A stretch of 54,430 nucleotides of DNA, taken from the IMG/VR virus record IMGVR_UViG_3300020182_003422, positions 1 through 54,430 of that record; one strand, 5' to 3'. The notes under the pieces were generated by a model that was not told where the DNA came from, did not search any database, and was given only the letters and a program-made list of their open reading frames with translations. Made by a program: the position numbers and the translations under genes. Of the stretch, positions 1 to 54,430 are shown in pieces; the first letter of the stretch is position 1, and each line of letters opens with the position of its first letter. This DNA comes from a virus.

Positions 1-3000
1 TGTTCGTTGTGTTTCACGCGATCATCTGAAGTGTGAATGGTTGTTCCACTAACCGCAATATTTCCATATACATCTAACTTTTGCGTAGGACTCGCAGTAC
101 CAATACCTACATTGCCGTCACTTTTCACAGAAAACTTATATCCTCCATCAGCATAAACACCGAAAGCATGGGCATCATGGACGGCTGTAGCATCTGTCCT
201 GACAAGCAAGCCTGCGGCTCCGACGTCGGAGCGAGTATTGTATATTCTTGAGGCCCAATTATCTACAGATAGTTTCACCTCAAGGGGGTAACCAGGATCC
301 GTAGTGCCAATACCTACGTGGCCGTTTGATAAGATTTTAAACCTAGAGGTTAAGGAGACCTCATCCCCAACCGGTGTCATTTGTGGACCAGCTGAAAGAT
401 ATTCTAAATCGACACCTACTACTAACGCACCACGAGAAAAATTAGCATTATCTGCGGTGGATATAAATTTAGCGGACTCTCCTTCGGAAGACCTGACTCC
501 ATATCCAATCAATGAAGCTCCACTTGAGTACATTGATCCAAAATTATTTATATAGTCGTCGGAAGCTCCTAAATACTTTATCCTTAATCCGACTACTCCG
601 CTAGTTGAACTCTTGCTCCCAGCTTCAATAATTCCGTTCACATCAAGTTTTGAAAAAGGGTTCGTAGTACCAATACCTACATTACCCGCGGAGTTGATGC
701 GCATTGCTTCGCTAACCCCAGAAAGATTTCCTCCCGTGTAAAATACCAAATGATGCGAACCGTCCTCGGTATGATCTTCTCTAAATCCACCGATAGATGC
801 TAAACCATGCGCAAATAATATTCTTGTTCCTTGATAATTATTTGGAATATTTCTTTGAAGAAACAATGAGTCAGACCAATCAGGGTTAGCGGATGTTCCC
901 GCTGAACCTGCATCACCGTCATAGATATTTAAAATATTTCCAGGACTCGTAGTACCAATACCTACATTGCCGTTAGATTTGATATGCATTGCTGATGTAG
1001 TGCCACTTCCGCTGTTTACGGCAAATGAAAGATCAGCAACATTATTTGCTCCTTTCCTTAAAGCGGCAATCTGTGCAACTCTTTTATCTGTTCCTACAAC
1101 ATTTGTATTGTTGAAAGCAATCGTACCACCGAGGTTGTCTGTTTCAGACGAAGTTCCAACTTCAACCCAACCGTTCGAATTACCTCCTCCAAGAACCGTA
1201 AGAAATGTACCACCATTATGATTTAGTTTTGGACTCGCAGTACCAATACCTACATTGCCGCCATTAAAATAGGAATTTCCGTCTGAGTGTAATTTTACGC
1301 GATCATTATTACTAGTTTCATTTGTTCTAAGTACTAATACAGGTTGATTCTCCCCAGTAGAAACTCCAGTAGTCCACGATGAAATTAATGCTCCCCCTGT
1401 AGGAACATCAAACCTACCAACTCCAGCAACGTGCAAACTCGCACTAGGACTCGTAGTACCAATACCTACACTGCCGTTGTGTTTAATGGTGACTGCAGGA
1501 GATAATGATAATCCATTATTTGTAAGTATATCTAATTTACCACCGTTAGTACCATCATATGATCCCGCAAGCTGAACTCTTTCACTAGCAGTATCACCAT
1601 CAACTTCGTCAGTAATTAAAGAAATAACCGATGAAGAGCTTCCAGTATTTATCCTAGTGTTAGTTACCTTTAATATACTTGCCCCACTAGATGTATCCAA
1701 ATCTCGACGCACTTCCAATTTCGCACCAGGACTCGTAGTACCAATACCTACATTGCCTGCGGAGGTGATGCGCATGCGTTCTTGGGGGTTTCCTACAGTA
1801 CTTTGTTTGGTATAAAATGCTAAATCCCCAAGATTATTAGAACCCTTATCAATATGAAGTATTGCACCCCCAACATGAGCTGCATCATCATTCGTAAAAG
1901 CAATTCCGTTGCCTTTGTTAGTTGTACTATTATTACGGACAACTATAGCGTAGCTTTCAGCATTACTCAAGTCTGCTAAAGCATCTCTATCAGACGCATT
2001 TATATCAAGCAATCCTTTAGGACTCGCAGCACCAATACCTATATTGCCGCCAGCGAAATTAAAGCCTTGACCGTTAGAGTAAGTAAGAGAAACAGGAGAA
2101 GCGGCACCAGCTATACCTGTACCCCAAGAAATTCCAGCGTCCGAAATTGTATCGTAACCAGCATTTGCAGCGATTTCAATGTTATGATCTTCAAGTTTTA
2201 TTGTTTCAGTATTAACGATCAACTGAGTGCCATCCACAGTTAAATTACCACTAACAGTTAAATCCCTAAGAATATTAACATCACCCTCTGTATAATTAAC
2301 ACTAGCATCCGATCCAGTTTTCCAATAAACCGGCCTGCCACCAAATGTTGTATGAATTCTGTAATTATTATTAGGAAGATTTTTTGCAAAAACTAAATTA
2401 TAACTACTCGCAGAAACTCCCGATATTACATAAGGAATAATATCCCCATCCCCTTCAATTTGTAAATCTGTTGAAATGCTTGGAATAGCATTGTACTCCT
2501 CAACAAAGTCGACCTGGTAAATTGAGCTTCCGCTCGGTAGGGGCTTTATAAAACCTAAAGGAACTTCTCCAGTAACCAACCCTCCTGGAATATTCGAACC
2601 TACCGACCACTTGCTATTAGCGAGATCCCACTTTACAATATCACCATCTTGAACCGGCTGCGTATCACCTACTGCGCCATTAGACCCCACCTTAAATTCA
2701 GAAGAAACATTTAATGAGCCCTCGATATAGGTGTTCCCATCGACATGTAAATCATACTCAGGATTATCAGTACCAACCCCAACCTTTCCTGCGTCATAAA
2801 ATATCTCACCAGCTTCATTTCCGTCTTGCCACTTACCCAAGCTGGAAGATGCGATGCCAGTCAAAACTGCATTTCCATCAACATAAAGACCTTGCGAAAA
2901 ATTACCAGAACCAGAAACATCTAAATCATAAACCGGGGAATCGCTATTGACTCCAACGTTACCGCCAGTATAAAATATCTGACCAACGACATTTCCGTCG

Positions 3001-3893
3001 TACCATTTTCCAGCACTTCCAGTAACCACGGCTTCTCCGTCAACATAAAGACCTTGCGAAAAATTACCAGAACCAGAAACATCTAAATCATAAACCGGGG
3101 AATCGCTATTGACTCCAACGTTACCGCCAGTATAAAATATCTGACCAACGACATTTCCGTCGTACCATTTTCCAGCACTTCCAGTAACCACGGCTTCTCC
3201 GTCAACATAAAGACCTTGCGAAAAATTACCAGAACCAGAAACATCTAAATCATAAACCGGGGAATCGCTATTGACTCCAACGTTACCGCCAGTATAAAAT
3301 ATCTGACCAACGACATTTCCGTCGTACCATTTTCCAGCACTTCCAGTAACCACGGCTTCTCCGTTAACATAAAGACCTTGCGAAAAATTACCAGAACCAG
3401 AAACATCTAAATCAAGATTAATTCCGATATTCGAGGATTTCAAGAAGACCCCGCTTCCAGATTCATTCAACAATTCCAAACCTAACGAGTTAATGGCTTC
3501 AACCTTTTCGCCCTTAAATAATTTACCAGAATCAACCCTAACATCTTGATTAAAATTCCAAGCCGCATTTGAGCCAAGCCAAGAAATTGTTTTATTAGTA
3601 GCCCCCCTTAAAGTAATACCTCCTCCATCTGCAGTTATGTCCGTAGGAACATCAACAACTCCAAGCTCGATATTTTTATCGTCCACCTGAACACTTGTCT
3701 CATTTATGGTCGAAAAATTCCCCCTGACAGTTAAGTCTCCGTCTATTTGAGTGTTACCGGTTATGTGAAAATCTGACTCTGGAGCAGTGGTTCCCACCCC
3801 AATTCTACCACCACTAATTCCAATAATAGCTTCCGTTTCTTCAATAAATGAATTTTGTCCGCTCTTGATTAAGTATACTTGATTTTTTGCCAT
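1..3893 (-). CDS. Giant tail fibre protein with C-terminal S74 chaperone start (partial)
   Basis: An open frame of about 1297 codons starts at ATG 3893 and runs off the left edge with no stop. The body is a string of segments, each introduced by a GNVGIGTTSP-like motif, recurring roughly every 200-290 bases and also matching the three exact 54-residue repeats at 2905-3390. Such motifs are typical of trimeric phage fibres and adhesins. The last visible residues read TSDDRVKHNE. This matches the start of the peptidase S74 intramolecular chaperone domain, in which the Ser of SDxRxK is the self-cleavage nucleophile and the Lys five residues later its partner; the rest of that domain lies outside the window. 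The protein is probably the host-recognition fibre, folded as a trimer and then auto-cleaved. It is low-complexity in places and has no recognisable receptor-binding enzyme domain here. Confidence in a tail fibre is high, in the cleavage step moderate. Confidence 0.9.
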   Translation of the reverse strand, partial: MAKNQVYLIKSGQNSFIEETEAIIGISGGRIGVGTTAPESDFHITGNTQIDGDLTVRGNFSTINETSVQVDDKNIELGVVDVPTDITADGGGITLRGATNKTISWLGSNAAWNFNQDVRVDSGKLFKGEKVEAINSLGLELLNESGSGVFLKSSNIGINLDLDVSGSGNFSQGLYVNGEAVVTGSAGKWYDGNVVGQIFYTGGNVGVNSDSPVYDLDVSGSGNFSQGLYVDGEAVVTGSAGKWYDGNVVGQIFYTGGNVGVNSDSPVYDLDVSGSGNFSQGLYVDGEAVVTGSAGKWYDGNVVGQIFYTGGNVGVNSDSPVYDLDVSGSGNFSQGLYVDGNAVLTGIASSSLGKWQDGNEAGEIFYDAGKVGVGTDNPEYDLHVDGNTYIEGSLNVSSEFKVGSNGAVGDTQPVQDGDIVKWDLANSKWSVGSNIPGGLVTGEVPLGFIKPLPSGSSIYQVDFVEEYNAIPSISTDLQIEGDGDIIPYVISGVSASSYNLVFAKNLPNNNYRIHTTFGGRPVYWKTGSDASVNYTEGDVNILRDLTVSGNLTVDGTQLIVNTETIKLEDHNIEIAANAGYDTISDAGISWGTGIAGAASPVSLTYSNGQGFNFAGGNIGIGAASPKGLLDINASDRDALADLSNAESYAIVVRNNSTTNKGNGIAFTNDDAAHVGGAILHIDKGSNNLGDLAFYTKQSTVGNPQERMRITSAGNVGIGTTSPGAKLEVRRDLDTSSGASILKVTNTRINTGSSSSVISLITDEVDGDTASERVQLAGSYDGTNGGKLDILTNNGLSLSPAVTIKHNGSVGIGTTSPSASLHVAGVGRFDVPTGGALISSWTTGVSTGENQPVLVLRTNETSNNDRVKLHSDGNSYFNGGNVGIGTASPKLNHNGGTFLTVLGGGNSNGWVEVGTSSETDNLGGTIAFNNTNVVGTDKRVAQIAALRKGANNVADLSFAVNSGSGTTSAMHIKSNGNVGIGTTSPGNILNIYDGDAGSAGTSANPDWSDSLFLQRNIPNNYQGTRILFAHGLASIGGFREDHTEDGSHHLVFYTGGNLSGVSEAMRINSAGNVGIGTTNPFSKLDVNGIIEAGSKSSTSGVVGLRIKYLGASDDYINNFGSMYSSGASLIGYGVRSSEGESAKFISTADNANFSRGALVVGVDLEYLSAGPQMTPVGDEVSLTSRFKILSNGHVGIGTTDPGYPLEVKLSVDNWASRIYNTRSDVGAAGLLVRTDATAVHDAHAFGVYADGGYKFSVKSDGNVGIGTASPTQKLDVYGNIAVSGTTIHTSDDRVKHNE
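2905..3390 (-). repeat. Three tandem 162-bp repeats inside the tail fibre gene
   Basis: The block beginning CCAGAACCAGAAACATC recurs at 2905, 3067, 3229 and 3391, exactly 162 bases (54 codons) apart. The three full copies look identical apart from a C/T difference near the right edge (CCGTCAAC against CCGTTAAC), and a partial copy continues past 3391. The frame is preserved, so each copy adds one fibre module. Near-zero divergence, including synonymous sites, implies recent duplication or gene conversion, so copy number may vary between phages or be misassembled. Confidence 0.95.
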
Positions 3894-3954
3894 GATTTAT
3901 AAAGGTTGGTTATAAGCTATTTCGCCATATCTAGTTATATACACATTGATGACA

Positions 3955-4144
3955 TTAACTAGAAACAAAATACCTCATAAAAATAAATTTCAATTCGCCA
4001 GGGTAAGCCATAAAATGTAAAATAAAAGTTCCATCATCAACCGCTCTTGGTTCGGCGTTAAATTCGCTCATTGGGAACATTTCTTCATTAAGCCCAAAAA
4101 CCGTCAGGCCTTTTCTTAAGTGAAGCAGTTAGTTCGATATTCAT
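3955..4144 (-). pseudogene. Small virion-region ORF interrupted by a one-base frameshift
   Basis: From ATG 4144 the frame reads MNIELTASLKK and hits a stop after 18 codons. Skipping one base in the AAAA run of AAGAAAAGG moves into a frame that continues through KGLTVFGLNEEMFPMSEF and ends at a TAA at 3955-3957. The 190-base span equals 63 codons plus one base, as expected for a single insertion. The joined product would be about 62 residues, lying between two virion genes and in their orientation. The cause could be a homopolymer sequencing or assembly error, a true mutation, or programmed frameshifting. Translation could also start in the second frame (MFPMSEF, about 41 residues). The function is not recognised. 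Confidence 0.45.
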
Positions 4145-4166
4145 ACAAAATAAACTAACACGAATA

Positions 4167-4646
4167 TTAATCTTTATGAATAGAAATGTCTAAATAACTT
4201 CCAGTTTCAAGAACCTTATCAGAAAAGGACACCTGGAAGCCTTCGGTAGAAACGTTGTAAGTTGAGAAAGCGTAAAAAAACTCAGACTCCTCATCAACCC
4301 TCATAGAAACATTTACTTGAGGGGGTGTAGGATAAACCAGGGAGTCGCCGATATCCGAATAAGTATATGATAAAGTATGCTGTCCAGTTGGAATAAGCAA
4401 AGAAGTGGAAAATGTTCTTTGAGCGCCAATCGCATCATTTAAACTTTCCCCTAATTTTCTAATCTTAGACCAGTCCTCTAAATTATTCTCCCCTGTCTTT
4501 TCGTATATAAAATTAGTCTCAGAATCTACATATTGAGACCCCACAACACCCGCAGCCTTTGAACTGTTAGAGGGAGGCCCTGCATCAATAATCAGAGGTT
4601 TTCTTATTCCTAGATTAGCATTAACGAAAGTTTCGAACGCGCCCAC
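4167..4646 (-). CDS. Hypothetical virion-associated protein, 159 aa
   Basis: No family is recognised. The start is GTG at 4646, chosen because a perfect Shine-Dalgarno TAAGGAGGT lies 7 bases upstream, inside the end of the portal gene. The N-terminus (MGAFETFVNANLGIRKPL) is followed by a stretch around residues 20-50 with GVVGSQYVDSETNFIYEKTG, which resembles the short sequences with which fibre or adaptor proteins introduce data-bearing segments. The C-terminal half looks like an all-beta domain (alternating hydrophobic residues, many Ser, Thr and Tyr). It lies 3 bases after the portal stop and before the fibre gene, so it is likely a small structural or fibre-attachment protein. This is inference from position. 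Confidence 0.65.
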   Translation of the reverse strand: MGAFETFVNANLGIRKPLIIDAGPPSNSSKAAGVVGSQYVDSETNFIYEKTGENNLEDWSKIRKLGESLNDAIGAQRTFSTSLLIPTGQHTLSYTYSDIGDSLVYPTPPQVNVSMRVDEESEFFYAFSTYNVSTEGFQVSFSDKVLETGSYLDISIHKD

Positions 4647-4649
4647 AAT

Positions 4650-6635
4650 CTATACCTCCTTATGGCTATGAAACAGAAGAGCTGCGGAGTATAAATCCAG
4701 GCCATGACTAATAGATATTTTTTGAATTTCACTATTAGAAACTAAAGATTCTATATTTTCCGAATCACCAATACACCCCGAAAGAACATCAACCCAATCT
4801 TCTCGAAGGCAAGAGACGATTACAGACTCGCACAACTCGTCAATCATACCTTTCTCCTTTTTGCTTAGCCTTTTTTTCTTCGCTCTTTTTCTCATTTCCG
4901 CGTAGCCGCCCTCCCGCAACTTCTCTGTAGAATATATAACCTCCTGAAGGCTTTTTCTCGAATAAAGATTCGCAGATGAGGAAGAAGGCTCTTGAGGAAT
5001 ACCAGAGGTACCCACTGGCCTGCCAACTTCTTTAGTCGGAGAGCTTGCACCTTCCTCAAAAACGTCCTCGGTTACCATTGGTACCCCGCCAACAATAGGA
5101 TTATACATCCCCTTTTTTCTTTGGGCTATATATTTCTCTTGAGCAGGGCTCATTTCTGCAGGTTTTGGGTAGCTCCCTTTTTCCAGAACATCCATTCCTT
5201 GCTCCGGAGTAATAATACCAAGCTCCATTAATCTAGTCGTAACTCTTTGAAGTTGAACCTCGTCCTTTATGTCTGCCTGCTCAAATTTAACAGTAGGGTA
5301 TTTCCTAAAGCCAAGGTTCTGACAAACCATCTTTACCTGAGGCTGCAAGAAGTCGTATATAAAGGCATTCCTAGACTCCTCAAGGCGCTCCAAAAATATC
5401 TTAGCCTTTACCTGACTATTGCTATATCTTTCGTCCCCAACGATTACGTTTTGAAGTCCCTCCTTTATATCGTTATTGATGACTTCGTACTTCGACGGAC
5501 CAACGACCTTTCCTATGTCTGGAATAACGAATTGAGCTTTTGTTGTATAATCGCTAACAAGTACCCTACCAACGCTCTCGTTTTTGAATAATGTTTGCAT
5601 AGCCTCCATATTGCGAGGATTAATCCCTCCCTTATCAGGCTCAGCCCCCATCGTTATTAAAAGTATTACATTCTCTATCGTCCTACAAATAGCTTGATCA
5701 ATCTGCTTCAGCTCAAGCTTGAAATTTATATCATCAAGAACAGGAAAACCGAAAGGGACAGCAAAAGGCTCATAGTCCTGCTTCTTGTAAAAAGAGTAAG
5801 CCAAATTTCCCGGCTCAAGCTTGATCCTTATTCCGTCAGAATTATATTTTCCCGTACGAATCTTCTCCTTGATATCTTCGCTTAGCGCCTCAAAAACCTG
5901 AGTGTCGTAATCTGTCTTTGGGTTTCGAAGTCTTTCTATATCATATTCGGATAATATTTTTTCGTACAAACCTGTCTCAAAAGAAGATCCCTTAGTCGCG
6001 ACTATATCGTAAGGATTGAGCAGGATATATTTAATAGGTAAATTTCCAGGCTTCAAAGATAAGGAGGACGACCCGTATATCTTACTTAACTTATCAAAGT
6101 CTGACTTCTCAAATTTTCCGTCAACCCTATACAAGAATATGTTACCGCTCCTATAATACTCCCTGAAATACTGATCCTTCAAGTTCCATAAATTAATTTT
6201 ATCAAACCACTTATATATAAAATCCCTCGACTTCTGAGTTCCTCCTTCAAGGTATATTTTGGAATTGGCAAACTCAGACATAACATCAATAGCGTTTCTA
6301 AATACAGCTACATTGGCATACGCCTTTTGACACAGCTCTATAGCTTCCCTAACGTTGACCCCGTCACTACCATAGTTATATGGAAGCATTCCTCCGGAAA
6401 TATGAGAAAACCGATATTTTTTATCCGACTTATGAGCGAAGTTCCTTCTAGAAGAAAACTCATCGCTTTCAGACTTATTTCTTGAATAGTTTGCACTGGA
6501 CTCTATATAGTAAGGTTCCCCCGAAGAAGAAGGTGGAACGACAGGAGAGCTTAAAGGGTTGCTCTTGCTCGCAGAAATCTCCTTCTCGAACTTGCCCCAA
6601 TAATCAGACTTTTTAATGTACTTCCGTTTACCCAT
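4650..6635 (-). CDS. Phage portal protein, 661 aa
   Basis: This is probably the dodecameric portal at the unique capsid vertex through which DNA is packaged. The N-terminal 80 residues are Ser-rich and basic. The core follows, from about residue 85 (GSDGVNVREAIELCQKAY) through ISGGMLPYNYG-type and GNIFLYRVDGKF segments. A long helical clip/stem region near residues 400-480 reads VIVGDERYSNSQVKAKIFLERLEESRNA..., and the DEVQLQRVTTRLMELGIITPEQG segment is typical of the portal crown of large phages. The last 100 residues are a basic, helical extension (KKRAKKKRLSKKEKG). The length is somewhat above the usual 450-600. The gene is the first of the leftward late block and starts just downstream of a promoter at 6641-6669. 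Identification rests on the C-terminal half and on context. Confidence 0.85.
   Translation of the reverse strand: MGKRKYIKKSDYWGKFEKEISASKSNPLSSPVVPPSSSGEPYYIESSANYSRNKSESDEFSSRRNFAHKSDKKYRFSHISGGMLPYNYGSDGVNVREAIELCQKAYANVAVFRNAIDVMSEFANSKIYLEGGTQKSRDFIYKWFDKINLWNLKDQYFREYYRSGNIFLYRVDGKFEKSDFDKLSKIYGSSSLSLKPGNLPIKYILLNPYDIVATKGSSFETGLYEKILSEYDIERLRNPKTDYDTQVFEALSEDIKEKIRTGKYNSDGIRIKLEPGNLAYSFYKKQDYEPFAVPFGFPVLDDINFKLELKQIDQAICRTIENVILLITMGAEPDKGGINPRNMEAMQTLFKNESVGRVLVSDYTTKAQFVIPDIGKVVGPSKYEVINNDIKEGLQNVIVGDERYSNSQVKAKIFLERLEESRNAFIYDFLQPQVKMVCQNLGFRKYPTVKFEQADIKDEVQLQRVTTRLMELGIITPEQGMDVLEKGSYPKPAEMSPAQEKYIAQRKKGMYNPIVGGVPMVTEDVFEEGASSPTKEVGRPVGTSGIPQEPSSSSANLYSRKSLQEVIYSTEKLREGGYAEMRKRAKKKRLSKKEKGMIDELCESVIVSCLREDWVDVLSGCIGDSENIESLVSNSEIQKISISHGLDLYSAALLFHSHKEV
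4654..4662 (-). promoter_or_regulatory. Strong Shine-Dalgarno for the GTG-started 159-aa gene
   Basis: The minus strand reads TAAGGAGGT, fully complementary to the usual 16S rRNA 3' end, with 7 bases between it and the GTG at 4646. It decides the start codon. It also shows that the host ribosome uses Shine-Dalgarno pairing, which makes the near-leaderless promoters elsewhere in the window more notable. Confidence 0.85.
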
Positions 6636-6640
6636 CTATT

Positions 6641-6669
6641 ATGGTACACGAAAGTTAAAGTAAAGTCTA
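6641..6669 (-). promoter_or_regulatory. Putative promoter for the portal gene
   Basis: On the minus strand TAGACT and TACCAT are separated by 17 bases, and only 5 bases separate TACCAT from the portal ATG at 6635. The -35 and -10 elements are imperfect, but spacing and position match the near-leaderless promoters found elsewhere in this window. Confidence 0.45.
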
Positions 6670-6672
6670 CTT

Positions 6673-6699
6673 AAAGTTAAAAGTTAACTTTTTAACTTT
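6673..6699. promoter_or_regulatory. Inverted-repeat operator candidate between divergent promoters
   Basis: The perfect 14-bp palindrome AAAAGTTAACTTTT occupies 6679-6692. It sits inside a longer, nearly perfect inverted repeat (6673-6699) whose arms differ by one extra T. It lies between the leftward portal promoter and the rightward promoter at 6699-6726 and touches the -35 box of the latter. A regulator bound here could control both directions. No DNA-binding repressor is obvious next to it. Confidence 0.5.
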
Positions 6700-6726
6700 T
6701 GACTTACGATCGAAAGTGTATATACA
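6699..6726 (+). promoter_or_regulatory. Sigma70-like promoter of the rightward block
   Basis: TTGACT (6699-6704) and TATACA (6721-6726) are separated by 16 bases. The predicted transcription start falls at or inside the ATG at 6730, so there is no room for a ribosome-binding site. Confidence 0.7.
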
Positions 6727-6729
6727 AAA

Positions 6730-6906
6730 ATGGCAAACAAAAAACAAAGAAGATGCTCAGTATCAACAACAAAAGGCAAGGTCAAGGGGACCATAATTAG
6801 CGAGTACGAAGAGGTCGGAGGGCCAGATGACGGAGCTATCTTTGCTACAATAGAACTAGACAACGGACAAACAATAACAGTAAAAATGTCCGAAATCCAA
6901 GATTGA
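6730..6906 (+). CDS. Small hypothetical protein, 58 aa, beta-rich
   Basis: ATG 6730 opens a 58-codon frame ending TGA at 6904-6906. The product starts MANKKQRRCSVSTTKGKVKG and ends with an acidic, alternating beta-like segment (AIFATIELDNGQTITVKMSE). The pattern of short strands suggests a small SH3- or KOW-like barrel, but no family is assigned. It is the first gene after the rightward promoter, so it is probably expressed early, possibly as a host-takeover protein. The next gene begins 17 bases downstream. Confidence 0.7.
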   Translation: MANKKQRRCSVSTTKGKVKGTIISEYEEVGGPDDGAIFATIELDNGQTITVKMSEIQD

Positions 6907-6923
6907 TTAGTGTAACTCAAGCC

Positions 6924-7163
6924 ATGAGCGACAACAACACACACCCCGACTTTAGATACCCAAACGACAACAGAGACCTTCCCCCAGGAACCCTCAGCTA
7001 CCCCTCTCAGCAAAAGGTTGGTGAAAATTCCCAAAAAGGAGATCGAGATTATTATGCCAACGACAACGGCGGGCACCATGCAAACTCAAACAGGCAAAGC
7101 CTTACATCAGCCGATCCACTCAATAAGAAACAAGCGCCAAACTCAAATTACAAAACGCCATGA
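6924..7163 (+). CDS. Hydrophilic Asn/Pro/Asp-rich hypothetical protein, 79 aa
   Basis: ATG 6924 is preferred to an upstream TTG (6903) because it lies after the stop of the previous gene. The stop TGA (7161-7163) overlaps the ATG of the coiled-coil gene at 7160, suggesting translational coupling. The protein is strongly hydrophilic (MSDNNTHPDFRYPNDNRD...), without hydrophobic core segments, and is probably disordered. No family is recognised. Position between a small early gene and a membrane coiled-coil protein gives little functional hint. Confidence 0.6.
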   Translation: MSDNNTHPDFRYPNDNRDLPPGTLSYPSQQKVGENSQKGDRDYYANDNGGHHANSNRQSLTSADPLNKKQAPNSNYKTP

Positions 7164-9130
7164 TCTTTGCAGTAACAACACTAATTTCGGCATTAAGTAT
7201 TTCCTGCATAGCGGCGTACTTCAGCATTATCGGGCTGGCAACTATTTTCCCAGGATCTATGTACGCAGTAATAGCTATGGGCTCCGTGCTAGAAGTGGGT
7301 AAAATTATAGCTTCAATTTGGCTGCATAAAAATTGGAAGTCGGCGCCAAGAATGATAAAGTTCTACCTTTTTTCGGCAATTATTGTATTGATGGGGATAA
7401 CAAGCATGGGTATTTTTGGATTCCTATCTAAGTCCCACATAGAGCACGAGCAAACCGCCGAAAAGTCTAAAGCTCTAGTAAGTCAAGTAGAAAGCAAGAT
7501 AGAAAGGCAAAGAGAATACATACAAAGGCAAAAAGACCTGATGCTTAAAAAAGAAGAAGAATCAGAGAACCTCGGAGGAAAAACCTCTGAAAATATAAAA
7601 CTTGAACAAGGAAAAATATCTCAATTAACAAATCAACTAGATAGAGACATAAGCATTGACAATGAAATATTAAAATCCCTCAACAATAAACTTTCTAAAT
7701 TAGATAAAGAATTAAATGATTTAAAAAATAAGTCTGGAGGATTATTCTCTAGCAAAAAGAAAGATATTGAATCTAAGACACTAGAACAAAAGATCGAAAG
7801 AGAAAATATAGCTAAAAAAATAAAAACTGCTGAAGATAACATATCCAAGCAAAGAGCAGAAACTTCTGAAATAATATCCAGCATAAGAAAAAGGATACAA
7901 GAGTACCAATCTTTAGGCTTCGAGGATCCAGGGGAGACAGAGTCCAAGGTTGAGTTGTTTAATATTAACATATCTAAAGCTCTAGACGAGATTGATGAGC
8001 TAGAGCAAGAGAAATTTAATTACAGCGACGGAACGAGGCAACTAGAAGCTGAGGTTGGGCCAATCAAATATGTTGCAGAGTTTATTTCAGATATAACAGG
8101 ATCTTCTTTTGATATCAGTAAGGCGGTAAGGATAGTGATATTGATATTGATTTTTGTGTTTGACCCACTAGCCATCTTACTGGTTCTCGCAGCGCACATA
8201 AGCCTATCCAAAAGATTCCCCAACGCAACTATAGACGAAGAAACTTATATCAAAAAAACCGCACAACTCCACCTCAAAGAAAAAGAGATAAAATCAAAAG
8301 AGCTTGAGCTTAAAGAGAGAAAAAGAGACGTTGAAGAAGACTCAAAGATTATGGAACTTCACGAAACTCAATCTAAAATATTCCAAGAAGAGATATCAAA
8401 AAATAAAGAGATCCTTCGCAAGGTAAAAATAGAAACAGAAAAAGAATTAATAAAAAAAGAAAACACATCAGAAATAACCCTTGAACTAGAAAACCTGCAA
8501 AAAGAAAAAGTTAACGTAGAGAAAGAAATCAAAGAGATAAGAATCAAGAAAGGCGGTTTAATAGATAGAGCTGATGAAGCAATAAAGAGCGCTAAAGAAA
8601 TCAAAGAGGTCCTAGGAGAACACGCAAGAACCAAAGAGCAGATACAGCAACTCAAGTCTGACATATGCATTAGCGGTGAAAAATTTGAGTCCCTAAAAAA
8701 ACAAATAAGAGCCATAGAGCTAGAAAACAAACAACTTAAAGCCGCAGAAGCGCCAGAGCCAAACATAGGACTTAAAAATAAAATAACGCAACTCATAGAT
8801 CAAAAGAACGACTTGTTAGAGCAAAACTTAGAGCTTAAGAGTAGTAAAATGTTCGTGATAAAAACGGAGGCGTTGCCGCAAAACAAGAGCAAGCTATTAA
8901 TACCCTCGATTAAAAAAGGCCACCACGAATACTCGAAAGAAGCCTCTTTTTCTGAAGACCAAATATTAATGTTAACAAAGGTAAGTCGAGAGCTTGATGA
9001 CGCATTTAAAGACCTCGACAACGAAAACCTCAAAAGGTTGTATGAGCTTAAGATAAAAAAAATAATAGACCCTAGATGCGACAACGCTACATACAGACAG
9101 GTAAAGCCTGAATATAAATTTATTCCTTGA
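7160..9130 (+). CDS. Membrane-anchored coiled-coil protein, 656 aa
   Basis: The N-terminal 100 residues contain about three hydrophobic segments: residues 1-32, 37-55 with GSVLEVGKIIASIWLHKNWK between, and 70-95. Two long charged coiled-coil regions (about 100-270 and 360-560) flank a further hydrophobic pair near residues 320-350 (AVRIVILILIFVFDPLAILL). From memory, the first segment resembles a family of uncharacterised membrane proteins in large marine phages with the same GSxLExxKxxxxxWL pattern. The protein would be anchored in the inner membrane with long cytoplasmic or periplasmic coils. Possible roles are membrane scaffolding of replication or superinfection exclusion; neither is shown. 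It overlaps its upstream neighbour by 4 bases. Confidence 0.7.
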   Translation: MIFAVTTLISALSISCIAAYFSIIGLATIFPGSMYAVIAMGSVLEVGKIIASIWLHKNWKSAPRMIKFYLFSAIIVLMGITSMGIFGFLSKSHIEHEQTAEKSKALVSQVESKIERQREYIQRQKDLMLKKEEESENLGGKTSENIKLEQGKISQLTNQLDRDISIDNEILKSLNNKLSKLDKELNDLKNKSGGLFSSKKKDIESKTLEQKIERENIAKKIKTAEDNISKQRAETSEIISSIRKRIQEYQSLGFEDPGETESKVELFNINISKALDEIDELEQEKFNYSDGTRQLEAEVGPIKYVAEFISDITGSSFDISKAVRIVILILIFVFDPLAILLVLAAHISLSKRFPNATIDEETYIKKTAQLHLKEKEIKSKELELKERKRDVEEDSKIMELHETQSKIFQEEISKNKEILRKVKIETEKELIKKENTSEITLELENLQKEKVNVEKEIKEIRIKKGGLIDRADEAIKSAKEIKEVLGEHARTKEQIQQLKSDICISGEKFESLKKQIRAIELENKQLKAAEAPEPNIGLKNKITQLIDQKNDLLEQNLELKSSKMFVIKTEALPQNKSKLLIPSIKKGHHEYSKEASFSEDQILMLTKVSRELDDAFKDLDNENLKRLYELKIKKIIDPRCDNATYRQVKPEYKFIP

Positions 9131-9155
9131 CTTTATTCTTTTTTTTCGCTACAAT
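9127..9155 (+). promoter_or_regulatory. Sigma70-like promoter, predicted leaderless start at GTG 9162
   Basis: TTGACT (9127-9132), a 17-base spacer and TACAAT (9150-9155) are followed by only 6 bases before GTG 9162. With the usual 7-base distance the transcript begins at the G of the start codon. The -35 overlaps the stop of the coiled-coil gene. Confidence 0.75.
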
Positions 9156-9161
9156 CCATGA

Positions 9162-9494
9162 GTGAAGAAAATAAACAAAAGAGAAATAATAAAAAGATTA
9201 GTAGTTGAGCCCAAAACTCAAAAAAGATTCTTTTGGGCCAAAGAGATGAAGATTCTAAACTCCCTCATGGAGATATTTCCAAATCTAGATTTTTGGACAA
9301 AAGTTTCCATAAGGAAAGTTCCGTCCCTAGCCGTAATCAAGTCGCAGAAAGGATTAAAGATATTCAATAATAAATATAGAGAATTTAATTATAAAATACC
9401 AGTAAAAAACGAAATTCAGCTTGGAGACAAAACAGGAAAGGATATCTTTTATTCGAAAAAAAATAAAACAATCAGACAATTCATAGATGAGTAA
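9162..9494 (+). CDS. Basic hypothetical protein, 110 aa
   Basis: The GTG start at 9162 is used because an ATG at 9157 in another frame stops after 16 codons. The protein is Lys-rich and begins MKKINKREIIKRLVVEPKTQ, with one predicted mixed alpha/beta core (FFWAKEMKILNSLMEIFPN, DFWTKVSIRKVPSLAVI). No known family is recognised. Its stop overlaps the start of the recombinase by 8 bases (ATGAGTAA), and it leads the replication and recombination operon. A nucleic-acid-binding role is plausible from its charge and position but unproven. Confidence 0.65.
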   Translation: MKKINKREIIKRLVVEPKTQKRFFWAKEMKILNSLMEIFPNLDFWTKVSIRKVPSLAVIKSQKGLKIFNNKYREFNYKIPVKNEIQLGDKTGKDIFYSKKNKTIRQFIDE

Positions 9495-10599
9495 AATAAA
9501 AAAAGAACAGCCAAAGACAACAGATCAGATTTCCAAATTCCTAAACGATAAAGATAATCAAAAGTACCATTATAACTTCCACGAAGCCGATGAATACAAA
9601 ATCTCAAGCGGGAGCCTAAATCTTGACATAGCTATGGGCGGAGGTCTACCCAGTGGAGCTCATAGATTTACAGGAATAAACGAAGGGGGGAAAACTAGTT
9701 GCGCAATAGCGTTTGCCAGAAACTTTCAGAAACATTTTGGCAAAAAAGGAATGGTTATCTATATAAAAAGTGAGGGCAGATTTAGTCGAGAGATGATAGA
9801 AAGGTCAGGAATAGATACGGACCCCGAAAAGTTTTTCGTATTCGACTGCAACATCTTCGAGAAAGTTTTCGAACTAGTAAGGGAATTAGTATTCCAAAAC
9901 GAAGACGATAAGAAATACATGTTCATCATAGATAGCGTTGACGCTCTATGCAGGGTTGGAGACATAAACAAGCCTTTCGCAGAATCAGAGCAAGTGGCGG
10001 GGGGAGCCTTAATCACTTCTGTTTTTTTAAAAAAGATGGTTCTCCCCATATCAAAAATGGGGCACACAATGATCCTGACAAGCCAAGTTAGAGTGGAAGT
10101 CGCAACCAATCCTTACGCCGCAAGAGGCGGGCCAAAAACAAAAGAAGCCGGAGGCAACGCCGTAAAACATTACGCAAACTTTATACTCGAATTTCAAGAG
10201 AGATATACTTCCGATTTAATATTTAAAAATCCTAGCGCCACGACACTAGACGCAAAAGGGGAACCTATAGGACATTATTGTAAAATAAAATTCAGAAAAA
10301 GTATAAACGAAAAAACCGGATCTACAACAAGGTATCCCATAAAATACGGCCAAAAGTCCGGAAAGTCCGTATGGAGGGCCAGGGAGATATTAGACATGCT
10401 ATACCTCTTTAACTTGATAGAAAAAAAAGGCGCATGGATATCGATATCAGAAGACCTAATGAAGGAGCTGGAAATTAAAAAAATGAAAATAAACGACAAA
10501 TTCCAAGGAGAACAAAGGCTAATAGACTTCCTAGAGGGAGACGAAAGCTTGTGTGATTTTCTATACCAAGACTTCAAAAAGTTAACGAATGCGCTTTAA
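9487..10599 (+). CDS. RecA/UvsX-like recombinase, 370 aa
   Basis: This is a strand-exchange ATPase for recombination-dependent replication and repair. The core begins ISSGSLNLDIAMGGGLPSGAH. The Walker A motif is GINEGGKT (residues 63-70), an unusual variant of the GPESSGKT of bacterial RecA. Walker B is MFIIDSVDAL, with Asp near 149. SQVR and AARGGPKTKEAGGNAVKHYA match the region with the L2 loop and the glycine-rich segment of RecA and UvsX. The length fits the family (340-390). The gene overlaps its neighbours by 8 and 11 bases, so it is co-transcribed with a nuclease, as recombination genes in large phages often are. It is too divergent to decide between RecA and UvsX lineages. Confidence 0.93.
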   Translation: MSKIKKEQPKTTDQISKFLNDKDNQKYHYNFHEADEYKISSGSLNLDIAMGGGLPSGAHRFTGINEGGKTSCAIAFARNFQKHFGKKGMVIYIKSEGRFSREMIERSGIDTDPEKFFVFDCNIFEKVFELVRELVFQNEDDKKYMFIIDSVDALCRVGDINKPFAESEQVAGGALITSVFLKKMVLPISKMGHTMILTSQVRVEVATNPYAARGGPKTKEAGGNAVKHYANFILEFQERYTSDLIFKNPSATTLDAKGEPIGHYCKIKFRKSINEKTGSTTRYPIKYGQKSGKSVWRAREILDMLYLFNLIEKKGAWISISEDLMKELEIKKMKINDKFQGEQRLIDFLEGDESLCDFLYQDFKKLTNAL

Positions 10600-10999
10600 C
10601 ACTCTAACTGGAGCTGTACGTACGGTAAAAAAAGCTAAAAAATACCTAATAGACTGGGAAGCTCCGAGTAGAAGCAAAATACAATTTAAGACAAAAAAAT
10701 TCCTAGAAAAGTATTGGAAAGGCCACATCGTATTTGAAGAATTCCCGGTTGCGGGGAGCAAGCTATCTCTAGACTTTTATAACGCCAATAAAAAAATTGC
10801 AGTGGAAGTTCAAGGCAAACAGCACACGAGATACGTGCCATTTTTTCACGCAAACAATAAGATAAATTATATAAATCAGCTAAAAAGAGATCAGGACAAA
10901 CTAAGGTTCTGCGAACTAAACGAAATACAACTAATAGAGATATACGAAGAGGACACTCTAACCGAAAAATTATTTGAAAACTTCGGAGTTTTTCTTTAA
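10589..10999 (+). CDS. PD-(D/E)XK endonuclease-like protein, 136 aa
   Basis: A small nuclease fold of the Vsr/restriction-endonuclease type. The motif LSLDFYNANKKIAVEVQGKQH (about residues 53-73) supplies the catalytic Asp and the E-x-x-K-type residues on adjacent strands, followed by a helix with conserved NxxKRDQDKLRFCEL and a final strand IQLIEIYEED. This layout is common in phage-encoded very-short-patch-repair-like nucleases. It overlaps the recombinase by 11 bases, so a role in processing recombination intermediates, mismatches or host DNA is likely. The exact substrate cannot be read from the sequence. Confidence 0.75.
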   Translation: MRFNTLTGAVRTVKKAKKYLIDWEAPSRSKIQFKTKKFLEKYWKGHIVFEEFPVAGSKLSLDFYNANKKIAVEVQGKQHTRYVPFFHANNKINYINQLKRDQDKLRFCELNEIQLIEIYEEDTLTEKLFENFGVFL

Positions 11000-11005
11000 A
11001 ATGTG

Positions 11006-11011
11006 TATACT
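11006..11011 (+). promoter_or_regulatory. Possible -10 element before the 93-aa gene
   Basis: TATACT lies 5 bases before ATG 11017, the same geometry as the other near-leaderless promoters here, but no good -35 box is seen 16-18 bases upstream. Weak on its own. Confidence 0.35.
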
Positions 11012-11016
11012 ACAGT

Positions 11017-11298
11017 ATGAGCGAAGAATTTATTGATCCTGAGAACCTAGGCAAGTTTCATTTGCCCGAAAGCGTAATCTCTCTACTTTTTGAGCTTAGC
11101 GGCTCAGGAAAAGGGGATAGCGGCTTTATACTTACCTACGTGAACCAAGAAGGGGTGCCATCAATCATAACAAAAGTAAACTCTCCAATCATAGAGCTAG
11201 GCCTAAGGCAATCTCTAGTACAATACCTCGACCAACTAGCCGCTCAAGAGATAGAGCTAAACCTTCCAAAAGACTCAGGCGACGAAGAAAATCCTTGA
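11017..11298 (+). CDS. Acidic hypothetical protein, 93 aa
   Basis: A short acidic protein starting MSEEFIDPENLGKFHLPESV. It has a small alpha/beta pattern (VISLLFELSG, SGFILTYVNQEGVPSIITKV, LGLRQSLVQYLDQLAA) and an acidic tail (KDSGDEENP). The alternating core resembles a small ligand- or peptide-binding domain, but no family is recognised. It ends inside the promoter of the helicase gene. A replication accessory role, such as a helicase loader or an ssDNA-binding partner, is only a guess from position. Confidence 0.65.
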   Translation: MSEEFIDPENLGKFHLPESVISLLFELSGSGKGDSGFILTYVNQEGVPSIITKVNSPIIELGLRQSLVQYLDQLAAQEIELNLPKDSGDEENP

Positions 11299-11323
11299 CT
11301 TTAAATCAGGTAAATGATATCAT
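11295..11323 (+). promoter_or_regulatory. Promoter of the helicase-primase unit, predicted leaderless
   Basis: TTGACT (11295-11300), a 17-base spacer and TATCAT (11318-11323) are followed by 6 bases and then ATG 11330. The expected transcription start is the A of the start codon. Confidence 0.8.
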
Positions 11324-11329
11324 GTAAGA

Positions 11330-12844
11330 ATGATATATTCTTACGAACTAGAGCAACACCTAATAGGAGGTTTAATAAAATTTCCCGAAGCCTATCCATT
11401 AATAGCGGCATTCATAGATGAAAAAGATTTTTTCGACGGGAACACAACAGTAAATAAAACAATTTTTTGCGTACTAAGGCAGTCGCTAGAGTCGTCTGAC
11501 GCATTAGACGAAGTATTATTATCTCAAAGAGTTCAATCTTTAAACATATCCTTTGAGGACAACATAAATATCGCAGATTATATCAAAGCTTTATCGATGA
11601 GACAAATATCTAAAGATGGAGTCGTTAAAGCAGCAAAAGAACTCAAAAAACTTACTGTCAGGAGGGAAATTCACAACTCCGCACTAGACGTGGCAAAAAG
11701 CATGAAATCAATAGCGTCAAGCTCAAGCTTTGACGATATCGTTGGAGAGGCAGATAAAGTATATAATGACAAAATTAATTTATATGAAATAGGATCCAGC
11801 AACCCAGAAAACTTATTTGAGGATATGGAGGACTTCATAGAAGAAAGAGGAAATAACCCGATAGACCAGTTTGGATTAATGGGGCCCCACAAAAGAGTTA
11901 ACGAATGCTACGGATCATTACTGAGGCCGGGAAATATAACTGTGGTTGTCGCAAGAGCAGGAGTGGGGAAAACGCAGTTCTGCATGGATTTCTGCACGAA
12001 AGTCTCCAGCATGAATAATAACGTGCCAATACTTCACTTTGATAACGGAGAAATGAGCAAAGAGGAGTTGATAGTGAGGCAATGCTCGGCTCTCTCAGGA
12101 GTACCAATGAACCTACTAGAGACAGGAAGGTGGAGGCAGGCTGGAGATGAAATTATAAATAAAGTTAGAGAGACATGGACAAAAATAAAAGGGCTTAAAT
12201 TTTATTACTATAATGTCGCAGGGCACTCTATCGAAAGCATGATCAACATAATAAGAAGATTTTATTTCTCTGAGATCGGCAGGGGAAATCAAATGATATT
12301 TAGCTTTGATTATATTAAAACAAGTTACGAAAGGCAAAATGGAGCAAGCTCATGGGAGACAGTAGGAAGAATGGTAGATAAATTCAAACAGCTCATACAA
12401 AAAGAGCTTTGTTTTAATGACGGCCCCGTAGTTTCTATGCTTACTAGTGTTCAGAGCAATAGGTTAGGAATAACCAACAACAGGAGTTCAGACAATGTGG
12501 TTGACGACGAAAGCATAGTTTCACTATCGGATCAGATTACTCAATTCTGCTCTCACTTGTTCCTTCTTAGGCAAAAAACTATGGACGAAATACAGTCCGA
12601 ATCGGAAGGGTTCGGTACCCACAAGCTTATTTGCTTAAAATACAGATGGTTAGGAGAGGACGTTCATAGAGCCTTGCAGCCAGTAGAAATGCCCGACGGA
12701 ACAAAAAGAAAAAACTACATAAACCTTCACATGGAAAATTTCAACATAGAAGAAAGAGGGGATCTGCAGGATTTAGTTTCCCACATGGAATCAGAGGGAG
12801 TTGGAGCGGTTGAAGGCTTCATGGAAGAGCTTCCTAATATATGA
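11330..12844 (+). CDS. dnaB: Replicative DNA helicase, DnaB-like, 504 aa
   Basis: Hexameric fork helicase. The N-terminal helical domain begins YELEQHLIGGLIKFPEAYPL, as in the DnaB family that binds primase. The RecA-like motor has Walker A ARAGVGKT (about 208-215), the DNGEMSKEEL segment typical of motif 1a (usually SLEMS), Walker B MIFSFDYIK, and a late arginine-containing segment LICLKYRWLGED. DnaB proteins average 450-500 residues. The start codon is fixed by the promoter immediately upstream. The stop overlaps the primase start as ATGA, so helicase and primase are translationally coupled, consistent with their direct contact in the replisome. Confidence 0.92.
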   Translation: MIYSYELEQHLIGGLIKFPEAYPLIAAFIDEKDFFDGNTTVNKTIFCVLRQSLESSDALDEVLLSQRVQSLNISFEDNINIADYIKALSMRQISKDGVVKAAKELKKLTVRREIHNSALDVAKSMKSIASSSSFDDIVGEADKVYNDKINLYEIGSSNPENLFEDMEDFIEERGNNPIDQFGLMGPHKRVNECYGSLLRPGNITVVVARAGVGKTQFCMDFCTKVSSMNNNVPILHFDNGEMSKEELIVRQCSALSGVPMNLLETGRWRQAGDEIINKVRETWTKIKGLKFYYYNVAGHSIESMINIIRRFYFSEIGRGNQMIFSFDYIKTSYERQNGASSWETVGRMVDKFKQLIQKELCFNDGPVVSMLTSVQSNRLGITNNRSSDNVVDDESIVSLSDQITQFCSHLFLLRQKTMDEIQSESEGFGTHKLICLKYRWLGEDVHRALQPVEMPDGTKRKNYINLHMENFNIEERGDLQDLVSHMESEGVGAVEGFMEELPNI

Positions 12845-13878
12845 TCTCCCAGGAAAAAATAAAAGAATGCCTGACTAATCTTGGGTATAGACTTCAAGAC
12901 AGGGGCCCTTATTGGCAAACTAACGCCATATTTAGAAACGGGGACAATCGAACCGCAATCCAGATATATAAAGACTCAGGAGTATGGAAAGATCACGTGC
13001 AGAATAGTCCGTTCTCTCCATTAAAAAGGCTGGTTGAGATGACCCTGGGGACAAACGACCCTAAAGAGCTTAAGAAGTATCTAGAAGATGACGATATAGG
13101 ATCGAACTACAACAAAAAAAAATTCTCAGAGAAATTAGAAATGGAAGAAATATACCCAGAAAACTGCCTTAAAAAATTACTACCTCATTATAAATTCTAC
13201 AACGACAAAAATATATCCTCTGATGTGCTGAAATCATTAAAATCTGGCTACGCGACCAGCGGAAAGCTTAATAATAGATTTATCTTCCCAATATATAACG
13301 AACACGGGCAGATCCATGGATTTTCTGGTAGAGATATGAGTCGCTCAACAAGCAGGCCAAAATGGAAGCACGTGGGAAGAAAGAAAGGCTGGGTATACCC
13401 ACTTTATGCAAGCCCAAAAACAAAAGAATCCATAAGCAAGACGGGAGAAGTTATACTCGTAGAAAGCATAGGTGACTTGTTAAACCTAAACCAAAATGGG
13501 TACAATAACGTACTGGTTACTTTTGGCCTAGATATATCCACCAAGTTAATATGTTCAACATTATCGCTCAATATAAATAAAGTCGTAATCTCACTAAATA
13601 ACGACTCTGGCTCAGAAAAAAACAGAGGATTAGAGGCTAGCATAAAAAATTACCTAAAACTATTAAACTACTATGATCCGGACAAGATACTAATATGCCT
13701 ACCAACTGCAAAAGATTTTGGAGACATGAGTAATGACGACTTTAAATTGTGGAATAAAAAACTACAATCAACAAAGCCCGAAAAGCAGAAAAAATTCATC
13801 ATTAATAAAATTAACGAAATATACAAAACTTTACCAAAGTCCCTATTAAAAAATAAAAAAATAATAACCAATGAGTGA
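12841..13878 (+). CDS. DNA primase, DnaG-like with Toprim domain, 345 aa
   Basis: This gene likely makes RNA primers for lagging-strand synthesis. Residues 1-90 align with the primase N-terminal domain by pattern (YWQTNAIFRNGDNRTAIQIYKDSGVWKDHV), but the zinc-ligand cysteines are absent. A basic core follows (SGKLNNRFIFPIYNEHGQIHGFSGRDMSR), as in DnaG RPD domains. The Toprim domain has VILVESIGDLLNLNQNGYNNVLVTFG, with the catalytic Glu, and the later VVISLNNDSGSEKNRG in place of the usual DxD. It overlaps DnaB by 4 bases and the next nuclease by 8. The missing zinc motif is common in phage primases that recognise their template differently. Confidence 0.82.
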   Translation: MISQEKIKECLTNLGYRLQDRGPYWQTNAIFRNGDNRTAIQIYKDSGVWKDHVQNSPFSPLKRLVEMTLGTNDPKELKKYLEDDDIGSNYNKKKFSEKLEMEEIYPENCLKKLLPHYKFYNDKNISSDVLKSLKSGYATSGKLNNRFIFPIYNEHGQIHGFSGRDMSRSTSRPKWKHVGRKKGWVYPLYASPKTKESISKTGEVILVESIGDLLNLNQNGYNNVLVTFGLDISTKLICSTLSLNINKVVISLNNDSGSEKNRGLEASIKNYLKLLNYYDPDKILICLPTAKDFGDMSNDDFKLWNKKLQSTKPEKQKKFIINKINEIYKTLPKSLLKNKKIITNE

Positions 13879-14953
13879 ATTAACTAAACTATCAGCAAGC
13901 AGAATTAAAACCGCACAAACTTGCTCTTGGACATACTGGTGCAATTATAAATTAAAGCTCCCTCAAGCAGGAAATGACGGCTCAAGTAGAGGAACAATAT
14001 GTCACAATATATTTGAACTTCTAGGAGACAAGCATAAAGCTGAATTTAATAAAATAACAAAAGAAGGAACAATATGGAATACCAAGATTGTCGCCGCTCA
14101 AGTTAAGGAAGAAGCCGAAGAGTTAAAGGTTGATGATCAAGAAAATTTGGACTTGATCGACGAAATGATTGTTGCTGGGCTTCGTTGTGATTTCTTTGGA
14201 GACACAGAAGAAAAGCCTGAAGAAGCTGAATCGGAAAGGTTTTTTGATTTAGAGATAGATAAGCCCGAAAAAGGTATCAGGTACGCAGTAAGGGGCTACA
14301 TAGATAAACTTTTCAAATACAAAGACAATTCGGTAATTATTAGAGACTTCAAAAGTAGTAAGCAAGTTTTCAAGGGGAAAGAAATAACAGACAACCTGCA
14401 AAACCTTATATACTCCCTAGCTGTAAAACATTTAATCCCAGAATCGCAACCCCAAAGTGAGTTTATCTTCTTAAGGTTTGATTTGGATAAGGATGTTCTA
14501 GGAGAAAGAGGAAAAGGTTATGTTAGAATGGAAAAGATAACAGAAGAAGAGTTGGAAGGCTTTGAGCATCAATTAACACAATTCCAAGAGTACCTAGACA
14601 ACTTCGATGAAGCGTGTGCTACGAGTAACTTTGCAGCAAAGCAAGATTACCCCAGGGACGGAACGTTTGGAGGCCCTCTTGCTTGCGGAAAAGACGGCTA
14701 CAAAATATCAAGAGGAGAACCAATACTAGATCAAAACGGAGAACCAATCAAAGCCTTTATTTGTCCATACAGAAAACCTATGGAGTACTACGCAATAAAA
14801 GATCAGGACGGAAACGTAACAAAAACATCCTTTATTGATAAAAAAGAAACGCTAGAAGCGGACGGCTCCAAAGGAGAGAAGGTTGTAAAAATGAAATATG
14901 ATGGCTGCCCACACTGGGAGAACAAGCAAAAACTAGATGACTTCCTCGATTAA
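13871..14953 (+). CDS. RecB/Cas4-like PD-(D/E)XK exonuclease, 360 aa
   Basis: The N-terminus LSASRIKTAQTCSWTYWCNYKL carries the helix typical of RecB-family nucleases (S-x-S-R-x-x-x-A-x-x-C). The catalytic core is VRGYIDKLFKYKDNSVIIRDFKSSK (about residues 137-163), with the Asp and D-x-K residues, followed by the QNLIYSLAVKHL helix that normally contains the QxxxY motif. Cysteines at the start (CSWTYWC) and near the end (FICPYRK and YDGCPHW) could hold a [4Fe-4S] cluster as in Cas4 and AddB. It probably generates single strands for the RecA-like protein in the same operon. Assignment to the superfamily is firm, the cluster is inferred. Confidence 0.82.
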   Translation: MSELTKLSASRIKTAQTCSWTYWCNYKLKLPQAGNDGSSRGTICHNIFELLGDKHKAEFNKITKEGTIWNTKIVAAQVKEEAEELKVDDQENLDLIDEMIVAGLRCDFFGDTEEKPEEAESERFFDLEIDKPEKGIRYAVRGYIDKLFKYKDNSVIIRDFKSSKQVFKGKEITDNLQNLIYSLAVKHLIPESQPQSEFIFLRFDLDKDVLGERGKGYVRMEKITEEELEGFEHQLTQFQEYLDNFDEACATSNFAAKQDYPRDGTFGGPLACGKDGYKISRGEPILDQNGEPIKAFICPYRKPMEYYAIKDQDGNVTKTSFIDKKETLEADGSKGEKVVKMKYDGCPHWENKQKLDDFLD

Positions 14954-15347
14954 AGAATATATTGCAGCAGGGATTGTCGCGCAGTTTGGGAGTCTTGTGT
15001 TGCTTGGTCGGCGCAGTAAAAATTGCCACAACCTCTCAGGTCATTGGTCAATGCCGTGTGGAATGATTGATCCCGGAGAAAATTCCGAATATGCCGCAAG
15101 AAGAGAATTTCTTGAAGAGACCGGTGTTCTTGCGAACAAAGAAATAAAGTTTCTCGACGACTTCGAAGTGAAAGACGGCAAATACTTCGCGTTATACTCG
15201 ATGCAGATAGACGACCTGATCTTCCCGAGCAATGACGCAATTGATGCAATAGAACATGACGAATGGGGCTTTTTTAAAATAGAAAAAAACTCACTTCCTT
15301 CACCAATGACAAAAGAAACAAGAGGCGCAATACTAAAGTTAAAATGA
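14937..15347 (+). CDS. Nudix hydrolase, 136 aa
   Basis: The Nudix box is complete at about residues 42-64: G, five residues, E, seven residues, REFLEETGV. The fold's strands are visible in IAAGIVAQFGSLVLLGRR and KYFALYSMQI. The SGHWSMPCGMIDPGEN context with a Trp-x-x-Pro-x-Gly is classic. It hydrolyses a nucleoside diphosphate linked to another moiety; substrates could be nucleotide sugars, dNTPs or mRNA caps. It overlaps the nuclease by 17 bases and the first glycosyltransferase by 4, placing it at the entrance to the sugar island. A GDP- or ADP-sugar substrate is therefore plausible but not shown. Confidence 0.9.
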   Translation: MTSSIKEYIAAGIVAQFGSLVLLGRRSKNCHNLSGHWSMPCGMIDPGENSEYAARREFLEETGVLANKEIKFLDDFEVKDGKYFALYSMQIDDLIFPSNDAIDAIEHDEWGFFKIEKNSLPSPMTKETRGAILKLK

Positions 15348-16081
15348 TTTCCCTAATTACATCCATGTTTAATGCGGAAGAATTTATTGATTCTTTTATG
15401 GAAAACATTCTCGAACAAACTGTCTTTCATAAATGCGAACTGATAATCATAGATGCAAATAAAGAACCAGAAAAACACTTGGTAGAAAATTATCTAAAAT
15501 ATGAAAATATAAAATATAATCATATCAGTGACTTCGGGCTTAGTAAAGATCCCGGCGTTTATGGGTGCTGGAATCTCGCTATTAAAAACGCATTAGGGAA
15601 ATACATAACGAATGCCAACGTAGATGACCGCAGAGCAAAGAACGCAATCGAAAAGCAATTTAACTTGCTTGAGAAAAAAGAGTATATAGACCTTGTATAC
15701 TATCGAACCCTAGAGACAGACCTGCCAAACGAAACTGTTGAAAATAACTCAGCAAAAATAGAGTTCCCATGTATAGATTTTTCTTTTGATAATTTAATCA
15801 GAGTAAACTCCCCTCATTGCCAACCGATGTGGAGAAAAAGCATTCACGAAAGATTTGGATACTTCAACGAAAGCCTTAAATTCGCAGCGGATTACGACAT
15901 GTGGTTAAGAGCTGCAGAGCGAGGAGCAAACATGCAAAGAATAAACGAAACACTTGGGTTATACTATAGAAACCCGCAAGGAATTTCCTCAAAAGAGGAA
16001 ACCTTAATGGACGCGGTTCAAGAAGTAAATCAATTAAAAATGCAATATTTCAACAATGTACATGCGAAACAACTTACGTAA
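15344..16081 (+). CDS. Family 2-type glycosyltransferase, 245 aa
   Basis: A GT-A fold sugar transferase. The N-terminus MISLITSMFNAEEFIDSFMENILEQT and the following ELIIIDANKEPE are the standard nucleotide-binding strands and loops of GT2 enzymes. ITNANVDDRR replaces the usual DxD metal site. SPHCQPMWRKSIHERFGYFNESLKFAADYDMWLRAAERG carries the acceptor-side motif with the conserved catalytic Asp. The length is typical of single-domain GT2. It is the first of a run of overlapping sugar genes ending in GDP-fucose synthesis, so its product probably builds a surface glycan or decorates virions. Donor and acceptor cannot be read from the sequence. Confidence 0.87.
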   Translation: MISLITSMFNAEEFIDSFMENILEQTVFHKCELIIIDANKEPEKHLVENYLKYENIKYNHISDFGLSKDPGVYGCWNLAIKNALGKYITNANVDDRRAKNAIEKQFNLLEKKEYIDLVYYRTLETDLPNETVENNSAKIEFPCIDFSFDNLIRVNSPHCQPMWRKSIHERFGYFNESLKFAADYDMWLRAAERGANMQRINETLGLYYRNPQGISSKEETLMDAVQEVNQLKMQYFNNVHAKQLT

Positions 16082-16775
16082 ATTAGGAATAATTCAGCCA
16101 GGAAGAATAGGGGACATTATTATATGCCTGCCTATAGCAAAATATTATTTCGACAAAGGGTATGAGATAATATGGCCCATAGATAAAAAATACATTAATC
16201 ATTTTGTTAATCACATTAATTATGTTCGATTTATAGAGTCTCCATATCACATTCAAAGCTGTTATAATATATGCCTACAGTCTGGATGTAATAATATAAT
16301 TGATTTATCTTTTCGACTACCTGGTCCAGTCAATAATTTTAATAACACAAACTTTGAACTCGGTACTCTTCACTTCGATGAACTAAAATACGAAATAGCA
16401 AATGTACCGCTTGAAGAGAAATACAACCTATCAATAACAAGAAATAAAGACAAAGAAAATCAATTAGTAGAGGAATTAAAAATAAACAACGAAAAGTATT
16501 CAGTAATTCACACGCAAGGGTCAGACGGATACAGGGCATCTTTCGATAGAGATATATTTAAAAACAATCTGGTCATAGAGATATCCGAAATGACAGAAAG
16601 CGTTTTTGACTGGATTAAAGTTTTAGAGGGTTCAGAAAGTTTATGCATGATAGACAGCTGTTTTTCTAATTTATGCAATCAATTAAAATTAAAACAAAAG
16701 AAATATTTCGTTCACAGGCCGCCGCCCAATGTGCCGCCAGCCATAACAAGCGATTGGGTAATACATAATGAATAA
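16056..16775 (+). CDS. GT9-like (heptosyltransferase-type) glycosyltransferase, 239 aa
   Basis: The N-terminus KLGIIQPGRIGDIIICLPIAKYYFDKGYEI is typical of GT-B enzymes of the ADP-heptose:LPS heptosyltransferase type. The second half contains YSVIHTQGSDGYR and SLCMIDSCFSNLCNQL, positions where such enzymes bind the nucleotide sugar. It is only 239 residues, shorter than the usual 320-360, so it may be a reduced or specialised version. The ATG at 16056 or the one six bases later could be used; both overlap the previous gene. It sits in the sugar island between two GT-A enzymes. Confidence 0.7.
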   Translation: MYMRNNLRKLGIIQPGRIGDIIICLPIAKYYFDKGYEIIWPIDKKYINHFVNHINYVRFIESPYHIQSCYNICLQSGCNNIIDLSFRLPGPVNNFNNTNFELGTLHFDELKYEIANVPLEEKYNLSITRNKDKENQLVEELKINNEKYSVIHTQGSDGYRASFDRDIFKNNLVIEISEMTESVFDWIKVLEGSESLCMIDSCFSNLCNQLKLKQKKYFVHRPPPNVPPAITSDWVIHNE

Positions 16776-17547
16776 AGTCGCCTTCACAATCGTCCTAAAT
16801 GGCATGCCATTCATAAAGGATCAATACGAAATAATACCTAAAATATTTGATCATTGGTACATAATCGAAGGAGTTTCTAAAAATATTAATTGCACTAGAT
16901 GGTGCAATCCCGTAGCTAGAGAATACCACGAAAACAACCTTTCGGTCGATGGAACTCGGCAATTCCTGGACACAATCAACAAGGAGAAGAAAATAACAGT
17001 AATTCGGAAAAAAAACGGAGACGCATGGAACGGAAAAGTTGAAATGTGCAACAGCTTCATGCATTTTATTAAAGATTGCGTATTGATGCAGATTGACGTA
17101 GATGAATTCTGGAGCGAAAGCGTCCTGCTTGATATATTCAAATACTGTAAGGCACACAATAACTTTGACGCCATGCAGTTCAGGTGTAGTTTTTACCTAG
17201 GAAGTAATCTCGTGGTTAATGGGAAAAATTGCTATGGAGATATGGACTGGGACTGGTGGAGGCTCTGGATGATAGGCAAGCATAATAGTTTCATATCTCA
17301 TGAGCCGCCAAGAGTAAAAAATCAAGCGCTGGCAATTCACAAGAATAGTACTAGTAAAGCCGGATGGACTTTCGATCACTTTGCGTATAAATACAAACAC
17401 CAGTTGGAATTTAAAGAAAAATTCTATGGATACAAAGACGCAGTCAATCAGTGGGAGCGGCTAAACTCGCTCGAGAGCTATGAGAATGTGTTCGCCGAAA
17501 AATACCTAAAATGGATAAAGACAAGGTGCCCGATAAAGAAAATTTAA
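16768..17547 (+). CDS. GT-A glycosyltransferase, 259 aa
   Basis: The N-terminus KVAFTIVLNGMPFIKDQYEII and the phrase DCVLMQIDVDEFWSESVL, containing a DxD metal-binding motif (DVDEFW), identify a GT-A glycosyltransferase of the GT2/GT92-like kind. The DMDWDWWRLWMIGK and WTFDHFAYKYKHQLEFKEK segments are distinctive but not assigned to a named family. It has eight or so cysteines, fairly many for its size. It overlaps the upstream gene by 8 bases and the downstream one by 37. A role in glycan extension is inferred from its neighbours. Confidence 0.75.
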   Translation: MNKVAFTIVLNGMPFIKDQYEIIPKIFDHWYIIEGVSKNINCTRWCNPVAREYHENNLSVDGTRQFLDTINKEKKITVIRKKNGDAWNGKVEMCNSFMHFIKDCVLMQIDVDEFWSESVLLDIFKYCKAHNNFDAMQFRCSFYLGSNLVVNGKNCYGDMDWDWWRLWMIGKHNSFISHEPPRVKNQALAIHKNSTSKAGWTFDHFAYKYKHQLEFKEKFYGYKDAVNQWERLNSLESYENVFAEKYLKWIKTRCPIKKI

Positions 17548-18197
17548 GATTTGGAACGGACAGGGATGCCAGCGGCCTAGGTGACACATTATTACTTACC
17601 GCTGTATGCAAAAATCTACAGACCAAGCCTACCATCTTACTTCATCCAACTAAAGAGCGATTTAGTATTTTGTTTGACAAGATAGCTAACATTGAAATCA
17701 CAACAGAGTCGCTGCCTCTATCTAACATAGGCGGCGGACACTATGCCACCCAAAAGCTTAAAAACTTTTATAGCAACGCTCAAGCCTTTGACGTAAGACC
17801 CATAGTGCTTCACACATGCATACAATCTGAAATATGGGCAGACAATATTATACGTTCTCTCGACAAACCCCCCTTGATATGGCAGCCATACTGTTGTCCT
17901 ACCTGGCACAAGACGCGATCGATCCCTGAGCGCAAGCATCAGGGCATAACTGGCAAATATCAAGACCACTACTCGATATTAGATTTAAGCCGTGAGCCCT
18001 ATAAAAACATACCTCTTTCTAAATATATATGCCTGTTGCGCAAGTGTGGCATGTACGTCGGTTGTAACACCGGGGACATGCATCTTGCAATTGCGGTTGG
18101 ATGTAGCTGCGAAATACACGAGCCCCCCTCTTGCCGCTTTTTTCAGAGCGAAAAATGGAAATACTTCCACCCATCAGTAACATACAGGATAATCTAA
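17511..18197 (+). CDS. GT9-like glycosyltransferase, 228 aa
   Basis: RFGTDRDASGLGDTLLLTAVCKNLQTKPT near the start gives the G-x-G-D loop of GT-B heptosyltransferase-like enzymes. The C-terminal CGMYVGCNTGDMHLAIAVGCSCEIHEPP matches the region that holds the nucleotide sugar (commonly V(G/S)xDTGxxHLAAA). It is shorter than the family norm, as is the gene at 16056. Base composition is slightly more GC-rich than its neighbours around 17850-18100, which could mark a separate origin. It overlaps the upstream gene by 37 bases and is followed closely by a LicD-like gene. Confidence 0.72.
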   Translation: MDKDKVPDKENLRFGTDRDASGLGDTLLLTAVCKNLQTKPTILLHPTKERFSILFDKIANIEITTESLPLSNIGGGHYATQKLKNFYSNAQAFDVRPIVLHTCIQSEIWADNIIRSLDKPPLIWQPYCCPTWHKTRSIPERKHQGITGKYQDHYSILDLSREPYKNIPLSKYICLLRKCGMYVGCNTGDMHLAIAVGCSCEIHEPPSCRFFQSEKWKYFHPSVTYRII

Positions 18198-18198
18198 T

Positions 18199-18759
18199 AT
18201 GACAACTTACACCAAGGATACTTTTATCGAACTGCAAAGAAGAACCGGCTCAGGAACAGACCGCTTCCCCTTAAGCAAAGACATCCAAGCGGCTAAAAAT
18301 TTACTGCGAGACTGCGCCCAAATTTTAATCAGTAATAAAATTGAAACAATCCTATTATTTGGTAGCCTGCTAGGTTACTTTAGGGATAACGATTTAATTC
18401 CGCACGATGTAGATATGGACATTGGAGTTCTGAACGCTAATAACATTAAAAAAATCCGAAAACTGATAGAAGGGGGAAGCTTTAAAGAAAAAGGTATTCT
18501 AGCAATAAAAGACAGGGAATTTTCTTTATTCAGGGATGGGTTTTATGTTGATTTTTACTGTTTTAAAAAAGAGGGCTCTAAGTATTTCTCAACACTAGGG
18601 TACCCCCTTTACTTTCTTGAAGAAAAGAATTTCCCACTACAGAAAATAAATTTCTTAGGAATGGAATTTTCTACGGTTTTTAATATTAATGAATATATAG
18701 TAGATCGATATGGAACAGACTGGAAGAAACCCAAAAAAAATCATGGATCAAAATTCTGA
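18199..18759 (+). CDS. LicD-like nucleotidyl/phosphotransferase, 186 aa
   Basis: The diagnostic segment TILLFGSLLGYFRDNDLIPHDVDMDIGVL (about residues 51-80) matches the LicD signature GxLLGxxRxxxxIPxDxDxDig. In LicD proteins this metal site transfers phosphocholine or a related phospho-group onto surface glycans. DGFYVDFYCF and NINEYIVDRYGTDWKKP are also typical, the latter resembling the family's C-terminal Y-G-x-x-W-x-x-P. The gene starts one base after the preceding stop. With the neighbouring glycosyltransferases it suggests decoration of a polysaccharide with a charged group. Confidence 0.82.
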   Translation: MTTYTKDTFIELQRRTGSGTDRFPLSKDIQAAKNLLRDCAQILISNKIETILLFGSLLGYFRDNDLIPHDVDMDIGVLNANNIKKIRKLIEGGSFKEKGILAIKDREFSLFRDGFYVDFYCFKKEGSKYFSTLGYPLYFLEEKNFPLQKINFLGMEFSTVFNINEYIVDRYGTDWKKPKKNHGSKF

Positions 18760-19306
18760 AAACTCAAAATACTGGACAGACTTTTATTCGAGTCAGTCAG
18801 TCACTCCAAACCCCTCCCCCTTTGCCGCCTCATGCTTGCCATATATAAAAGAAGGCTCGACGCTAATAGACGTTGGATGCGGAAACGGAAGGGACTCGTC
18901 TTTTTTTGCAAGGTCCGGAATTAACGTCCTATCTATAGATCAATCCTTCCCGCAAGAACTTTTCGCAACAAACTGCTTTTTCTTAAATAGCGATGTGGAT
19001 AACATGCCAAATATAAAATGCGATTATATTTATGCTAGATTCTTCATTCATGCCATCCCCCTGGATAAAGAAATCAAATTTTTAAGCTTCATCAAGAATA
19101 ATTGCAAACATTTCTTTATTGAAGCGAGGTCAGATAAAAGTAAATTCAATGGAAATCACTACAGGCGCTTCATTAACTTAGAAAAATTAAAATCTAGACT
19201 AGATGCGCAAAACTTTAACTATACAGTAGAGGAGTCAAGAAACTTAGCTAAGACTGACACAGAAAACCCTGTCATAATAAGAGTCTACGGAAACGTTAAT
19301 GATTAA
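18743..19306 (+). CDS. SAM-dependent methyltransferase, 187 aa
   Basis: The start is set at ATG 18743 (MDQNSENSKYWTDFYS), which gives a tidy 17-base overlap with the LicD-like gene and the usual xxxYWxxFY opening. Motif I is LIDVGCGNGRDSSFFA, with the acidic residue at the end of strand 2 in VLSIDQS. The FLNSDVDNMPNIKCDYIYARFFIHAIP segment gives motifs II and III. The protein is a class I methyltransferase of the small-molecule type. Within the sugar island it probably methylates a sugar or nucleotide sugar. The acceptor is not identifiable. Confidence 0.8.
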   Translation: MDQNSENSKYWTDFYSSQSVTPNPSPFAASCLPYIKEGSTLIDVGCGNGRDSSFFARSGINVLSIDQSFPQELFATNCFFLNSDVDNMPNIKCDYIYARFFIHAIPLDKEIKFLSFIKNNCKHFFIEARSDKSKFNGNHYRRFINLEKLKSRLDAQNFNYTVEESRNLAKTDTENPVIIRVYGNVND

Positions 19307-19643
19307 GATAAGTGTAGACGAAGGATATGCATTTGATTATTTATCAATCCTGGAAATTAAGTCAAGAAAGATAAAACAAAACAAAACGCTATCTTCCTTC
19401 AAAGAATGTAAAAAATTAATCAGCTCGCAGTTAAGCGGCGAATTGTTTAGTAAAATTTACAGCTCCAATGAATACTCTGCGTGCCTAAAGGCTAATCAAG
19501 AAACATTTAATGCTGTAGAAAGAGCGAGGTACGGAAAAATATCCTCCAAGGAAGTAGACGACCTAAACATGAAAAGGTATGCAGCGAAATCCAACCTGCA
19601 GAAAAAATTCTTTAATAATAAATTATCTGAGAGTAAGACATAG
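19299..19643 (+). CDS. DUF6165-like protein, 114 aa
   Basis: The opening MIKISVDEGYAFDYLSILEIKSRKI resembles the conserved start of DUF6165 proteins (VSxGELIDKLTILEIK...), which occur among glycosyltransferase and LPS genes in bacteria and phages. The rest is helical (LQKKFFNNKLSESKT at the end) and includes the AVERARYGKISSKEVDDLNMKRYAAKS region. The function is unknown. The gene overlaps the methyltransferase by 8 bases, so it belongs to the sugar operon. The family call is from memory of the motif and is moderate. Confidence 0.6.
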   Translation: MIKISVDEGYAFDYLSILEIKSRKIKQNKTLSSFKECKKLISSQLSGELFSKIYSSNEYSACLKANQETFNAVERARYGKISSKEVDDLNMKRYAAKSNLQKKFFNNKLSESKT

Positions 19644-19680
19644 AACTATAAATCTTTTCTTTTTTCTTTAATATTACGTA

Positions 19681-20712
19681 ATGAAAAAAATAATAGTAAC
19701 AGGAGTCACTGGTCAAGACGGAAGCCACATGGTCGATTATTTATTAAAGAATACCGATTATAAAATATACGGAACAGCTCGAAGATTAAGCGTTAAGAAT
19801 CACGAAAACATATTGCATCTAGAGGATGAGCCTCGATTTGAGTTAATCAGTATGGACTTAAATGATGCTCATAGTATTCGTGATGTAGTAATCGACATCC
19901 AGCCAGACTTTTTTATAAATTTCGCCGCACAGTCTTTTGTGGCTGGAAGCTGGGATTTTCCGATTCAAACTTGGGACACCGATGCAAATGCAGTGCTTCA
20001 CATTCTTGAATCAATTCGCCGATTTGCCCCGCAATGCAGATTCTATAACGCCGGATCTTCCGAGGAATTTGGAGATGTGGTCTTTAGTCCGCAAAACGAA
20101 AATCACCCACTTAGACCTCAATCTCCTTATGGGGCCGCAAAATGTGGAGCTAGGCACATCGTAAGGGTATATAGAGAATCTTATAATTTATATGCAATAC
20201 AAGGGTGGTTATTCAATCACGAAGGAAGTAGAAGGGGGCTTGATTTCGTAACTCGAAAAATAACGCACACAGTAGCAAGAATAAAAACAGCCATAGAGAA
20301 AGGTAAAAAAGTTCCAACCCTGAAACTTGGAAACATAGAAGCAAAGAGAGACTGGAGCGACGCAGAAGATTTTATGGACGGAGTTTGGCTAATGCTTAAT
20401 CAAGAAAAACCAAAAAACTATGTTCTCGGAAGTGGAGAAATGCACACTGTTAGAGAATTCATGGAAGAAGCCTTAAAGTGCGCTGGTATAGAATTTAAAC
20501 CCTCAGGAAAAGAAGAGGATGAAAAATATCACACAAAAGACGGACTGTTGATTTTTGAAGTTGATCAAAAGTTTTATAGGCCGGCAGAAGTTCACGAACT
20601 ATGCGGAGACCCATCTCTTGCGGAGAAAGAGTTGGGTTGGGCAAGACAAACCGACTTCCAAGGCTTGGTCAAGAAAATGTACAAAAGCGATTATATTGCA
20701 CTAAGCAAATGA
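19681..20712 (+). CDS. gmd: GDP-mannose 4,6-dehydratase, 343 aa
   Basis: Converts GDP-D-mannose to GDP-4-keto-6-deoxymannose. The NAD(P)-binding loop is IVTGVTGQDGSHMVDYLL (residues 4-21). The catalytic set is SSEEFGD (the family's T/S-S-E-x-x-G) and SPYGAAKCGA, giving the YxxxK pair. NHEGSRRGLDFVTRKIT is the strongly conserved Gmd substrate loop (NHESPRRGxxFVTRKI), followed by LGNIEAKRDWSDAEDFMDGVWLML, another hallmark. Length is close to the 340-370 of the family. Its TGA overlaps the ATG of the next gene, GDP-fucose synthase, so the two consecutive steps of GDP-L-fucose synthesis are coupled. Confidence 0.95.
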   Translation: MKKIIVTGVTGQDGSHMVDYLLKNTDYKIYGTARRLSVKNHENILHLEDEPRFELISMDLNDAHSIRDVVIDIQPDFFINFAAQSFVAGSWDFPIQTWDTDANAVLHILESIRRFAPQCRFYNAGSSEEFGDVVFSPQNENHPLRPQSPYGAAKCGARHIVRVYRESYNLYAIQGWLFNHEGSRRGLDFVTRKITHTVARIKTAIEKGKKVPTLKLGNIEAKRDWSDAEDFMDGVWLMLNQEKPKNYVLGSGEMHTVREFMEEALKCAGIEFKPSGKEEDEKYHTKDGLLIFEVDQKFYRPAEVHELCGDPSLAEKELGWARQTDFQGLVKKMYKSDYIALSK

Positions 20713-21665
20713 AATCGAATAAAATTTTCGTCGCAGGACACAACGGAATGGTTGGCTCGGCCGTCTTAAATAAATTAAAAAGCGAAGGCTTCAATAATAT
20801 CATCACAAAAACTCGAAGAGAATTGGATCTAACAAAACAAACTGAAGTCAATAAGATGTTCGGGAAAGAGAGGCCTGAAATGGTTGTTATTTGCGCAGCT
20901 AAGGTGGGAGGCATATTAGCAAACAGCACTAAAAAAGCCGACTTTATATATCAAAATTTGCAAATAGCAACAAACTTAATCCACGCTTCGCACATTTACA
21001 ATGTTAAAAAAATGATAAACCTTGGAAGCTCTTGTATTTATCCTCGAGATGCAGAAATACCCATTAAAGAAGAGAGCTTATTAACGGGCGCATTAGAAAA
21101 AACAAATGAGCCATATGCAATAGCTAAAATAGCAGCTATAAAACTATGCGAAAGCCTTTACGAACAATACGATAATAATTTCTATTCGATAATGCCGTGT
21201 AATATGTACGGGCCGAGAGATAATTTTGACCTAAAAAGCTCCCATGTCTTACCTGCATTAATTCGCAAGGTTCACGAAGCGAAAGAAAGCGGCGCAGATA
21301 GCATTGAGGTCTGGGGGTCGGGCAAAGCATTAAGGGAATTTCTTTATGTCGAGGATCTCGCCGAAGCAATATCTTTTTGTTTAAAAAATGTGAATGCCTC
21401 AGATATTTACAAACAAGAGATATCTCACCTCAATTGCGGATCCAATAAAGAAATTTCCATACTTGAATTAACATCTTTAATTAAAAACATCATTGCATAT
21501 AAAGGAGATATTACATTCGACAACTCAAAACCCGACGGAACATATAGAAAAAAAATGAACAATGCTCGAATTTCAAAAATAGGATTCAACCCGAGAACCT
21601 CCCTAGAAGAAGGGTTGCGAAGAACATATAATTGGTATATAGAAAACAAACAAAAAATTGTGTAA
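20709..21665 (+). CDS. fcl: GDP-L-fucose synthase, 318 aa
   Basis: Epimerises and reduces the Gmd product to GDP-L-fucose. The start ATG 20709 overlaps the gmd stop as ATGA; a longer in-frame upstream extension would run back through gmd and is rejected. FVAGHNGMVGSAVLNKL is the NADP-binding loop. AAKVGGILANSTKKADFIYQNLQIATNLI, LGSSCIYPRDAEIPIKEE and NEPYAIAKIAAIKLCE (catalytic Tyr and Lys) are classic Fcl/WcaG motifs. GPRDNFDLKSSHVLPALIRK and WGSGKALREFLYVEDLA complete the match. The phage therefore encodes both enzymes for an activated deoxysugar next to several transferases. Confidence 0.95.
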   Translation: MKSNKIFVAGHNGMVGSAVLNKLKSEGFNNIITKTRRELDLTKQTEVNKMFGKERPEMVVICAAKVGGILANSTKKADFIYQNLQIATNLIHASHIYNVKKMINLGSSCIYPRDAEIPIKEESLLTGALEKTNEPYAIAKIAAIKLCESLYEQYDNNFYSIMPCNMYGPRDNFDLKSSHVLPALIRKVHEAKESGADSIEVWGSGKALREFLYVEDLAEAISFCLKNVNASDIYKQEISHLNCGSNKEISILELTSLIKNIIAYKGDITFDNSKPDGTYRKKMNNARISKIGFNPRTSLEEGLRRTYNWYIENKQKIV

Positions 21666-21675
21666 TACAATACTT

Positions 21676-22746
21676 ATGAACAACGAACATTTCCCAAATA
21701 GAATTCTTGAAGCTCTTCAAGAAAAAGTAAAAGCTCACAACGCAAAGTGCGCAAGCAAAATAACTCTATCTCAATTACAAAAGGTTTATCGGCGCGGAGC
21801 AACTGCGTTTGCGCAATTCGGCAAACCTGGAAAAGCTCGAGGTCAATGGGCAATCGCTAGAGTAAATATGTTCTTAAAAATGGTACAAGGCTTTCGAGTT
21901 AAAGACTCCTACAGAAAAGCTGACCAAGATATTTCAGACGCTGGAGTTTTAATCGACGATGGAGTTAGGGACGAAAATTTCTTTTCTGAAGAGAACTTGA
22001 TAGAGGCTAGTATAGAAATAAAACAAAACCAACTGCAAGAAGATCCATCTTTCACCTCAGAAATGTGGGCCACAATCTTTATCGATGTCGACGAACTAGG
22101 TTTTGAAGAGTACATAAACGAAGAAGCGTGGGCTGCGGAAAAAAACAAAGGAAAAAAATTAAACAAACCCTTCAGGACATCTAAAGGTCCAAAGAAATTT
22201 TCTGTTTACGTTAAAAACGAAAAAGGTAATGTAGTAAAAGTTAACTTTGGAGACCCAAATATGGAAATAAAACGGGATAATCCCGCCCGAAGAAAAAGTT
22301 TCAGAGCTAGGCATAACTGCGAGAATCCAGGCCCTAAAACAAAAGCTAGATACTGGAGTTGCAAAATGTGGAGCAAAAAGAGCGTCACAAACATGACCAA
22401 AGCAGAAGAGGCAGAAGACCTAGAGGAGTCAGAAGAGGTTGAAGAGCAAATTCTCGAAGAAGAATCCGAAGCAAAAAAAGGCCTTTGGGAAAACATCAGA
22501 GACAAGAAAAAAAGAATGGGCAAAAAATATAAAGCCGCAAAGCCTGGAGATAAAGATCGCCCAAGCAAAGAGGCATGGAAAAAAGCTCAATCTAAAAAAA
22601 TGAAAAAAGATTACGCAGCGGAAGATGAATTTAAGCCTCATATGATGTATGACCCAAAAACAGGAAAAGCTTATAAAGCTAAAACCATGGAAGACCATTT
22701 AAAAATGAAGAAAATGGGATATACTCACGAGAAACCTAAAGCTTAA
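21676..22746 (+). CDS. Multidomain phage protein with DUF5824-like N-terminus, 356 aa
   Basis: ATG 21676 follows the fcl stop by 10 bases; an upstream TTG is less likely. Three modules can be seen. Residues about 15-65 (KITLSQLQKVYRRGATAFA, ARGQWAIARVNMFLKMVQG) resemble DUF5824. Residues about 175-240 hold VKVNFGDPNMEIKRDNPARRK and the Cys/Trp-rich SFRARHNCENPGPK, RYWSCKMW. The last 100 residues are an acidic stretch (EEAEDLEESEEVEEQI), then KKGLWENIRDKKKRMG and a basic tail. From memory, these modules appear, shuffled, as extensions of head and portal proteins in large marine phages. The cysteines and His could bind zinc. The role is unknown. A terminator follows the gene, ending the long operon. 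Confidence 0.75.
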   Translation: MNNEHFPNRILEALQEKVKAHNAKCASKITLSQLQKVYRRGATAFAQFGKPGKARGQWAIARVNMFLKMVQGFRVKDSYRKADQDISDAGVLIDDGVRDENFFSEENLIEASIEIKQNQLQEDPSFTSEMWATIFIDVDELGFEEYINEEAWAAEKNKGKKLNKPFRTSKGPKKFSVYVKNEKGNVVKVNFGDPNMEIKRDNPARRKSFRARHNCENPGPKTKARYWSCKMWSKKSVTNMTKAEEAEDLEESEEVEEQILEEESEAKKGLWENIRDKKKRMGKKYKAAKPGDKDRPSKEAWKKAQSKKMKKDYAAEDEFKPHMMYDPKTGKAYKAKTMEDHLKMKKMGYTHEKPKA

Positions 22747-22770
22747 AACTCCAACAACTTAAAACCTAAA

Positions 22771-22800
22771 GCCTCGCTAGTTCCTAGCGGGGCTTTTTTT
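22771..22800 (+). terminator. Rho-independent terminator after the sugar operon
   Basis: GCCTCGCTAG and CTAGCGGGGC form a 10-bp stem (one wobble pair) around a TTC loop, followed by seven T. It lies 25 bases after the stop of the 356-aa gene. Confidence 0.9.
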
Positions 22801-22817
22801 GGCACGATTATAGCAAA

Positions 22818-22855
22818 TATAATATTGTAAACTCAATAACGCAGTCGTTATTGAG
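22818..22855 (+). promoter_or_regulatory. hsp20 leader: -10 box and perfect 10-bp hairpin
   Basis: TATAAT lies at 22818-22823 without a convincing -35 box. From 22832 the sequence CTCAATAACG-CAGT-CGTTATTGAG forms a perfect 10-bp inverted repeat with a 4-base loop and no T run. If the promoter is real, the hairpin would sit at the very 5' end of the transcript. It could be a stabilising or thermosensing leader, or an operator for a repressor. Confidence 0.5.
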
Positions 22856-22903
22856 ACAAATTTACACATTACATACAAACAACAATCAAAACAAGGAGAC
22901 AAT

Positions 22904-23299
22904 ATGTCATACTATATCAAAAACAATAATTCTTTACATTCTTTCTTAGATTCCATATTAGACGATTTATACTATGAAGATTTAAAACCTCAAAGAAAAT
23001 CTAACATTATAAAAGAAGAAGGCTTCGTAACTATACAAATCGAAGCGGTAGGATTAAATAAAAAAGATATCGATATACAAACAAAAGAAAATATACTACA
23101 TGTATCATACGAGAATAAAATAAAAGATGATACCAAATACTCACAACAACAAATATCCTTCGATTCATTCGAAAATAAATATAAACTGCAAAGCGATATG
23201 GATTCAAAAAATATATCCGCAACAATGAATAATGGATTATTGAATATAAAAATCCCTAATATTAAAAATAAAACAAGCTCAAGAATAAAAATAACTTGA
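22904..23299 (+). CDS. Small heat-shock protein Hsp20, 131 aa
   Basis: An alpha-crystallin-type holdase. The core domain spans roughly residues 38-130: FVTIQIEAVGLNKKDIDIQTKENILHV, then SFENKYKLQSDMDSKNISATMNNGLLNIKIP, which has the A-x-x-x-N-G-L-L/I-x-I motif characteristic of the family. The N-terminus (SLHSFLDSILDDLYYED) is short. A clear AAGGAG site lies 6 bases before the ATG, unlike most operon-leading genes here. Hsp20 genes are common in large T4-like marine phages, and the role in infection is uncertain, probably scaffold or capsid protein folding. It has its own leader, with the -10 box and hairpin at 22818-22855. Confidence 0.9.
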   Translation: MSYYIKNNNSLHSFLDSILDDLYYEDLKPQRKSNIIKEEGFVTIQIEAVGLNKKDIDIQTKENILHVSYENKIKDDTKYSQQQISFDSFENKYKLQSDMDSKNISATMNNGLLNIKIPNIKNKTSSRIKIT

Positions 23300-23324
23300 C
23301 ATTTGCATAAAAATGCTTTACTAT
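23296..23324 (+). promoter_or_regulatory. Promoter of the outer-membrane protein cassette
   Basis: TTGACA (23296-23301), a 17-base spacer containing a GCAT-ATGC dyad, and TACTAT (23319-23324). The -35 overlaps the end of hsp20. The predicted transcript would have about a 10-base leader before ATG 23341. Confidence 0.75.
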
Positions 23325-23340
23325 AGTGCTCTTTAATATT

Positions 23341-23994
23341 ATGAAGAAAACAAAATTAATTATTACCGCCCTTTTAGGGTTTTTTATTAACGCCGCATCA
23401 GCAGAAACTTATTCTCTAGGCACAAAATACGCTTCCGATTATTTCTTTCGAGGTTCGCTAATGACCCAAGAGTCTATTCAGGCAGATCTGGGAGTAAGTG
23501 GAAAAGTTTTTGGCTTGGATTATTCCGCGAATGCATTTACAAATCAATCGGTAGAATCGGGAGTAGATACTTATATTCTTAACGGAGGGGTATCGAGAAG
23601 CTTTTTTGGAGATCTGCTTGGGGCGTATGCAGGAATTGGTCACATAGAAAATGTTTCAGGAGAAGCTTTAATGGAGGTAAACGTTCGACTAAGCGTTGAC
23701 ACTCTATTATCTCCAACCGTTTCTTTTTTCAGGAATTTGAACGAGTCCCTGTATACCTCAGAGTTATCGCTATCTCATGACCTTGATCTAGATTTCGCCT
23801 CACTGGGCATTCTAGGTTCTGTTGGAATATCTGACCTAACAAACTCAAACAGCGAAACCTATCATTCATTAGGGGTGAACGCTTCAAAATCCATTGGAGA
23901 AAAATCTGAAATCTGCCTGGGAATTGAAAGAGCTGACTCGGATTTAATTGAGGCGGAATATATTTTCGCACTAGGTGTTTCAACACAATTCTAA
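23341..23994 (+). CDS. Outer-membrane beta-barrel, TorF/Gcw_chp-like, 217 aa
   Basis: The start ATG 23341 gives a clean Sec signal peptide (MKKTKLIITALLGFFINAASA, cut after ASA). A GTG at 23326 would add five residues and overlap the promoter, so it is not chosen. The mature protein begins ETYSLGTKYASDYFFRGSLMTQ, close to the SDYxFRG signature of the TorF/Gcw_chp putative porin family. The rest is alternating beta strands ending in a C-terminal aromatic, VSTQF, as expected for outer-membrane insertion. It has its own promoter and shares a terminator with the following membrane gene. In a phage this could alter host permeability or block a receptor. Family assignment is moderately firm, role is inference. 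Confidence 0.72.
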   Translation: MKKTKLIITALLGFFINAASAETYSLGTKYASDYFFRGSLMTQESIQADLGVSGKVFGLDYSANAFTNQSVESGVDTYILNGGVSRSFFGDLLGAYAGIGHIENVSGEALMEVNVRLSVDTLLSPTVSFFRNLNESLYTSELSLSHDLDLDFASLGILGSVGISDLTNSNSETYHSLGVNASKSIGEKSEICLGIERADSDLIEAEYIFALGVSTQF

Positions 23995-24002
23995 AATAAA
24001 TT

Positions 24003-24242
24003 ATGAAAAATACAATCGATACGATTAAATCATATGCAGGAGGCGTTACAAGCGTTCTTTTGTCAATAATCGGCCTCTTGGTCGTAGCTCAAGTCGTCTT
24101 TGGCGAAGGAGCTCCTATTAACGTAATCGGCAACCTTCAGGACGTCGTAACTGGATTTGTCGGGCAAGGCGCCTCCTTAGCGGGAATCATTACCTTGTTG
24201 CTATTGGTCGCTTTATTGAGGCCAAGCCCAGATAAAGGCTAG
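24003..24242 (+). CDS. Small membrane protein with two TM segments, 79 aa
   Basis: Two hydrophobic helices are evident: about residues 15-33 (GVTSVLLSIIGLLVVAQVVF) and 52-71 (GQGASLAGIITLLLLVALL). The loop between holds GEGAPINVIGNLQDVVTGFV, and the ends are charged and short. This size and topology fit holins and other small phage membrane proteins, but no family is recognised. It lies 8 bases after the outer-membrane barrel gene and just before a strong terminator. The two genes therefore form a compact transcription unit aimed at the envelope. A holin role is possible, but its location away from late genes argues against it. Confidence 0.7.
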   Translation: MKNTIDTIKSYAGGVTSVLLSIIGLLVVAQVVFGEGAPINVIGNLQDVVTGFVGQGASLAGIITLLLLVALLRPSPDKG

Positions 24243-24267
24243 TAGATAATCTACCCCAAACACAATC

Positions 24268-24291
24268 AAGCCGCCTTCGGGCGGCTTTTTT
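24268..24291 (+). terminator. Rho-independent terminator after the barrel/membrane pair
   Basis: AAGCCGCC and GGCGGCTT form a perfect 8-bp stem with a stable TTCG loop, followed by a run of T. It is 25 bases after the stop of the 79-aa gene. Confidence 0.95.
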
Positions 24292-24375
24292 GTGCTCTGA
24301 CAACTTCCGCTGAATTTATTGTGTATTTAGTATTCCATAGTTGCAAAAAAGTTATTTACACAGGCTAGTTTTAAA

Positions 24376-24404
24376 TTGACATATGCCCATTTAAATGGTA
24401 TCAT
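24376..24404 (+). promoter_or_regulatory. Promoter of the nrdA transcription unit
   Basis: TTGACA (24376-24381), a 17-base spacer and TATCAT (24399-24404). The predicted leader is only 7 bases (ATAAAAT) before ATG 24418, with no Shine-Dalgarno. Confidence 0.85.
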
Positions 24405-24417
24405 TATAAAATAAAAT

Positions 24418-26835
24418 ATGAACATAAACGTAAAAAAACGAAACGGTAGACTTCAGCCTTTTTTGGTAGAAAAAATTAACGCAAATGTAGAAAGAGCATG
24501 TAAAGAAATCGAGGACACTTCCGTCAGTGAAGTTCTTCTTGATGCTCAATTGCAATTGTTCGACAAAATAACAACGAGTCAAATAGATACAGCTCTAATT
24601 CTTTCTGCTAGAGAGAAAATAGAAAAAGAACCAAATTACAGCTTTGTTGCTGCGAGATTATTGCTAAACACTGTATATAAAGAAGTTTTCAAAGAGGGAG
24701 TTGATTCGGACACTTTTAAACTTCAATACAGAAAAAGCTTTATACAAAATATAAAAAAGCTAGTAAAACTAGAAAAGCTCAACCCAAAAATGCTTGAATT
24801 CGATCTCGCAAAATTATCCGAAGCTTTAAGAATAAGGAGGGACGAGTCTTTTAAATACTTAGGTATTCAAATTCTAACCGATAGGTATTTCATTAGGCAC
24901 GACGATAAAATCATGGAGGCTCCTCAATGTTTCTGGATGAGGGTTGCCATGGGGTTATCTCTAAACGAAGAAAACAAAGAAGAAAGTGCGATCAAAATAT
25001 ATGACATGTTTAGTCAGTTTTTGTATACTTCTTCTACCCCGACTCTTTTTAATAGCGGGACTACTCATTCTCAATTAAGCTCTTGCTATCTCAACACTTT
25101 TGACGACAGTATCGACGGCATTTTTGATGGAGCGTGGCAAGAAGCTAGAAAATCTAAGTTTGCAGGCGGCTTGGGGTTTGATGTAACTCCGTTCAGGTCT
25201 TCAGGTTCTCACATTAAAGGTACAAACGGAATATCTGGAGGCCTAATACCTTGGCTTAAAATCTACAACGACCTTCTCGTTGCAGTAAATCAAGGAGGAA
25301 AAAGGCCTGGAGCAGGGTGCGCCTATCTTGAACCTTGGCACTTAGATTACGAGGATTTCCTTAACTTAAGAAGGAACACTGGAGACGATCGGCTGCGCTG
25401 CCACGACATGAACACTGCGTCTTGGATTCCTGATGAATTTATGAGAAGAGTAAAAAACGAAGATGTTTGGTACTTTTTTGATCCGTCCGAGGCCGATTTG
25501 CACGACTGCTTCGGAGCTGAATTTGACAAAAAGTACAACCAGCTATGTAATCAAGCAGAAGAAGGTTTAATAAAAAATTATAGAATAACTACTGCAAAAG
25601 AACTTTGGAAAAAAATGCTTAAAGTCTTATTTGAAACCTCTCACCCATGGAACACATTTAAAGACCCCTGTAATATACGCTACACAAATCAACACGAAGG
25701 AGTCGTTCACAGTAGCAACCTCTGTACGGAAATAACGCTCCACACAAAGGCCTCGAAGTACGACAAAGGCGAAAAGACAGAAATAGGAGAAACAGCGGTC
25801 TGCAATCTTGGATCAATCAATATCCTTAATCATATGAAAGAAGATGATACGATTGACTATGACAAGCTAAAGAATACAATTCACACTGCGATTAGAGCTT
25901 TAGACAACGTGATAGACTTAAACTTCTACCCAACAAAAGAAGCGAGCAATTCCAACTTGAAAAACAGGCCTATTGGGCTGGGAATGATGGCCTTGCACGA
26001 TGTACTGCATAGAATGAATATAAACATTGATAGCGATGAAGCTGTTAAATTCAATGACGAATTGTTTGAATTCTATTCTTACCATTCTATTTTTGCCAGC
26101 TCCCAACTCGCTAAAGAAAAAGGTTCCTACAAAACTTACAAAGGGTCACTGTGGAGCCAGAATAAACTGCCAATCGATTCTTATGCAGATTTAATGAAAT
26201 ACAAGGGCAAGAAACCAAACCTCGAATCCTCTCTGGATTGGAGCGAGGTCAGGAACCACATCAGCGAGCACGGCATGAGAAATTCAAATGTGATGGCTAT
26301 TGCCCCTACGGCAACAATCGGCTATATAAACGGAGTCGAACAAAGCGTTGAGCCAAATTTCTCTGTATTATTTGTTTATGAAAATAAAAGCGGAAACTTT
26401 TACATCACTAATCAGCATTTTATAAATGATATGAAAAAAGAAGGGTTATGGAATTCTAATACCGCAAAACTAATTAAAGATGCCGACGGAGATCTTTCTG
26501 TATTAAATGGAGACATCCCTTCATGGATAAAGTTAAAATATAAAACGGCATTTGATAGAGATATGTTCAAACTGATAGACTGCAATGCAGTCAGGCAAAA
26601 ATGGATCGATCAGGCCATAAGCTTTAATTTGTACAATAAAGAAACATCCTTGAAATATTTAAATGACGTATATATGTCTTGCTGGGAAGCTGGATTAAAA
26701 ACAACATACTACCTAAGAAATAGGGCTGCATCTAAAGTTGAAAAATCAACATCAGAATCAGACAAAGGGGAAGAAGCCTCGGCTTGCAGCATTGAAGCTG
26801 CGAAAAACGGGGGGTCTTGCGAGAGTTGTCAATAA
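24418..26835 (+). CDS. nrdA: Class I ribonucleotide reductase large subunit, 805 aa
   Basis: Reduces ribonucleotides to deoxynucleotides for phage DNA synthesis. The N-terminal 90 residues form an ATP-cone (VKKRNGRLQPFLVEKINANVERACKEI), so dATP feedback may be retained. The catalytic barrel shows SSCYLNTFDDSIDGIF (N-terminal active-site Cys), GGLGFDVTPFRSSGS, PGAGCAYLEPWHLDYEDFL and SNLCTEI, which holds the active-site Cys and Glu, then AVCNLGSINI. NVMAIAPTATIGYINGVEQSVEPNFS and a C-terminal CxxC pair (SCESC) for thioredoxin-type re-reduction finish the protein. The length is typical. It starts a unit with its own promoter, and nrdB follows with another. Confidence 0.96.
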   Translation: MNINVKKRNGRLQPFLVEKINANVERACKEIEDTSVSEVLLDAQLQLFDKITTSQIDTALILSAREKIEKEPNYSFVAARLLLNTVYKEVFKEGVDSDTFKLQYRKSFIQNIKKLVKLEKLNPKMLEFDLAKLSEALRIRRDESFKYLGIQILTDRYFIRHDDKIMEAPQCFWMRVAMGLSLNEENKEESAIKIYDMFSQFLYTSSTPTLFNSGTTHSQLSSCYLNTFDDSIDGIFDGAWQEARKSKFAGGLGFDVTPFRSSGSHIKGTNGISGGLIPWLKIYNDLLVAVNQGGKRPGAGCAYLEPWHLDYEDFLNLRRNTGDDRLRCHDMNTASWIPDEFMRRVKNEDVWYFFDPSEADLHDCFGAEFDKKYNQLCNQAEEGLIKNYRITTAKELWKKMLKVLFETSHPWNTFKDPCNIRYTNQHEGVVHSSNLCTEITLHTKASKYDKGEKTEIGETAVCNLGSINILNHMKEDDTIDYDKLKNTIHTAIRALDNVIDLNFYPTKEASNSNLKNRPIGLGMMALHDVLHRMNINIDSDEAVKFNDELFEFYSYHSIFASSQLAKEKGSYKTYKGSLWSQNKLPIDSYADLMKYKGKKPNLESSLDWSEVRNHISEHGMRNSNVMAIAPTATIGYINGVEQSVEPNFSVLFVYENKSGNFYITNQHFINDMKKEGLWNSNTAKLIKDADGDLSVLNGDIPSWIKLKYKTAFDRDMFKLIDCNAVRQKWIDQAISFNLYNKETSLKYLNDVYMSCWEAGLKTTYYLRNRAASKVEKSTSESDKGEEASACSIEAAKNGGSCESCQ

Positions 26836-26851
26836 TTGATCCATTTTTGGG

Positions 26852-26880
26852 TTGACTTCGTTATCAATGTATGATATATT
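26852..26880 (+). promoter_or_regulatory. Promoter of nrdB, predicted leaderless
   Basis: TTGACT (26852-26857), 17 bases, TATATT (26875-26880), 6 bases, ATG 26887. The predicted start site is the A of the start codon. Confidence 0.82.
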
Positions 26881-26886
26881 ATAATT

Positions 26887-27900
26887 ATGGAAGATAAAAC
26901 TGGAAAACTATTAACTGAAGATGTGGCAGGCGTAAACAGAATATTACCCCACAAGCACAAATACGCATGGGATTTATTTCTAAAAAGCTGCGCAAACAAT
27001 TGGATGCCAACAGAAATCTCAATGCAAAACGACATTAAACAATGGAAGAATAATGAAATTACAGAAGATGAAAAATTACTTGTTAAACGCTGCCTTGGGT
27101 TTTTTGCTGGATCTGAGTCTCTGGTCGGTAATAATCTTTTGTTATCTGCCTTTCGCTATGTTACGGACGCTGAGTGCCGTCAGTACATCCTTCGTCAAGC
27201 GTTTGAAGAAAGCCTTCACAACCTCACGGTAGTTTATATTTGTGATAGCCTTGACCTAGATATAGAGGAAGTGTTCAACGCTTACGAAACGATTCCCAGC
27301 ATAAAAGCCAAGGATGATTTCCTGATGCAAATAACCAATGATATTAGTGCTCAAGATTTTGACGCAAACTCAACAAAGGGCAAACAAGAAATATTAAGAA
27401 ACTTCTTAACGTATTGGATAGTGTGCGAAGGAACATTCTTTTTTAGCGGCTTCGCAATGCTTCTTGCTCTAGGAAGGCAAAATAAACTTCAAGGCATCTC
27501 CGATCAAATTAAATACACCCTCAGGGACGAGAGCTCTCACATTGCATTTGGAACTTACTTAATAAATACAATTATAGAGCAAGAGCCTGAAGTTTGGACC
27601 AAGGAAATGCAGGATGAATTTGTCGAACACATGAAAAAAGCTGTGGAGCTCGAGATAGCTTATGCCCACGACGTGCTTCCCACTGGAATTCTAGGTTTAA
27701 ATGCGGATATGTTTGTGGATTATATGCACTATATTGGCAATCGCAGGCTAGAGGCTATAGGGTTAGACTATAGATTTCCAAGTGACAAAAACCCATTCCC
27801 CTGGTTGGGAGAAGTGGTCGATGTTCAGGCAATGGGAAACTTCTTTGAGAGAAGAGTAAGGGAATATCAACAAAGCGGATCCCTTGAGGACGACTTCTAA
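26887..27900 (+). CDS. nrdB: Class Ic-type ribonucleotide reductase small subunit (R2c), 337 aa
   Basis: Supplies the oxidant for NrdA. All six metal ligands are present: Glu77 (GFFAGSESL), Glu108 and His111 (FEESLH), Glu181 (CEGTFFFSG), Glu215 and His218 (RDESSHIAFG). The residue four after His111, where class Ia/b proteins carry the radical Tyr, is Val115. As recalled, the Chlamydia trachomatis R2c residues (Glu89, Glu120, His123, Phe127, Tyr129, Glu193, Glu227, His230) map here with a constant offset of 12, including Tyr117. C-terminal sequence (PTGILGL, DRNPFPW-like NPFPW, EYQQSGS) is also chlamydial in type. Such proteins use a Mn/Fe cofactor instead of a tyrosyl radical. A Glu instead of Asp as first ligand agrees. 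This is a strong prediction, with the cofactor not tested. Confidence 0.93.
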   Translation: MEDKTGKLLTEDVAGVNRILPHKHKYAWDLFLKSCANNWMPTEISMQNDIKQWKNNEITEDEKLLVKRCLGFFAGSESLVGNNLLLSAFRYVTDAECRQYILRQAFEESLHNLTVVYICDSLDLDIEEVFNAYETIPSIKAKDDFLMQITNDISAQDFDANSTKGKQEILRNFLTYWIVCEGTFFFSGFAMLLALGRQNKLQGISDQIKYTLRDESSHIAFGTYLINTIIEQEPEVWTKEMQDEFVEHMKKAVELEIAYAHDVLPTGILGLNADMFVDYMHYIGNRRLEAIGLDYRFPSDKNPFPWLGEVVDVQAMGNFFERRVREYQQSGSLEDDF

Positions 27901-27932
27901 TGTAAAGGCTTTAATTTGGTGTAAATAGTATT

Positions 27933-30077
27933 ATGAATAAGTTAATAATTATTACACTTTTATCAATACTGTCATCAATATCATCCTTCTCTTCAATTAA
28001 TAGAGATTTTTACTCAAAGAATAAGCAAAAAATAAATGGATCAATAGTAAAATACTTCGACAATGGAGATGTCTTATTAGAAAGATCAAATGACAAACAA
28101 TTGTTCAGAATAAAACTAGATATATTCACAGAAGATGATCAAGCTTTCGTAAAAAACAATTTTCCACCCAATCATGAATCTCTACCCACATTCAAAAAAC
28201 CTCTTTCAGATAAAGATTTAAAAATTAATTCAGAATTTATAGATAAAATTATCGAATCGAAACTCAGGTCTTATGGAGAAAGGCCTAATAAAGAAATCTC
28301 TAACGAGACTTTTCTTCGAAGAGCCTACCTGAAGATTATTGGAAGGATACCCACCTTAAAAGAAGCTCAGGGTTTTCTTGGAAACAGGGATAAAAAATCC
28401 AGAACTCAACTAATTGATAAACTTTTAAACTCGGAAGGGTACAATAAAAATTGGTATATCTATTGGGCCGATATACTCCGAGCGAAAACTCGAGTAGGAA
28501 ATCAAGGTTCAGATGGGTATCCGTTTATAAAATACATAAAAGATTCCATTTCCTCGAATAAGCCTTACGATATTTGGGTTAAGGAAATGCTTTCTTCTAC
28601 AGGTCCTATGTGGGAAATGAATAACGGGGCTGTTGGCTATTTTTACCGCGACCAAGGCATGGGACTAGACAACATGTCGAATACGGTTCGTGTGTTTCTC
28701 GGTACAAGCTTGGAGTGCGCTCAATGCCACGATCACCCCTTCGACCGCTGGACACAAAAACAGTTCTACGAAATGGCTGCATTTACCAATGGAGCAGAAA
28801 GAATGAAAAGAAAAGATGAAGAGCTTAATAAACTTTCAAAACTCATAAGAGCCTTACAGAAAGAAAACCCAGAAGACAGAAATAAAATTCGAAGAGCTTT
28901 CCTTCCAGTGCAAAACTTACTATCTCCAGGCTTAGACGACTTAGGAAAAGGTTCGATTTCTTTACCCAAGGATTACCAATACGACAATGCAAAACCTGGG
29001 CAAAAATTAAAAGCTAAAACTATTTTTGGTTTAGCGGTAGAATTAGATGAAAACCTCGAACAAAAAGGTTCCCGCACTTCTTATGCTAGTTGGTTAGCGT
29101 CTGCTACTAACCCTAGGTTTTCAACTGTAATAGCGAATCGGCTGTGGAAATCTGCTTTTGGATATGGTTTAATAGAGCCTGTGGATAATATATACGATGA
29201 CACGCTACCGGTTCATCCAGAAATGATGCTTCATTTAGAAAAGTTGATGGTTGCCTTAGACTTTGACACAAAAGAATTTTTAAGAATTATTTATAATACA
29301 AAAGCCTTCCAAAGAGAGGTTCCAATAGGAGATATAATCCCTAGAGACTCAAAAGATGACTCGCTACCCCCAGAGGTGAAGTGGGTAATATCTAAAACTC
29401 AAGGAAATAAACCTTACTTCTATCAAGGTCCCGTAATGCAAAGAATGAGCGCTGAGCAAATTTGGGATTCATTAGTGACTCTAAATTTTTACGATTTAGA
29501 TAATAGAATTAATTCTCGAGCTCCCGAAGAAGGTTTTGAGGAATACCTTAGATACAAAGAGATGACGGCTGAAGAAATATTTCAAGAAATCGCACCCAAA
29601 CTTAAACAGCAAGAAGCTGTCTCTATGACCCCAATAAAAAAACAGGAGTCAAGCAGCAAGACGAGCCCTAAACGAAAAGGGTTTTTAACTCGCGATATAA
29701 ACTCCCTAAGAGCTTCTGAGGTTGGGGATCCTGCGCCCAGAGGGCATATGATTTTACAGTTCGGAGGGTCTCCTCGTGACCAAATCCAAGTATCTCATAA
29801 GGAAGCGGCAGTCAATCAAGTACTGGCTTTAATCAATGGCTATGTCGAAAAGAATATTATTAATAATAAAAAGTCCGCCACCCTCAGTGAAATCCTCGAA
29901 GCTTCAAGCATGGAGGAAAGGATTAATTTATCATTTCTTGCCATTTTACAAAGAAAACCTAACTCTAAAGAACTAAAAGATTTTAAAGAAACAATTAAAA
30001 AACTAAACACCAAGGATTACCATAAGGACATAGTTTGGGCTCTAATAAATAGTCACGAATTTATGTTTGTTAAATAA
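27933..30077 (+). CDS. Secreted DUF1549/DUF1553 protein with SHD1-like N-terminus, 714 aa
   Basis: A host-type protein of planctomycetes and verrucomicrobia, unexpected in a phage. Residues 1-21 form a Sec-like signal (KLIIITLLSILSSISSFSS). Residues about 34-76 resemble the SLA1-homology domain 1 seen at this place in verrucomicrobial homologues (YFDNGDVLLERSNDK, LDIFTEDDQAFV). DUF1549 follows (about 100-300), with FLRRAYLKIIGRIPT and a haem-like CxxCH in ECAQCHDHPFDRW (Cys262, Cys265, His266). DUF1553 spans about 385-710 (YASWLASATNPRFSTVIANRLWK, LMVALDFDTKEFLRII). No biochemical function is established. The next gene, 1 base downstream, is its usual partner DUF1501. No key part is missing, so it looks functional. 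Confidence 0.9.
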   Translation: MNKLIIITLLSILSSISSFSSINRDFYSKNKQKINGSIVKYFDNGDVLLERSNDKQLFRIKLDIFTEDDQAFVKNNFPPNHESLPTFKKPLSDKDLKINSEFIDKIIESKLRSYGERPNKEISNETFLRRAYLKIIGRIPTLKEAQGFLGNRDKKSRTQLIDKLLNSEGYNKNWYIYWADILRAKTRVGNQGSDGYPFIKYIKDSISSNKPYDIWVKEMLSSTGPMWEMNNGAVGYFYRDQGMGLDNMSNTVRVFLGTSLECAQCHDHPFDRWTQKQFYEMAAFTNGAERMKRKDEELNKLSKLIRALQKENPEDRNKIRRAFLPVQNLLSPGLDDLGKGSISLPKDYQYDNAKPGQKLKAKTIFGLAVELDENLEQKGSRTSYASWLASATNPRFSTVIANRLWKSAFGYGLIEPVDNIYDDTLPVHPEMMLHLEKLMVALDFDTKEFLRIIYNTKAFQREVPIGDIIPRDSKDDSLPPEVKWVISKTQGNKPYFYQGPVMQRMSAEQIWDSLVTLNFYDLDNRINSRAPEEGFEEYLRYKEMTAEEIFQEIAPKLKQQEAVSMTPIKKQESSSKTSPKRKGFLTRDINSLRASEVGDPAPRGHMILQFGGSPRDQIQVSHKEAAVNQVLALINGYVEKNIINNKKSATLSEILEASSMEERINLSFLAILQRKPNSKELKDFKETIKKLNTKDYHKDIVWALINSHEFMFVK

Positions 30078-30078
30078 A

Positions 30079-31377
30079 ATGAAAACAAATATCGAAAAAT
30101 TAGACGAATTAAAAAGAAGAGAGTTTATTACAAGCGCGGCAAAGGCGTGCCTCGGAGTTGGGCTCCTACCAATGGCTGGTTCTTATATTCATAATAGCGC
30201 TGAAGCTTTTACTACTGGCCCTAGGCCCGCTACCGCCCGTTATGTTATTTACTTAAATATGAGCGGAGCGATGTCTCATCTCGATACATTTGGAACAAAC
30301 CCAGATGTGCCAGAGATACAAGGCCCAACAAAATCTATTCCGACTTCTGCTGACGGGGTTATTCTTTCTGAGAACCTTCCGTTAACCGCAAAACACATGC
30401 ATAATGCTGCAATCATTCGAACAATGTCAACAAGTCAAGGGGCTCACGAACAAGCAAGTTATCTTATGCATACAAGCTATTTAAAGCGAGGTACCATTGC
30501 CCACCCTACATTCGGAAGCTGGGTATCAAAACTTTCGGGAGCAATCAATAGCACTATTCCATCCAATGTGCAAATCGGATCTAATCCAGCAGGAGCTGGA
30601 TTTCTTGAGTCTAAATTTGGACCCCTCCCAATAGGCAACCCAAGCAGTGGCTTAGCAAACAGTAAGCTTGCAGACTATATTGATCAAAATCGATTTGGAG
30701 GCCGTTTATCTATGGCTCAAAAAATGAACTCCTCTTACCTTAACCAATATGATCAGAAGCAGGTTCGAGCTTACTCTGATCTTTATAAAGACGCGGTCAA
30801 ACTTATGCGAAGCGAGGACTTGAAAGCTTTTGATATAACTCTAGAGCCAGAGTCAATGCATGAACTTTACGGAAAAACCAATTTCGGGCAGGGCTGCTTG
30901 CTTGCTCGCCGCTTAATAGAAAATCAAGTTCGTTATGTGGAGGTTAGTCGAGGAGGGTGGGACACCCACGATAATAACTTTGAATCCGTTGCGGACAATT
31001 GCGCAGACATTGATAAAGCGTTAAGCGCTCTTTTGATTGATCTTGAAATGCGGGGACTGCTTAAGGAAACTATGGTTGTTTTGACTTCAGAATTTGGCAG
31101 AACCCCCAAGATAAACGAGCGTGACGGAAGAGATCATTGGCCGTATGGATTTACGGCTTTTCTTGCTGGCGGGGGAATTAAAGGGGGGACAGTCTACGGA
31201 AAAATGGATGAGCTAGGCAGAAACCCAGCCGAGGGTAAATTTGTTGACCCGGCATCGTTAAATGCAACTATAGCATATGCCATGGGGCTACCCTTAAATA
31301 AAATACAAACATCTCCCTCCGGCAGGCCATTTAAAGTAGCCCACGACGGAAAGCCCTTGTTTGATATACTTAATTAA
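30079..31377 (+). CDS. DUF1501 protein with Tat-like signal, 432 aa
   Basis: Start ATG 30079 follows the DUF1549 stop by 1 base; an in-frame TTG 12 bases earlier is less likely. Residues about 12-36 (KRREFITSAAKACLGVGLLP) resemble a twin-arginine signal. The body matches DUF1501, a relative of the alkaline phosphatase/sulfatase superfamily: VIYLNMSGAMSHLDTFGTNP near the start, ARRLIENQVRYVEVSRGGWDTHDNN, TSEFGRTPKINERDGRDHWP and FLAGGGIKGGTVYG towards the end, carrying the presumed metal-binding Asp and His residues. In PVC bacteria this gene is normally next to DUF1549/DUF1553, as here. Its substrate is unknown. A strong terminator follows at 31396. Confidence 0.92.
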   Translation: MKTNIEKLDELKRREFITSAAKACLGVGLLPMAGSYIHNSAEAFTTGPRPATARYVIYLNMSGAMSHLDTFGTNPDVPEIQGPTKSIPTSADGVILSENLPLTAKHMHNAAIIRTMSTSQGAHEQASYLMHTSYLKRGTIAHPTFGSWVSKLSGAINSTIPSNVQIGSNPAGAGFLESKFGPLPIGNPSSGLANSKLADYIDQNRFGGRLSMAQKMNSSYLNQYDQKQVRAYSDLYKDAVKLMRSEDLKAFDITLEPESMHELYGKTNFGQGCLLARRLIENQVRYVEVSRGGWDTHDNNFESVADNCADIDKALSALLIDLEMRGLLKETMVVLTSEFGRTPKINERDGRDHWPYGFTAFLAGGGIKGGTVYGKMDELGRNPAEGKFVDPASLNATIAYAMGLPLNKIQTSPSGRPFKVAHDGKPLFDILN

Positions 31378-31395
31378 TAATTAAAACAACCCACT

Positions 31396-31419
31396 AAAAC
31401 CGCTATTAGCGGTTTTTTT
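31396..31419 (+). terminator. Rho-independent terminator after DUF1501
   Basis: AAAACCGC and GCGGTTTT pair around a TATTA loop, followed by T residues, 19 bases after the DUF1501 stop. It closes the nrdA-nrdB-DUF1549-DUF1501 unit. Confidence 0.9.
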
Positions 31420-31435
31420 GTTTACAAGTTTAGTG

Positions 31436-31464
31436 TTGACAACTTAATGAAATTCTGGTAAAAT
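31436..31464 (+). promoter_or_regulatory. Promoter of the split polymerase unit
   Basis: TTGACA (31436-31441), a 17-base spacer and TAAAAT (31459-31464), 7 bases before ATG 31472. The transcript would begin about one base before the start codon. Confidence 0.83.
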
Positions 31465-31471
31465 ACTCTAC

Positions 31472-32230
31472 ATGATACCATTATTTAAAAGCCACTTCTC
31501 AATTGGGAAAAGTATACTTACTCTAGCAAACCCAAGAGATCAAAAAGAAGGAAAAGCAGACAGTGTTTTCTCAATAGCTAAAAGCTGTAAATTAAAAGAG
31601 GTTGTGTTAGTGGAGGATTCGCTAACAGGATTTCTTCAGGCCAAAAAAAACGCAGACGACTTGAAGATTAAATTAATATTTGGGTTAAGGATCGACATGA
31701 GAACCGATGCAAAAATAAACCCAAAAGAAGAGCTCTTAACTTCTTCGCATAAAATAATTATTTTCGCAAAAAACTCAAAAGGGTGCGAGCGGTTAAATAA
31801 AATCTACAGTGAGGCTTTTTCGGATAATTATAACGCGGTAGACGAGAAATTACTAAAGAAATACTGGAGCAAGAAAGATCTAGCCTTAGCTATACCTTTT
31901 TACGACTCATTTATATATAACAACTTAATGAAATTCTCTAACTGCACTCCAAACTTTTCTCCTTATAGTCCGATCTTCTTTACTGAAGATAACTCGCTAC
32001 CGTTTGATAACTTTCTAAAGAGAAAGGTAGAAGATTACGCATTAAAAAATAAACTAGAAACACAAGAGACAAAAAGTATTTATTATAAAAATAAAAAAGA
32101 TGCCACCGCATTACAAACCTACAAATGTATAACCGGAAGAACTTTCGGAAACAAAACCTTATCAAAACCAAACTTAGATCACTTCGGTAGCAATGAATTT
32201 TGCGTCGAAAGCTGGGAGGAAAAAAAATGA
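31472..32230 (+). CDS. Stand-alone PHP domain of DNA polymerase III alpha, 252 aa
   Basis: The N-terminus IPLFKSHFSIGKSILTLANP corresponds to the HxHxxxSxxDG region that opens the PHP domain of DnaE, though only one His is kept. IAKSCKLKEVVLVEDSLTGFLQAKKNADDLKIKLIFGLRID is the next conserved stretch (tdhg.l.g...f...a...gik.i.G.E), then KIIIFAKNSKGCERLNKIYSEAF matches the l..la.n..Gy.nL..l.s.a segment. The product stops after PHP (bacterial DnaE continues into the polymerase). The next two genes carry exonuclease and polymerase. The degenerate motif suggests a structural rather than catalytic PHP. TGA overlaps the exonuclease ATG. Confidence 0.78.
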   Translation: MIPLFKSHFSIGKSILTLANPRDQKEGKADSVFSIAKSCKLKEVVLVEDSLTGFLQAKKNADDLKIKLIFGLRIDMRTDAKINPKEELLTSSHKIIIFAKNSKGCERLNKIYSEAFSDNYNAVDEKLLKKYWSKKDLALAIPFYDSFIYNNLMKFSNCTPNFSPYSPIFFTEDNSLPFDNFLKRKVEDYALKNKLETQETKSIYYKNKKDATALQTYKCITGRTFGNKTLSKPNLDHFGSNEFCVESWEEKK

Positions 32231-32871
32231 AAGAATCACTACTAAGGTTTAAGAAAAACCAAAAATACCTACTGTTTGATTACGAAACATGCAACCTAAA
32301 CTTAACCGCAAATAACAAACCCTGGCAACTAGCGTTCTTAGTGATTGAAGGCGGAGAAGTAAAAGAAAAGAAAGATTATTGGCTAAAATGGAAAGAGCTT
32401 AATGTATCTCCGGAAGCTGCAAAAATCACAGGTTTTACTGAAGCTAAATACAAAAAGAAAGCTACCTGCCCAAAAGAAGCCTTAGATGACTTTGAGCAAT
32501 ACCTATACGACGATTCTTATATCAAGGTTGGCCATAATTTACTAGGGTTCGATGTATATATGCACAACCTGCACAGAAAACTAATCAACCCAAAAGCCGA
32601 ATCAGACTATAGTTATACAGAAAATTTAGTAGACACCCTCTGCCTCGCGAAAGCTTTAAAGAAAAGGATAAAGCTAGATAAAGATGATGATTTTTTAGCT
32701 TGGCAATACAGACTCAACAACTTAATAGAAAGAGGTCTTCGCTGCAACCTCAAACAATGCTGCAAGGATTTTGATGTCGAATTCAACGAATCAAATCTAC
32801 ACGATGCCCTTTATGACATCAATATTAATTTCGAAGTTTTTAAAAAAATGATATGGGAAATAGAAATATGA
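32227..32871 (+). CDS. DnaQ-like 3'-5' proofreading exonuclease, 214 aa
   Basis: ATG 32227 overlaps the PHP stop as ATGA; a longer upstream form (MRRKLGGKK...) would run into the PHP gene and is rejected. DEDDh motifs are complete: YLLFDYETCNLNL (Asp, Glu), VGHNLLGFDVYMHNL (second Asp region), and HDALYDININFEVFKKM (His and Asp of the third motif). VSPEAAKITGFTEAKYKKKA is the typical loop between. In other systems this activity is either a separate DnaQ subunit or inserted in the PHP domain of PolC; here it is a gene between PHP and polymerase. It is coupled to both neighbours by 4-base overlaps. Confidence 0.88.
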   Translation: MKESLLRFKKNQKYLLFDYETCNLNLTANNKPWQLAFLVIEGGEVKEKKDYWLKWKELNVSPEAAKITGFTEAKYKKKATCPKEALDDFEQYLYDDSYIKVGHNLLGFDVYMHNLHRKLINPKAESDYSYTENLVDTLCLAKALKKRIKLDKDDDFLAWQYRLNNLIERGLRCNLKQCCKDFDVEFNESNLHDALYDININFEVFKKMIWEIEI

Positions 32872-35426
32872 GCTTTACAGAACAGTTTACAGATTATAAA
32901 GATTGCTGCCCACCGGGGGTGCGTTTGCCTGAGATTAAAATCGAGCAAAAATATTACGATATACTTAAATCAGATAACACAATATCTAATTTTGAGTTCC
33001 TTAAAAAGCTTTGCCACAAAGGAGTTTATGACAAGGGGATAGATAAATTCAATAATAAGAAAGATTACTTCGATAGAGCGAAAGAAGAATTAAAAATATT
33101 AAAAGAGTTAGGTTTTATTGATTATATATTATTAAATTGGGACATAATTAACTTTTGCCACGAAAAGGATATTCCTACTGGCCCAGGAAGAGGGTCTGCA
33201 GCAGGCTCTCTGGTATTGTATTTGATTGGGGTAACGAACGTCGACCCCGTTAAGTATAATTTATTTTTTGAAAGATTCGTATCTAAGAGTCGAGCAAAGA
33301 AGACAATTCAAGACGGAGTCACTTTTTTAGACGGAAGCCTTCTTGCTGATGTTGATAACGACATAGCCTACGAAAGAAGAATTGAAGTTATAGAGTATAT
33401 CGAAAAGAAGCACCCTGGGAGGACAGCTAAAATATTAACATTAAATACTTTAAGCGGAAAGCTATGCATTAAGGAGTGCGGCAAAATCGTAGGAGAGCTT
33501 TCTGAGCAGGAAGTTAATGAAGTCAGCCTCACAATACCAAAGAAATTTGGAGTAGTGCTTCCTATATCCGAAGCCTTACAAGAAAGCGAAAAATTCGGAG
33601 AATGGTCTGGAGAGAATTCAGAGGTATTCGAAATAGCTCTTAAGCTAGAAGGCTTAAATAAAAACACGGGAGTTCATCCTAGTGGGATTGCGATATCATT
33701 TGACGAAATAACCAAGACTTGCCCTACTCAGCGAACTAACGATGGCGCACTGGTAACGGGATACGATATGAATTGGGTGTCTGAGTTGATGGTCAAGTTC
33801 GACATATTAGGACTTAGAACCTTGAGTGTTATATCTGATGTTTGTAAAGACTTAGGGATATCGAGTGAAGAAATCGACTTAAATGATTCGAACTTATTCG
33901 CTCCCCTCCAATCCTTAAAAACTCCACATGGTTTATTTCAATTAGAGTCTGATACTAATTTTAGGGTCTGCAAAAAGATCAAACCAGTAGACTTAGAGCA
34001 ATTAAGTGCGGTTATAGCAATTGGAAGGCCGGGAGCTTTAGACTTTTTAGATAGTTATGTGACATATTCAGAAAGCGGAGAATCTCAAGTGATACACGAC
34101 TTTTTTACTGATATTCTAGATTACACAGGAGGAATACCCTTGTACCAAGAACAGCTAATGCAGATGGCCGTAAAAATAGGTTTTACTCTCGACGAGGCGG
34201 AGCAATTGAGAAGGATAGTCGGCAAAAAAAAGGTAGACCAAATGCCTGCGTGGAAAGCTAAGATAGAAGAAAAAGTTGAAGAAAATGACTTGCCTAGAGA
34301 AATTAGTCAGATACTATGGGGAGTTGCAGAGGACAGCGCGAACTACTCATTCAATAAGAGTCATAGTATATCTTACTCAGTGCTTTCGGCCTGGACTACT
34401 TACTTAAAATTCAAATACCCACAACAATTCTTCTTATCTTTATTAAAGATGACCAAGTATGAGCCTTCCCCTCAAGAAGAAATATCCAAAATATCCAAAG
34501 AGCTGTCTCACTTTGGAATTCGATTACTATGTCCAGACTTAGCTAAATCTAAAATGGATTTTTCCATTGAAGGGAAAGATATAAGGTTTGGCTTAAATAG
34601 CATAAAGGGAGTTAGCGAGAAATCCCTAGAGTCACTTAGGGACTTTAGGTCAACAGACACTCCGACTAAGTACGATATTTTCTTAGCGGCAAAACAAGCC
34701 GGGCTAAACATAGGAATATTAAGCGCCCTAGCTCAAGCTGGAGCCATGCAAAGTAAAGGCGAAAACCGCTCACTAATGGCACTAGAAGCTCAAGCCTTCA
34801 ATATATTAACTGATAGGGAGAAAAGAAACTTTATACTTCTTGGAGAAAAATACAACTACAAGCTTCTGAACTGCATAGCGGATGCAAAAAAGGGCCTACT
34901 AATCGCAGATGACGGCAAGCCATTAATGAAGGAGTCGAGATTCAACACCTTTAAGAAAAAGTACGATAGATATAAATCTATTTATGATAAAAACAAAAAG
35001 TACGAACAATTCGCAAATTGGTATTTTGAAACAGAGCTTTTGGGCTACAGTCACAGCTCAAATTTAAAGACTTGCTTTATGGATAGCTACAACTCACTAA
35101 ATGATTCTAGAGACTTGATGATGCTTGAGGCGGATGGAAAAGGTAAATTTATAGGAGTCGTAGAAGATTGTATAAAAAGAACGTCTAGAAACGGAAATAA
35201 GTATATGAAATTATCGATATCGGATGAATATGGAAGGTACGATGCGATGCTACTAAATTCAAGAAGGGGTAATTTTTACGACAAATACTTCAGCTCCGAG
35301 CAAAAAACTCCGCTAAAGAAAAATATCGTAGTCGCATACGGAAGGAAGGGAGAAGACATTGTTTTTCTTGACTCTTTATCCATAATGGACGAGAAGATAT
35401 ATATGAAAATGTCTGAAATTAAGTAA
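32868..35426 (+). CDS. dnaE: DNA polymerase III alpha, polymerase core without PHP, 852 aa
   Basis: ATG 32868 overlaps the exonuclease stop as ATGA. The palm contains GPGRGSAAGSLVLYLIGV (residues about 109-126), the first catalytic pair in LLADVDNDI (Asp161, Asp163) and the third Asp in KFDILGLRTLSVI (Asp312). HPSGIAIS, GLFQLES, AIGRPGALDFLDSYV, PLYQEQLMQMA and FNKSHSISYSVLSAWTTYLKFKYP are standard DnaE fingers and core motifs. An OB-fold region follows near residues 740-830 (GVVEDCIKRTSRNGNKYMKLSISDEYG), with a short end. The catalytic triad is intact. This is the replicative polymerase of the phage. With no PHP or exonuclease inside, it must work with the two genes upstream. Confidence 0.93.
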   Translation: MSFTEQFTDYKDCCPPGVRLPEIKIEQKYYDILKSDNTISNFEFLKKLCHKGVYDKGIDKFNNKKDYFDRAKEELKILKELGFIDYILLNWDIINFCHEKDIPTGPGRGSAAGSLVLYLIGVTNVDPVKYNLFFERFVSKSRAKKTIQDGVTFLDGSLLADVDNDIAYERRIEVIEYIEKKHPGRTAKILTLNTLSGKLCIKECGKIVGELSEQEVNEVSLTIPKKFGVVLPISEALQESEKFGEWSGENSEVFEIALKLEGLNKNTGVHPSGIAISFDEITKTCPTQRTNDGALVTGYDMNWVSELMVKFDILGLRTLSVISDVCKDLGISSEEIDLNDSNLFAPLQSLKTPHGLFQLESDTNFRVCKKIKPVDLEQLSAVIAIGRPGALDFLDSYVTYSESGESQVIHDFFTDILDYTGGIPLYQEQLMQMAVKIGFTLDEAEQLRRIVGKKKVDQMPAWKAKIEEKVEENDLPREISQILWGVAEDSANYSFNKSHSISYSVLSAWTTYLKFKYPQQFFLSLLKMTKYEPSPQEEISKISKELSHFGIRLLCPDLAKSKMDFSIEGKDIRFGLNSIKGVSEKSLESLRDFRSTDTPTKYDIFLAAKQAGLNIGILSALAQAGAMQSKGENRSLMALEAQAFNILTDREKRNFILLGEKYNYKLLNCIADAKKGLLIADDGKPLMKESRFNTFKKKYDRYKSIYDKNKKYEQFANWYFETELLGYSHSSNLKTCFMDSYNSLNDSRDLMMLEADGKGKFIGVVEDCIKRTSRNGNKYMKLSISDEYGRYDAMLLNSRRGNFYDKYFSSEQKTPLKKNIVVAYGRKGEDIVFLDSLSIMDEKIYMKMSEIK

Positions 35427-35443
35427 TTGAGGTGTAATCAGAA

Positions 35444-37921
35444 ATGAAAATGACTCCAAAACCTAATTTTACGCCGAGAGCTCAGCAAGCAATTAACGAA
35501 TCTAAAAAAATCGCATTAAAATATGGAAACGAACTAATAACCTTAGACCACTTATTCCTTGGAATGGTAAATCTAAGCGCGGGAATACTAAGTGAAGTTT
35601 TATATTTATTACAAATAGATCAAGAAGCGTTAAGGATACAGATAGAAAACTCGCTGTTCGACTTCAACCAAGAGGGGAATAATATATTCATACCTGAAGA
35701 CCTAGAACCTGTTTATGATGAACATTTCCACTTAGTATTAAAAGTGTCCGCCGCGATCAGCGATAAGCTTGGTCATGAGTATGTTGGATTAGAACACATT
35801 CTACTGGCTTTACTAAAATACGAGGATTCTAATATTCCTCATTACTTTGAATCGTTTCACGCCTCAGGGGATGACATTATTGCAGAGGTAAGGGAATACT
35901 TACATTTATCCAAGGATTACGTACAACCCAAGCAGGATCGATTAAAATTCTTCACTCAACAGGCAGCCCCAAAAGAGGCAAAGTTAACTAATCTCGAAAA
36001 GTTCGCAACGAACTTAAACCTAAAGGCTCAGCAGGGAAAATTCGACAACATAATAGGAAAAGAAAAAGAAATAGATGATGTGTGTGAGATTTTATGCAGA
36101 AGGACAAAGAATAATCCAGTACTGCTTGGAGAGCCTGGCGTCGGCAAAACAGCGATAGTGGAAGGCCTAGCACAGAACATAGCGAGAGGCACTAGTTGCG
36201 ACTTTCTAATAAGTAAGGTTATATATTCGCTAGACCTAGGCTCTTTAATAGCCGGAACAAAATACAGAGGCCAGTTTGAGGAAAGATTGAAGGCTATTAT
36301 AGACGAAGCGAGAAAGAATACAGATATAATACTATTTATAGACGAAATACATACGCTAGTAGGAGCTGGAAGCGCAGAAGGAAGCATGGACGCTGCAAAT
36401 TTATTGAAACCTCTATTGGCTAGAGGCGAATTAAAATGTATAGGAGCTACAACGCAAGCCGAATATAAAAAATCAATACTAAAAGACGGAGCCCTAGATA
36501 GAAGATTTCAATCCGTTAAGGTTATCGAGCCAAGTAAAGACCAAACTCGCCAAATCATAGATGGAATAAAATCTAATTATGAAAAATTTCACACGATTAT
36601 ATATCCAGAAGACGTACTAGATTTAATTGTTGATCTATCCTCAAAATACATACTTGACAAGCAATTTCCTGATAAGGCTATTGACATAATGGATCAAGCG
36701 GGGTCAAAGGTTAAAATAAAAAATATCGAACGGCCACAAAAAGCCAAAGACATAGAAAATCAGTTAGAGCAATTAGCGCTAGAGGAGTCAAAAATTCAAT
36801 CAAGCGGCGCATTACTTTCTAAAATTGAAGATGAACAAATAAATCTATTAGAGCAATACGACCAAGTCATAACTCAGTGGGCAGCCAAAACCATGAAAGC
36901 TAAAATATGCGTTACCAAAAAAGATATATATGAAGTCCTATCGTCTAGAACTGGGGTTCCTATTTCAGATATATCCAAAAAAGATTCCGAAAGAATGCTA
37001 GGCTTATTTAGAAACCTAAACAAAAAAATTGTTGGACAAACAGAGGCTTTGTCTGAAATCTCGGAATCAATATTAAGATCTAAGTCCGGGCTTCAAGACG
37101 CAAACAAGCCTGTCGGAAGTTTCTTGCTGGTGGGCGCTAGTGGCACAGGTAAAACATATACAGCAAAATGTATTGCTGAATTTATATATGGATCAATGAA
37201 ATCCTTGATACAACTAGATATGAGCGAATACTCAGAGAAAATATCCTCAAGCAGGCTAATTGGAGCCTCGCCGGGATATGTTGGCTATGAAGAAGGAGGA
37301 GAGCTGACGGAAAAAGTAAGAAGAAATCCTTATAGCGTTATACTTTTTGATGAAGTAGAAAAAGCCCACCCAGAGGTATTAAATATACTGCTACAGATAC
37401 TTGAAGAAGGTATATTAACTGATAATTCAGGAAGAAAAATTGACTTCTCTAATTGCATAATTATATTAACAGGAAATATAGGAAGCGAGAAAGCTGCAAA
37501 ACCTAATATAGGATTCGGAACTTCAGACGGAAAAGAAGAGGCAAAGAATAAACTAAAAGCGGAGCTTAAAACATTCTTTCGCCCAGAGTTCCTCAACAGA
37601 CTTAACGATATAATATTATTTAACGATTTCAATCTTAGTATATTAACAGAAATAACCAAGCTAGAACTTAAGAAATTATCTGATAAATTAGAAGAGAAAA
37701 AAATAAAACTATCAACAACTACATCCTTAATTAAATACATAGCCGAAGAGGCTATGAAAGAAAAAATGGGAGCGAGACCTATAAAAAGACTAATACAAAA
37801 AAATATAGAAAACGAATTAAGTAAATTGATACTCGGCAAATCCCTCACAGAAGGATCCTTAGTTAAGTTTTCCTATACAAAGTCCGAGGTCAAATACCAA
37901 ATTAAGGAATTAGAGGCTTAA
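35444..37921 (+). CDS. ClpC/ClpA-type AAA+ unfoldase, 825 aa
   Basis: An N-domain with two Clp repeats (about 8-75 and 80-150: FTPRAQQAINESKKIALKYGNELITLDHLFLG, GHEYVGLEHILLALLKYE) is followed by NBD1 with GEPGVGKTAIVEGLAQNIARG (about 228) and Walker B LFIDEIHTLVGAG. A short linker (no full ClpB-type middle domain) leads to NBD2 with GASGTGKTYTAK (about 564) and LDMSEYSE, SPGYVGYEEGGELTEKVRRNPY, VILFDEVEKAHPEV. An IGF tripeptide (689-691, in KPNIGFGTSDGK) occupies the place of the ClpP-binding loop. An upstream GAGGTG serves as ribosome site. It may unfold host or phage proteins, possibly with the host ClpP. The gene ends overlapping the opposing gene by 20 bases. Confidence 0.9.
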   Translation: MKMTPKPNFTPRAQQAINESKKIALKYGNELITLDHLFLGMVNLSAGILSEVLYLLQIDQEALRIQIENSLFDFNQEGNNIFIPEDLEPVYDEHFHLVLKVSAAISDKLGHEYVGLEHILLALLKYEDSNIPHYFESFHASGDDIIAEVREYLHLSKDYVQPKQDRLKFFTQQAAPKEAKLTNLEKFATNLNLKAQQGKFDNIIGKEKEIDDVCEILCRRTKNNPVLLGEPGVGKTAIVEGLAQNIARGTSCDFLISKVIYSLDLGSLIAGTKYRGQFEERLKAIIDEARKNTDIILFIDEIHTLVGAGSAEGSMDAANLLKPLLARGELKCIGATTQAEYKKSILKDGALDRRFQSVKVIEPSKDQTRQIIDGIKSNYEKFHTIIYPEDVLDLIVDLSSKYILDKQFPDKAIDIMDQAGSKVKIKNIERPQKAKDIENQLEQLALEESKIQSSGALLSKIEDEQINLLEQYDQVITQWAAKTMKAKICVTKKDIYEVLSSRTGVPISDISKKDSERMLGLFRNLNKKIVGQTEALSEISESILRSKSGLQDANKPVGSFLLVGASGTGKTYTAKCIAEFIYGSMKSLIQLDMSEYSEKISSSRLIGASPGYVGYEEGGELTEKVRRNPYSVILFDEVEKAHPEVLNILLQILEEGILTDNSGRKIDFSNCIIILTGNIGSEKAAKPNIGFGTSDGKEEAKNKLKAELKTFFRPEFLNRLNDIILFNDFNLSILTEITKLELKKLSDKLEEKKIKLSTTTSLIKYIAEEAMKEKMGARPIKRLIQKNIENELSKLILGKSLTEGSLVKFSYTKSEVKYQIKELEA

Positions 37922-38411
37922 CAGGAGCAGGAAGCTCGGTATCGTCGCAAACTAAGGGGTCTTCAAATTTTTCCCCTGGGTTTTCGCTGACAACTGTTTG
38001 TTTTTCGTTGTATATTCCCATGCAAGCTTGAAACCTATCGCTCTGCACGGGATGCTTCTTTTTCATGTTTGCGTCAAGAATGCATCTAGTTATAAACTCG
38101 TCTCCGGTTTCTTGAACGACTGGAGATGGAAATCTTTTATCTTTGTTTGATAAAAAGTTGTTCTCCCCTTCGTCCGTAGACTCTTTCTCTTTGGGGAATA
38201 TTTTCTCGTATTCACTATATGTCATGCTTTCATTTAAAAGGTCGTGAGCTTCTCTGATGTTTTTTTTCTGCCAATCCTCGAGAGAATCGTCGTCCTTGAT
38301 CATGTCAAACATAACCCTTGCCTTTTTCCAAATATTAAAAAGCTCGGATTTTACTTTTTTATTCATAAAATTCATTGCTGAACTTGATTCGATGCCTGAG
38401 GATTCTTTCAT
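37902..38411 (-). CDS. Phage morphogenesis-type protein, 169 aa
   Basis: Two small domains can be seen. Residues about 22-63 (ELFNIWKKARVMFDMIKDDDSLEDWQKKNIREAHDLLNES) match a helical module often fused to head proteins of large phages (typically xxLPDWxxxKIxxAxDYL). Residues about 103-135 (DEFITRCILDANMKKKHPVQSDRFQACMGIY) match a motif seen in extensions of prohead proteases (EFxxRCMxDxxMKxEFPxxxQRxAVC). The rest is linker. The gene ends opposite the Clp gene with a 20-base overlap and is the last of the head cluster. Its role, perhaps in prohead assembly, is unknown. Confidence 0.65.
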   Translation of the reverse strand: MKESSGIESSSAMNFMNKKVKSELFNIWKKARVMFDMIKDDDSLEDWQKKNIREAHDLLNESMTYSEYEKIFPKEKESTDEGENNFLSNKDKRFPSPVVQETGDEFITRCILDANMKKKHPVQSDRFQACMGIYNEKQTVVSENPGEKFEDPLVCDDTELPAPVKPLIP

Positions 38412-38430
38412 AATACTTATTTACACATAT

Positions 38431-38952
38431 TTAATTGTAGTAACCATCTAATTCTGAATGCTGTCCGCTTGCAGGGGCATCTGCGCCCGCAACTTGATTG
38501 GGTTTTGCGCCATATAGATTATAAGAATGAACCAAAGTCTTAACTCTTTCTTGGGACGCCAAATAAGCCTCTTGATAATTTTTAGCGGTAACGTTCTTAT
38601 TTGATTTTTGAATCATTGAATCTCCTTCTTTTATTACTTGAAAATCTGGAACCCCGCCACTGCCATCAATACCTCTAAGAACTCTTCTATGAGCTTTTCT
38701 GTTGTATTCAGATAAATACAACTCCCTCATTATAGATTGCTCCTCCAACTTAAATTCTACAGGGTTATCTCCGCTCATGGAAGTATAAATTAAGTTATTC
38801 AACTCCCCTAAGTGACCTTCAACCCAGCCAGATATTAACGTAATTTCAGTGTCTCTTTCTACTCCATGCCCAAAAAAACCCAACTCTTGGTCGTAAATTT
38901 TCTCTGCAAGCTGGCCAATATTTGTTTGTGGACTAATTCCTGAATGAGGCAT
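38431..38952 (-). CDS. Hypothetical head/neck-region protein, 173 aa
   Basis: No firm family. The start MPHSGISPQTNIGQLAEKIYDQELGFFGHGVERDTEITLISGWVEGHLGELN has a helical pattern like that of phage head-tail connector or completion proteins. The central part contains LEEQSIMRELYLSEYNRKAHRRVLRGI, a helix rich in charges, and the end is low-complexity. It is translated between the 169-aa and 135-aa genes, close to the major capsid gene. A head-to-tail joining role is suggested by the position only. Confidence 0.6.
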   Translation of the reverse strand: MPHSGISPQTNIGQLAEKIYDQELGFFGHGVERDTEITLISGWVEGHLGELNNLIYTSMSGDNPVEFKLEEQSIMRELYLSEYNRKAHRRVLRGIDGSGGVPDFQVIKEGDSMIQKSNKNVTAKNYQEAYLASQERVKTLVHSYNLYGAKPNQVAGADAPASGQHSELDGYYN

Positions 38953-38953
38953 A

Positions 38954-39361
38954 CTAATTCCTTAAGTAATCTAAGACTTCTTTATGCTTCGGATTGTTTG
39001 GGTCTAACTTTAACGACTCACCAGCTAATTGAATACTTCCTTGACCAACCAAACTTGTTTCAAAAGCTTTTTTTATTTTATTTCTTAAGACTGTTTTATT
39101 CCCAGAAGGAAACACTCCAACCTTAACAGCTAAAGCCTGCATATCAGTAAGGTTCATATCCGCAATCATGCTTTTAAATACTTCTCTATTTTTTGTCCTG
39201 AATGGACTAATTTTAGGAATGCCCAAAATCTCTTCTAATTCCCTAGCTTTTGAAACTTGCTCATCATAGCTCTTGCCAGTGGTCTGATTTAACTCTTCAA
39301 GCTTTACGCGCTTTCCCGCGCTAGCTTTGCTCGATTTTTTAATTGTTTTTTTATTTGCCAT
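38954..39361 (-). CDS. SAP-like domain protein, 135 aa
   Basis: The N-terminal 25 residues are basic (MANKKTIKKSSKASAGKRVK). Around residues 70-100, MNLTDMQALAVKVGVFPSGNKTVLRNKIKKAFET has the helix-turn-helix layout of SAP or LEM-like DNA-binding modules (Leu-x-x-Leu-x-Val-x-x-G-V-x-x-S-G-x-K-x-x-L-x-x-x-I). The tail ends GESLKLDPNNPKHKEVLDYLRN. It may bind DNA inside the head or act as a small connector. Upstream reads AAAGGAAAAAGG as a possible ribosome site, and TATAAATT precedes the ATG. A terminator separates it from the capsid gene. Confidence 0.65.
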   Translation of the reverse strand: MANKKTIKKSSKASAGKRVKLEELNQTTGKSYDEQVSKARELEEILGIPKISPFRTKNREVFKSMIADMNLTDMQALAVKVGVFPSGNKTVLRNKIKKAFETSLVGQGSIQLAGESLKLDPNNPKHKEVLDYLRN

Positions 39362-39411
39362 AATTTATACCTTTTTCCTTTGTGTGTTAATACACTTATA
39401 ATATTGATTTT

Positions 39412-39445
39412 AAATAAAAAATCCACCCCAGTTGCCTGAGGTGGA
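39412..39445 (-). terminator. Leftward rho-independent terminator after the capsid gene
   Basis: On the minus strand TCCACCTCAG pairs with CTGGGGTGGA (one wobble) around a GCAA loop, followed by TTTTTATTTA. It lies about 28 bases after the capsid stop at 39474 and limits read-through into the 135-aa gene. Confidence 0.88.
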
Positions 39446-39473
39446 CTTTTATAAAACGTTAATTTTATTAAAA

Positions 39474-40682
39474 TTAAACGATAAGACCAAGTAATACCCG
39501 ATCGTCGATGATCATGCGACCCTCTTCAAGAGAACCGTAATAACCAATCTTGGATTGACGTGTTACGAACTGGTCATCAGCGACAAGAGAAAACTCTTCT
39601 CCTGAATCGGAATCTGTAGCTATCGCACGAATCATGGATTCACGAGATAAATCAACACCAACAATAATTTGTTCGCCTGATGCATCAACATCTCCAGCGT
39701 CATCGTAATCTGCATCTGCAGGGATTGAATTATCAATCTGAGCGGCGAAACCAAATTCTGTGCCGCCATTTTGCTGCACAGAGTAATTGTCCGCGAATGT
39801 CTTTCCAGAAGCGGCTGTACCAAAAACAGTATTCCATTTTTGACCAGCGCCCATCTCATTATACTCTTGAATCGATACTCCGTAAAACTCAGGAATTCCA
39901 GCGCTATTAAAAACAGCGTCGCGCATAGAGTCTGTTGCAGCAATTCCGTCTCCAGCAGTTGGTGATCCACCAGCTCCACCAATTGTGTTGATGGGGTTAT
40001 AAGCTAAACCGCGAATTTCTTCTACGATTTCAGGAGATACAAGAATATCTGTAATTCCACGTCCACGACGCTCAGCAGGAGTTCCACCATTCCAAGCTGT
40101 ATTGATACGCTTAGCTTTGGTGAATAACTTGTTAAGGTCGGAAAGAAGAAAACGTCCGGCTTGAGCAGAGCGAATAACATGTTTCTCATTATTCGTTGTA
40201 GCGTTAGCTAAGGCACTCATTATCATAGTTGCAGAAGTCTTTTCTTGTTTAAGAAGGATTTCTTGAGCCATGCGTGTGAATGTTTTGCTTACAACATCAA
40301 GCCTGGAACGAGAAGCGTAACGCTTATCGAAACTCAATGCGCTGTCGAGAGTATAAGTTGTGAACTTAAGCTCGCTCTGCGAAGGAGCAACTTGATTTGT
40401 AGGAAGTCCACCAGGAACTGATTGACTCCAAACTTGGATGTAATCTTCGTCAGTGATATCGTGATAAAGGTCCAATGGAATACTTGGGCTTTCATCAGAA
40501 TTAAACTGAAGAGCTGAGAACATATTGCTTACGGTGGGAGCTGTATTAATAACCTCCGCCAAAACTGGACCGATAAATTCGGCTAATGCAGTTTGAGCTT
40601 CGTATGCAACGTAACTATTTTTCGAAGCCATAGCTTTAATAAGCTCGACTTGCTCGGGGGTTCTATCTAAAGTAATTTTCAT
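39474..40682 (-). CDS. Probable major capsid protein, 402 aa
   Basis: Position and composition fit the HK97-fold capsid protein. It lies downstream of protease-scaffold and decoration genes, has a terminator right behind it, and has codon use and Ala/Ser/Gly content of an abundant protein. The N-terminal arm is helical (MKITLDRTPEQVELIKAMASKNSYVAYEAQTALAEFIGPVLAEVIN). PSIPLDLYHDITDEDYIQVWSQSVPGGLPTNQVAPSQSELKFTTYTLDSALSFDKRYA resembles the E-loop and spine region. RGRGITDILVSPEIVEEIRGLAYNPIN looks like the A-domain. No sequence match can be made here, so the call depends on context. Upstream AGGG serves as a ribosome site. Confidence 0.75.
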   Translation of the reverse strand: MKITLDRTPEQVELIKAMASKNSYVAYEAQTALAEFIGPVLAEVINTAPTVSNMFSALQFNSDESPSIPLDLYHDITDEDYIQVWSQSVPGGLPTNQVAPSQSELKFTTYTLDSALSFDKRYASRSRLDVVSKTFTRMAQEILLKQEKTSATMIMSALANATTNNEKHVIRSAQAGRFLLSDLNKLFTKAKRINTAWNGGTPAERRGRGITDILVSPEIVEEIRGLAYNPINTIGGAGGSPTAGDGIAATDSMRDAVFNSAGIPEFYGVSIQEYNEMGAGQKWNTVFGTAASGKTFADNYSVQQNGGTEFGFAAQIDNSIPADADYDDAGDVDASGEQIIVGVDLSRESMIRAIATDSDSGEEFSLVADDQFVTRQSKIGYYGSLEEGRMIIDDRVLLGLIV

Positions 40683-40700
40683 TTTTTTATTTTCCCTATG

Positions 40701-41324
40701 TTAGAAACTAATCTTGCAGAGATATTTCTTATTGGACGAATTGTCGCTATCTTCTCCAATAGCGAGTACAGAACCAACAACAGTACCAGATGATGCTGTT
40801 TCAAGTTTTCCTGCTGTGGAAGAAACCTCAAGGTCATCTCCTAAAGCTGGGGCGCTTGCAAAAGCAGAAGCGCTCAAAAGGATAAGTCCTTTGGTCAAAA
40901 CAGGAACTGATTGACCTGGAAGAACGCCTTGAGCTTCGTCTAGTTTTTGTTTGTAAGATATCATCTTCTCTCCGTTTTCATCAAACGCCAAAGTTTCACG
41001 TAAAGTGATTCCTAGCGCTCGTCCGGTGCCATCAGCTGGAGCTACAGTCATACCTGTATTAGCGGGGTATCCGTTGAATCCAATATGAGCGCCACTAAAA
41101 CTTGCACCCAAATAATCACGAAGATTATCTGGAGTAGTTGCACGCAATTCGGAGACCTCACCTGGTAGAGCTCCCGCAGTTACAGAAACAACAACGCCTG
41201 CATCAAAGTCGCCTGTGCCGTTACTTTTGAAATCCGCAAGGGTTTCTCCAGTTACGTCAAGGGCGAACATATTGACAACGTCATGTTCACTGTAATCTCG
41301 GTATGGTAGTATTCTTTTTGCCAT
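40701..41324 (-). CDS. Probable capsid decoration/stabilisation protein, 207 aa
   Basis: Directly before the capsid gene in the operon. The protein is Gly/Ala/Thr-rich with beta-strand patterns, starting MAKRILPYRDYSEHDVVNMFAL. The C-terminal half, ILLSASAFASAPALGDDLEVSSTAGKLETASSGTVVGSVLAIGEDS, resembles DUF2190-type phage proteins (commonly GxxVxxSxxxGxxxxxSSGxxVG), which in several phages stabilise the head. It has no transmembrane segment or catalytic motif. The function is inferred from order and this pattern. TATAAATA at 41342-41349 lies upstream. Confidence 0.6.
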   Translation of the reverse strand: MAKRILPYRDYSEHDVVNMFALDVTGETLADFKSNGTGDFDAGVVVSVTAGALPGEVSELRATTPDNLRDYLGASFSGAHIGFNGYPANTGMTVAPADGTGRALGITLRETLAFDENGEKMISYKQKLDEAQGVLPGQSVPVLTKGLILLSASAFASAPALGDDLEVSSTAGKLETASSGTVVGSVLAIGEDSDNSSNKKYLCKISF

Positions 41325-41341
41325 AATTTTTTTCTATTATA

Positions 41342-41349
41342 TATTTATA
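41342..41349 (-). promoter_or_regulatory. T4-late-type TATAAATA box before the decoration gene
   Basis: The minus strand reads TATAAATA 18 bases before ATG 41324. The same octamer is the late promoter of T4, and related TATAAAT boxes precede the tail fibre (TATAAATC just before ATG 3893), the 135-aa gene (TATAAATT) and the plus-strand gene at 50601. In AT-rich DNA this may be chance. Confidence 0.35.
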
Positions 41350-41355
41350 TATTTG

Positions 41356-42975
41356 TTAGTATGAAATTTTAACAGATTCTTTAAAAGTCTTTGCGAAACG
41401 ATCGCGAAGAGAATCTGGTTTTGAAGATGAAGACTCATTGTTATTAATTAACGCAGCGCCTTCGGGTTGAACATTCTCAAGAGCTTCGGATACTTCGTCA
41501 ACTTCTTCAGAAGCTTCAGATACTTCAACAACCTCCTGAGGTGTTTCTGTACTCTCGCTAACTTCAGTTGCGCTTGAAGCTTCAAAGTCTTCGACTCTTT
41601 TTTGAACTTCTTGAGCCACTCGATCTTCGAAAGCTTTTTGTTCTGCAGCGATAAAATCTTTATTTTTATGCTTAAAGATCTTTGCTAGTTTTTCTTGATA
41701 GTCGGCAAAACTTTCTTCAGTCCCGTCGAGACCTGAAAGCTCACAAGCTACAATTTTAGAATCATCTTCATCGAGTTGATAAATTTCGTTCAACATTTCC
41801 ATGCGAGCGTTAAAACGCACTTCGGATTCGCGAGCGGCATTTTCTAGCTCAAGAGACTCAAGCTTTTCTTTGGTTGAATTAAGCTGTTCTTCTACTTCAA
41901 GAACTTTGTCTTGGAGAGAGCTTTGGGCTTGGACAGCTTCTTCTTTTTCGGCCTTAGCTTTGTCAAGGTCGGCGATATACTGTTCGCCTTTTTCTCTTAT
42001 AGCTTCAATAAACACCTTAGAGATGCTTGCGACGCTTTCTTCAGAGAATTCTTGCTTGCCAAGCTTTTCGTCTAAAGCTGCGCGGAGTTCGTTTATTATT
42101 TGATCTTTGTCCATAATTAAATTATTATTAGGTTCTTTGTTTAGTACATCTTTCTGAGATGAATGGGAAGTTTTTTTGCTTTTTATAATTATTTTATCTA
42201 TAGGCTCTCTTTTCTCTGGGCGAGGCGCAGGAGCTTCTCCGTGCTCGGCAATTATGCCTTGCACATCAGCTGCGGGGTTGGAAGTAAAACCGATACCTAG
42301 AGGATATATATCTCCAACAATCAAGCGATTGACTTTTCTTCCATCCTTCAATTGTCCTTTACCTCCTAAAGATTTTAAATAAGGAGAGTAAGCCTTCATC
42401 TCCTCTTGATCGGAAATAATGCTTGATTCTAAAAGATCATCTCCTCCAACAGAAATTACATATTCATTAAACCCCACTTCCCAACTTGCGGAAACCGTAT
42501 TATGATAATCGCTTGATTCATCCGTAGAATTAACAACCAGATCCGCAAACTCTTTGCTTGCGGTTCTATAAATCACAGCAGCGAGTGCGATATTGTAAGA
42601 TCCTTGATCCATCAGCGCTTCTTCGTCACTTATCAATTCAGAAGAGTCTCCGTATTTAGAAAAGCCTGCGGAAACAATATGTCCAACAATCCTATCTCGA
42701 TCATGTTCAATATTCGTAGGTTTATGAATAAAATAATCCTTAACAGCTACAGCTGTCTCGCTATCTATTCCGTCTCCGTTTTTATTAAATTTATTCACAA
42801 CTGCAGCATTAAATGCAACAGCTAATAAATCTATATTTCGGTCTAAATCTATATCTGAAGGAATTAAGGGCCTTAGTGATTCGAGAGAAGCTTGGCTGAT
42901 ACTTGTGTCATTAAAATCGCTCGAAGCTACAACTAAATTATCGAAGGTTGTCTTGTATTTGTATGGTGTAGTCAT
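41356..42975 (-). CDS. Prohead protease fused to scaffold-like coiled coil, 539 aa
   Basis: The N-terminal half (about 1-240) resembles phage prohead proteases. It has AVKDYFIHKPTNIEHDRDRIVGHIVSAGF (His in NIEHD), then SASWEVGFNEYVISVG and a Ser-containing segment near 157-165 that could supply the catalytic Ser of a U9/U35-type Ser-His protease. A linker (about 255-290) leads to a long acidic coiled coil (about 288-470) with AQSSLQDKVLEVEEQLNSTKEKLESLELE, then an acidic, Ser/Glu-rich tail ending with KTFKESVKISY, all typical of scaffold. An internal ATG (codon 288, MDKDQIINELRAAL, coordinate 42114) could start a separate scaffold protein. The fused layout resembles other phage protease-scaffold genes. 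Confidence 0.78.
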   Translation of the reverse strand: MTTPYKYKTTFDNLVVASSDFNDTSISQASLESLRPLIPSDIDLDRNIDLLAVAFNAAVVNKFNKNGDGIDSETAVAVKDYFIHKPTNIEHDRDRIVGHIVSAGFSKYGDSSELISDEEALMDQGSYNIALAAVIYRTASKEFADLVVNSTDESSDYHNTVSASWEVGFNEYVISVGGDDLLESSIISDQEEMKAYSPYLKSLGGKGQLKDGRKVNRLIVGDIYPLGIGFTSNPAADVQGIIAEHGEAPAPRPEKREPIDKIIIKSKKTSHSSQKDVLNKEPNNNLIMDKDQIINELRAALDEKLGKQEFSEESVASISKVFIEAIREKGEQYIADLDKAKAEKEEAVQAQSSLQDKVLEVEEQLNSTKEKLESLELENAARESEVRFNARMEMLNEIYQLDEDDSKIVACELSGLDGTEESFADYQEKLAKIFKHKNKDFIAAEQKAFEDRVAQEVQKRVEDFEASSATEVSESTETPQEVVEVSEASEEVDEVSEALENVQPEGAALINNNESSSSKPDSLRDRFAKTFKESVKISY

Positions 42976-42992
42976 TTAAATTAAATATACAC

Positions 42993-44864
42993 CTAGTTTA
43001 TAAACATGGGAGTAAAGGTGTAATTTACATTCTGGGTCCTTACATTCATCATATCATAATAAAGTTTAATCATCCAATTTCCAAGTATCAAAGCTGAATA
43101 GCTGTCCTTCCTAGCCTTTTCTGGTCCGGTCTGGCGCTTCAAACTAGGAGGAAGGTCAAAAGTTTGAGTGCCTCCTGCGGAAGTTGATATCTGAATTAAA
43201 GAACATTCAGTTTTTGTTAAATTTAACATATCAAACTGGTGTTCAACAAAATCAATCATCTTTGCGGCATTAGTCTGCCTCTCTAAACTCTGAGAGGTTT
43301 TTAGAAAACTTAAATCTTTTATCGGGATTTTCTTGTTCCTCTGTTCGTTATAAGCGTCATCAATAGCTCTTGATGCAAAATATATTCTGTGGTGATCGAA
43401 ATTTGCCTGAAGCAATTCGTTGGCGACTCTTATCCACTGACTTGTAGGCTTCCTTAAATAACAAATAGTTTTATCTTCTAGGTTATACTCTCCCTTTCCC
43501 TCTAGCAACTTCTTCTGATAATTTTCTATATCATCAAAGTTTGTATTTATACATTTTATATTTAATTTATTAGTCTTAAATAAGCTACTCTCATTACATG
43601 CATTTATAAACTGAACTCCTCCATTATAATCTCCAATAATAGATACAATATTAAAATGAGTAAGTAAATAATGAAAATAAAATATATGCTGTCTTAAATT
43701 CGCGCCAGACAAAGCGTAACTATGAACAACTGTTCCTATTTTCTTTTCGTCGTTCAATTTTAATACCATCATTGCAAAATCATCACTACTTTCACTTTCT
43801 GCCCAACTGGGGTCAAACGCAAGGATATACTTAGCGCCAACTTCTCCAGCAACTTCAATAGTCGGAGAGGCTCCCTCTTTTAATGTGCAGTCTGCCATTT
43901 TTGATGTTTTAAAATAACCGCTACTATCGTCTGTAAATATAGATCCAAACTCTCGATCGAACTGGCTTTGACTCATTGTAGATTTTGCTTGTTCTAGTAG
44001 ATTTTTATCATAAAGTTGTCGCGGGGCGCAATCATAACTAAACTGCATAATAATCCTATGAGCGTCAGACTCTTTATCTCCCCCGGTTTTGATCAAATTC
44101 TCGAACTGCTCATAAGCTTTGTACATATATTCAAATTTGTAACTGGCAGATGAAAGAGCTATAAGCTTATTGTTTGGCCATATGTGCCTGTCGCCCTCAT
44201 TCATTTTACCTGTATCAATCAGCTCTGTTTCTAGATTATAAAGTTCCTCCCTTTGTGTCGGGTTTTCAACCACGCTCAAAAAGGGAATAATAACTTCGTT
44301 ATAAATGCGTTCGGGCATAAGAGCAAACTCATCAATAATAATCCTATGAAAACGGAATCCGCGAAGTTTCTCGCCGTCACCAAGAGGCAAAGCTCTTATT
44401 CTTGAACTGCCAATTTCTAGCAACCACTCATCATTGTTTTTGGATTTATGAGTAATACATTGAGATAAATAGTGAGCGCCAGGCTTTGCAGCGATATCTT
44501 CTATTTTTTTGAAAATCATTTTCGCTTGACGGAAAGACTTGGAGAGGATGCCGATCTCAACCCCTTGATTTAATATTGCTTCAAGGTATGCGTATATAGC
44601 TGTAGTGAACGACTTACTCATTCCTCGACTCCACACACCCATAAAGTAATCGGTTTCAAACATGGACTTAATTGCCATATGCTGAAAAGGAAACAGCTTA
44701 ACCCCACTAATCAAGTCAGCAGTAAAAGTAATGTTTTCTCTTAAGAATTTATAGAGCAAAATTTTAGCTTCCTTTTCCTCGATAAATCCAGTCAGCTTTA
44801 AAAGCTCTTTGTTAAAATCCTCTTTGGACCTTCTTGATATTTGTTTTCCTGTCTCCCAAGCCAT
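42993..44864 (-). CDS. Terminase large subunit, 623 aa
   Basis: Motor and nuclease for DNA packaging. The adenine-binding region is LFPFQHMAIKSMFETDYF, followed by the Walker A variant VWSRGMSKSFTTA, in which the usual Gly before Lys is Ser. Walker B is RIIIDEFALMPERI, with Asp-Glu, and SSASYKFEYMYK fits the coupling motif. The C-terminal nuclease has ILAFDPSWAESESSDDFAMMVLKL, with the first acidic residue, VSIIGDYNGGVQFINAC with the second, and DDAYNEQRNKK later. The length is typical for large phages. Its ATG overlaps the stop of the ERCC4 nuclease gene. The Walker A substitution is a point of interest. Confidence 0.93.
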   Translation of the reverse strand: MAWETGKQISRRSKEDFNKELLKLTGFIEEKEAKILLYKFLRENITFTADLISGVKLFPFQHMAIKSMFETDYFMGVWSRGMSKSFTTAIYAYLEAILNQGVEIGILSKSFRQAKMIFKKIEDIAAKPGAHYLSQCITHKSKNNDEWLLEIGSSRIRALPLGDGEKLRGFRFHRIIIDEFALMPERIYNEVIIPFLSVVENPTQREELYNLETELIDTGKMNEGDRHIWPNNKLIALSSASYKFEYMYKAYEQFENLIKTGGDKESDAHRIIMQFSYDCAPRQLYDKNLLEQAKSTMSQSQFDREFGSIFTDDSSGYFKTSKMADCTLKEGASPTIEVAGEVGAKYILAFDPSWAESESSDDFAMMVLKLNDEKKIGTVVHSYALSGANLRQHIFYFHYLLTHFNIVSIIGDYNGGVQFINACNESSLFKTNKLNIKCINTNFDDIENYQKKLLEGKGEYNLEDKTICYLRKPTSQWIRVANELLQANFDHHRIYFASRAIDDAYNEQRNKKIPIKDLSFLKTSQSLERQTNAAKMIDFVEHQFDMLNLTKTECSLIQISTSAGGTQTFDLPPSLKRQTGPEKARKDSYSALILGNWMIKLYYDMMNVRTQNVNYTFTPMFIN

Positions 44865-45781
44865 TATATTAATTTGTTATCTATGTAATATTGTAAATCA
44901 ACATCCCATATTTTCTTACCTAATGTTAAAATTTTTGGAATTAACCTTTCACTTTCTTCCCTACTTCCGCTAAAAACGAACTGGCAACTCCCCGCGAATT
45001 CATGAGCGAGGACTCTCATATTGTGATAAATATATTTCATGTTTGATCTGTGAGGGGCCCATTTATTATTCTTCTCTAAATTAAATAAATCGCTCTCAGT
45101 GAGAATAAACAAATAGCTATCAAAGTCTCTAGCTCTTTGGAGCTCGGACTTGAACCTATCGTAGCTATTTTTACTCAGTGTAGACTTAAAGTCTTGCTCG
45201 CTCTTTCTATCCACATAAGTATAATCATAATCAGACCCGCCAACAGCATAATCGCCAAAATCTAATTTCAATAAATCGGAGTTCTTAAACTCCAAAGGTT
45301 GCTGCTCTCTGGTATCTATAAAAATCTGCGTATCTGGATTGACCTCATCGTCCCACTCTTTGGGTAACCTCGAGCGAAACATCGGTAAAGCGTTAATTTC
45401 CTTACAAGCGTAGGTATAAGACTTAAAATATTTTTGATACACCTCTACTCCGGGCATATCATTAACGACAAGCTCTAAATGAAACGGGGCAAACCTCAAG
45501 CCTTTTTCTTTTATTCTGCTTTTAAGTATCTGCAGAATATATTTCTTCACAACCTCTTCATCTTCAGCGTCACACCATTGCATTAATTGTTCTCGAGAAG
45601 AAAAGTCTTTCCCAAAATATTGATCTTTATTTTTGAACGGAAGAGGGTCTCCAGTTAATAAATTAAACCTTGGGAAATATTTTGTATAATACTCCGCAAG
45701 AGTTATCTTGTGAGATCTAAGATGAAAATGAAGCTCTTTGCACTGAGCAAATTCGCTGGAGCATATTTTGCATATATTCAT
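44864..45781 (-). CDS. C2H2 zinc finger-ERCC4 nuclease fusion, 305 aa
   Basis: Residues 1-36 read MNICKICSSEFAQCKELHFHLRSHKITLAEYYTKYFP-like: Cys4, Cys7 and two His (CKICSSEF...HFHLRSH) form a C2H2-type zinc finger, with the (ITLAEYYTKYF) extension usual in phage homologues. Residues 152-200 carry the ERCC4 nuclease signature: FIDTREQQPLEF (Asp156, Arg158, Glu159), LDFGDYAVGG (Asp177), and YVDRKSEQDF (191-197), which is the GDX...ERKxxxD motif with Asp in place of the first Glu. The rest has ELQRARDFDSYLFILTESD. ERCC4 nucleases act on branched or mismatched DNA. Located between TerL and a beta-helix protein, it may resolve branches before packaging. Confidence 0.85.
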   Translation of the reverse strand: MNICKICSSEFAQCKELHFHLRSHKITLAEYYTKYFPRFNLLTGDPLPFKNKDQYFGKDFSSREQLMQWCDAEDEEVVKKYILQILKSRIKEKGLRFAPFHLELVVNDMPGVEVYQKYFKSYTYACKEINALPMFRSRLPKEWDDEVNPDTQIFIDTREQQPLEFKNSDLLKLDFGDYAVGGSDYDYTYVDRKSEQDFKSTLSKNSYDRFKSELQRARDFDSYLFILTESDLFNLEKNNKWAPHRSNMKYIYHNMRVLAHEFAGSCQFVFSGSREESERLIPKILTLGKKIWDVDLQYYIDNKLI

Positions 45782-46452
45782 AATTCAAAATCGTAAACCT
45801 TCAACCAGCTTTCGTCAAACCGCCTGCGAGCTCCTAACATCCCCCTTCTCTGCAAGAACCAAAAAGCCCTAACAAATACGCTTGCTATATTCAACTTAAG
45901 ACCACTACTATTTATTACGCTTGGACTATCAGAATAAAGCCTCCTATATAATATTGAAAAACAATTATTAGACATAGTGCAATTTGTTATATTTACATTT
46001 CTTACCTTTGGTCGGTCTGCATCATCATAGTCAGACCAATTCCCTAAATCTATGCAGGCGCCATTCCACCAGTTTCTAACAGGGTTAACAAATTTACAAT
46101 TTATAAAATTAACATTCCTAACTCCAGATTTACAGGTAATATGTTGAGCTGAGTTTTGCGATATGAACGTGCAATTTTCAAAAAAGATATTCTCTCCCCT
46201 GACTATATCTACGCAGTCCTCGTAGCCGCCTAGTATACAAGAGTTTTTTACCGAGACGTTTCTACAGAACGAAAGTTTTAATCCTTCAGACACTCCCCTT
46301 CCGTCTATAGTGCAAGAATCTATTTCTATAGAAAATTCTTCTTGCCCAGGCCTCCACGCAAAACCCAGGGCATTCTTATCATTAAATTTAGATTGAGAGT
46401 CCTCCTTCTGTTGTGGTGAAAAATATTTATCTTTAATAACAACCTTCTTCAT
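45778..46452 (-). CDS. Right-handed beta-helix repeat protein, 224 aa
   Basis: From about residue 38 the sequence is a ladder of short beta-helix turns: IEIDSCTIDGRG, LKLSFCRNVSVKNSCILGG, VDIVRGENIFFENCTFIS, ITCKSGVRNVNFINCKFV, RPKVRNVNITNCTMSNN, typical of pectate-lyase-like folds. It contains six or more Cys placed at the same position in successive turns (for instance SCTI, SCIL, NCTF, NCKF, NCTM), as in ladders of such proteins. No catalytic residues of polysaccharide lyases are recognised. It is short, without signal peptide, and lies between a possible small terminase and an ERCC4 nuclease. It may be a fibre or a DNA-mimic structural protein. Uncertain. Confidence 0.75.
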   Translation of the reverse strand: MKKVVIKDKYFSPQQKEDSQSKFNDKNALGFAWRPGQEEFSIEIDSCTIDGRGVSEGLKLSFCRNVSVKNSCILGGYEDCVDIVRGENIFFENCTFISQNSAQHITCKSGVRNVNFINCKFVNPVRNWWNGACIDLGNWSDYDDADRPKVRNVNITNCTMSNNCFSILYRRLYSDSPSVINSSGLKLNIASVFVRAFWFLQRRGMLGARRRFDESWLKVYDFEL

Positions 46453-46511
46453 ACTTATTTATTGCTGACGAACTGTTTTATTTACTTTGCAATCGTAAAG
46501 CTAAATTTTTA

Positions 46512-47564
46512 CTATACAGCATCATCCTTAGATATTCCCAGCACTCTAGCCTTCCAGTCAGGCATGGACTCCAAATGGTCAGCCTCTTCTTTTGCCGCCT
46601 TTTTCTGAAGCTGGGCGATCTTAATCATCACCTTCCTCTCCTCCTCTTCTTGAAACAATTGCACTAAGGACAGAATGCTAGCGTTTTGCTTGTGTTGAGA
46701 AGATACCCTTTTAGATCTATCGCCCTGAAGCTTTTGAATCAGCGACTCCATCCTTTTCTCGCACTGATTATACTCCTCGCTTTTGGTTTTTAGTAGCTCT
46801 GCGAGCCTGACAGTTAAATCTTGTTGATCTTCTGCGTCATTGAACATTCTATTTAATTTATTCATGGCGCCCTGAATGTTCTTTAAGTGAATATAATCCA
46901 TGCACACATTGATATATAAATTAATTTCGTCGTTGCTCAGGTCAGGCTTGTCCCAGGTAGCTCTAACAAATTCTGCCTCAAATAAGTCTCGATCTTCCTG
47001 GCCGTCGTATGTATTTATTACCTGTATAAATCTTGGAGAAGACAAAAAATTGGCAAGAGATTCGATACTTTTTCGTTCAGACATCGTTAGTTTATCTTCG
47101 TTAATTTTTCGCTGGCAACAGTCGTTTATTTTTTTAATTATTTTACTTTCCGCTCTAGGTGGAGAATACCTTCTATGAATAGCGTCCTCTATTGCGGGAA
47201 CCTTTATACCTTCGCTACTGTCGACATACTGGAAAACCGCAAGATATTCTTGGCTTAATTTAGTGATCCTTAGATCGGGAAATAAGATCCCAGCGATCTG
47301 CCCACAATTCATTCCGTCCTTAATTGACTGAGTGGTGAATTCTTTCTGCTCGTCAGACAAGCTTATCGCCTCCTTTGACTCAAAGTGCTTGGTTTCGTAT
47401 GTTATTTTATTTTCCGATAAAAAAGATCTTACAGCGCGCCCTTCCTTACTCCTGCCATCCACTTTCTCTGCTTCAGGAAACGCTATGCGGGTTAATTCGG
47501 TCAGATCCGAAATTGATTCAGAGCTTTCCTGGACTCTTCGCCTTTGCTCTGCATTTAGCTCCAT
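46512..47564 (-). CDS. Possible terminase small subunit or DNA-binding protein, 350 aa
   Basis: No clear family. The N-terminal region contains two similar helix-turn-helix-like segments: residues about 5-57 (EQRRRVQESSESISDLTELTRIAFPEAEKVDGRSKEGRAVRSFLSENKI) and about 72-112 (DEQKEFTTQSIKDGMNCGQIAGILFPDLRITKLSQEYLAVFQYV), both with a helix, GQ or TEL turn and a xAFPE/LFPD mark. A long acidic helical C-terminal part (about 230-340) could form coiled coils. It lies 59 bases upstream of the beta-helix protein and upstream of TerL, overlapping the sigma-like gene by 10 bases. DNA-binding N-terminus plus helical oligomerisation fits a small terminase, but this is not proven. Confidence 0.5.
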   Translation of the reverse strand: MELNAEQRRRVQESSESISDLTELTRIAFPEAEKVDGRSKEGRAVRSFLSENKITYETKHFESKEAISLSDEQKEFTTQSIKDGMNCGQIAGILFPDLRITKLSQEYLAVFQYVDSSEGIKVPAIEDAIHRRYSPPRAESKIIKKINDCCQRKINEDKLTMSERKSIESLANFLSSPRFIQVINTYDGQEDRDLFEAEFVRATWDKPDLSNDEINLYINVCMDYIHLKNIQGAMNKLNRMFNDAEDQQDLTVRLAELLKTKSEEYNQCEKRMESLIQKLQGDRSKRVSSQHKQNASILSLVQLFQEEEERKVMIKIAQLQKKAAKEEADHLESMPDWKARVLGISKDDAV

Positions 47565-48298
47565 GGCGTAACAGCTCTAACGGAAATTATATCCTCTGTC
47601 TTCAATATTTCTTGAGCTTTTTGCTTAAATATCTTTTTGAGGTTTTTTATTTGTTTGTACCCCGCCTTTCGGCCCTTCTCGCTAGTTTTGTAACCCATTT
47701 TTTCAGCGACCACTTCTTCGTCGATATGTTTTATAAAAATCAAATCGTAGACGATATATTGCTTAGCTGAAAGAGCTTTCTTCATGCATTTGTTTAGTTT
47801 TTCCTGAGCGTCAACGATATTGAAATTATGGTCTTCCATTGAGTGAACTTCGTGACTATGATTCTCAAGAGCTAATGCCATTTTTATTCCGTATGCAGAT
47901 TTTTTCGTACGCTCCCACTTCAAATACAAAGGGCACGACGAGTCTTGCAACCCTGTTTTCGTAAAGCCGCACAGCGAAGCCTCTCCTCCATCTTTAGTCG
48001 CGCAAGATTGATTGAATGGGCAGTTAAGGCACGGCCTAACGAAGTTGCTGTAATTATTTCGCAGGATATTCTTCATCTGATTGGTTATTATTTTATTTAT
48101 CCAAGGCTTCAAGGATCTCTTTTGGTCCCATTGGTGCCATTTTTTATGGATATGAGCTTTAATTATTTGCTCTACATCCTCAAAATCAAACCAGGCCAAT
48201 GAATCCAAGAACCACTTACCTCGCCTTTTTCTAACCTCTAAATCAATTTCGTCAGACTTATCCTCGTATATAAATTGAGAAGACTTAGGATTCGTCAC
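47555..48298 (-). CDS. Sigma-70-like RNA polymerase sigma factor with Cys-rich insertion, 247 aa
   Basis: Residues about 38-85 (FEDVEQIIKAHIHKKWHQWDQKRSLKPWINKIITNQMKNILRN) follow the pattern of sigma region 2 (WDxxxxLxxWxxxIxxNxxxNxxR). Residues about 165-235 (KCMKKALSAKQYIVYDLIFIKHIDEEVVAEKMGYKTSEKGRKAGYKQIKNLKKIF) follow region 4, with the recognition helix in the GYKTSEK... part. Between them Cys90, 93, 99, 110 and 122 form a presumed zinc-binding insertion (CLNCPFNQSC) not present in ordinary ECF sigmas. It could direct host RNA polymerase to late phage promoters. It is made from the same message as the zinc-ribbon gene, overlapping it by 14 bases. Function is inferred. Confidence 0.72.
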   Translation of the reverse strand: MTNPKSSQFIYEDKSDEIDLEVRKRRGKWFLDSLAWFDFEDVEQIIKAHIHKKWHQWDQKRSLKPWINKIITNQMKNILRNNYSNFVRPCLNCPFNQSCATKDGGEASLCGFTKTGLQDSSCPLYLKWERTKKSAYGIKMALALENHSHEVHSMEDHNFNIVDAQEKLNKCMKKALSAKQYIVYDLIFIKHIDEEVVAEKMGYKTSEKGRKAGYKQIKNLKKIFKQKAQEILKTEDIISVRAVTPWS

Positions 48299-48635
48299 TT
48301 TTTTTGGTATTTTCTTTTATGTGCTCAATCTCGCCTAATGGAATTATATCTTTCAAGCTGAACTTATTGCGATCTTTTTCAATAGAGTAGGATAATTTGG
48401 ATATGTTCGGAACTTCATATATATCCAAACCGTCCGGATCGTCATCACTTAAGTCTCGTCTTGATCGGGCGCTTCTAATTTTTTTAGACTCACCTCGTGA
48501 GGTGGAAGTTTTATTTACTCCCTTTGCTTTAGAATAAGAAAGCCCCAAGGGCGAGGCGCATCCGCCACAAAACTTGGGAGGCTGAATTGAAAACATGTTT
48601 TTAAAACCGCATTGCGGACAGTAAGAGAAGGACAT
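48285..48635 (-). CDS. Zinc-ribbon protein, 116 aa
   Basis: Two CxxC pairs, YCPQCGFKNMF and KFCGGCASPLG (residues 6-29), form a zinc ribbon like those of transcription-related proteins. The rest is basic then acidic (SKKIRSARSRRDLSDDDPDGLDIYEVP), and the tail (KFSLKDIIPLGEIEH) is mixed. It overlaps the sigma-like gene by 14 bases and has its own near-leaderless promoter at 48641-48668. It is a plausible partner of the sigma factor, for example an adaptor to RNA polymerase, but there is no direct evidence. Confidence 0.72.
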   Translation of the reverse strand: MSFSYCPQCGFKNMFSIQPPKFCGGCASPLGLSYSKAKGVNKTSTSRGESKKIRSARSRRDLSDDDPDGLDIYEVPNISKLSYSIEKDRNKFSLKDIIPLGEIEHIKENTKKSDES

Positions 48636-48640
48636 GTTAT

Positions 48641-48668
48641 ATTATAACCTTAAAAAAAATTATATCAA
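48641..48668 (-). promoter_or_regulatory. Promoter of the zinc-ribbon/sigma operon
   Basis: On the minus strand TTGATA (48668-48663), a 16-base spacer and TATAAT (48646-48641) are followed by 5 bases and ATG 48635. The TTGATA overlaps the stop of the upstream GAF gene. The late sigma operon is thus predicted to be read by the host's vegetative polymerase. Confidence 0.75.
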
Positions 48669-49250
48669 ATAACCACTAATTACCCTGCACTGCTTCTTTG
48701 TAAACTCCTCAGCTTCCTCGCTCCACTTCCTGTTCTCTTTAACGTATTCAACGCAAATGACGCCGATTATTTTGCCATTTAGGGTCTTAATTGGTCTAGC
48801 AAACATACTTTTGACTCCTTTATTCATAAGAAAAGCTCTAAAGGAAAAGTCCCCCTTGTAGCTGTCAACATCAATACATTCAAATGTTTTTTCTTGAGCT
48901 ATTGGCTCCATCATTCCATGTAAATTGGAAATTCTTAAGTTCTGCAGATTCTGGCATTCAACGCTTATTCCATCTCCTACGATTTCATATGTGCAACTAA
49001 GCTTTTGCTGACCTCTGCCCGAGAAATACTGATCTCCGTTGTGGAATTCTAATATGTAAGCCCTATCCGCAGAAGTTTCATTAGCTATATACTGCAAGGC
49101 GGTAATTATATTACTATGGGAAGCGGGGTCATAATTTAATTGTTTATGTTTTTTTTCGTCAAGTTTAAACTTTATCCAGACTCCTAATACCGCAGTTGCA
49201 GCAGAGATGAGGCCAGTAAGCACGCTAATTATGTCTAATCCATTATTCAT
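48660..49250 (-). CDS. Membrane-anchored GAF-like protein, 196 aa
   Basis: A single N-terminal membrane helix (residues about 9-27, VLTGLISAATAVLGVWIKF) is followed by a charged stalk (KLDEKKHKQLNYDP) and a globular domain from about 48: ADRAYILEFHNGDQYFSGRGQQKLSCTYEIVGDGISVE, then KSMFARPIKTLNGKIIGVICVEYV, which has the fold pattern of a GAF domain. From memory, such proteins occur near lysis genes or in tail-distal clusters of phages. The Cys and His could bind a ligand. It overlaps the lipoprotein gene by 4 bases (ATGA). The role is unknown, possibly sensing or controlling lysis. Confidence 0.72.
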   Translation of the reverse strand: MNNGLDIISVLTGLISAATAVLGVWIKFKLDEKKHKQLNYDPASHSNIITALQYIANETSADRAYILEFHNGDQYFSGRGQQKLSCTYEIVGDGISVECQNLQNLRISNLHGMMEPIAQEKTFECIDVDSYKGDFSFRAFLMNKGVKSMFARPIKTLNGKIIGVICVEYVKENRKWSEEAEEFTKKQCRVISGYLI

Positions 49251-49513
49251 TTTCTATTAATGATATACGCCAAAACAGAAGAGAATAGAAATACAAAAAA
49301 TAAAATAATAAAAAACCACATAACAGGGCCTTCGTAATCGTAAGGTTCAGGTTTTAAACCTTGATATTCACTGATAGAAATCATTAAATCATTGTTCTTG
49401 TCTATATCATTAAACTCAGAAGAAGCAGCTGGCTCGGGTGCTGGATTTGATCTAAAGTTCTTGCTAGGGCTGCAAGAGCATAGCAAAAACGTTACAAAAA
49501 ACAAACACCTCAT
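49247..49513 (-). CDS. Lipoprotein-like protein with EF-hand loop and C-terminal TM, 88 aa
   Basis: The start is ATG 49513 (MRCLFFVTFLLCSCSPSKNF). The stop of the upstream gene overlaps it as ATGA; the longer frame starting at 49633 is rejected. The signal sequence ends LLCSC, a lipobox-like site. In the middle DKNNDLMISISE matches the 12-residue EF-hand calcium loop (D1, N3, D5, I8, S9, E12). A C-terminal membrane helix (about 64-84, VMWFFIILFFVFLFSSVLAYI) follows. A lipoprotein with a second membrane helix recalls unimolecular spanins that join inner and outer membranes, but its short ectodomain and EF-hand are unusual. Confidence 0.7.
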   Translation of the reverse strand: MRCLFFVTFLLCSCSPSKNFRSNPAPEPAASSEFNDIDKNNDLMISISEYQGLKPEPYDYEGPVMWFFIILFFVFLFSSVLAYIINRK

Positions 49514-49944
49514 CTTCTTTTGCTTGGAATAGCATAAAAGCCCACAACCATGAAGCATAGATCCATAAAGGAGGCGAGCATCAATCCCCCTGTCATTTGA
49601 ACCATCTCCCAATCCTTGCCTCCGAATATCCAACTAAAGAATCCCCACTTTGCTCCGTCGCCTTTTGGGACAACAACATTATATACTATGTGAGGATTCA
49701 TTGCATAATATATCATTAAAAAACACATCGTAAAAGTGATACTCATAAACAAAATTCTCCTTGTCACCTTCACAAAAGGATCGCTCGAGTTTTTATTTTG
49801 ACCTTCAATTAATGCTTGCAGCATTTTATCGTCCCTAGCCGCCAAAGCTAATTGATCCTGTCTTTTTTGATCCAACCAAGAATTAATTAGGTTGCAGGCG
49901 AGTTTTATACCCGCTCCAATAATTGTATTAATGATTGGGCCCAT
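49510..49944 (-). CDS. Holin-like membrane protein, 144 aa
   Basis: The N-terminal helix (MGPIINTIIGAGIKLACNLINSWLDQKRQDQLALAARDDKM) is amphipathic, followed by two hydrophobic helices at about 68-88 (ILFMSITFTMCFLMIYYAM) and 113-135 (GGLMLASFMDLCFMVVGFYAI). DPFVKVTRRILF before the first helix resembles the DPxxxxxR preceding the membrane part of 3TM holins of the gene-transfer-agent type. It begins a three-gene cluster with overlapping starts and stops, which fits lysis genes. No endolysin is in the window. The assignment as holin is plausible but unproven. Confidence 0.55.
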   Translation of the reverse strand: MGPIINTIIGAGIKLACNLINSWLDQKRQDQLALAARDDKMLQALIEGQNKNSSDPFVKVTRRILFMSITFTMCFLMIYYAMNPHIVYNVVVPKGDGAKWGFFSWIFGGKDWEMVQMTGGLMLASFMDLCFMVVGFYAIPSKRR

Positions 49945-50000
49945 GCATATATATACACTTGTTAAATTTTAAAAATATTTATTTCAGTGTAATATACTGC

Positions 50001-50195
50001 ATGTCACAAAAGTCAATACTCAAATTGTTAAGCGAAAATTTAAACTCATATCAATCTACATGCTGGCTAAAAGCAGAAAATGCGCACCTAAATGGGTCGA
50101 GCCCTGCCGAAATGATGATGGAAAACCAGACGGACAAGGTTATTAAGATTCTTCCTGGAGAAATAAAAAGAATCAAAGGCAAAAAGAAAAAGTAG
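50001..50195 (+). CDS. Small MbcA/Xre-antitoxin-like C-terminal domain protein, 64 aa
   Basis: The start is taken at ATG 50001 (MSQKSILKLLSENLNSYQST); a longer frame from 49935 overlaps the opposing promoter region. The segment TCWLKAENAHLNGSSPAEMMMENQTDKVIKILPG follows the pattern of the DUF2384 domain of MbcA/ParS antitoxins (WLxxxNxxLxGxxPxEMxxxxxxxxVIxxL). Only that domain is present; the DNA-binding part is absent. TATACT at 49993-49998 lies 2 bases before the ATG without a clear -35. Whether it neutralises a host toxin or is a structural motif is unknown. The basic tail is KRIKGKKKK. Confidence 0.6.
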   Translation: MSQKSILKLLSENLNSYQSTCWLKAENAHLNGSSPAEMMMENQTDKVIKILPGEIKRIKGKKKK

Positions 50196-50357
50196 CTAGC
50201 TCAGACTTAAGGGCAAAGGGATCCATTTAATCTATTAAAGTTATTAAAAGATGATTGCAGAAATTCTGCACAATATATTTTATTCTTATATTTTATTCTT
50301 ACATGAAATTAATTTTCATTTAACTTGATTTTATTTTTATATATATTATAATCATTA
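50196..50357. other. Intergenic region with palindromes and direct repeats
   Basis: No gene is seen in these 162 bases. They contain the perfect palindrome TGCAGAAATTCTGCA (50256-50270), two direct copies of ATTTTATTCTTA (50277-50288 and 50290-50301) and the inverted repeat ATGAAA-TTAAT-TTTCAT (about 50303-50319), then the promoter of the 74-aa gene. This density is unusual for the window and suggests operator, attachment or origin function. The function cannot be decided from sequence. Confidence 0.5.
50325..50352 (+). promoter_or_regulatory. Promoter of the 74-aa membrane gene, near-leaderless
   Basis: TTGATT (50325-50330), 16 bases and TATAAT (50347-50352), 5 bases before ATG 50358. The spacer is very AT-rich. 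Confidence 0.7.
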
Positions 50358-50582
50358 ATGAGCAGCCAATTAACAAAAATAAGCGTCTTACTGTTATTGT
50401 TTTATATGGGGTGGTTCATGTGGGAGCAGAATAAAGTAGTTAAAAAGCAGAAGCAACAAATCGAAACAATGAGTAAGCAATTGTTTTATGATGCTTTAAT
50501 AATAAACACATACCAAAACTATAACAACCAATACAACAGATACGACAATCCTATTAAAAATAAAAATTTAAAAACCCAGTAA
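50358..50582 (+). CDS. Small single-TM membrane protein, 74 aa
   Basis: An N-terminal hydrophobic helix (about residues 7-22, KISVLLLLFYMGWFMW) is followed by a basic coiled segment (EQNKVVKKQKQQIETMSKQLFYD) and an Asn/Tyr-rich tail (NTYQNYNNQYNRYDNP). It has no recognised family. Type II topology with a small outside or inside tail is likely. It lies before the 103-aa gene, sharing the promoter at 50325. A role in host membrane interaction is possible. Confidence 0.62.
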   Translation: MSSQLTKISVLLLLFYMGWFMWEQNKVVKKQKQQIETMSKQLFYDALIINTYQNYNNQYNRYDNPIKNKNLKTQ

Positions 50583-50600
50583 ATATTATAATATATAAAT

Positions 50601-50912
50601 ATGACAGATCAAAACAATCAAAATACAGAGTCCCAAACTGAAGAAGTGTCGGCTGAGCGCCAAAATGCTACAGTCATTATCGCGAATGAGTTCTTGTCGA
50701 GAGCTACTCTTGGAGAAGCTTTATCTCAAGTATCATTAAACGCGCTGATTCAATTATCACAAAATAAAGCCTTTGACCAAGCAAAACAGCAAGTCGCGGA
50801 ATTGAAAGATGAGCAAGTTGAAGAATTACTCGCCGAAGCCACCAAGAAGGCCGAAGAAGTTGCAGAACAAGCAGTAAATGAAGTTACCCCTTCAACCGAA
50901 GTAACGAGCTAA
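50601..50912 (+). CDS. Acidic helical hypothetical protein, 103 aa
   Basis: The N-terminus is disordered (MTDQNNQNTESQTEEVSAERQ). The middle is a hydrophobic helical part (ATVIIANEFLSRATLGEALSQVSLNALIQLSQNKAFDQAKQQVAEL) and the end is acidic and Ala-rich (KDEQVEELLAEATKKAEEVAEQAVNEVTP). No family is recognised. TATAAAT precedes the ATG directly. Its last 29 bases overlap the end of the opposing 104-aa gene, so one of the two could be wrong, but both have sensible composition. Confidence 0.6.
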   Translation: MTDQNNQNTESQTEEVSAERQNATVIIANEFLSRATLGEALSQVSLNALIQLSQNKAFDQAKQQVAELKDEQVEELLAEATKKAEEVAEQAVNEVTPSTEVTS

Positions 50913-51198
50913 GAATTTGATTTAAATTGTTGCAGGCAATACGATCTGTAATAATATTGAAGCCCGGTGCAGTTCCAATGCTGTATCCGGGCTCTTTTTC
51001 GTTTGGGGTAATCAGTTGAGAAACAAAATCGTGAGCTCCGTAATTTTTTATCCAAGTCCAGTATTGACTACGAGTACCTTCTGGGCATAACAATAAAATA
51101 TCATCAAAAATATAAGTTTTTGCGTACAATGTAACATCGCGAAAGCACGAAATTTCACTAGGCGGTTCTGTTAAGCAAGACTCTATAATTAATTGCAT
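50884..51198 (-). CDS. Hypothetical protein downstream of the protease fibre, 104 aa
   Basis: The start ATG 51198 is 2 bases after the 972-aa gene's stop; a longer version from 51222 would overlap it. The protein MQLIIESCLTEPPSEISCFRDVTLYAKTYIFDDILLLCPEGTRSQYWTWIKNYGAHDFVSQLI has a compact alpha/beta look with several Cys and Trp. No family is recognised. It ends LLRLKG. As a neighbour of a fibre it may be a small assembly chaperone. The 3' end overlaps the opposing gene by 29 bases, and a terminator-like hairpin for that gene lies within it. Confidence 0.6.
   Translation of the reverse strand: MQLIIESCLTEPPSEISCFRDVTLYAKTYIFDDILLLCPEGTRSQYWTWIKNYGAHDFVSQLITPNEKEPGYSIGTAPGFNIITDRIACNNLNQILSSLLRLKG
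50961..50999 (+). terminator. Possible terminator for the 103-aa gene, inside the opposing gene
   Basis: AGCCCGG pairs with CCGGGCT across 19 bases that can form a smaller inner stem, and CTTTTTC follows. It lies 48 bases after the stop at 50912, within the coding sequence of the minus-strand gene. The long loop lowers confidence. Confidence 0.4.
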
Positions 51199-51200
51199 TC

Positions 51201-54119
51201 TTAATGAAGTGCACCGCAACAACAGCGCCTAGTTTTTACTTTTAAATCTGGAGAGGCGTTTAATTGCCCTCCGGAAGAGAACGTTTGTGCAGAAATGAAA
51301 GCTTGAAGGCTTGCGTATTGACTTCGCTGGGCGGAAGTTAATTTATTGTAGTAATAATGTGTCCAAAACTCTGCACTCGAATATCCCGTTAAAAGTGGAG
51401 TTGGCTGAGCGTAAACATAGTTGACACTATAACCTAAATCTTGTAATGCCGCGAGAGTTAGTTTTGAAATTGGGGCATTATCGTAGTCGTAAAAGGGGCT
51501 CATTATTTCTCTTCCAAAAGTTGGATTAATTTTATTACCAGATCTTTTTGCATATTCAGCAAAATGCCCTCCATAATCTATGGAAAATAAGGTATTTTCT
51601 GTACCAGTTTCCTGGACAGGTACTCCGTCTGTATATAAATCGTTCCGGTGTTGACCAATATCATTGATCTGAAAACTGTAAGTTAATGGATTATAAACTT
51701 CAATTTGAGTGGCAGCATCTACTGCTGCTTTATATTCTCTTAAAACATTAGCTCCAGTATATTGAGCTCCATATTGATCTGTTTTTATGAATTGATATCT
51801 ATCGCCGTAATTACCTACTGTATTCCCAGATCCATAACTGCCACTCCAATTCCACATCGTTCCAAGCCCTAAACCATGCGCAATTTCATGAAGTACGACA
51901 TAAAATAATCCGGTAGCTCCGCTTACGACTGGATTGTTTATAAGAGTATTCCCCTGGGCACCCACCCCATACAGATCTTCGGTATCAAGAAAGACAGCCA
52001 TTTTAGTTATTCTAGCATATTGATAATTTAAGCCATACGGCTCTGAGAATTCGTTCAAGGGGCCAGCGGAAGCGAGAACGCCTCCCACACCAATACTTCT
52101 CGATTGTGGTAAAACATGAACATCAATATCCATACGTGTTGTGATAATTTTCTCCCAATATCTTGCAGCCATTTCTATTTGAACTTTTTCTTCAACCGCT
52201 AAATCTATCATGTAATCAACATTAAGCCTAAGCCCTTGTGAAGCTTGTCCATGAGCGGGAAGGAATTTATGTTCAGGCGTGAGATCGGCACTTCTGATCC
52301 AGTAATTATTTTCTTCTTTAATAGATCCGTCTTGATTCTTTTCATTAGGCCAATCGACAGGGGGATTTCCCGCAGGAGTGATGATTTTGCTTTTCCAAAT
52401 TCCTGAATTAAATCTAACATATTGATTCGGCTGATAACTAGCCTGTCCATCGTAGTTACTCCAGTCTGTCCAAAAACGAGTGTTTCTCCAACCGTAATGA
52501 AGCATAGAGCGCCGATAGTGAGAATGATTACTTTGACCTTCCACGAATAGACTACCATAGCCATTCCAAGGTATTGCATTATAATCATTTCCATCATCTC
52601 TCCATTTAAAATTCTGGCAGGCAGTCCAACTTTTTTTATGTGCGACTCTTCCCTTTAAATAAAAACCCATATCAAAACCATCTGGGAAGCCGTAGTTAGC
52701 ATTATTCATATAGTAATCGTGCTTTGTGTAGTGTTTTTCCTCCCAAAATTCAATCGCGTCGGCTTTCCTACTTGCAATGCCGGAAGTTGTATTCGAGCTT
52801 CCTGATGCAAATTCCACGCCTCCGTCTTCATTCACTACTTGGTAGCTGACGATTCCCATATTACCTTCATGGCGTTCGATATGATATTTCAGCGCATTAC
52901 CTGCGCACACTTCAAAATAACCCTGGCCATGATTAACTGCATCTGAATACCAAGTTATAATATCAGTCGAGATACCATTAGACTCGCTCGTCTTTATCAT
53001 CCAGGTTTGTTCGTACATTCCATCCCAACTTCCATGAGTATCTGCAGCAAATTTAATATCCTTATTACTTACTAAAATTCTTTCAGCTGAATCTGTAATG
53101 TCTATTCCGGGATCAACTAATTTTAATTTATGATTTTCTTCATCAGAAAGGTTCATGTTAAGATCCAAATGAGCATCATCAAACAGCTCTCCTTGGCCTA
53201 TGGCAAAACGATTCGTTCTGTTGTAAAAGTCATACGGCTGAGAAAAGGCCCCAAATCCATAGGGGTATTTATGGAAAACAATTTTTTCAAGATTATATAA
53301 ATACGCCTCCTTGAATATTTTTGTCCTCGCTTCGCTGGGAATAGGATCAACAAACATCCAAGAATTATCCCTATACCAGGCGCTATTCGTTTGAGCAGTA
53401 TCCCAAACCCAATACGTTGCTGACGTAGTTCCGACTTGATCCTCAGCGCCTAGTTCTGTGCTAAATCCGCTAGGGCTTTGGCCAAGCGGTGTATTAAAAA
53501 ATCTCCATGGGCCATCTCTTTGTGGAGAAATAGATACGGAAATACCTCCCCAAATGCCCCCACTCGCCGAGCCCATAGATGGTTTGATAAACCACGACAA
53601 ATCAATCCACGCATTTACACTAAAAGTATAGACAGGAAGACTAACAGCTTCTACTTCTGGCAATTGTGGTATATAAAATACATCTCTTGTTGGATTACCT
53701 CTTGATGCAAAAGATGTTGTGCTTGAATCCTGATAATAAGAACGAACGGTATAAGTCACCCAACGTCCGTTGCCGTTATAAATAGCGCCGGTATTTTCAT
53801 GATGCTGAGGCGCGGAGAAAACTTCTGTAGTGTGATTTTGTCTAGGCTCGTTTAAGGTCGACCAAGGTAGGCCGGAAAAAATAGGTATTTGATCATGCTC
53901 CCAAGCTTCATAACCTGCTTTAGCTTCATAAAGCTCGCTCATCGAGTGAGGCTTAATAAAATCCCCTTGCCCAAGAGTCGCTCCATTATTCTCGCAAACC
54001 TCAAATAAAGAACTTACGGTATATTTTGGGCTAAAATTCCCCTGAAATCTGTCGTTCAACCATAGGGTAAACTCCCCGATTCCAATTGAACCATCATTTG
54101 GACCTTTGAATTTAGCCAT
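51201..54119 (-). CDS. Virion protein with leishmanolysin-like metalloprotease domain, 972 aa
   Basis: The N-terminus MAKFKGPNDGSIGIGEFTLWLNDRF fits phage structural proteins (tail fibre or tip). The middle (about 100-600) is Trp-, Tyr- and Gly-rich beta structure without known family. The C-terminal third is a metzincin: zinc motif VVLHEIAHGLGLGTMW (His744, Glu745, His748), a later His in GGHFAEYAKR (His852) and the Met-turn EIMSPF (Met873), then PISKLTLAALQDLGYSVNYVYA, matching leishmanolysin (M8) sequences. The DQYGAQYTGANVLREY and VPVQETG segments are similar to the family. The last residues are CCCGALH. It likely cleaves host surface protein during infection. Family call is good; virion location is inferred. 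Confidence 0.82.
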   Translation of the reverse strand: MAKFKGPNDGSIGIGEFTLWLNDRFQGNFSPKYTVSSLFEVCENNGATLGQGDFIKPHSMSELYEAKAGYEAWEHDQIPIFSGLPWSTLNEPRQNHTTEVFSAPQHHENTGAIYNGNGRWVTYTVRSYYQDSSTTSFASRGNPTRDVFYIPQLPEVEAVSLPVYTFSVNAWIDLSWFIKPSMGSASGGIWGGISVSISPQRDGPWRFFNTPLGQSPSGFSTELGAEDQVGTTSATYWVWDTAQTNSAWYRDNSWMFVDPIPSEARTKIFKEAYLYNLEKIVFHKYPYGFGAFSQPYDFYNRTNRFAIGQGELFDDAHLDLNMNLSDEENHKLKLVDPGIDITDSAERILVSNKDIKFAADTHGSWDGMYEQTWMIKTSESNGISTDIITWYSDAVNHGQGYFEVCAGNALKYHIERHEGNMGIVSYQVVNEDGGVEFASGSSNTTSGIASRKADAIEFWEEKHYTKHDYYMNNANYGFPDGFDMGFYLKGRVAHKKSWTACQNFKWRDDGNDYNAIPWNGYGSLFVEGQSNHSHYRRSMLHYGWRNTRFWTDWSNYDGQASYQPNQYVRFNSGIWKSKIITPAGNPPVDWPNEKNQDGSIKEENNYWIRSADLTPEHKFLPAHGQASQGLRLNVDYMIDLAVEEKVQIEMAARYWEKIITTRMDIDVHVLPQSRSIGVGGVLASAGPLNEFSEPYGLNYQYARITKMAVFLDTEDLYGVGAQGNTLINNPVVSGATGLFYVVLHEIAHGLGLGTMWNWSGSYGSGNTVGNYGDRYQFIKTDQYGAQYTGANVLREYKAAVDAATQIEVYNPLTYSFQINDIGQHRNDLYTDGVPVQETGTENTLFSIDYGGHFAEYAKRSGNKINPTFGREIMSPFYDYDNAPISKLTLAALQDLGYSVNYVYAQPTPLLTGYSSAEFWTHYYYNKLTSAQRSQYASLQAFISAQTFSSGGQLNASPDLKVKTRRCCCGALH

Positions 54120-54120
54120 T

Positions 54121-54430
54121 TTATTTTTTTATTTCGTTTTCGTATTTTTTATCAAAATCGAATTCTGGCTCTTTGGAGTTGTATGCAGTGATCGCAGCTA
54201 TAATAGCAGCAATTATAGCAAATCCAATTAAAATCACTGAAGACTTCTTTTTTGGGGCCTTAGGCTCTGGCTCGGGTTTCGGCTCGGGTTTCGGCTCGGG
54301 TTTCGGCTCGGGTTTCGGCTCTGGCTTAGGCTCGGGTTTCGGCTCGGGATGCTCTCCTTTGATTAGTTTTTCAACATCAATTATGCCATAACCCCAGTTA
54401 TTATCTTTGCCAATTTCGCCTTTATCTTTT
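54121..54430 (-). CDS. C-terminus of a subtilase-like protein with PEPK linker and TM anchor (partial)
   Basis: The frame is open to the right edge, giving 103 codons. The first visible part, KDNNWGYGIIDVEKLIKG, resembles the end of S8 subtilases (commonly N-x-x-x-G-x-G-x-I/V-D/N-x-x-x-A). A linker of seven or so PEPK repeats follows (coded by GGCTCGGGTTTC on the plus strand), then AP and a basic KKKSSV, a membrane helix (ILIGFAIIAAIIAAITAY) and a short acidic tail. The catalytic domain would lie outside the window. One base separates its stop from the ATG of the 972-aa gene. It suggests a membrane- or virion-bound protease next to another protease. The subtilase call is tentative. Confidence 0.55.
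   Translation of the reverse strand, partial: KDKGEIGKDNNWGYGIIDVEKLIKGEHPEPKPEPKPEPKPEPKPEPKPEPKPEPEPKAPKKKSSVILIGFAIIAAIIAAITAYNSKEPEFDFDKKYENEIKK

Follow-up and report, generated by a model that had tools for sequence, protein, structure and literature searches.

The gene pair and its unit in the window

We analysed a 54,430-base viral record, and the whole of this stretch is called the window below. It contains terminase, primase, DnaB-type helicase, UvsX/RecA and tail fibre genes, and the terminase, tail and replication genes surround the pair described here, as in a tailed phage genome. The DNA polymerase and the terminase are distant from those of cultured phages (under 33% identity in the best listed matches). 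The first gene of the pair (27933-30077) encodes a 714-aa protein made of a signal peptide, a small beta-barrel (SHD1-like), a DUF1549 (PSCyt2) domain (28239-28796) and a DUF1553 (PSD1) domain (29073-29990), the last two in this order and both above the Pfam cut-offs (E = 1e-44, 153 bits, and E = 2e-29, 103 bits, respectively). The second gene (30079-31377) encodes a 432-aa protein with a Tat signal and a DUF1501 domain (30238-31368) matched over the whole domain by PF07394 (E = 1.5e-105, 354 bits for a cut-off of 27). Both genes, with their domains and motifs, lie on the plus strand. A previous sequence-only reading held them to be complete and one base apart, and this was borne out: both reading frames are intact, the stop codon of gene 1 occupies 30075-30077 and the ATG of gene 2 is at 30079. 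This ATG was taken as the start of gene 2 since it is that of most relatives; the mechanical list of reading frames opens at a TTG at 30067.

The CxxCH expected in the first protein is present as CAQCH (aa 262-266, 28716-28730). Exactly one such motif was found in each of the 63 aligned DUF1549/1553 proteins, C262, C265 and H266 being invariant columns of the alignment, and it is a possible c-type haem site. The SHD1-like N-terminus read in the same protein stood in part: aa 24-61 form a small beta-barrel in the structural model, with weak resemblance to Hfq/Tudor-like barrels (E about 1), but no Pfam match to SHD1 was obtained at E≤0.01. In gene 2, the Tat-like signal was recovered as an RRxF twin-arginine motif (RREF, 30115-30126), whose two arginines are invariant in 93 aligned DUF1501 proteins. 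Export signals are present in the viral copies as had been proposed, and the assignment of the pair to a PVC family of unknown function was supported.

Upstream of the pair on the same strand are nrdA (24418-26835, named from sequence reading) and nrdB (26887-27900, 89-100% identical in near relatives), for the large and small subunits of ribonucleotide reductase. A sigma-70-like promoter (24376-24404, plus strand; TTGACA-17-TATCAT with TG before the -10) precedes nrdA, and the terminator announced after the pair corresponds to a strong intrinsic-terminator-like hairpin (31396-31416, plus strand; 9 pairs, then a T run). These two sites, which are consensus matches and not proof, would frame a unit beginning with nrdA and ending after gene 2. 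A second terminator-like site (24268-24287) lies ahead of the nrdA promoter-like site, and a further promoter-like site, also a consensus match, lies between nrdA and nrdB. The pair shares its strand with nucleotide and replication genes, the structural block being on the opposite strand, and nothing stood out in the base composition. The link with nrdA and nrdB drawn in the sequence-only reading holds as a single unit in the window but does not extend to the relatives, where nrdA adjoins the pair in only part of them and where the pair is found after nrdB, before a convergent nrdB, in the gap between nudix and PHP genes, after gmd/fcl or after ClpABC. Since the neighbours of the pair change in this way, a general connection with nucleotide metabolism via nrdAB was rejected.

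Three other regions of the window drew our attention. In this phage lineage, the PHP domain, the exonuclease and polymerase III alpha are each encoded by a gene of their own (31472-35426 in the window). The protein encoded at 21658-22746 (DUF5824/PHROG 7595) is often beside DUF1501 in other phages. Finally, a 656-aa membrane protein with a long coiled coil (7160-9130) is conserved in the lineage and has no family match.

Occurrence in phages and origin in Opitutia

DUF1501 was found in 49 other IMG/VR contigs, 34 from a first scan (61-100% identity) and 15 from a profile-based scan (52-74%), and about 30 of them also carry DUF1549/1553. We therefore consider the pair to be phage genes and not an assembly join. 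In these contigs the genes are intact and lie between phage genes, which settles the question of whether they are broken in other phage genomes. Contig L002 is 99.88% identical to the window over 21693-40000, and an assembly chimera or host contamination is ruled out by it together with the other viral contigs. The bacterial origin of the pair might suggest host DNA that was joined during assembly, or a neutral passenger. Both readings are already refuted by the 49 contigs with several positions between phage genes, by the near-identical contig and by the strong purifying selection described below, and we give them practically no weight. Neither protein had a match in 50,697 phage records or in PHROGs, in agreement with the claim that no known phage carries the pair, cultured phage records being covered by this search. 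Similarity in polymerase or capsid brought up 40 records, many of them fragments; 16 of these carry DUF1501, always in single copy, indicating that the module is optional.

Other arrangements were seen as well. A second phage lineage (L157, L159, L162, L166, L174, L176 and L177) has three to four DUF1501 paralogs per record, with twin-arginine starts and 29-37% identity to that of the window; they have no DUF1549/1553 and lie near nrdA/nrdB, recA, DnaB or primase. In PVC phages, the role of DUF1501 is possibly a larger one. In L006, the window-type DUF1501 is separated from the PHP gene by an insertion (11317-15626) of a 34% DUF1501 paralog with two large flanking genes, and L007 likewise has extra DNA at this place. 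In L151-L154 and L171, a 40-42% DUF1501 has as neighbours a second DUF1501 and a DUF1549/1553 of only 592-608 aa, an arrangement that is another independent capture.

The nearest cellular relatives of the pair are in Opitutia (Verrucomicrobiota) MAGs, with up to 89% identity. In one Opitutia family, an ortholog at 65-89% is present in 36 of the 42 genomes, most of which also have a paralog at about 50%. While the six Opitutia genomes tested have 10-58 DUF1501 genes each, the near viral copies all group with one ortholog group. The corresponding host operon has three genes, DUF1549/1553, DUF1501 and a PSCyt1/LRR cytochrome, and at the host loci L057 and L058 the neighbours are ordinary bacterial genes (cysteine desulfurase, sulfatase, RecQ and tRNA-guanine transglycosylase). 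In a maximum likelihood tree of 87 DUF1501 sequences, five changes between host and virus were needed, all forced by starred branches, and none of the bootstrap trees (0%) had a single change. A single ancient capture was thereby rejected, and with at least five changes between host and phage forced by the trees, capture must have been recurrent. The clade of the window falls inside the host lineages G004/G025/G030 and relatives; L136 and L138 group with a different host lineage, a set of 12 viruses is the sister group of 12 further hosts, and two more viral clades branch deeper. In the DUF1549/1553 tree, the gene of the window is beside the same seven hosts as in the DUF1501 tree. The trees show several separate captures by phages of DUF1501, with or without the upstream DUF1549/1553, from one core Opitutia operon. 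The sequence-only reading had proposed an undescribed system; the pair is a partial copy of this core operon rather than a free-standing system.

Besides being captured from hosts, the alleles travel among phages. On the phage polymerase tree, the DUF1501 allele type switches 7 times where 3 would suffice, and sister phages differ in their allele (L021/L148, L139/L019 and L035/L008), showing at the sequence level that phages swap DUF1501 alleles among themselves. A block of the window (22794-32229), with a terminator-like site at its start, shares 94.6% identity with L003 as against 72% for the downstream flank, indicating that the cassette moves between phages.

Given the origin of the genes, this lineage of large phages very probably infects Opitutia. 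A 79-aa two-helix membrane protein (24003-24242) shows 86-100% identity in most relatives, and its conservation often exceeds that of the polymerase. The homologs of this protein (43-51%), found in 7 of 10 Opitutia genomes and usually as doublets in tandem, support the host link. Two more genes of the window were considered as further envelope genes from the same hosts and rejected. One is gmd, which with fcl forms a GDP-fucose pathway segment (19681-21665); it is 58-97% identical among most relatives and only 43-45% identical to Opitutia hosts. The other (23326-23994) adjoins the unit of the pair and encodes an outer-membrane-barrel-like protein with a signal peptide, 33-86% identical in relatives outside the near-identical contigs; it had no match in Pfam, PHROGs or ten host genomes, the latter searched with no positive control.

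Genes kept by phages and predicted fold

The third gene of the host operon, with two PSCyt1 cytochrome motifs and leucine-rich repeats, follows in all 31 host ortholog loci fetched, being split or cut by the contig end in some. It is absent from 28 whole viral records, in a search that found the host positive control. Phages carry either DUF1501 alone or DUF1549/1553 with DUF1501, and 13 viral records have DUF1501 without any DUF1549. L012, whose DUF1501 is 99% identical to that of the window, retains the first 104 bases of gene 1; after them a stretch of 2,037 bases that reaches to the start of DUF1501 is gone, and the two sides of the join overlap by about ten bases. The DUF1501-only records, the L012 deletion and the lack of the cytochrome together indicate that DUF1501 is the selected part and DUF1549/1553 optional. 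Within phages, dN/dS was 0.015-0.068 for DUF1501 and 0.045-0.078 for DUF1549/1553, after exclusion of pairs with saturated dS. These ratios show strong purifying selection on the phage copies, whose export signals are intact, and no convergent adaptive substitutions were found in phage copies compared with hosts. In near hosts, DUF1553 contains YHS/TRASH-like cysteine inserts, one or two per protein; a single one is kept by many phages and is carried by the clade-iii phages, whereas the clade of the window has none.

We then turned to predicted structures. The DUF1501 model was confident (pLDDT 88) and matched PDB sulfatases, sulfamidase, choline sulfatase, alkaline phosphatase and lipoteichoic acid synthases (LtaS) by Foldseek, with E = 1.7e-6, probability 1.0 and 164 PDB matches at E≤0.001, at a TM of about 0.4 and about 10% identity. 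This model places DUF1501 likely in the alkaline-phosphatase/sulfatase superfamily. Candidate active residues are D69, T132, D295, H297, E338, D352 and H353. Positions 69 and 338 are acidic in all 93 aligned DUF1501 proteins, which also all keep D295 and H353; H297 is kept in 89 of them and position 132 is Thr/Ser in 92. The order of these residues is presumably that of the metal ligands and nucleophile of the alkaline-phosphatase superfamily. E338 is the only one placed on a sulfatase site, by a weak alignment in which the Asp-Asn-Gly of sulfatases aligns with Glu-Phe-Gly of DUF1501. No classical (S1) sulfatase formylglycine site (Cys/Ser-x-Pro-Ser-Arg) was found in the aligned DUF1501 sequences. 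When compared by sequence with solved structures, DUF1501 gave weak sulfatase matches only (E 0.36-0.43) and DUF1549/1553 none; the DUF1549/1553 model, likewise confident (pLDDT 88), had no fold match at E≤0.001. What the fold prediction and the signals make likely is an exported hydrolase; the changes to the host envelope or polysaccharide metabolism put forward in the sequence-only reading are a possible consequence. Together with the conserved candidate residues, fold and signals lead us to favour a putative exported metallohydrolase working with host partners.

Proposed role, alternatives and known systems

We propose, with a probability of about 0.6, that the pair is a host-derived auxiliary module providing an exported hydrolase that acts through the periplasmic machine of the Opitutia host. 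In an infected cell, DUF1501 would be synthesised and folded before leaving through the host Tat system. Its substrate, in the periplasm or on the cell surface, would be a charged one, either sulfated or phosphorylated. There it may dock on the host DUF1549/1553 and PSCyt1-LRR partners, a contact with PSCyt1-LRR to which only the absence of that gene from phages points. With such docking, the phage would need to supply only the catalytic part, with or without a matching DUF1549/1553. The module would keep up or redirect the host activity while infection shuts down host gene expression. A bolder version, which we advance tentatively, is that phage DUF1501, with or without DUF1549/1553, plugs into the resident PSCyt1-LRR cytochrome and so commandeers a redox-linked periplasmic machine specific to PVC bacteria, with alleles matched to the host lineage and traded between phages. 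If true, plugging into a host cytochrome would be a new kind of interface between phage and host at the envelope.

The enzyme might instead serve superinfection exclusion, altering or hiding a receptor structure and thereby blocking other phages or keeping progeny from sticking to debris. A probable exported hydrolase, captured recurrently and subject to allele swapping among close phages and to block exchange between phages, would suit such a role. The very low dN/dS and the closeness to the host protein nevertheless fit a native role better than an arms race, the phage copies show no convergent substitutions, and we consider exclusion possible but doubtful. Slightly less probable still is scavenging, in which the pair would boost breakdown of sulfated or phosphorylated algal polysaccharides for nucleotide and virion synthesis, as auxiliary metabolism. 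The sulfatase-like predicted fold and the single unit with nrdA and nrdB in the window are consistent with it, as is the frequent presence of sulfatase genes near PSCyt genes in Verrucomicrobia (PMC5615132). The nrd linkage, however, is not conserved among relatives. Polysaccharide loci are usually variable, whereas nearly all genomes of the host family have the captured ortholog. Finally, large phages are known to carry enzymatic tail parts and a host enzyme could be co-opted for the particle, for instance as a tail-associated hydrolase, but a virion protein is very improbable given the twin-arginine signal in aligned viral copies, the signal peptide of the DUF1549/1553 partner and the location of the gene among nucleotide and replication genes, on the strand opposite to the structural block.

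Under the host-derived auxiliary module that we favour, phages repeatedly choose one core ortholog out of the many DUF1501 genes of an Opitutia genome, and the retention of DUF1501 when its partner is lost, with the cytochrome never taken, names the component that matters. The phage copies, compact and intact, can be assayed and open a way into a protein family that ranks among the largest without known function in Opitutia bacteria. The probable donor also designates the probable host of a large uncultured marine phage lineage.

Among known systems, the pair resembles the Opitutia operon (L056, JABGUO010000230.1; L057; L058) in the order of the first two genes, the Tat signal, the CxxCH and the conserved residues, with 74% (gene 1, to L056) and 88% (DUF1501) identity. 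Unlike this operon, it has no third gene and no YHS-like DUF1553 inserts, and it is part of a phage transcription unit. The Pfam match far above the cut-off and the predicted fold liken gene 2 to DUF1501 (PF07394) and the alkaline-phosphatase/sulfatase superfamily, while it differs from classical sulfatases in having no visible CxPSR motif. DUF1800-DUF1501 pairs, which adjoin bacterial chitin synthases and were moved by horizontal transfer (PMC5122149), likewise combine a Tat-type DUF1501 with a DUF partner, but the partner domain and the bacteria differ and those pairs are not in phage. In the papers that could be searched, none of DUF1501, DUF1549, DUF1553 and DUF1800 is assigned a function, and the DUF1549/1553-DUF1501 pair is not reported from a phage; the only phage paper found to name DUF1501 reports a weak match of a 61-aa protein. 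A UniProt entry from an uncultured phage (A0A6J5M742) is labelled DUF1501, with no published comment found, meaning that the domain had already been seen in phage sequence. As in phage auxiliary metabolic and envelope genes, a host gene appears to have been captured and kept functional. Host gene capture by phages is known; what is new in this case is its recurrence at a single core periplasmic operon, with the cytochrome left behind.
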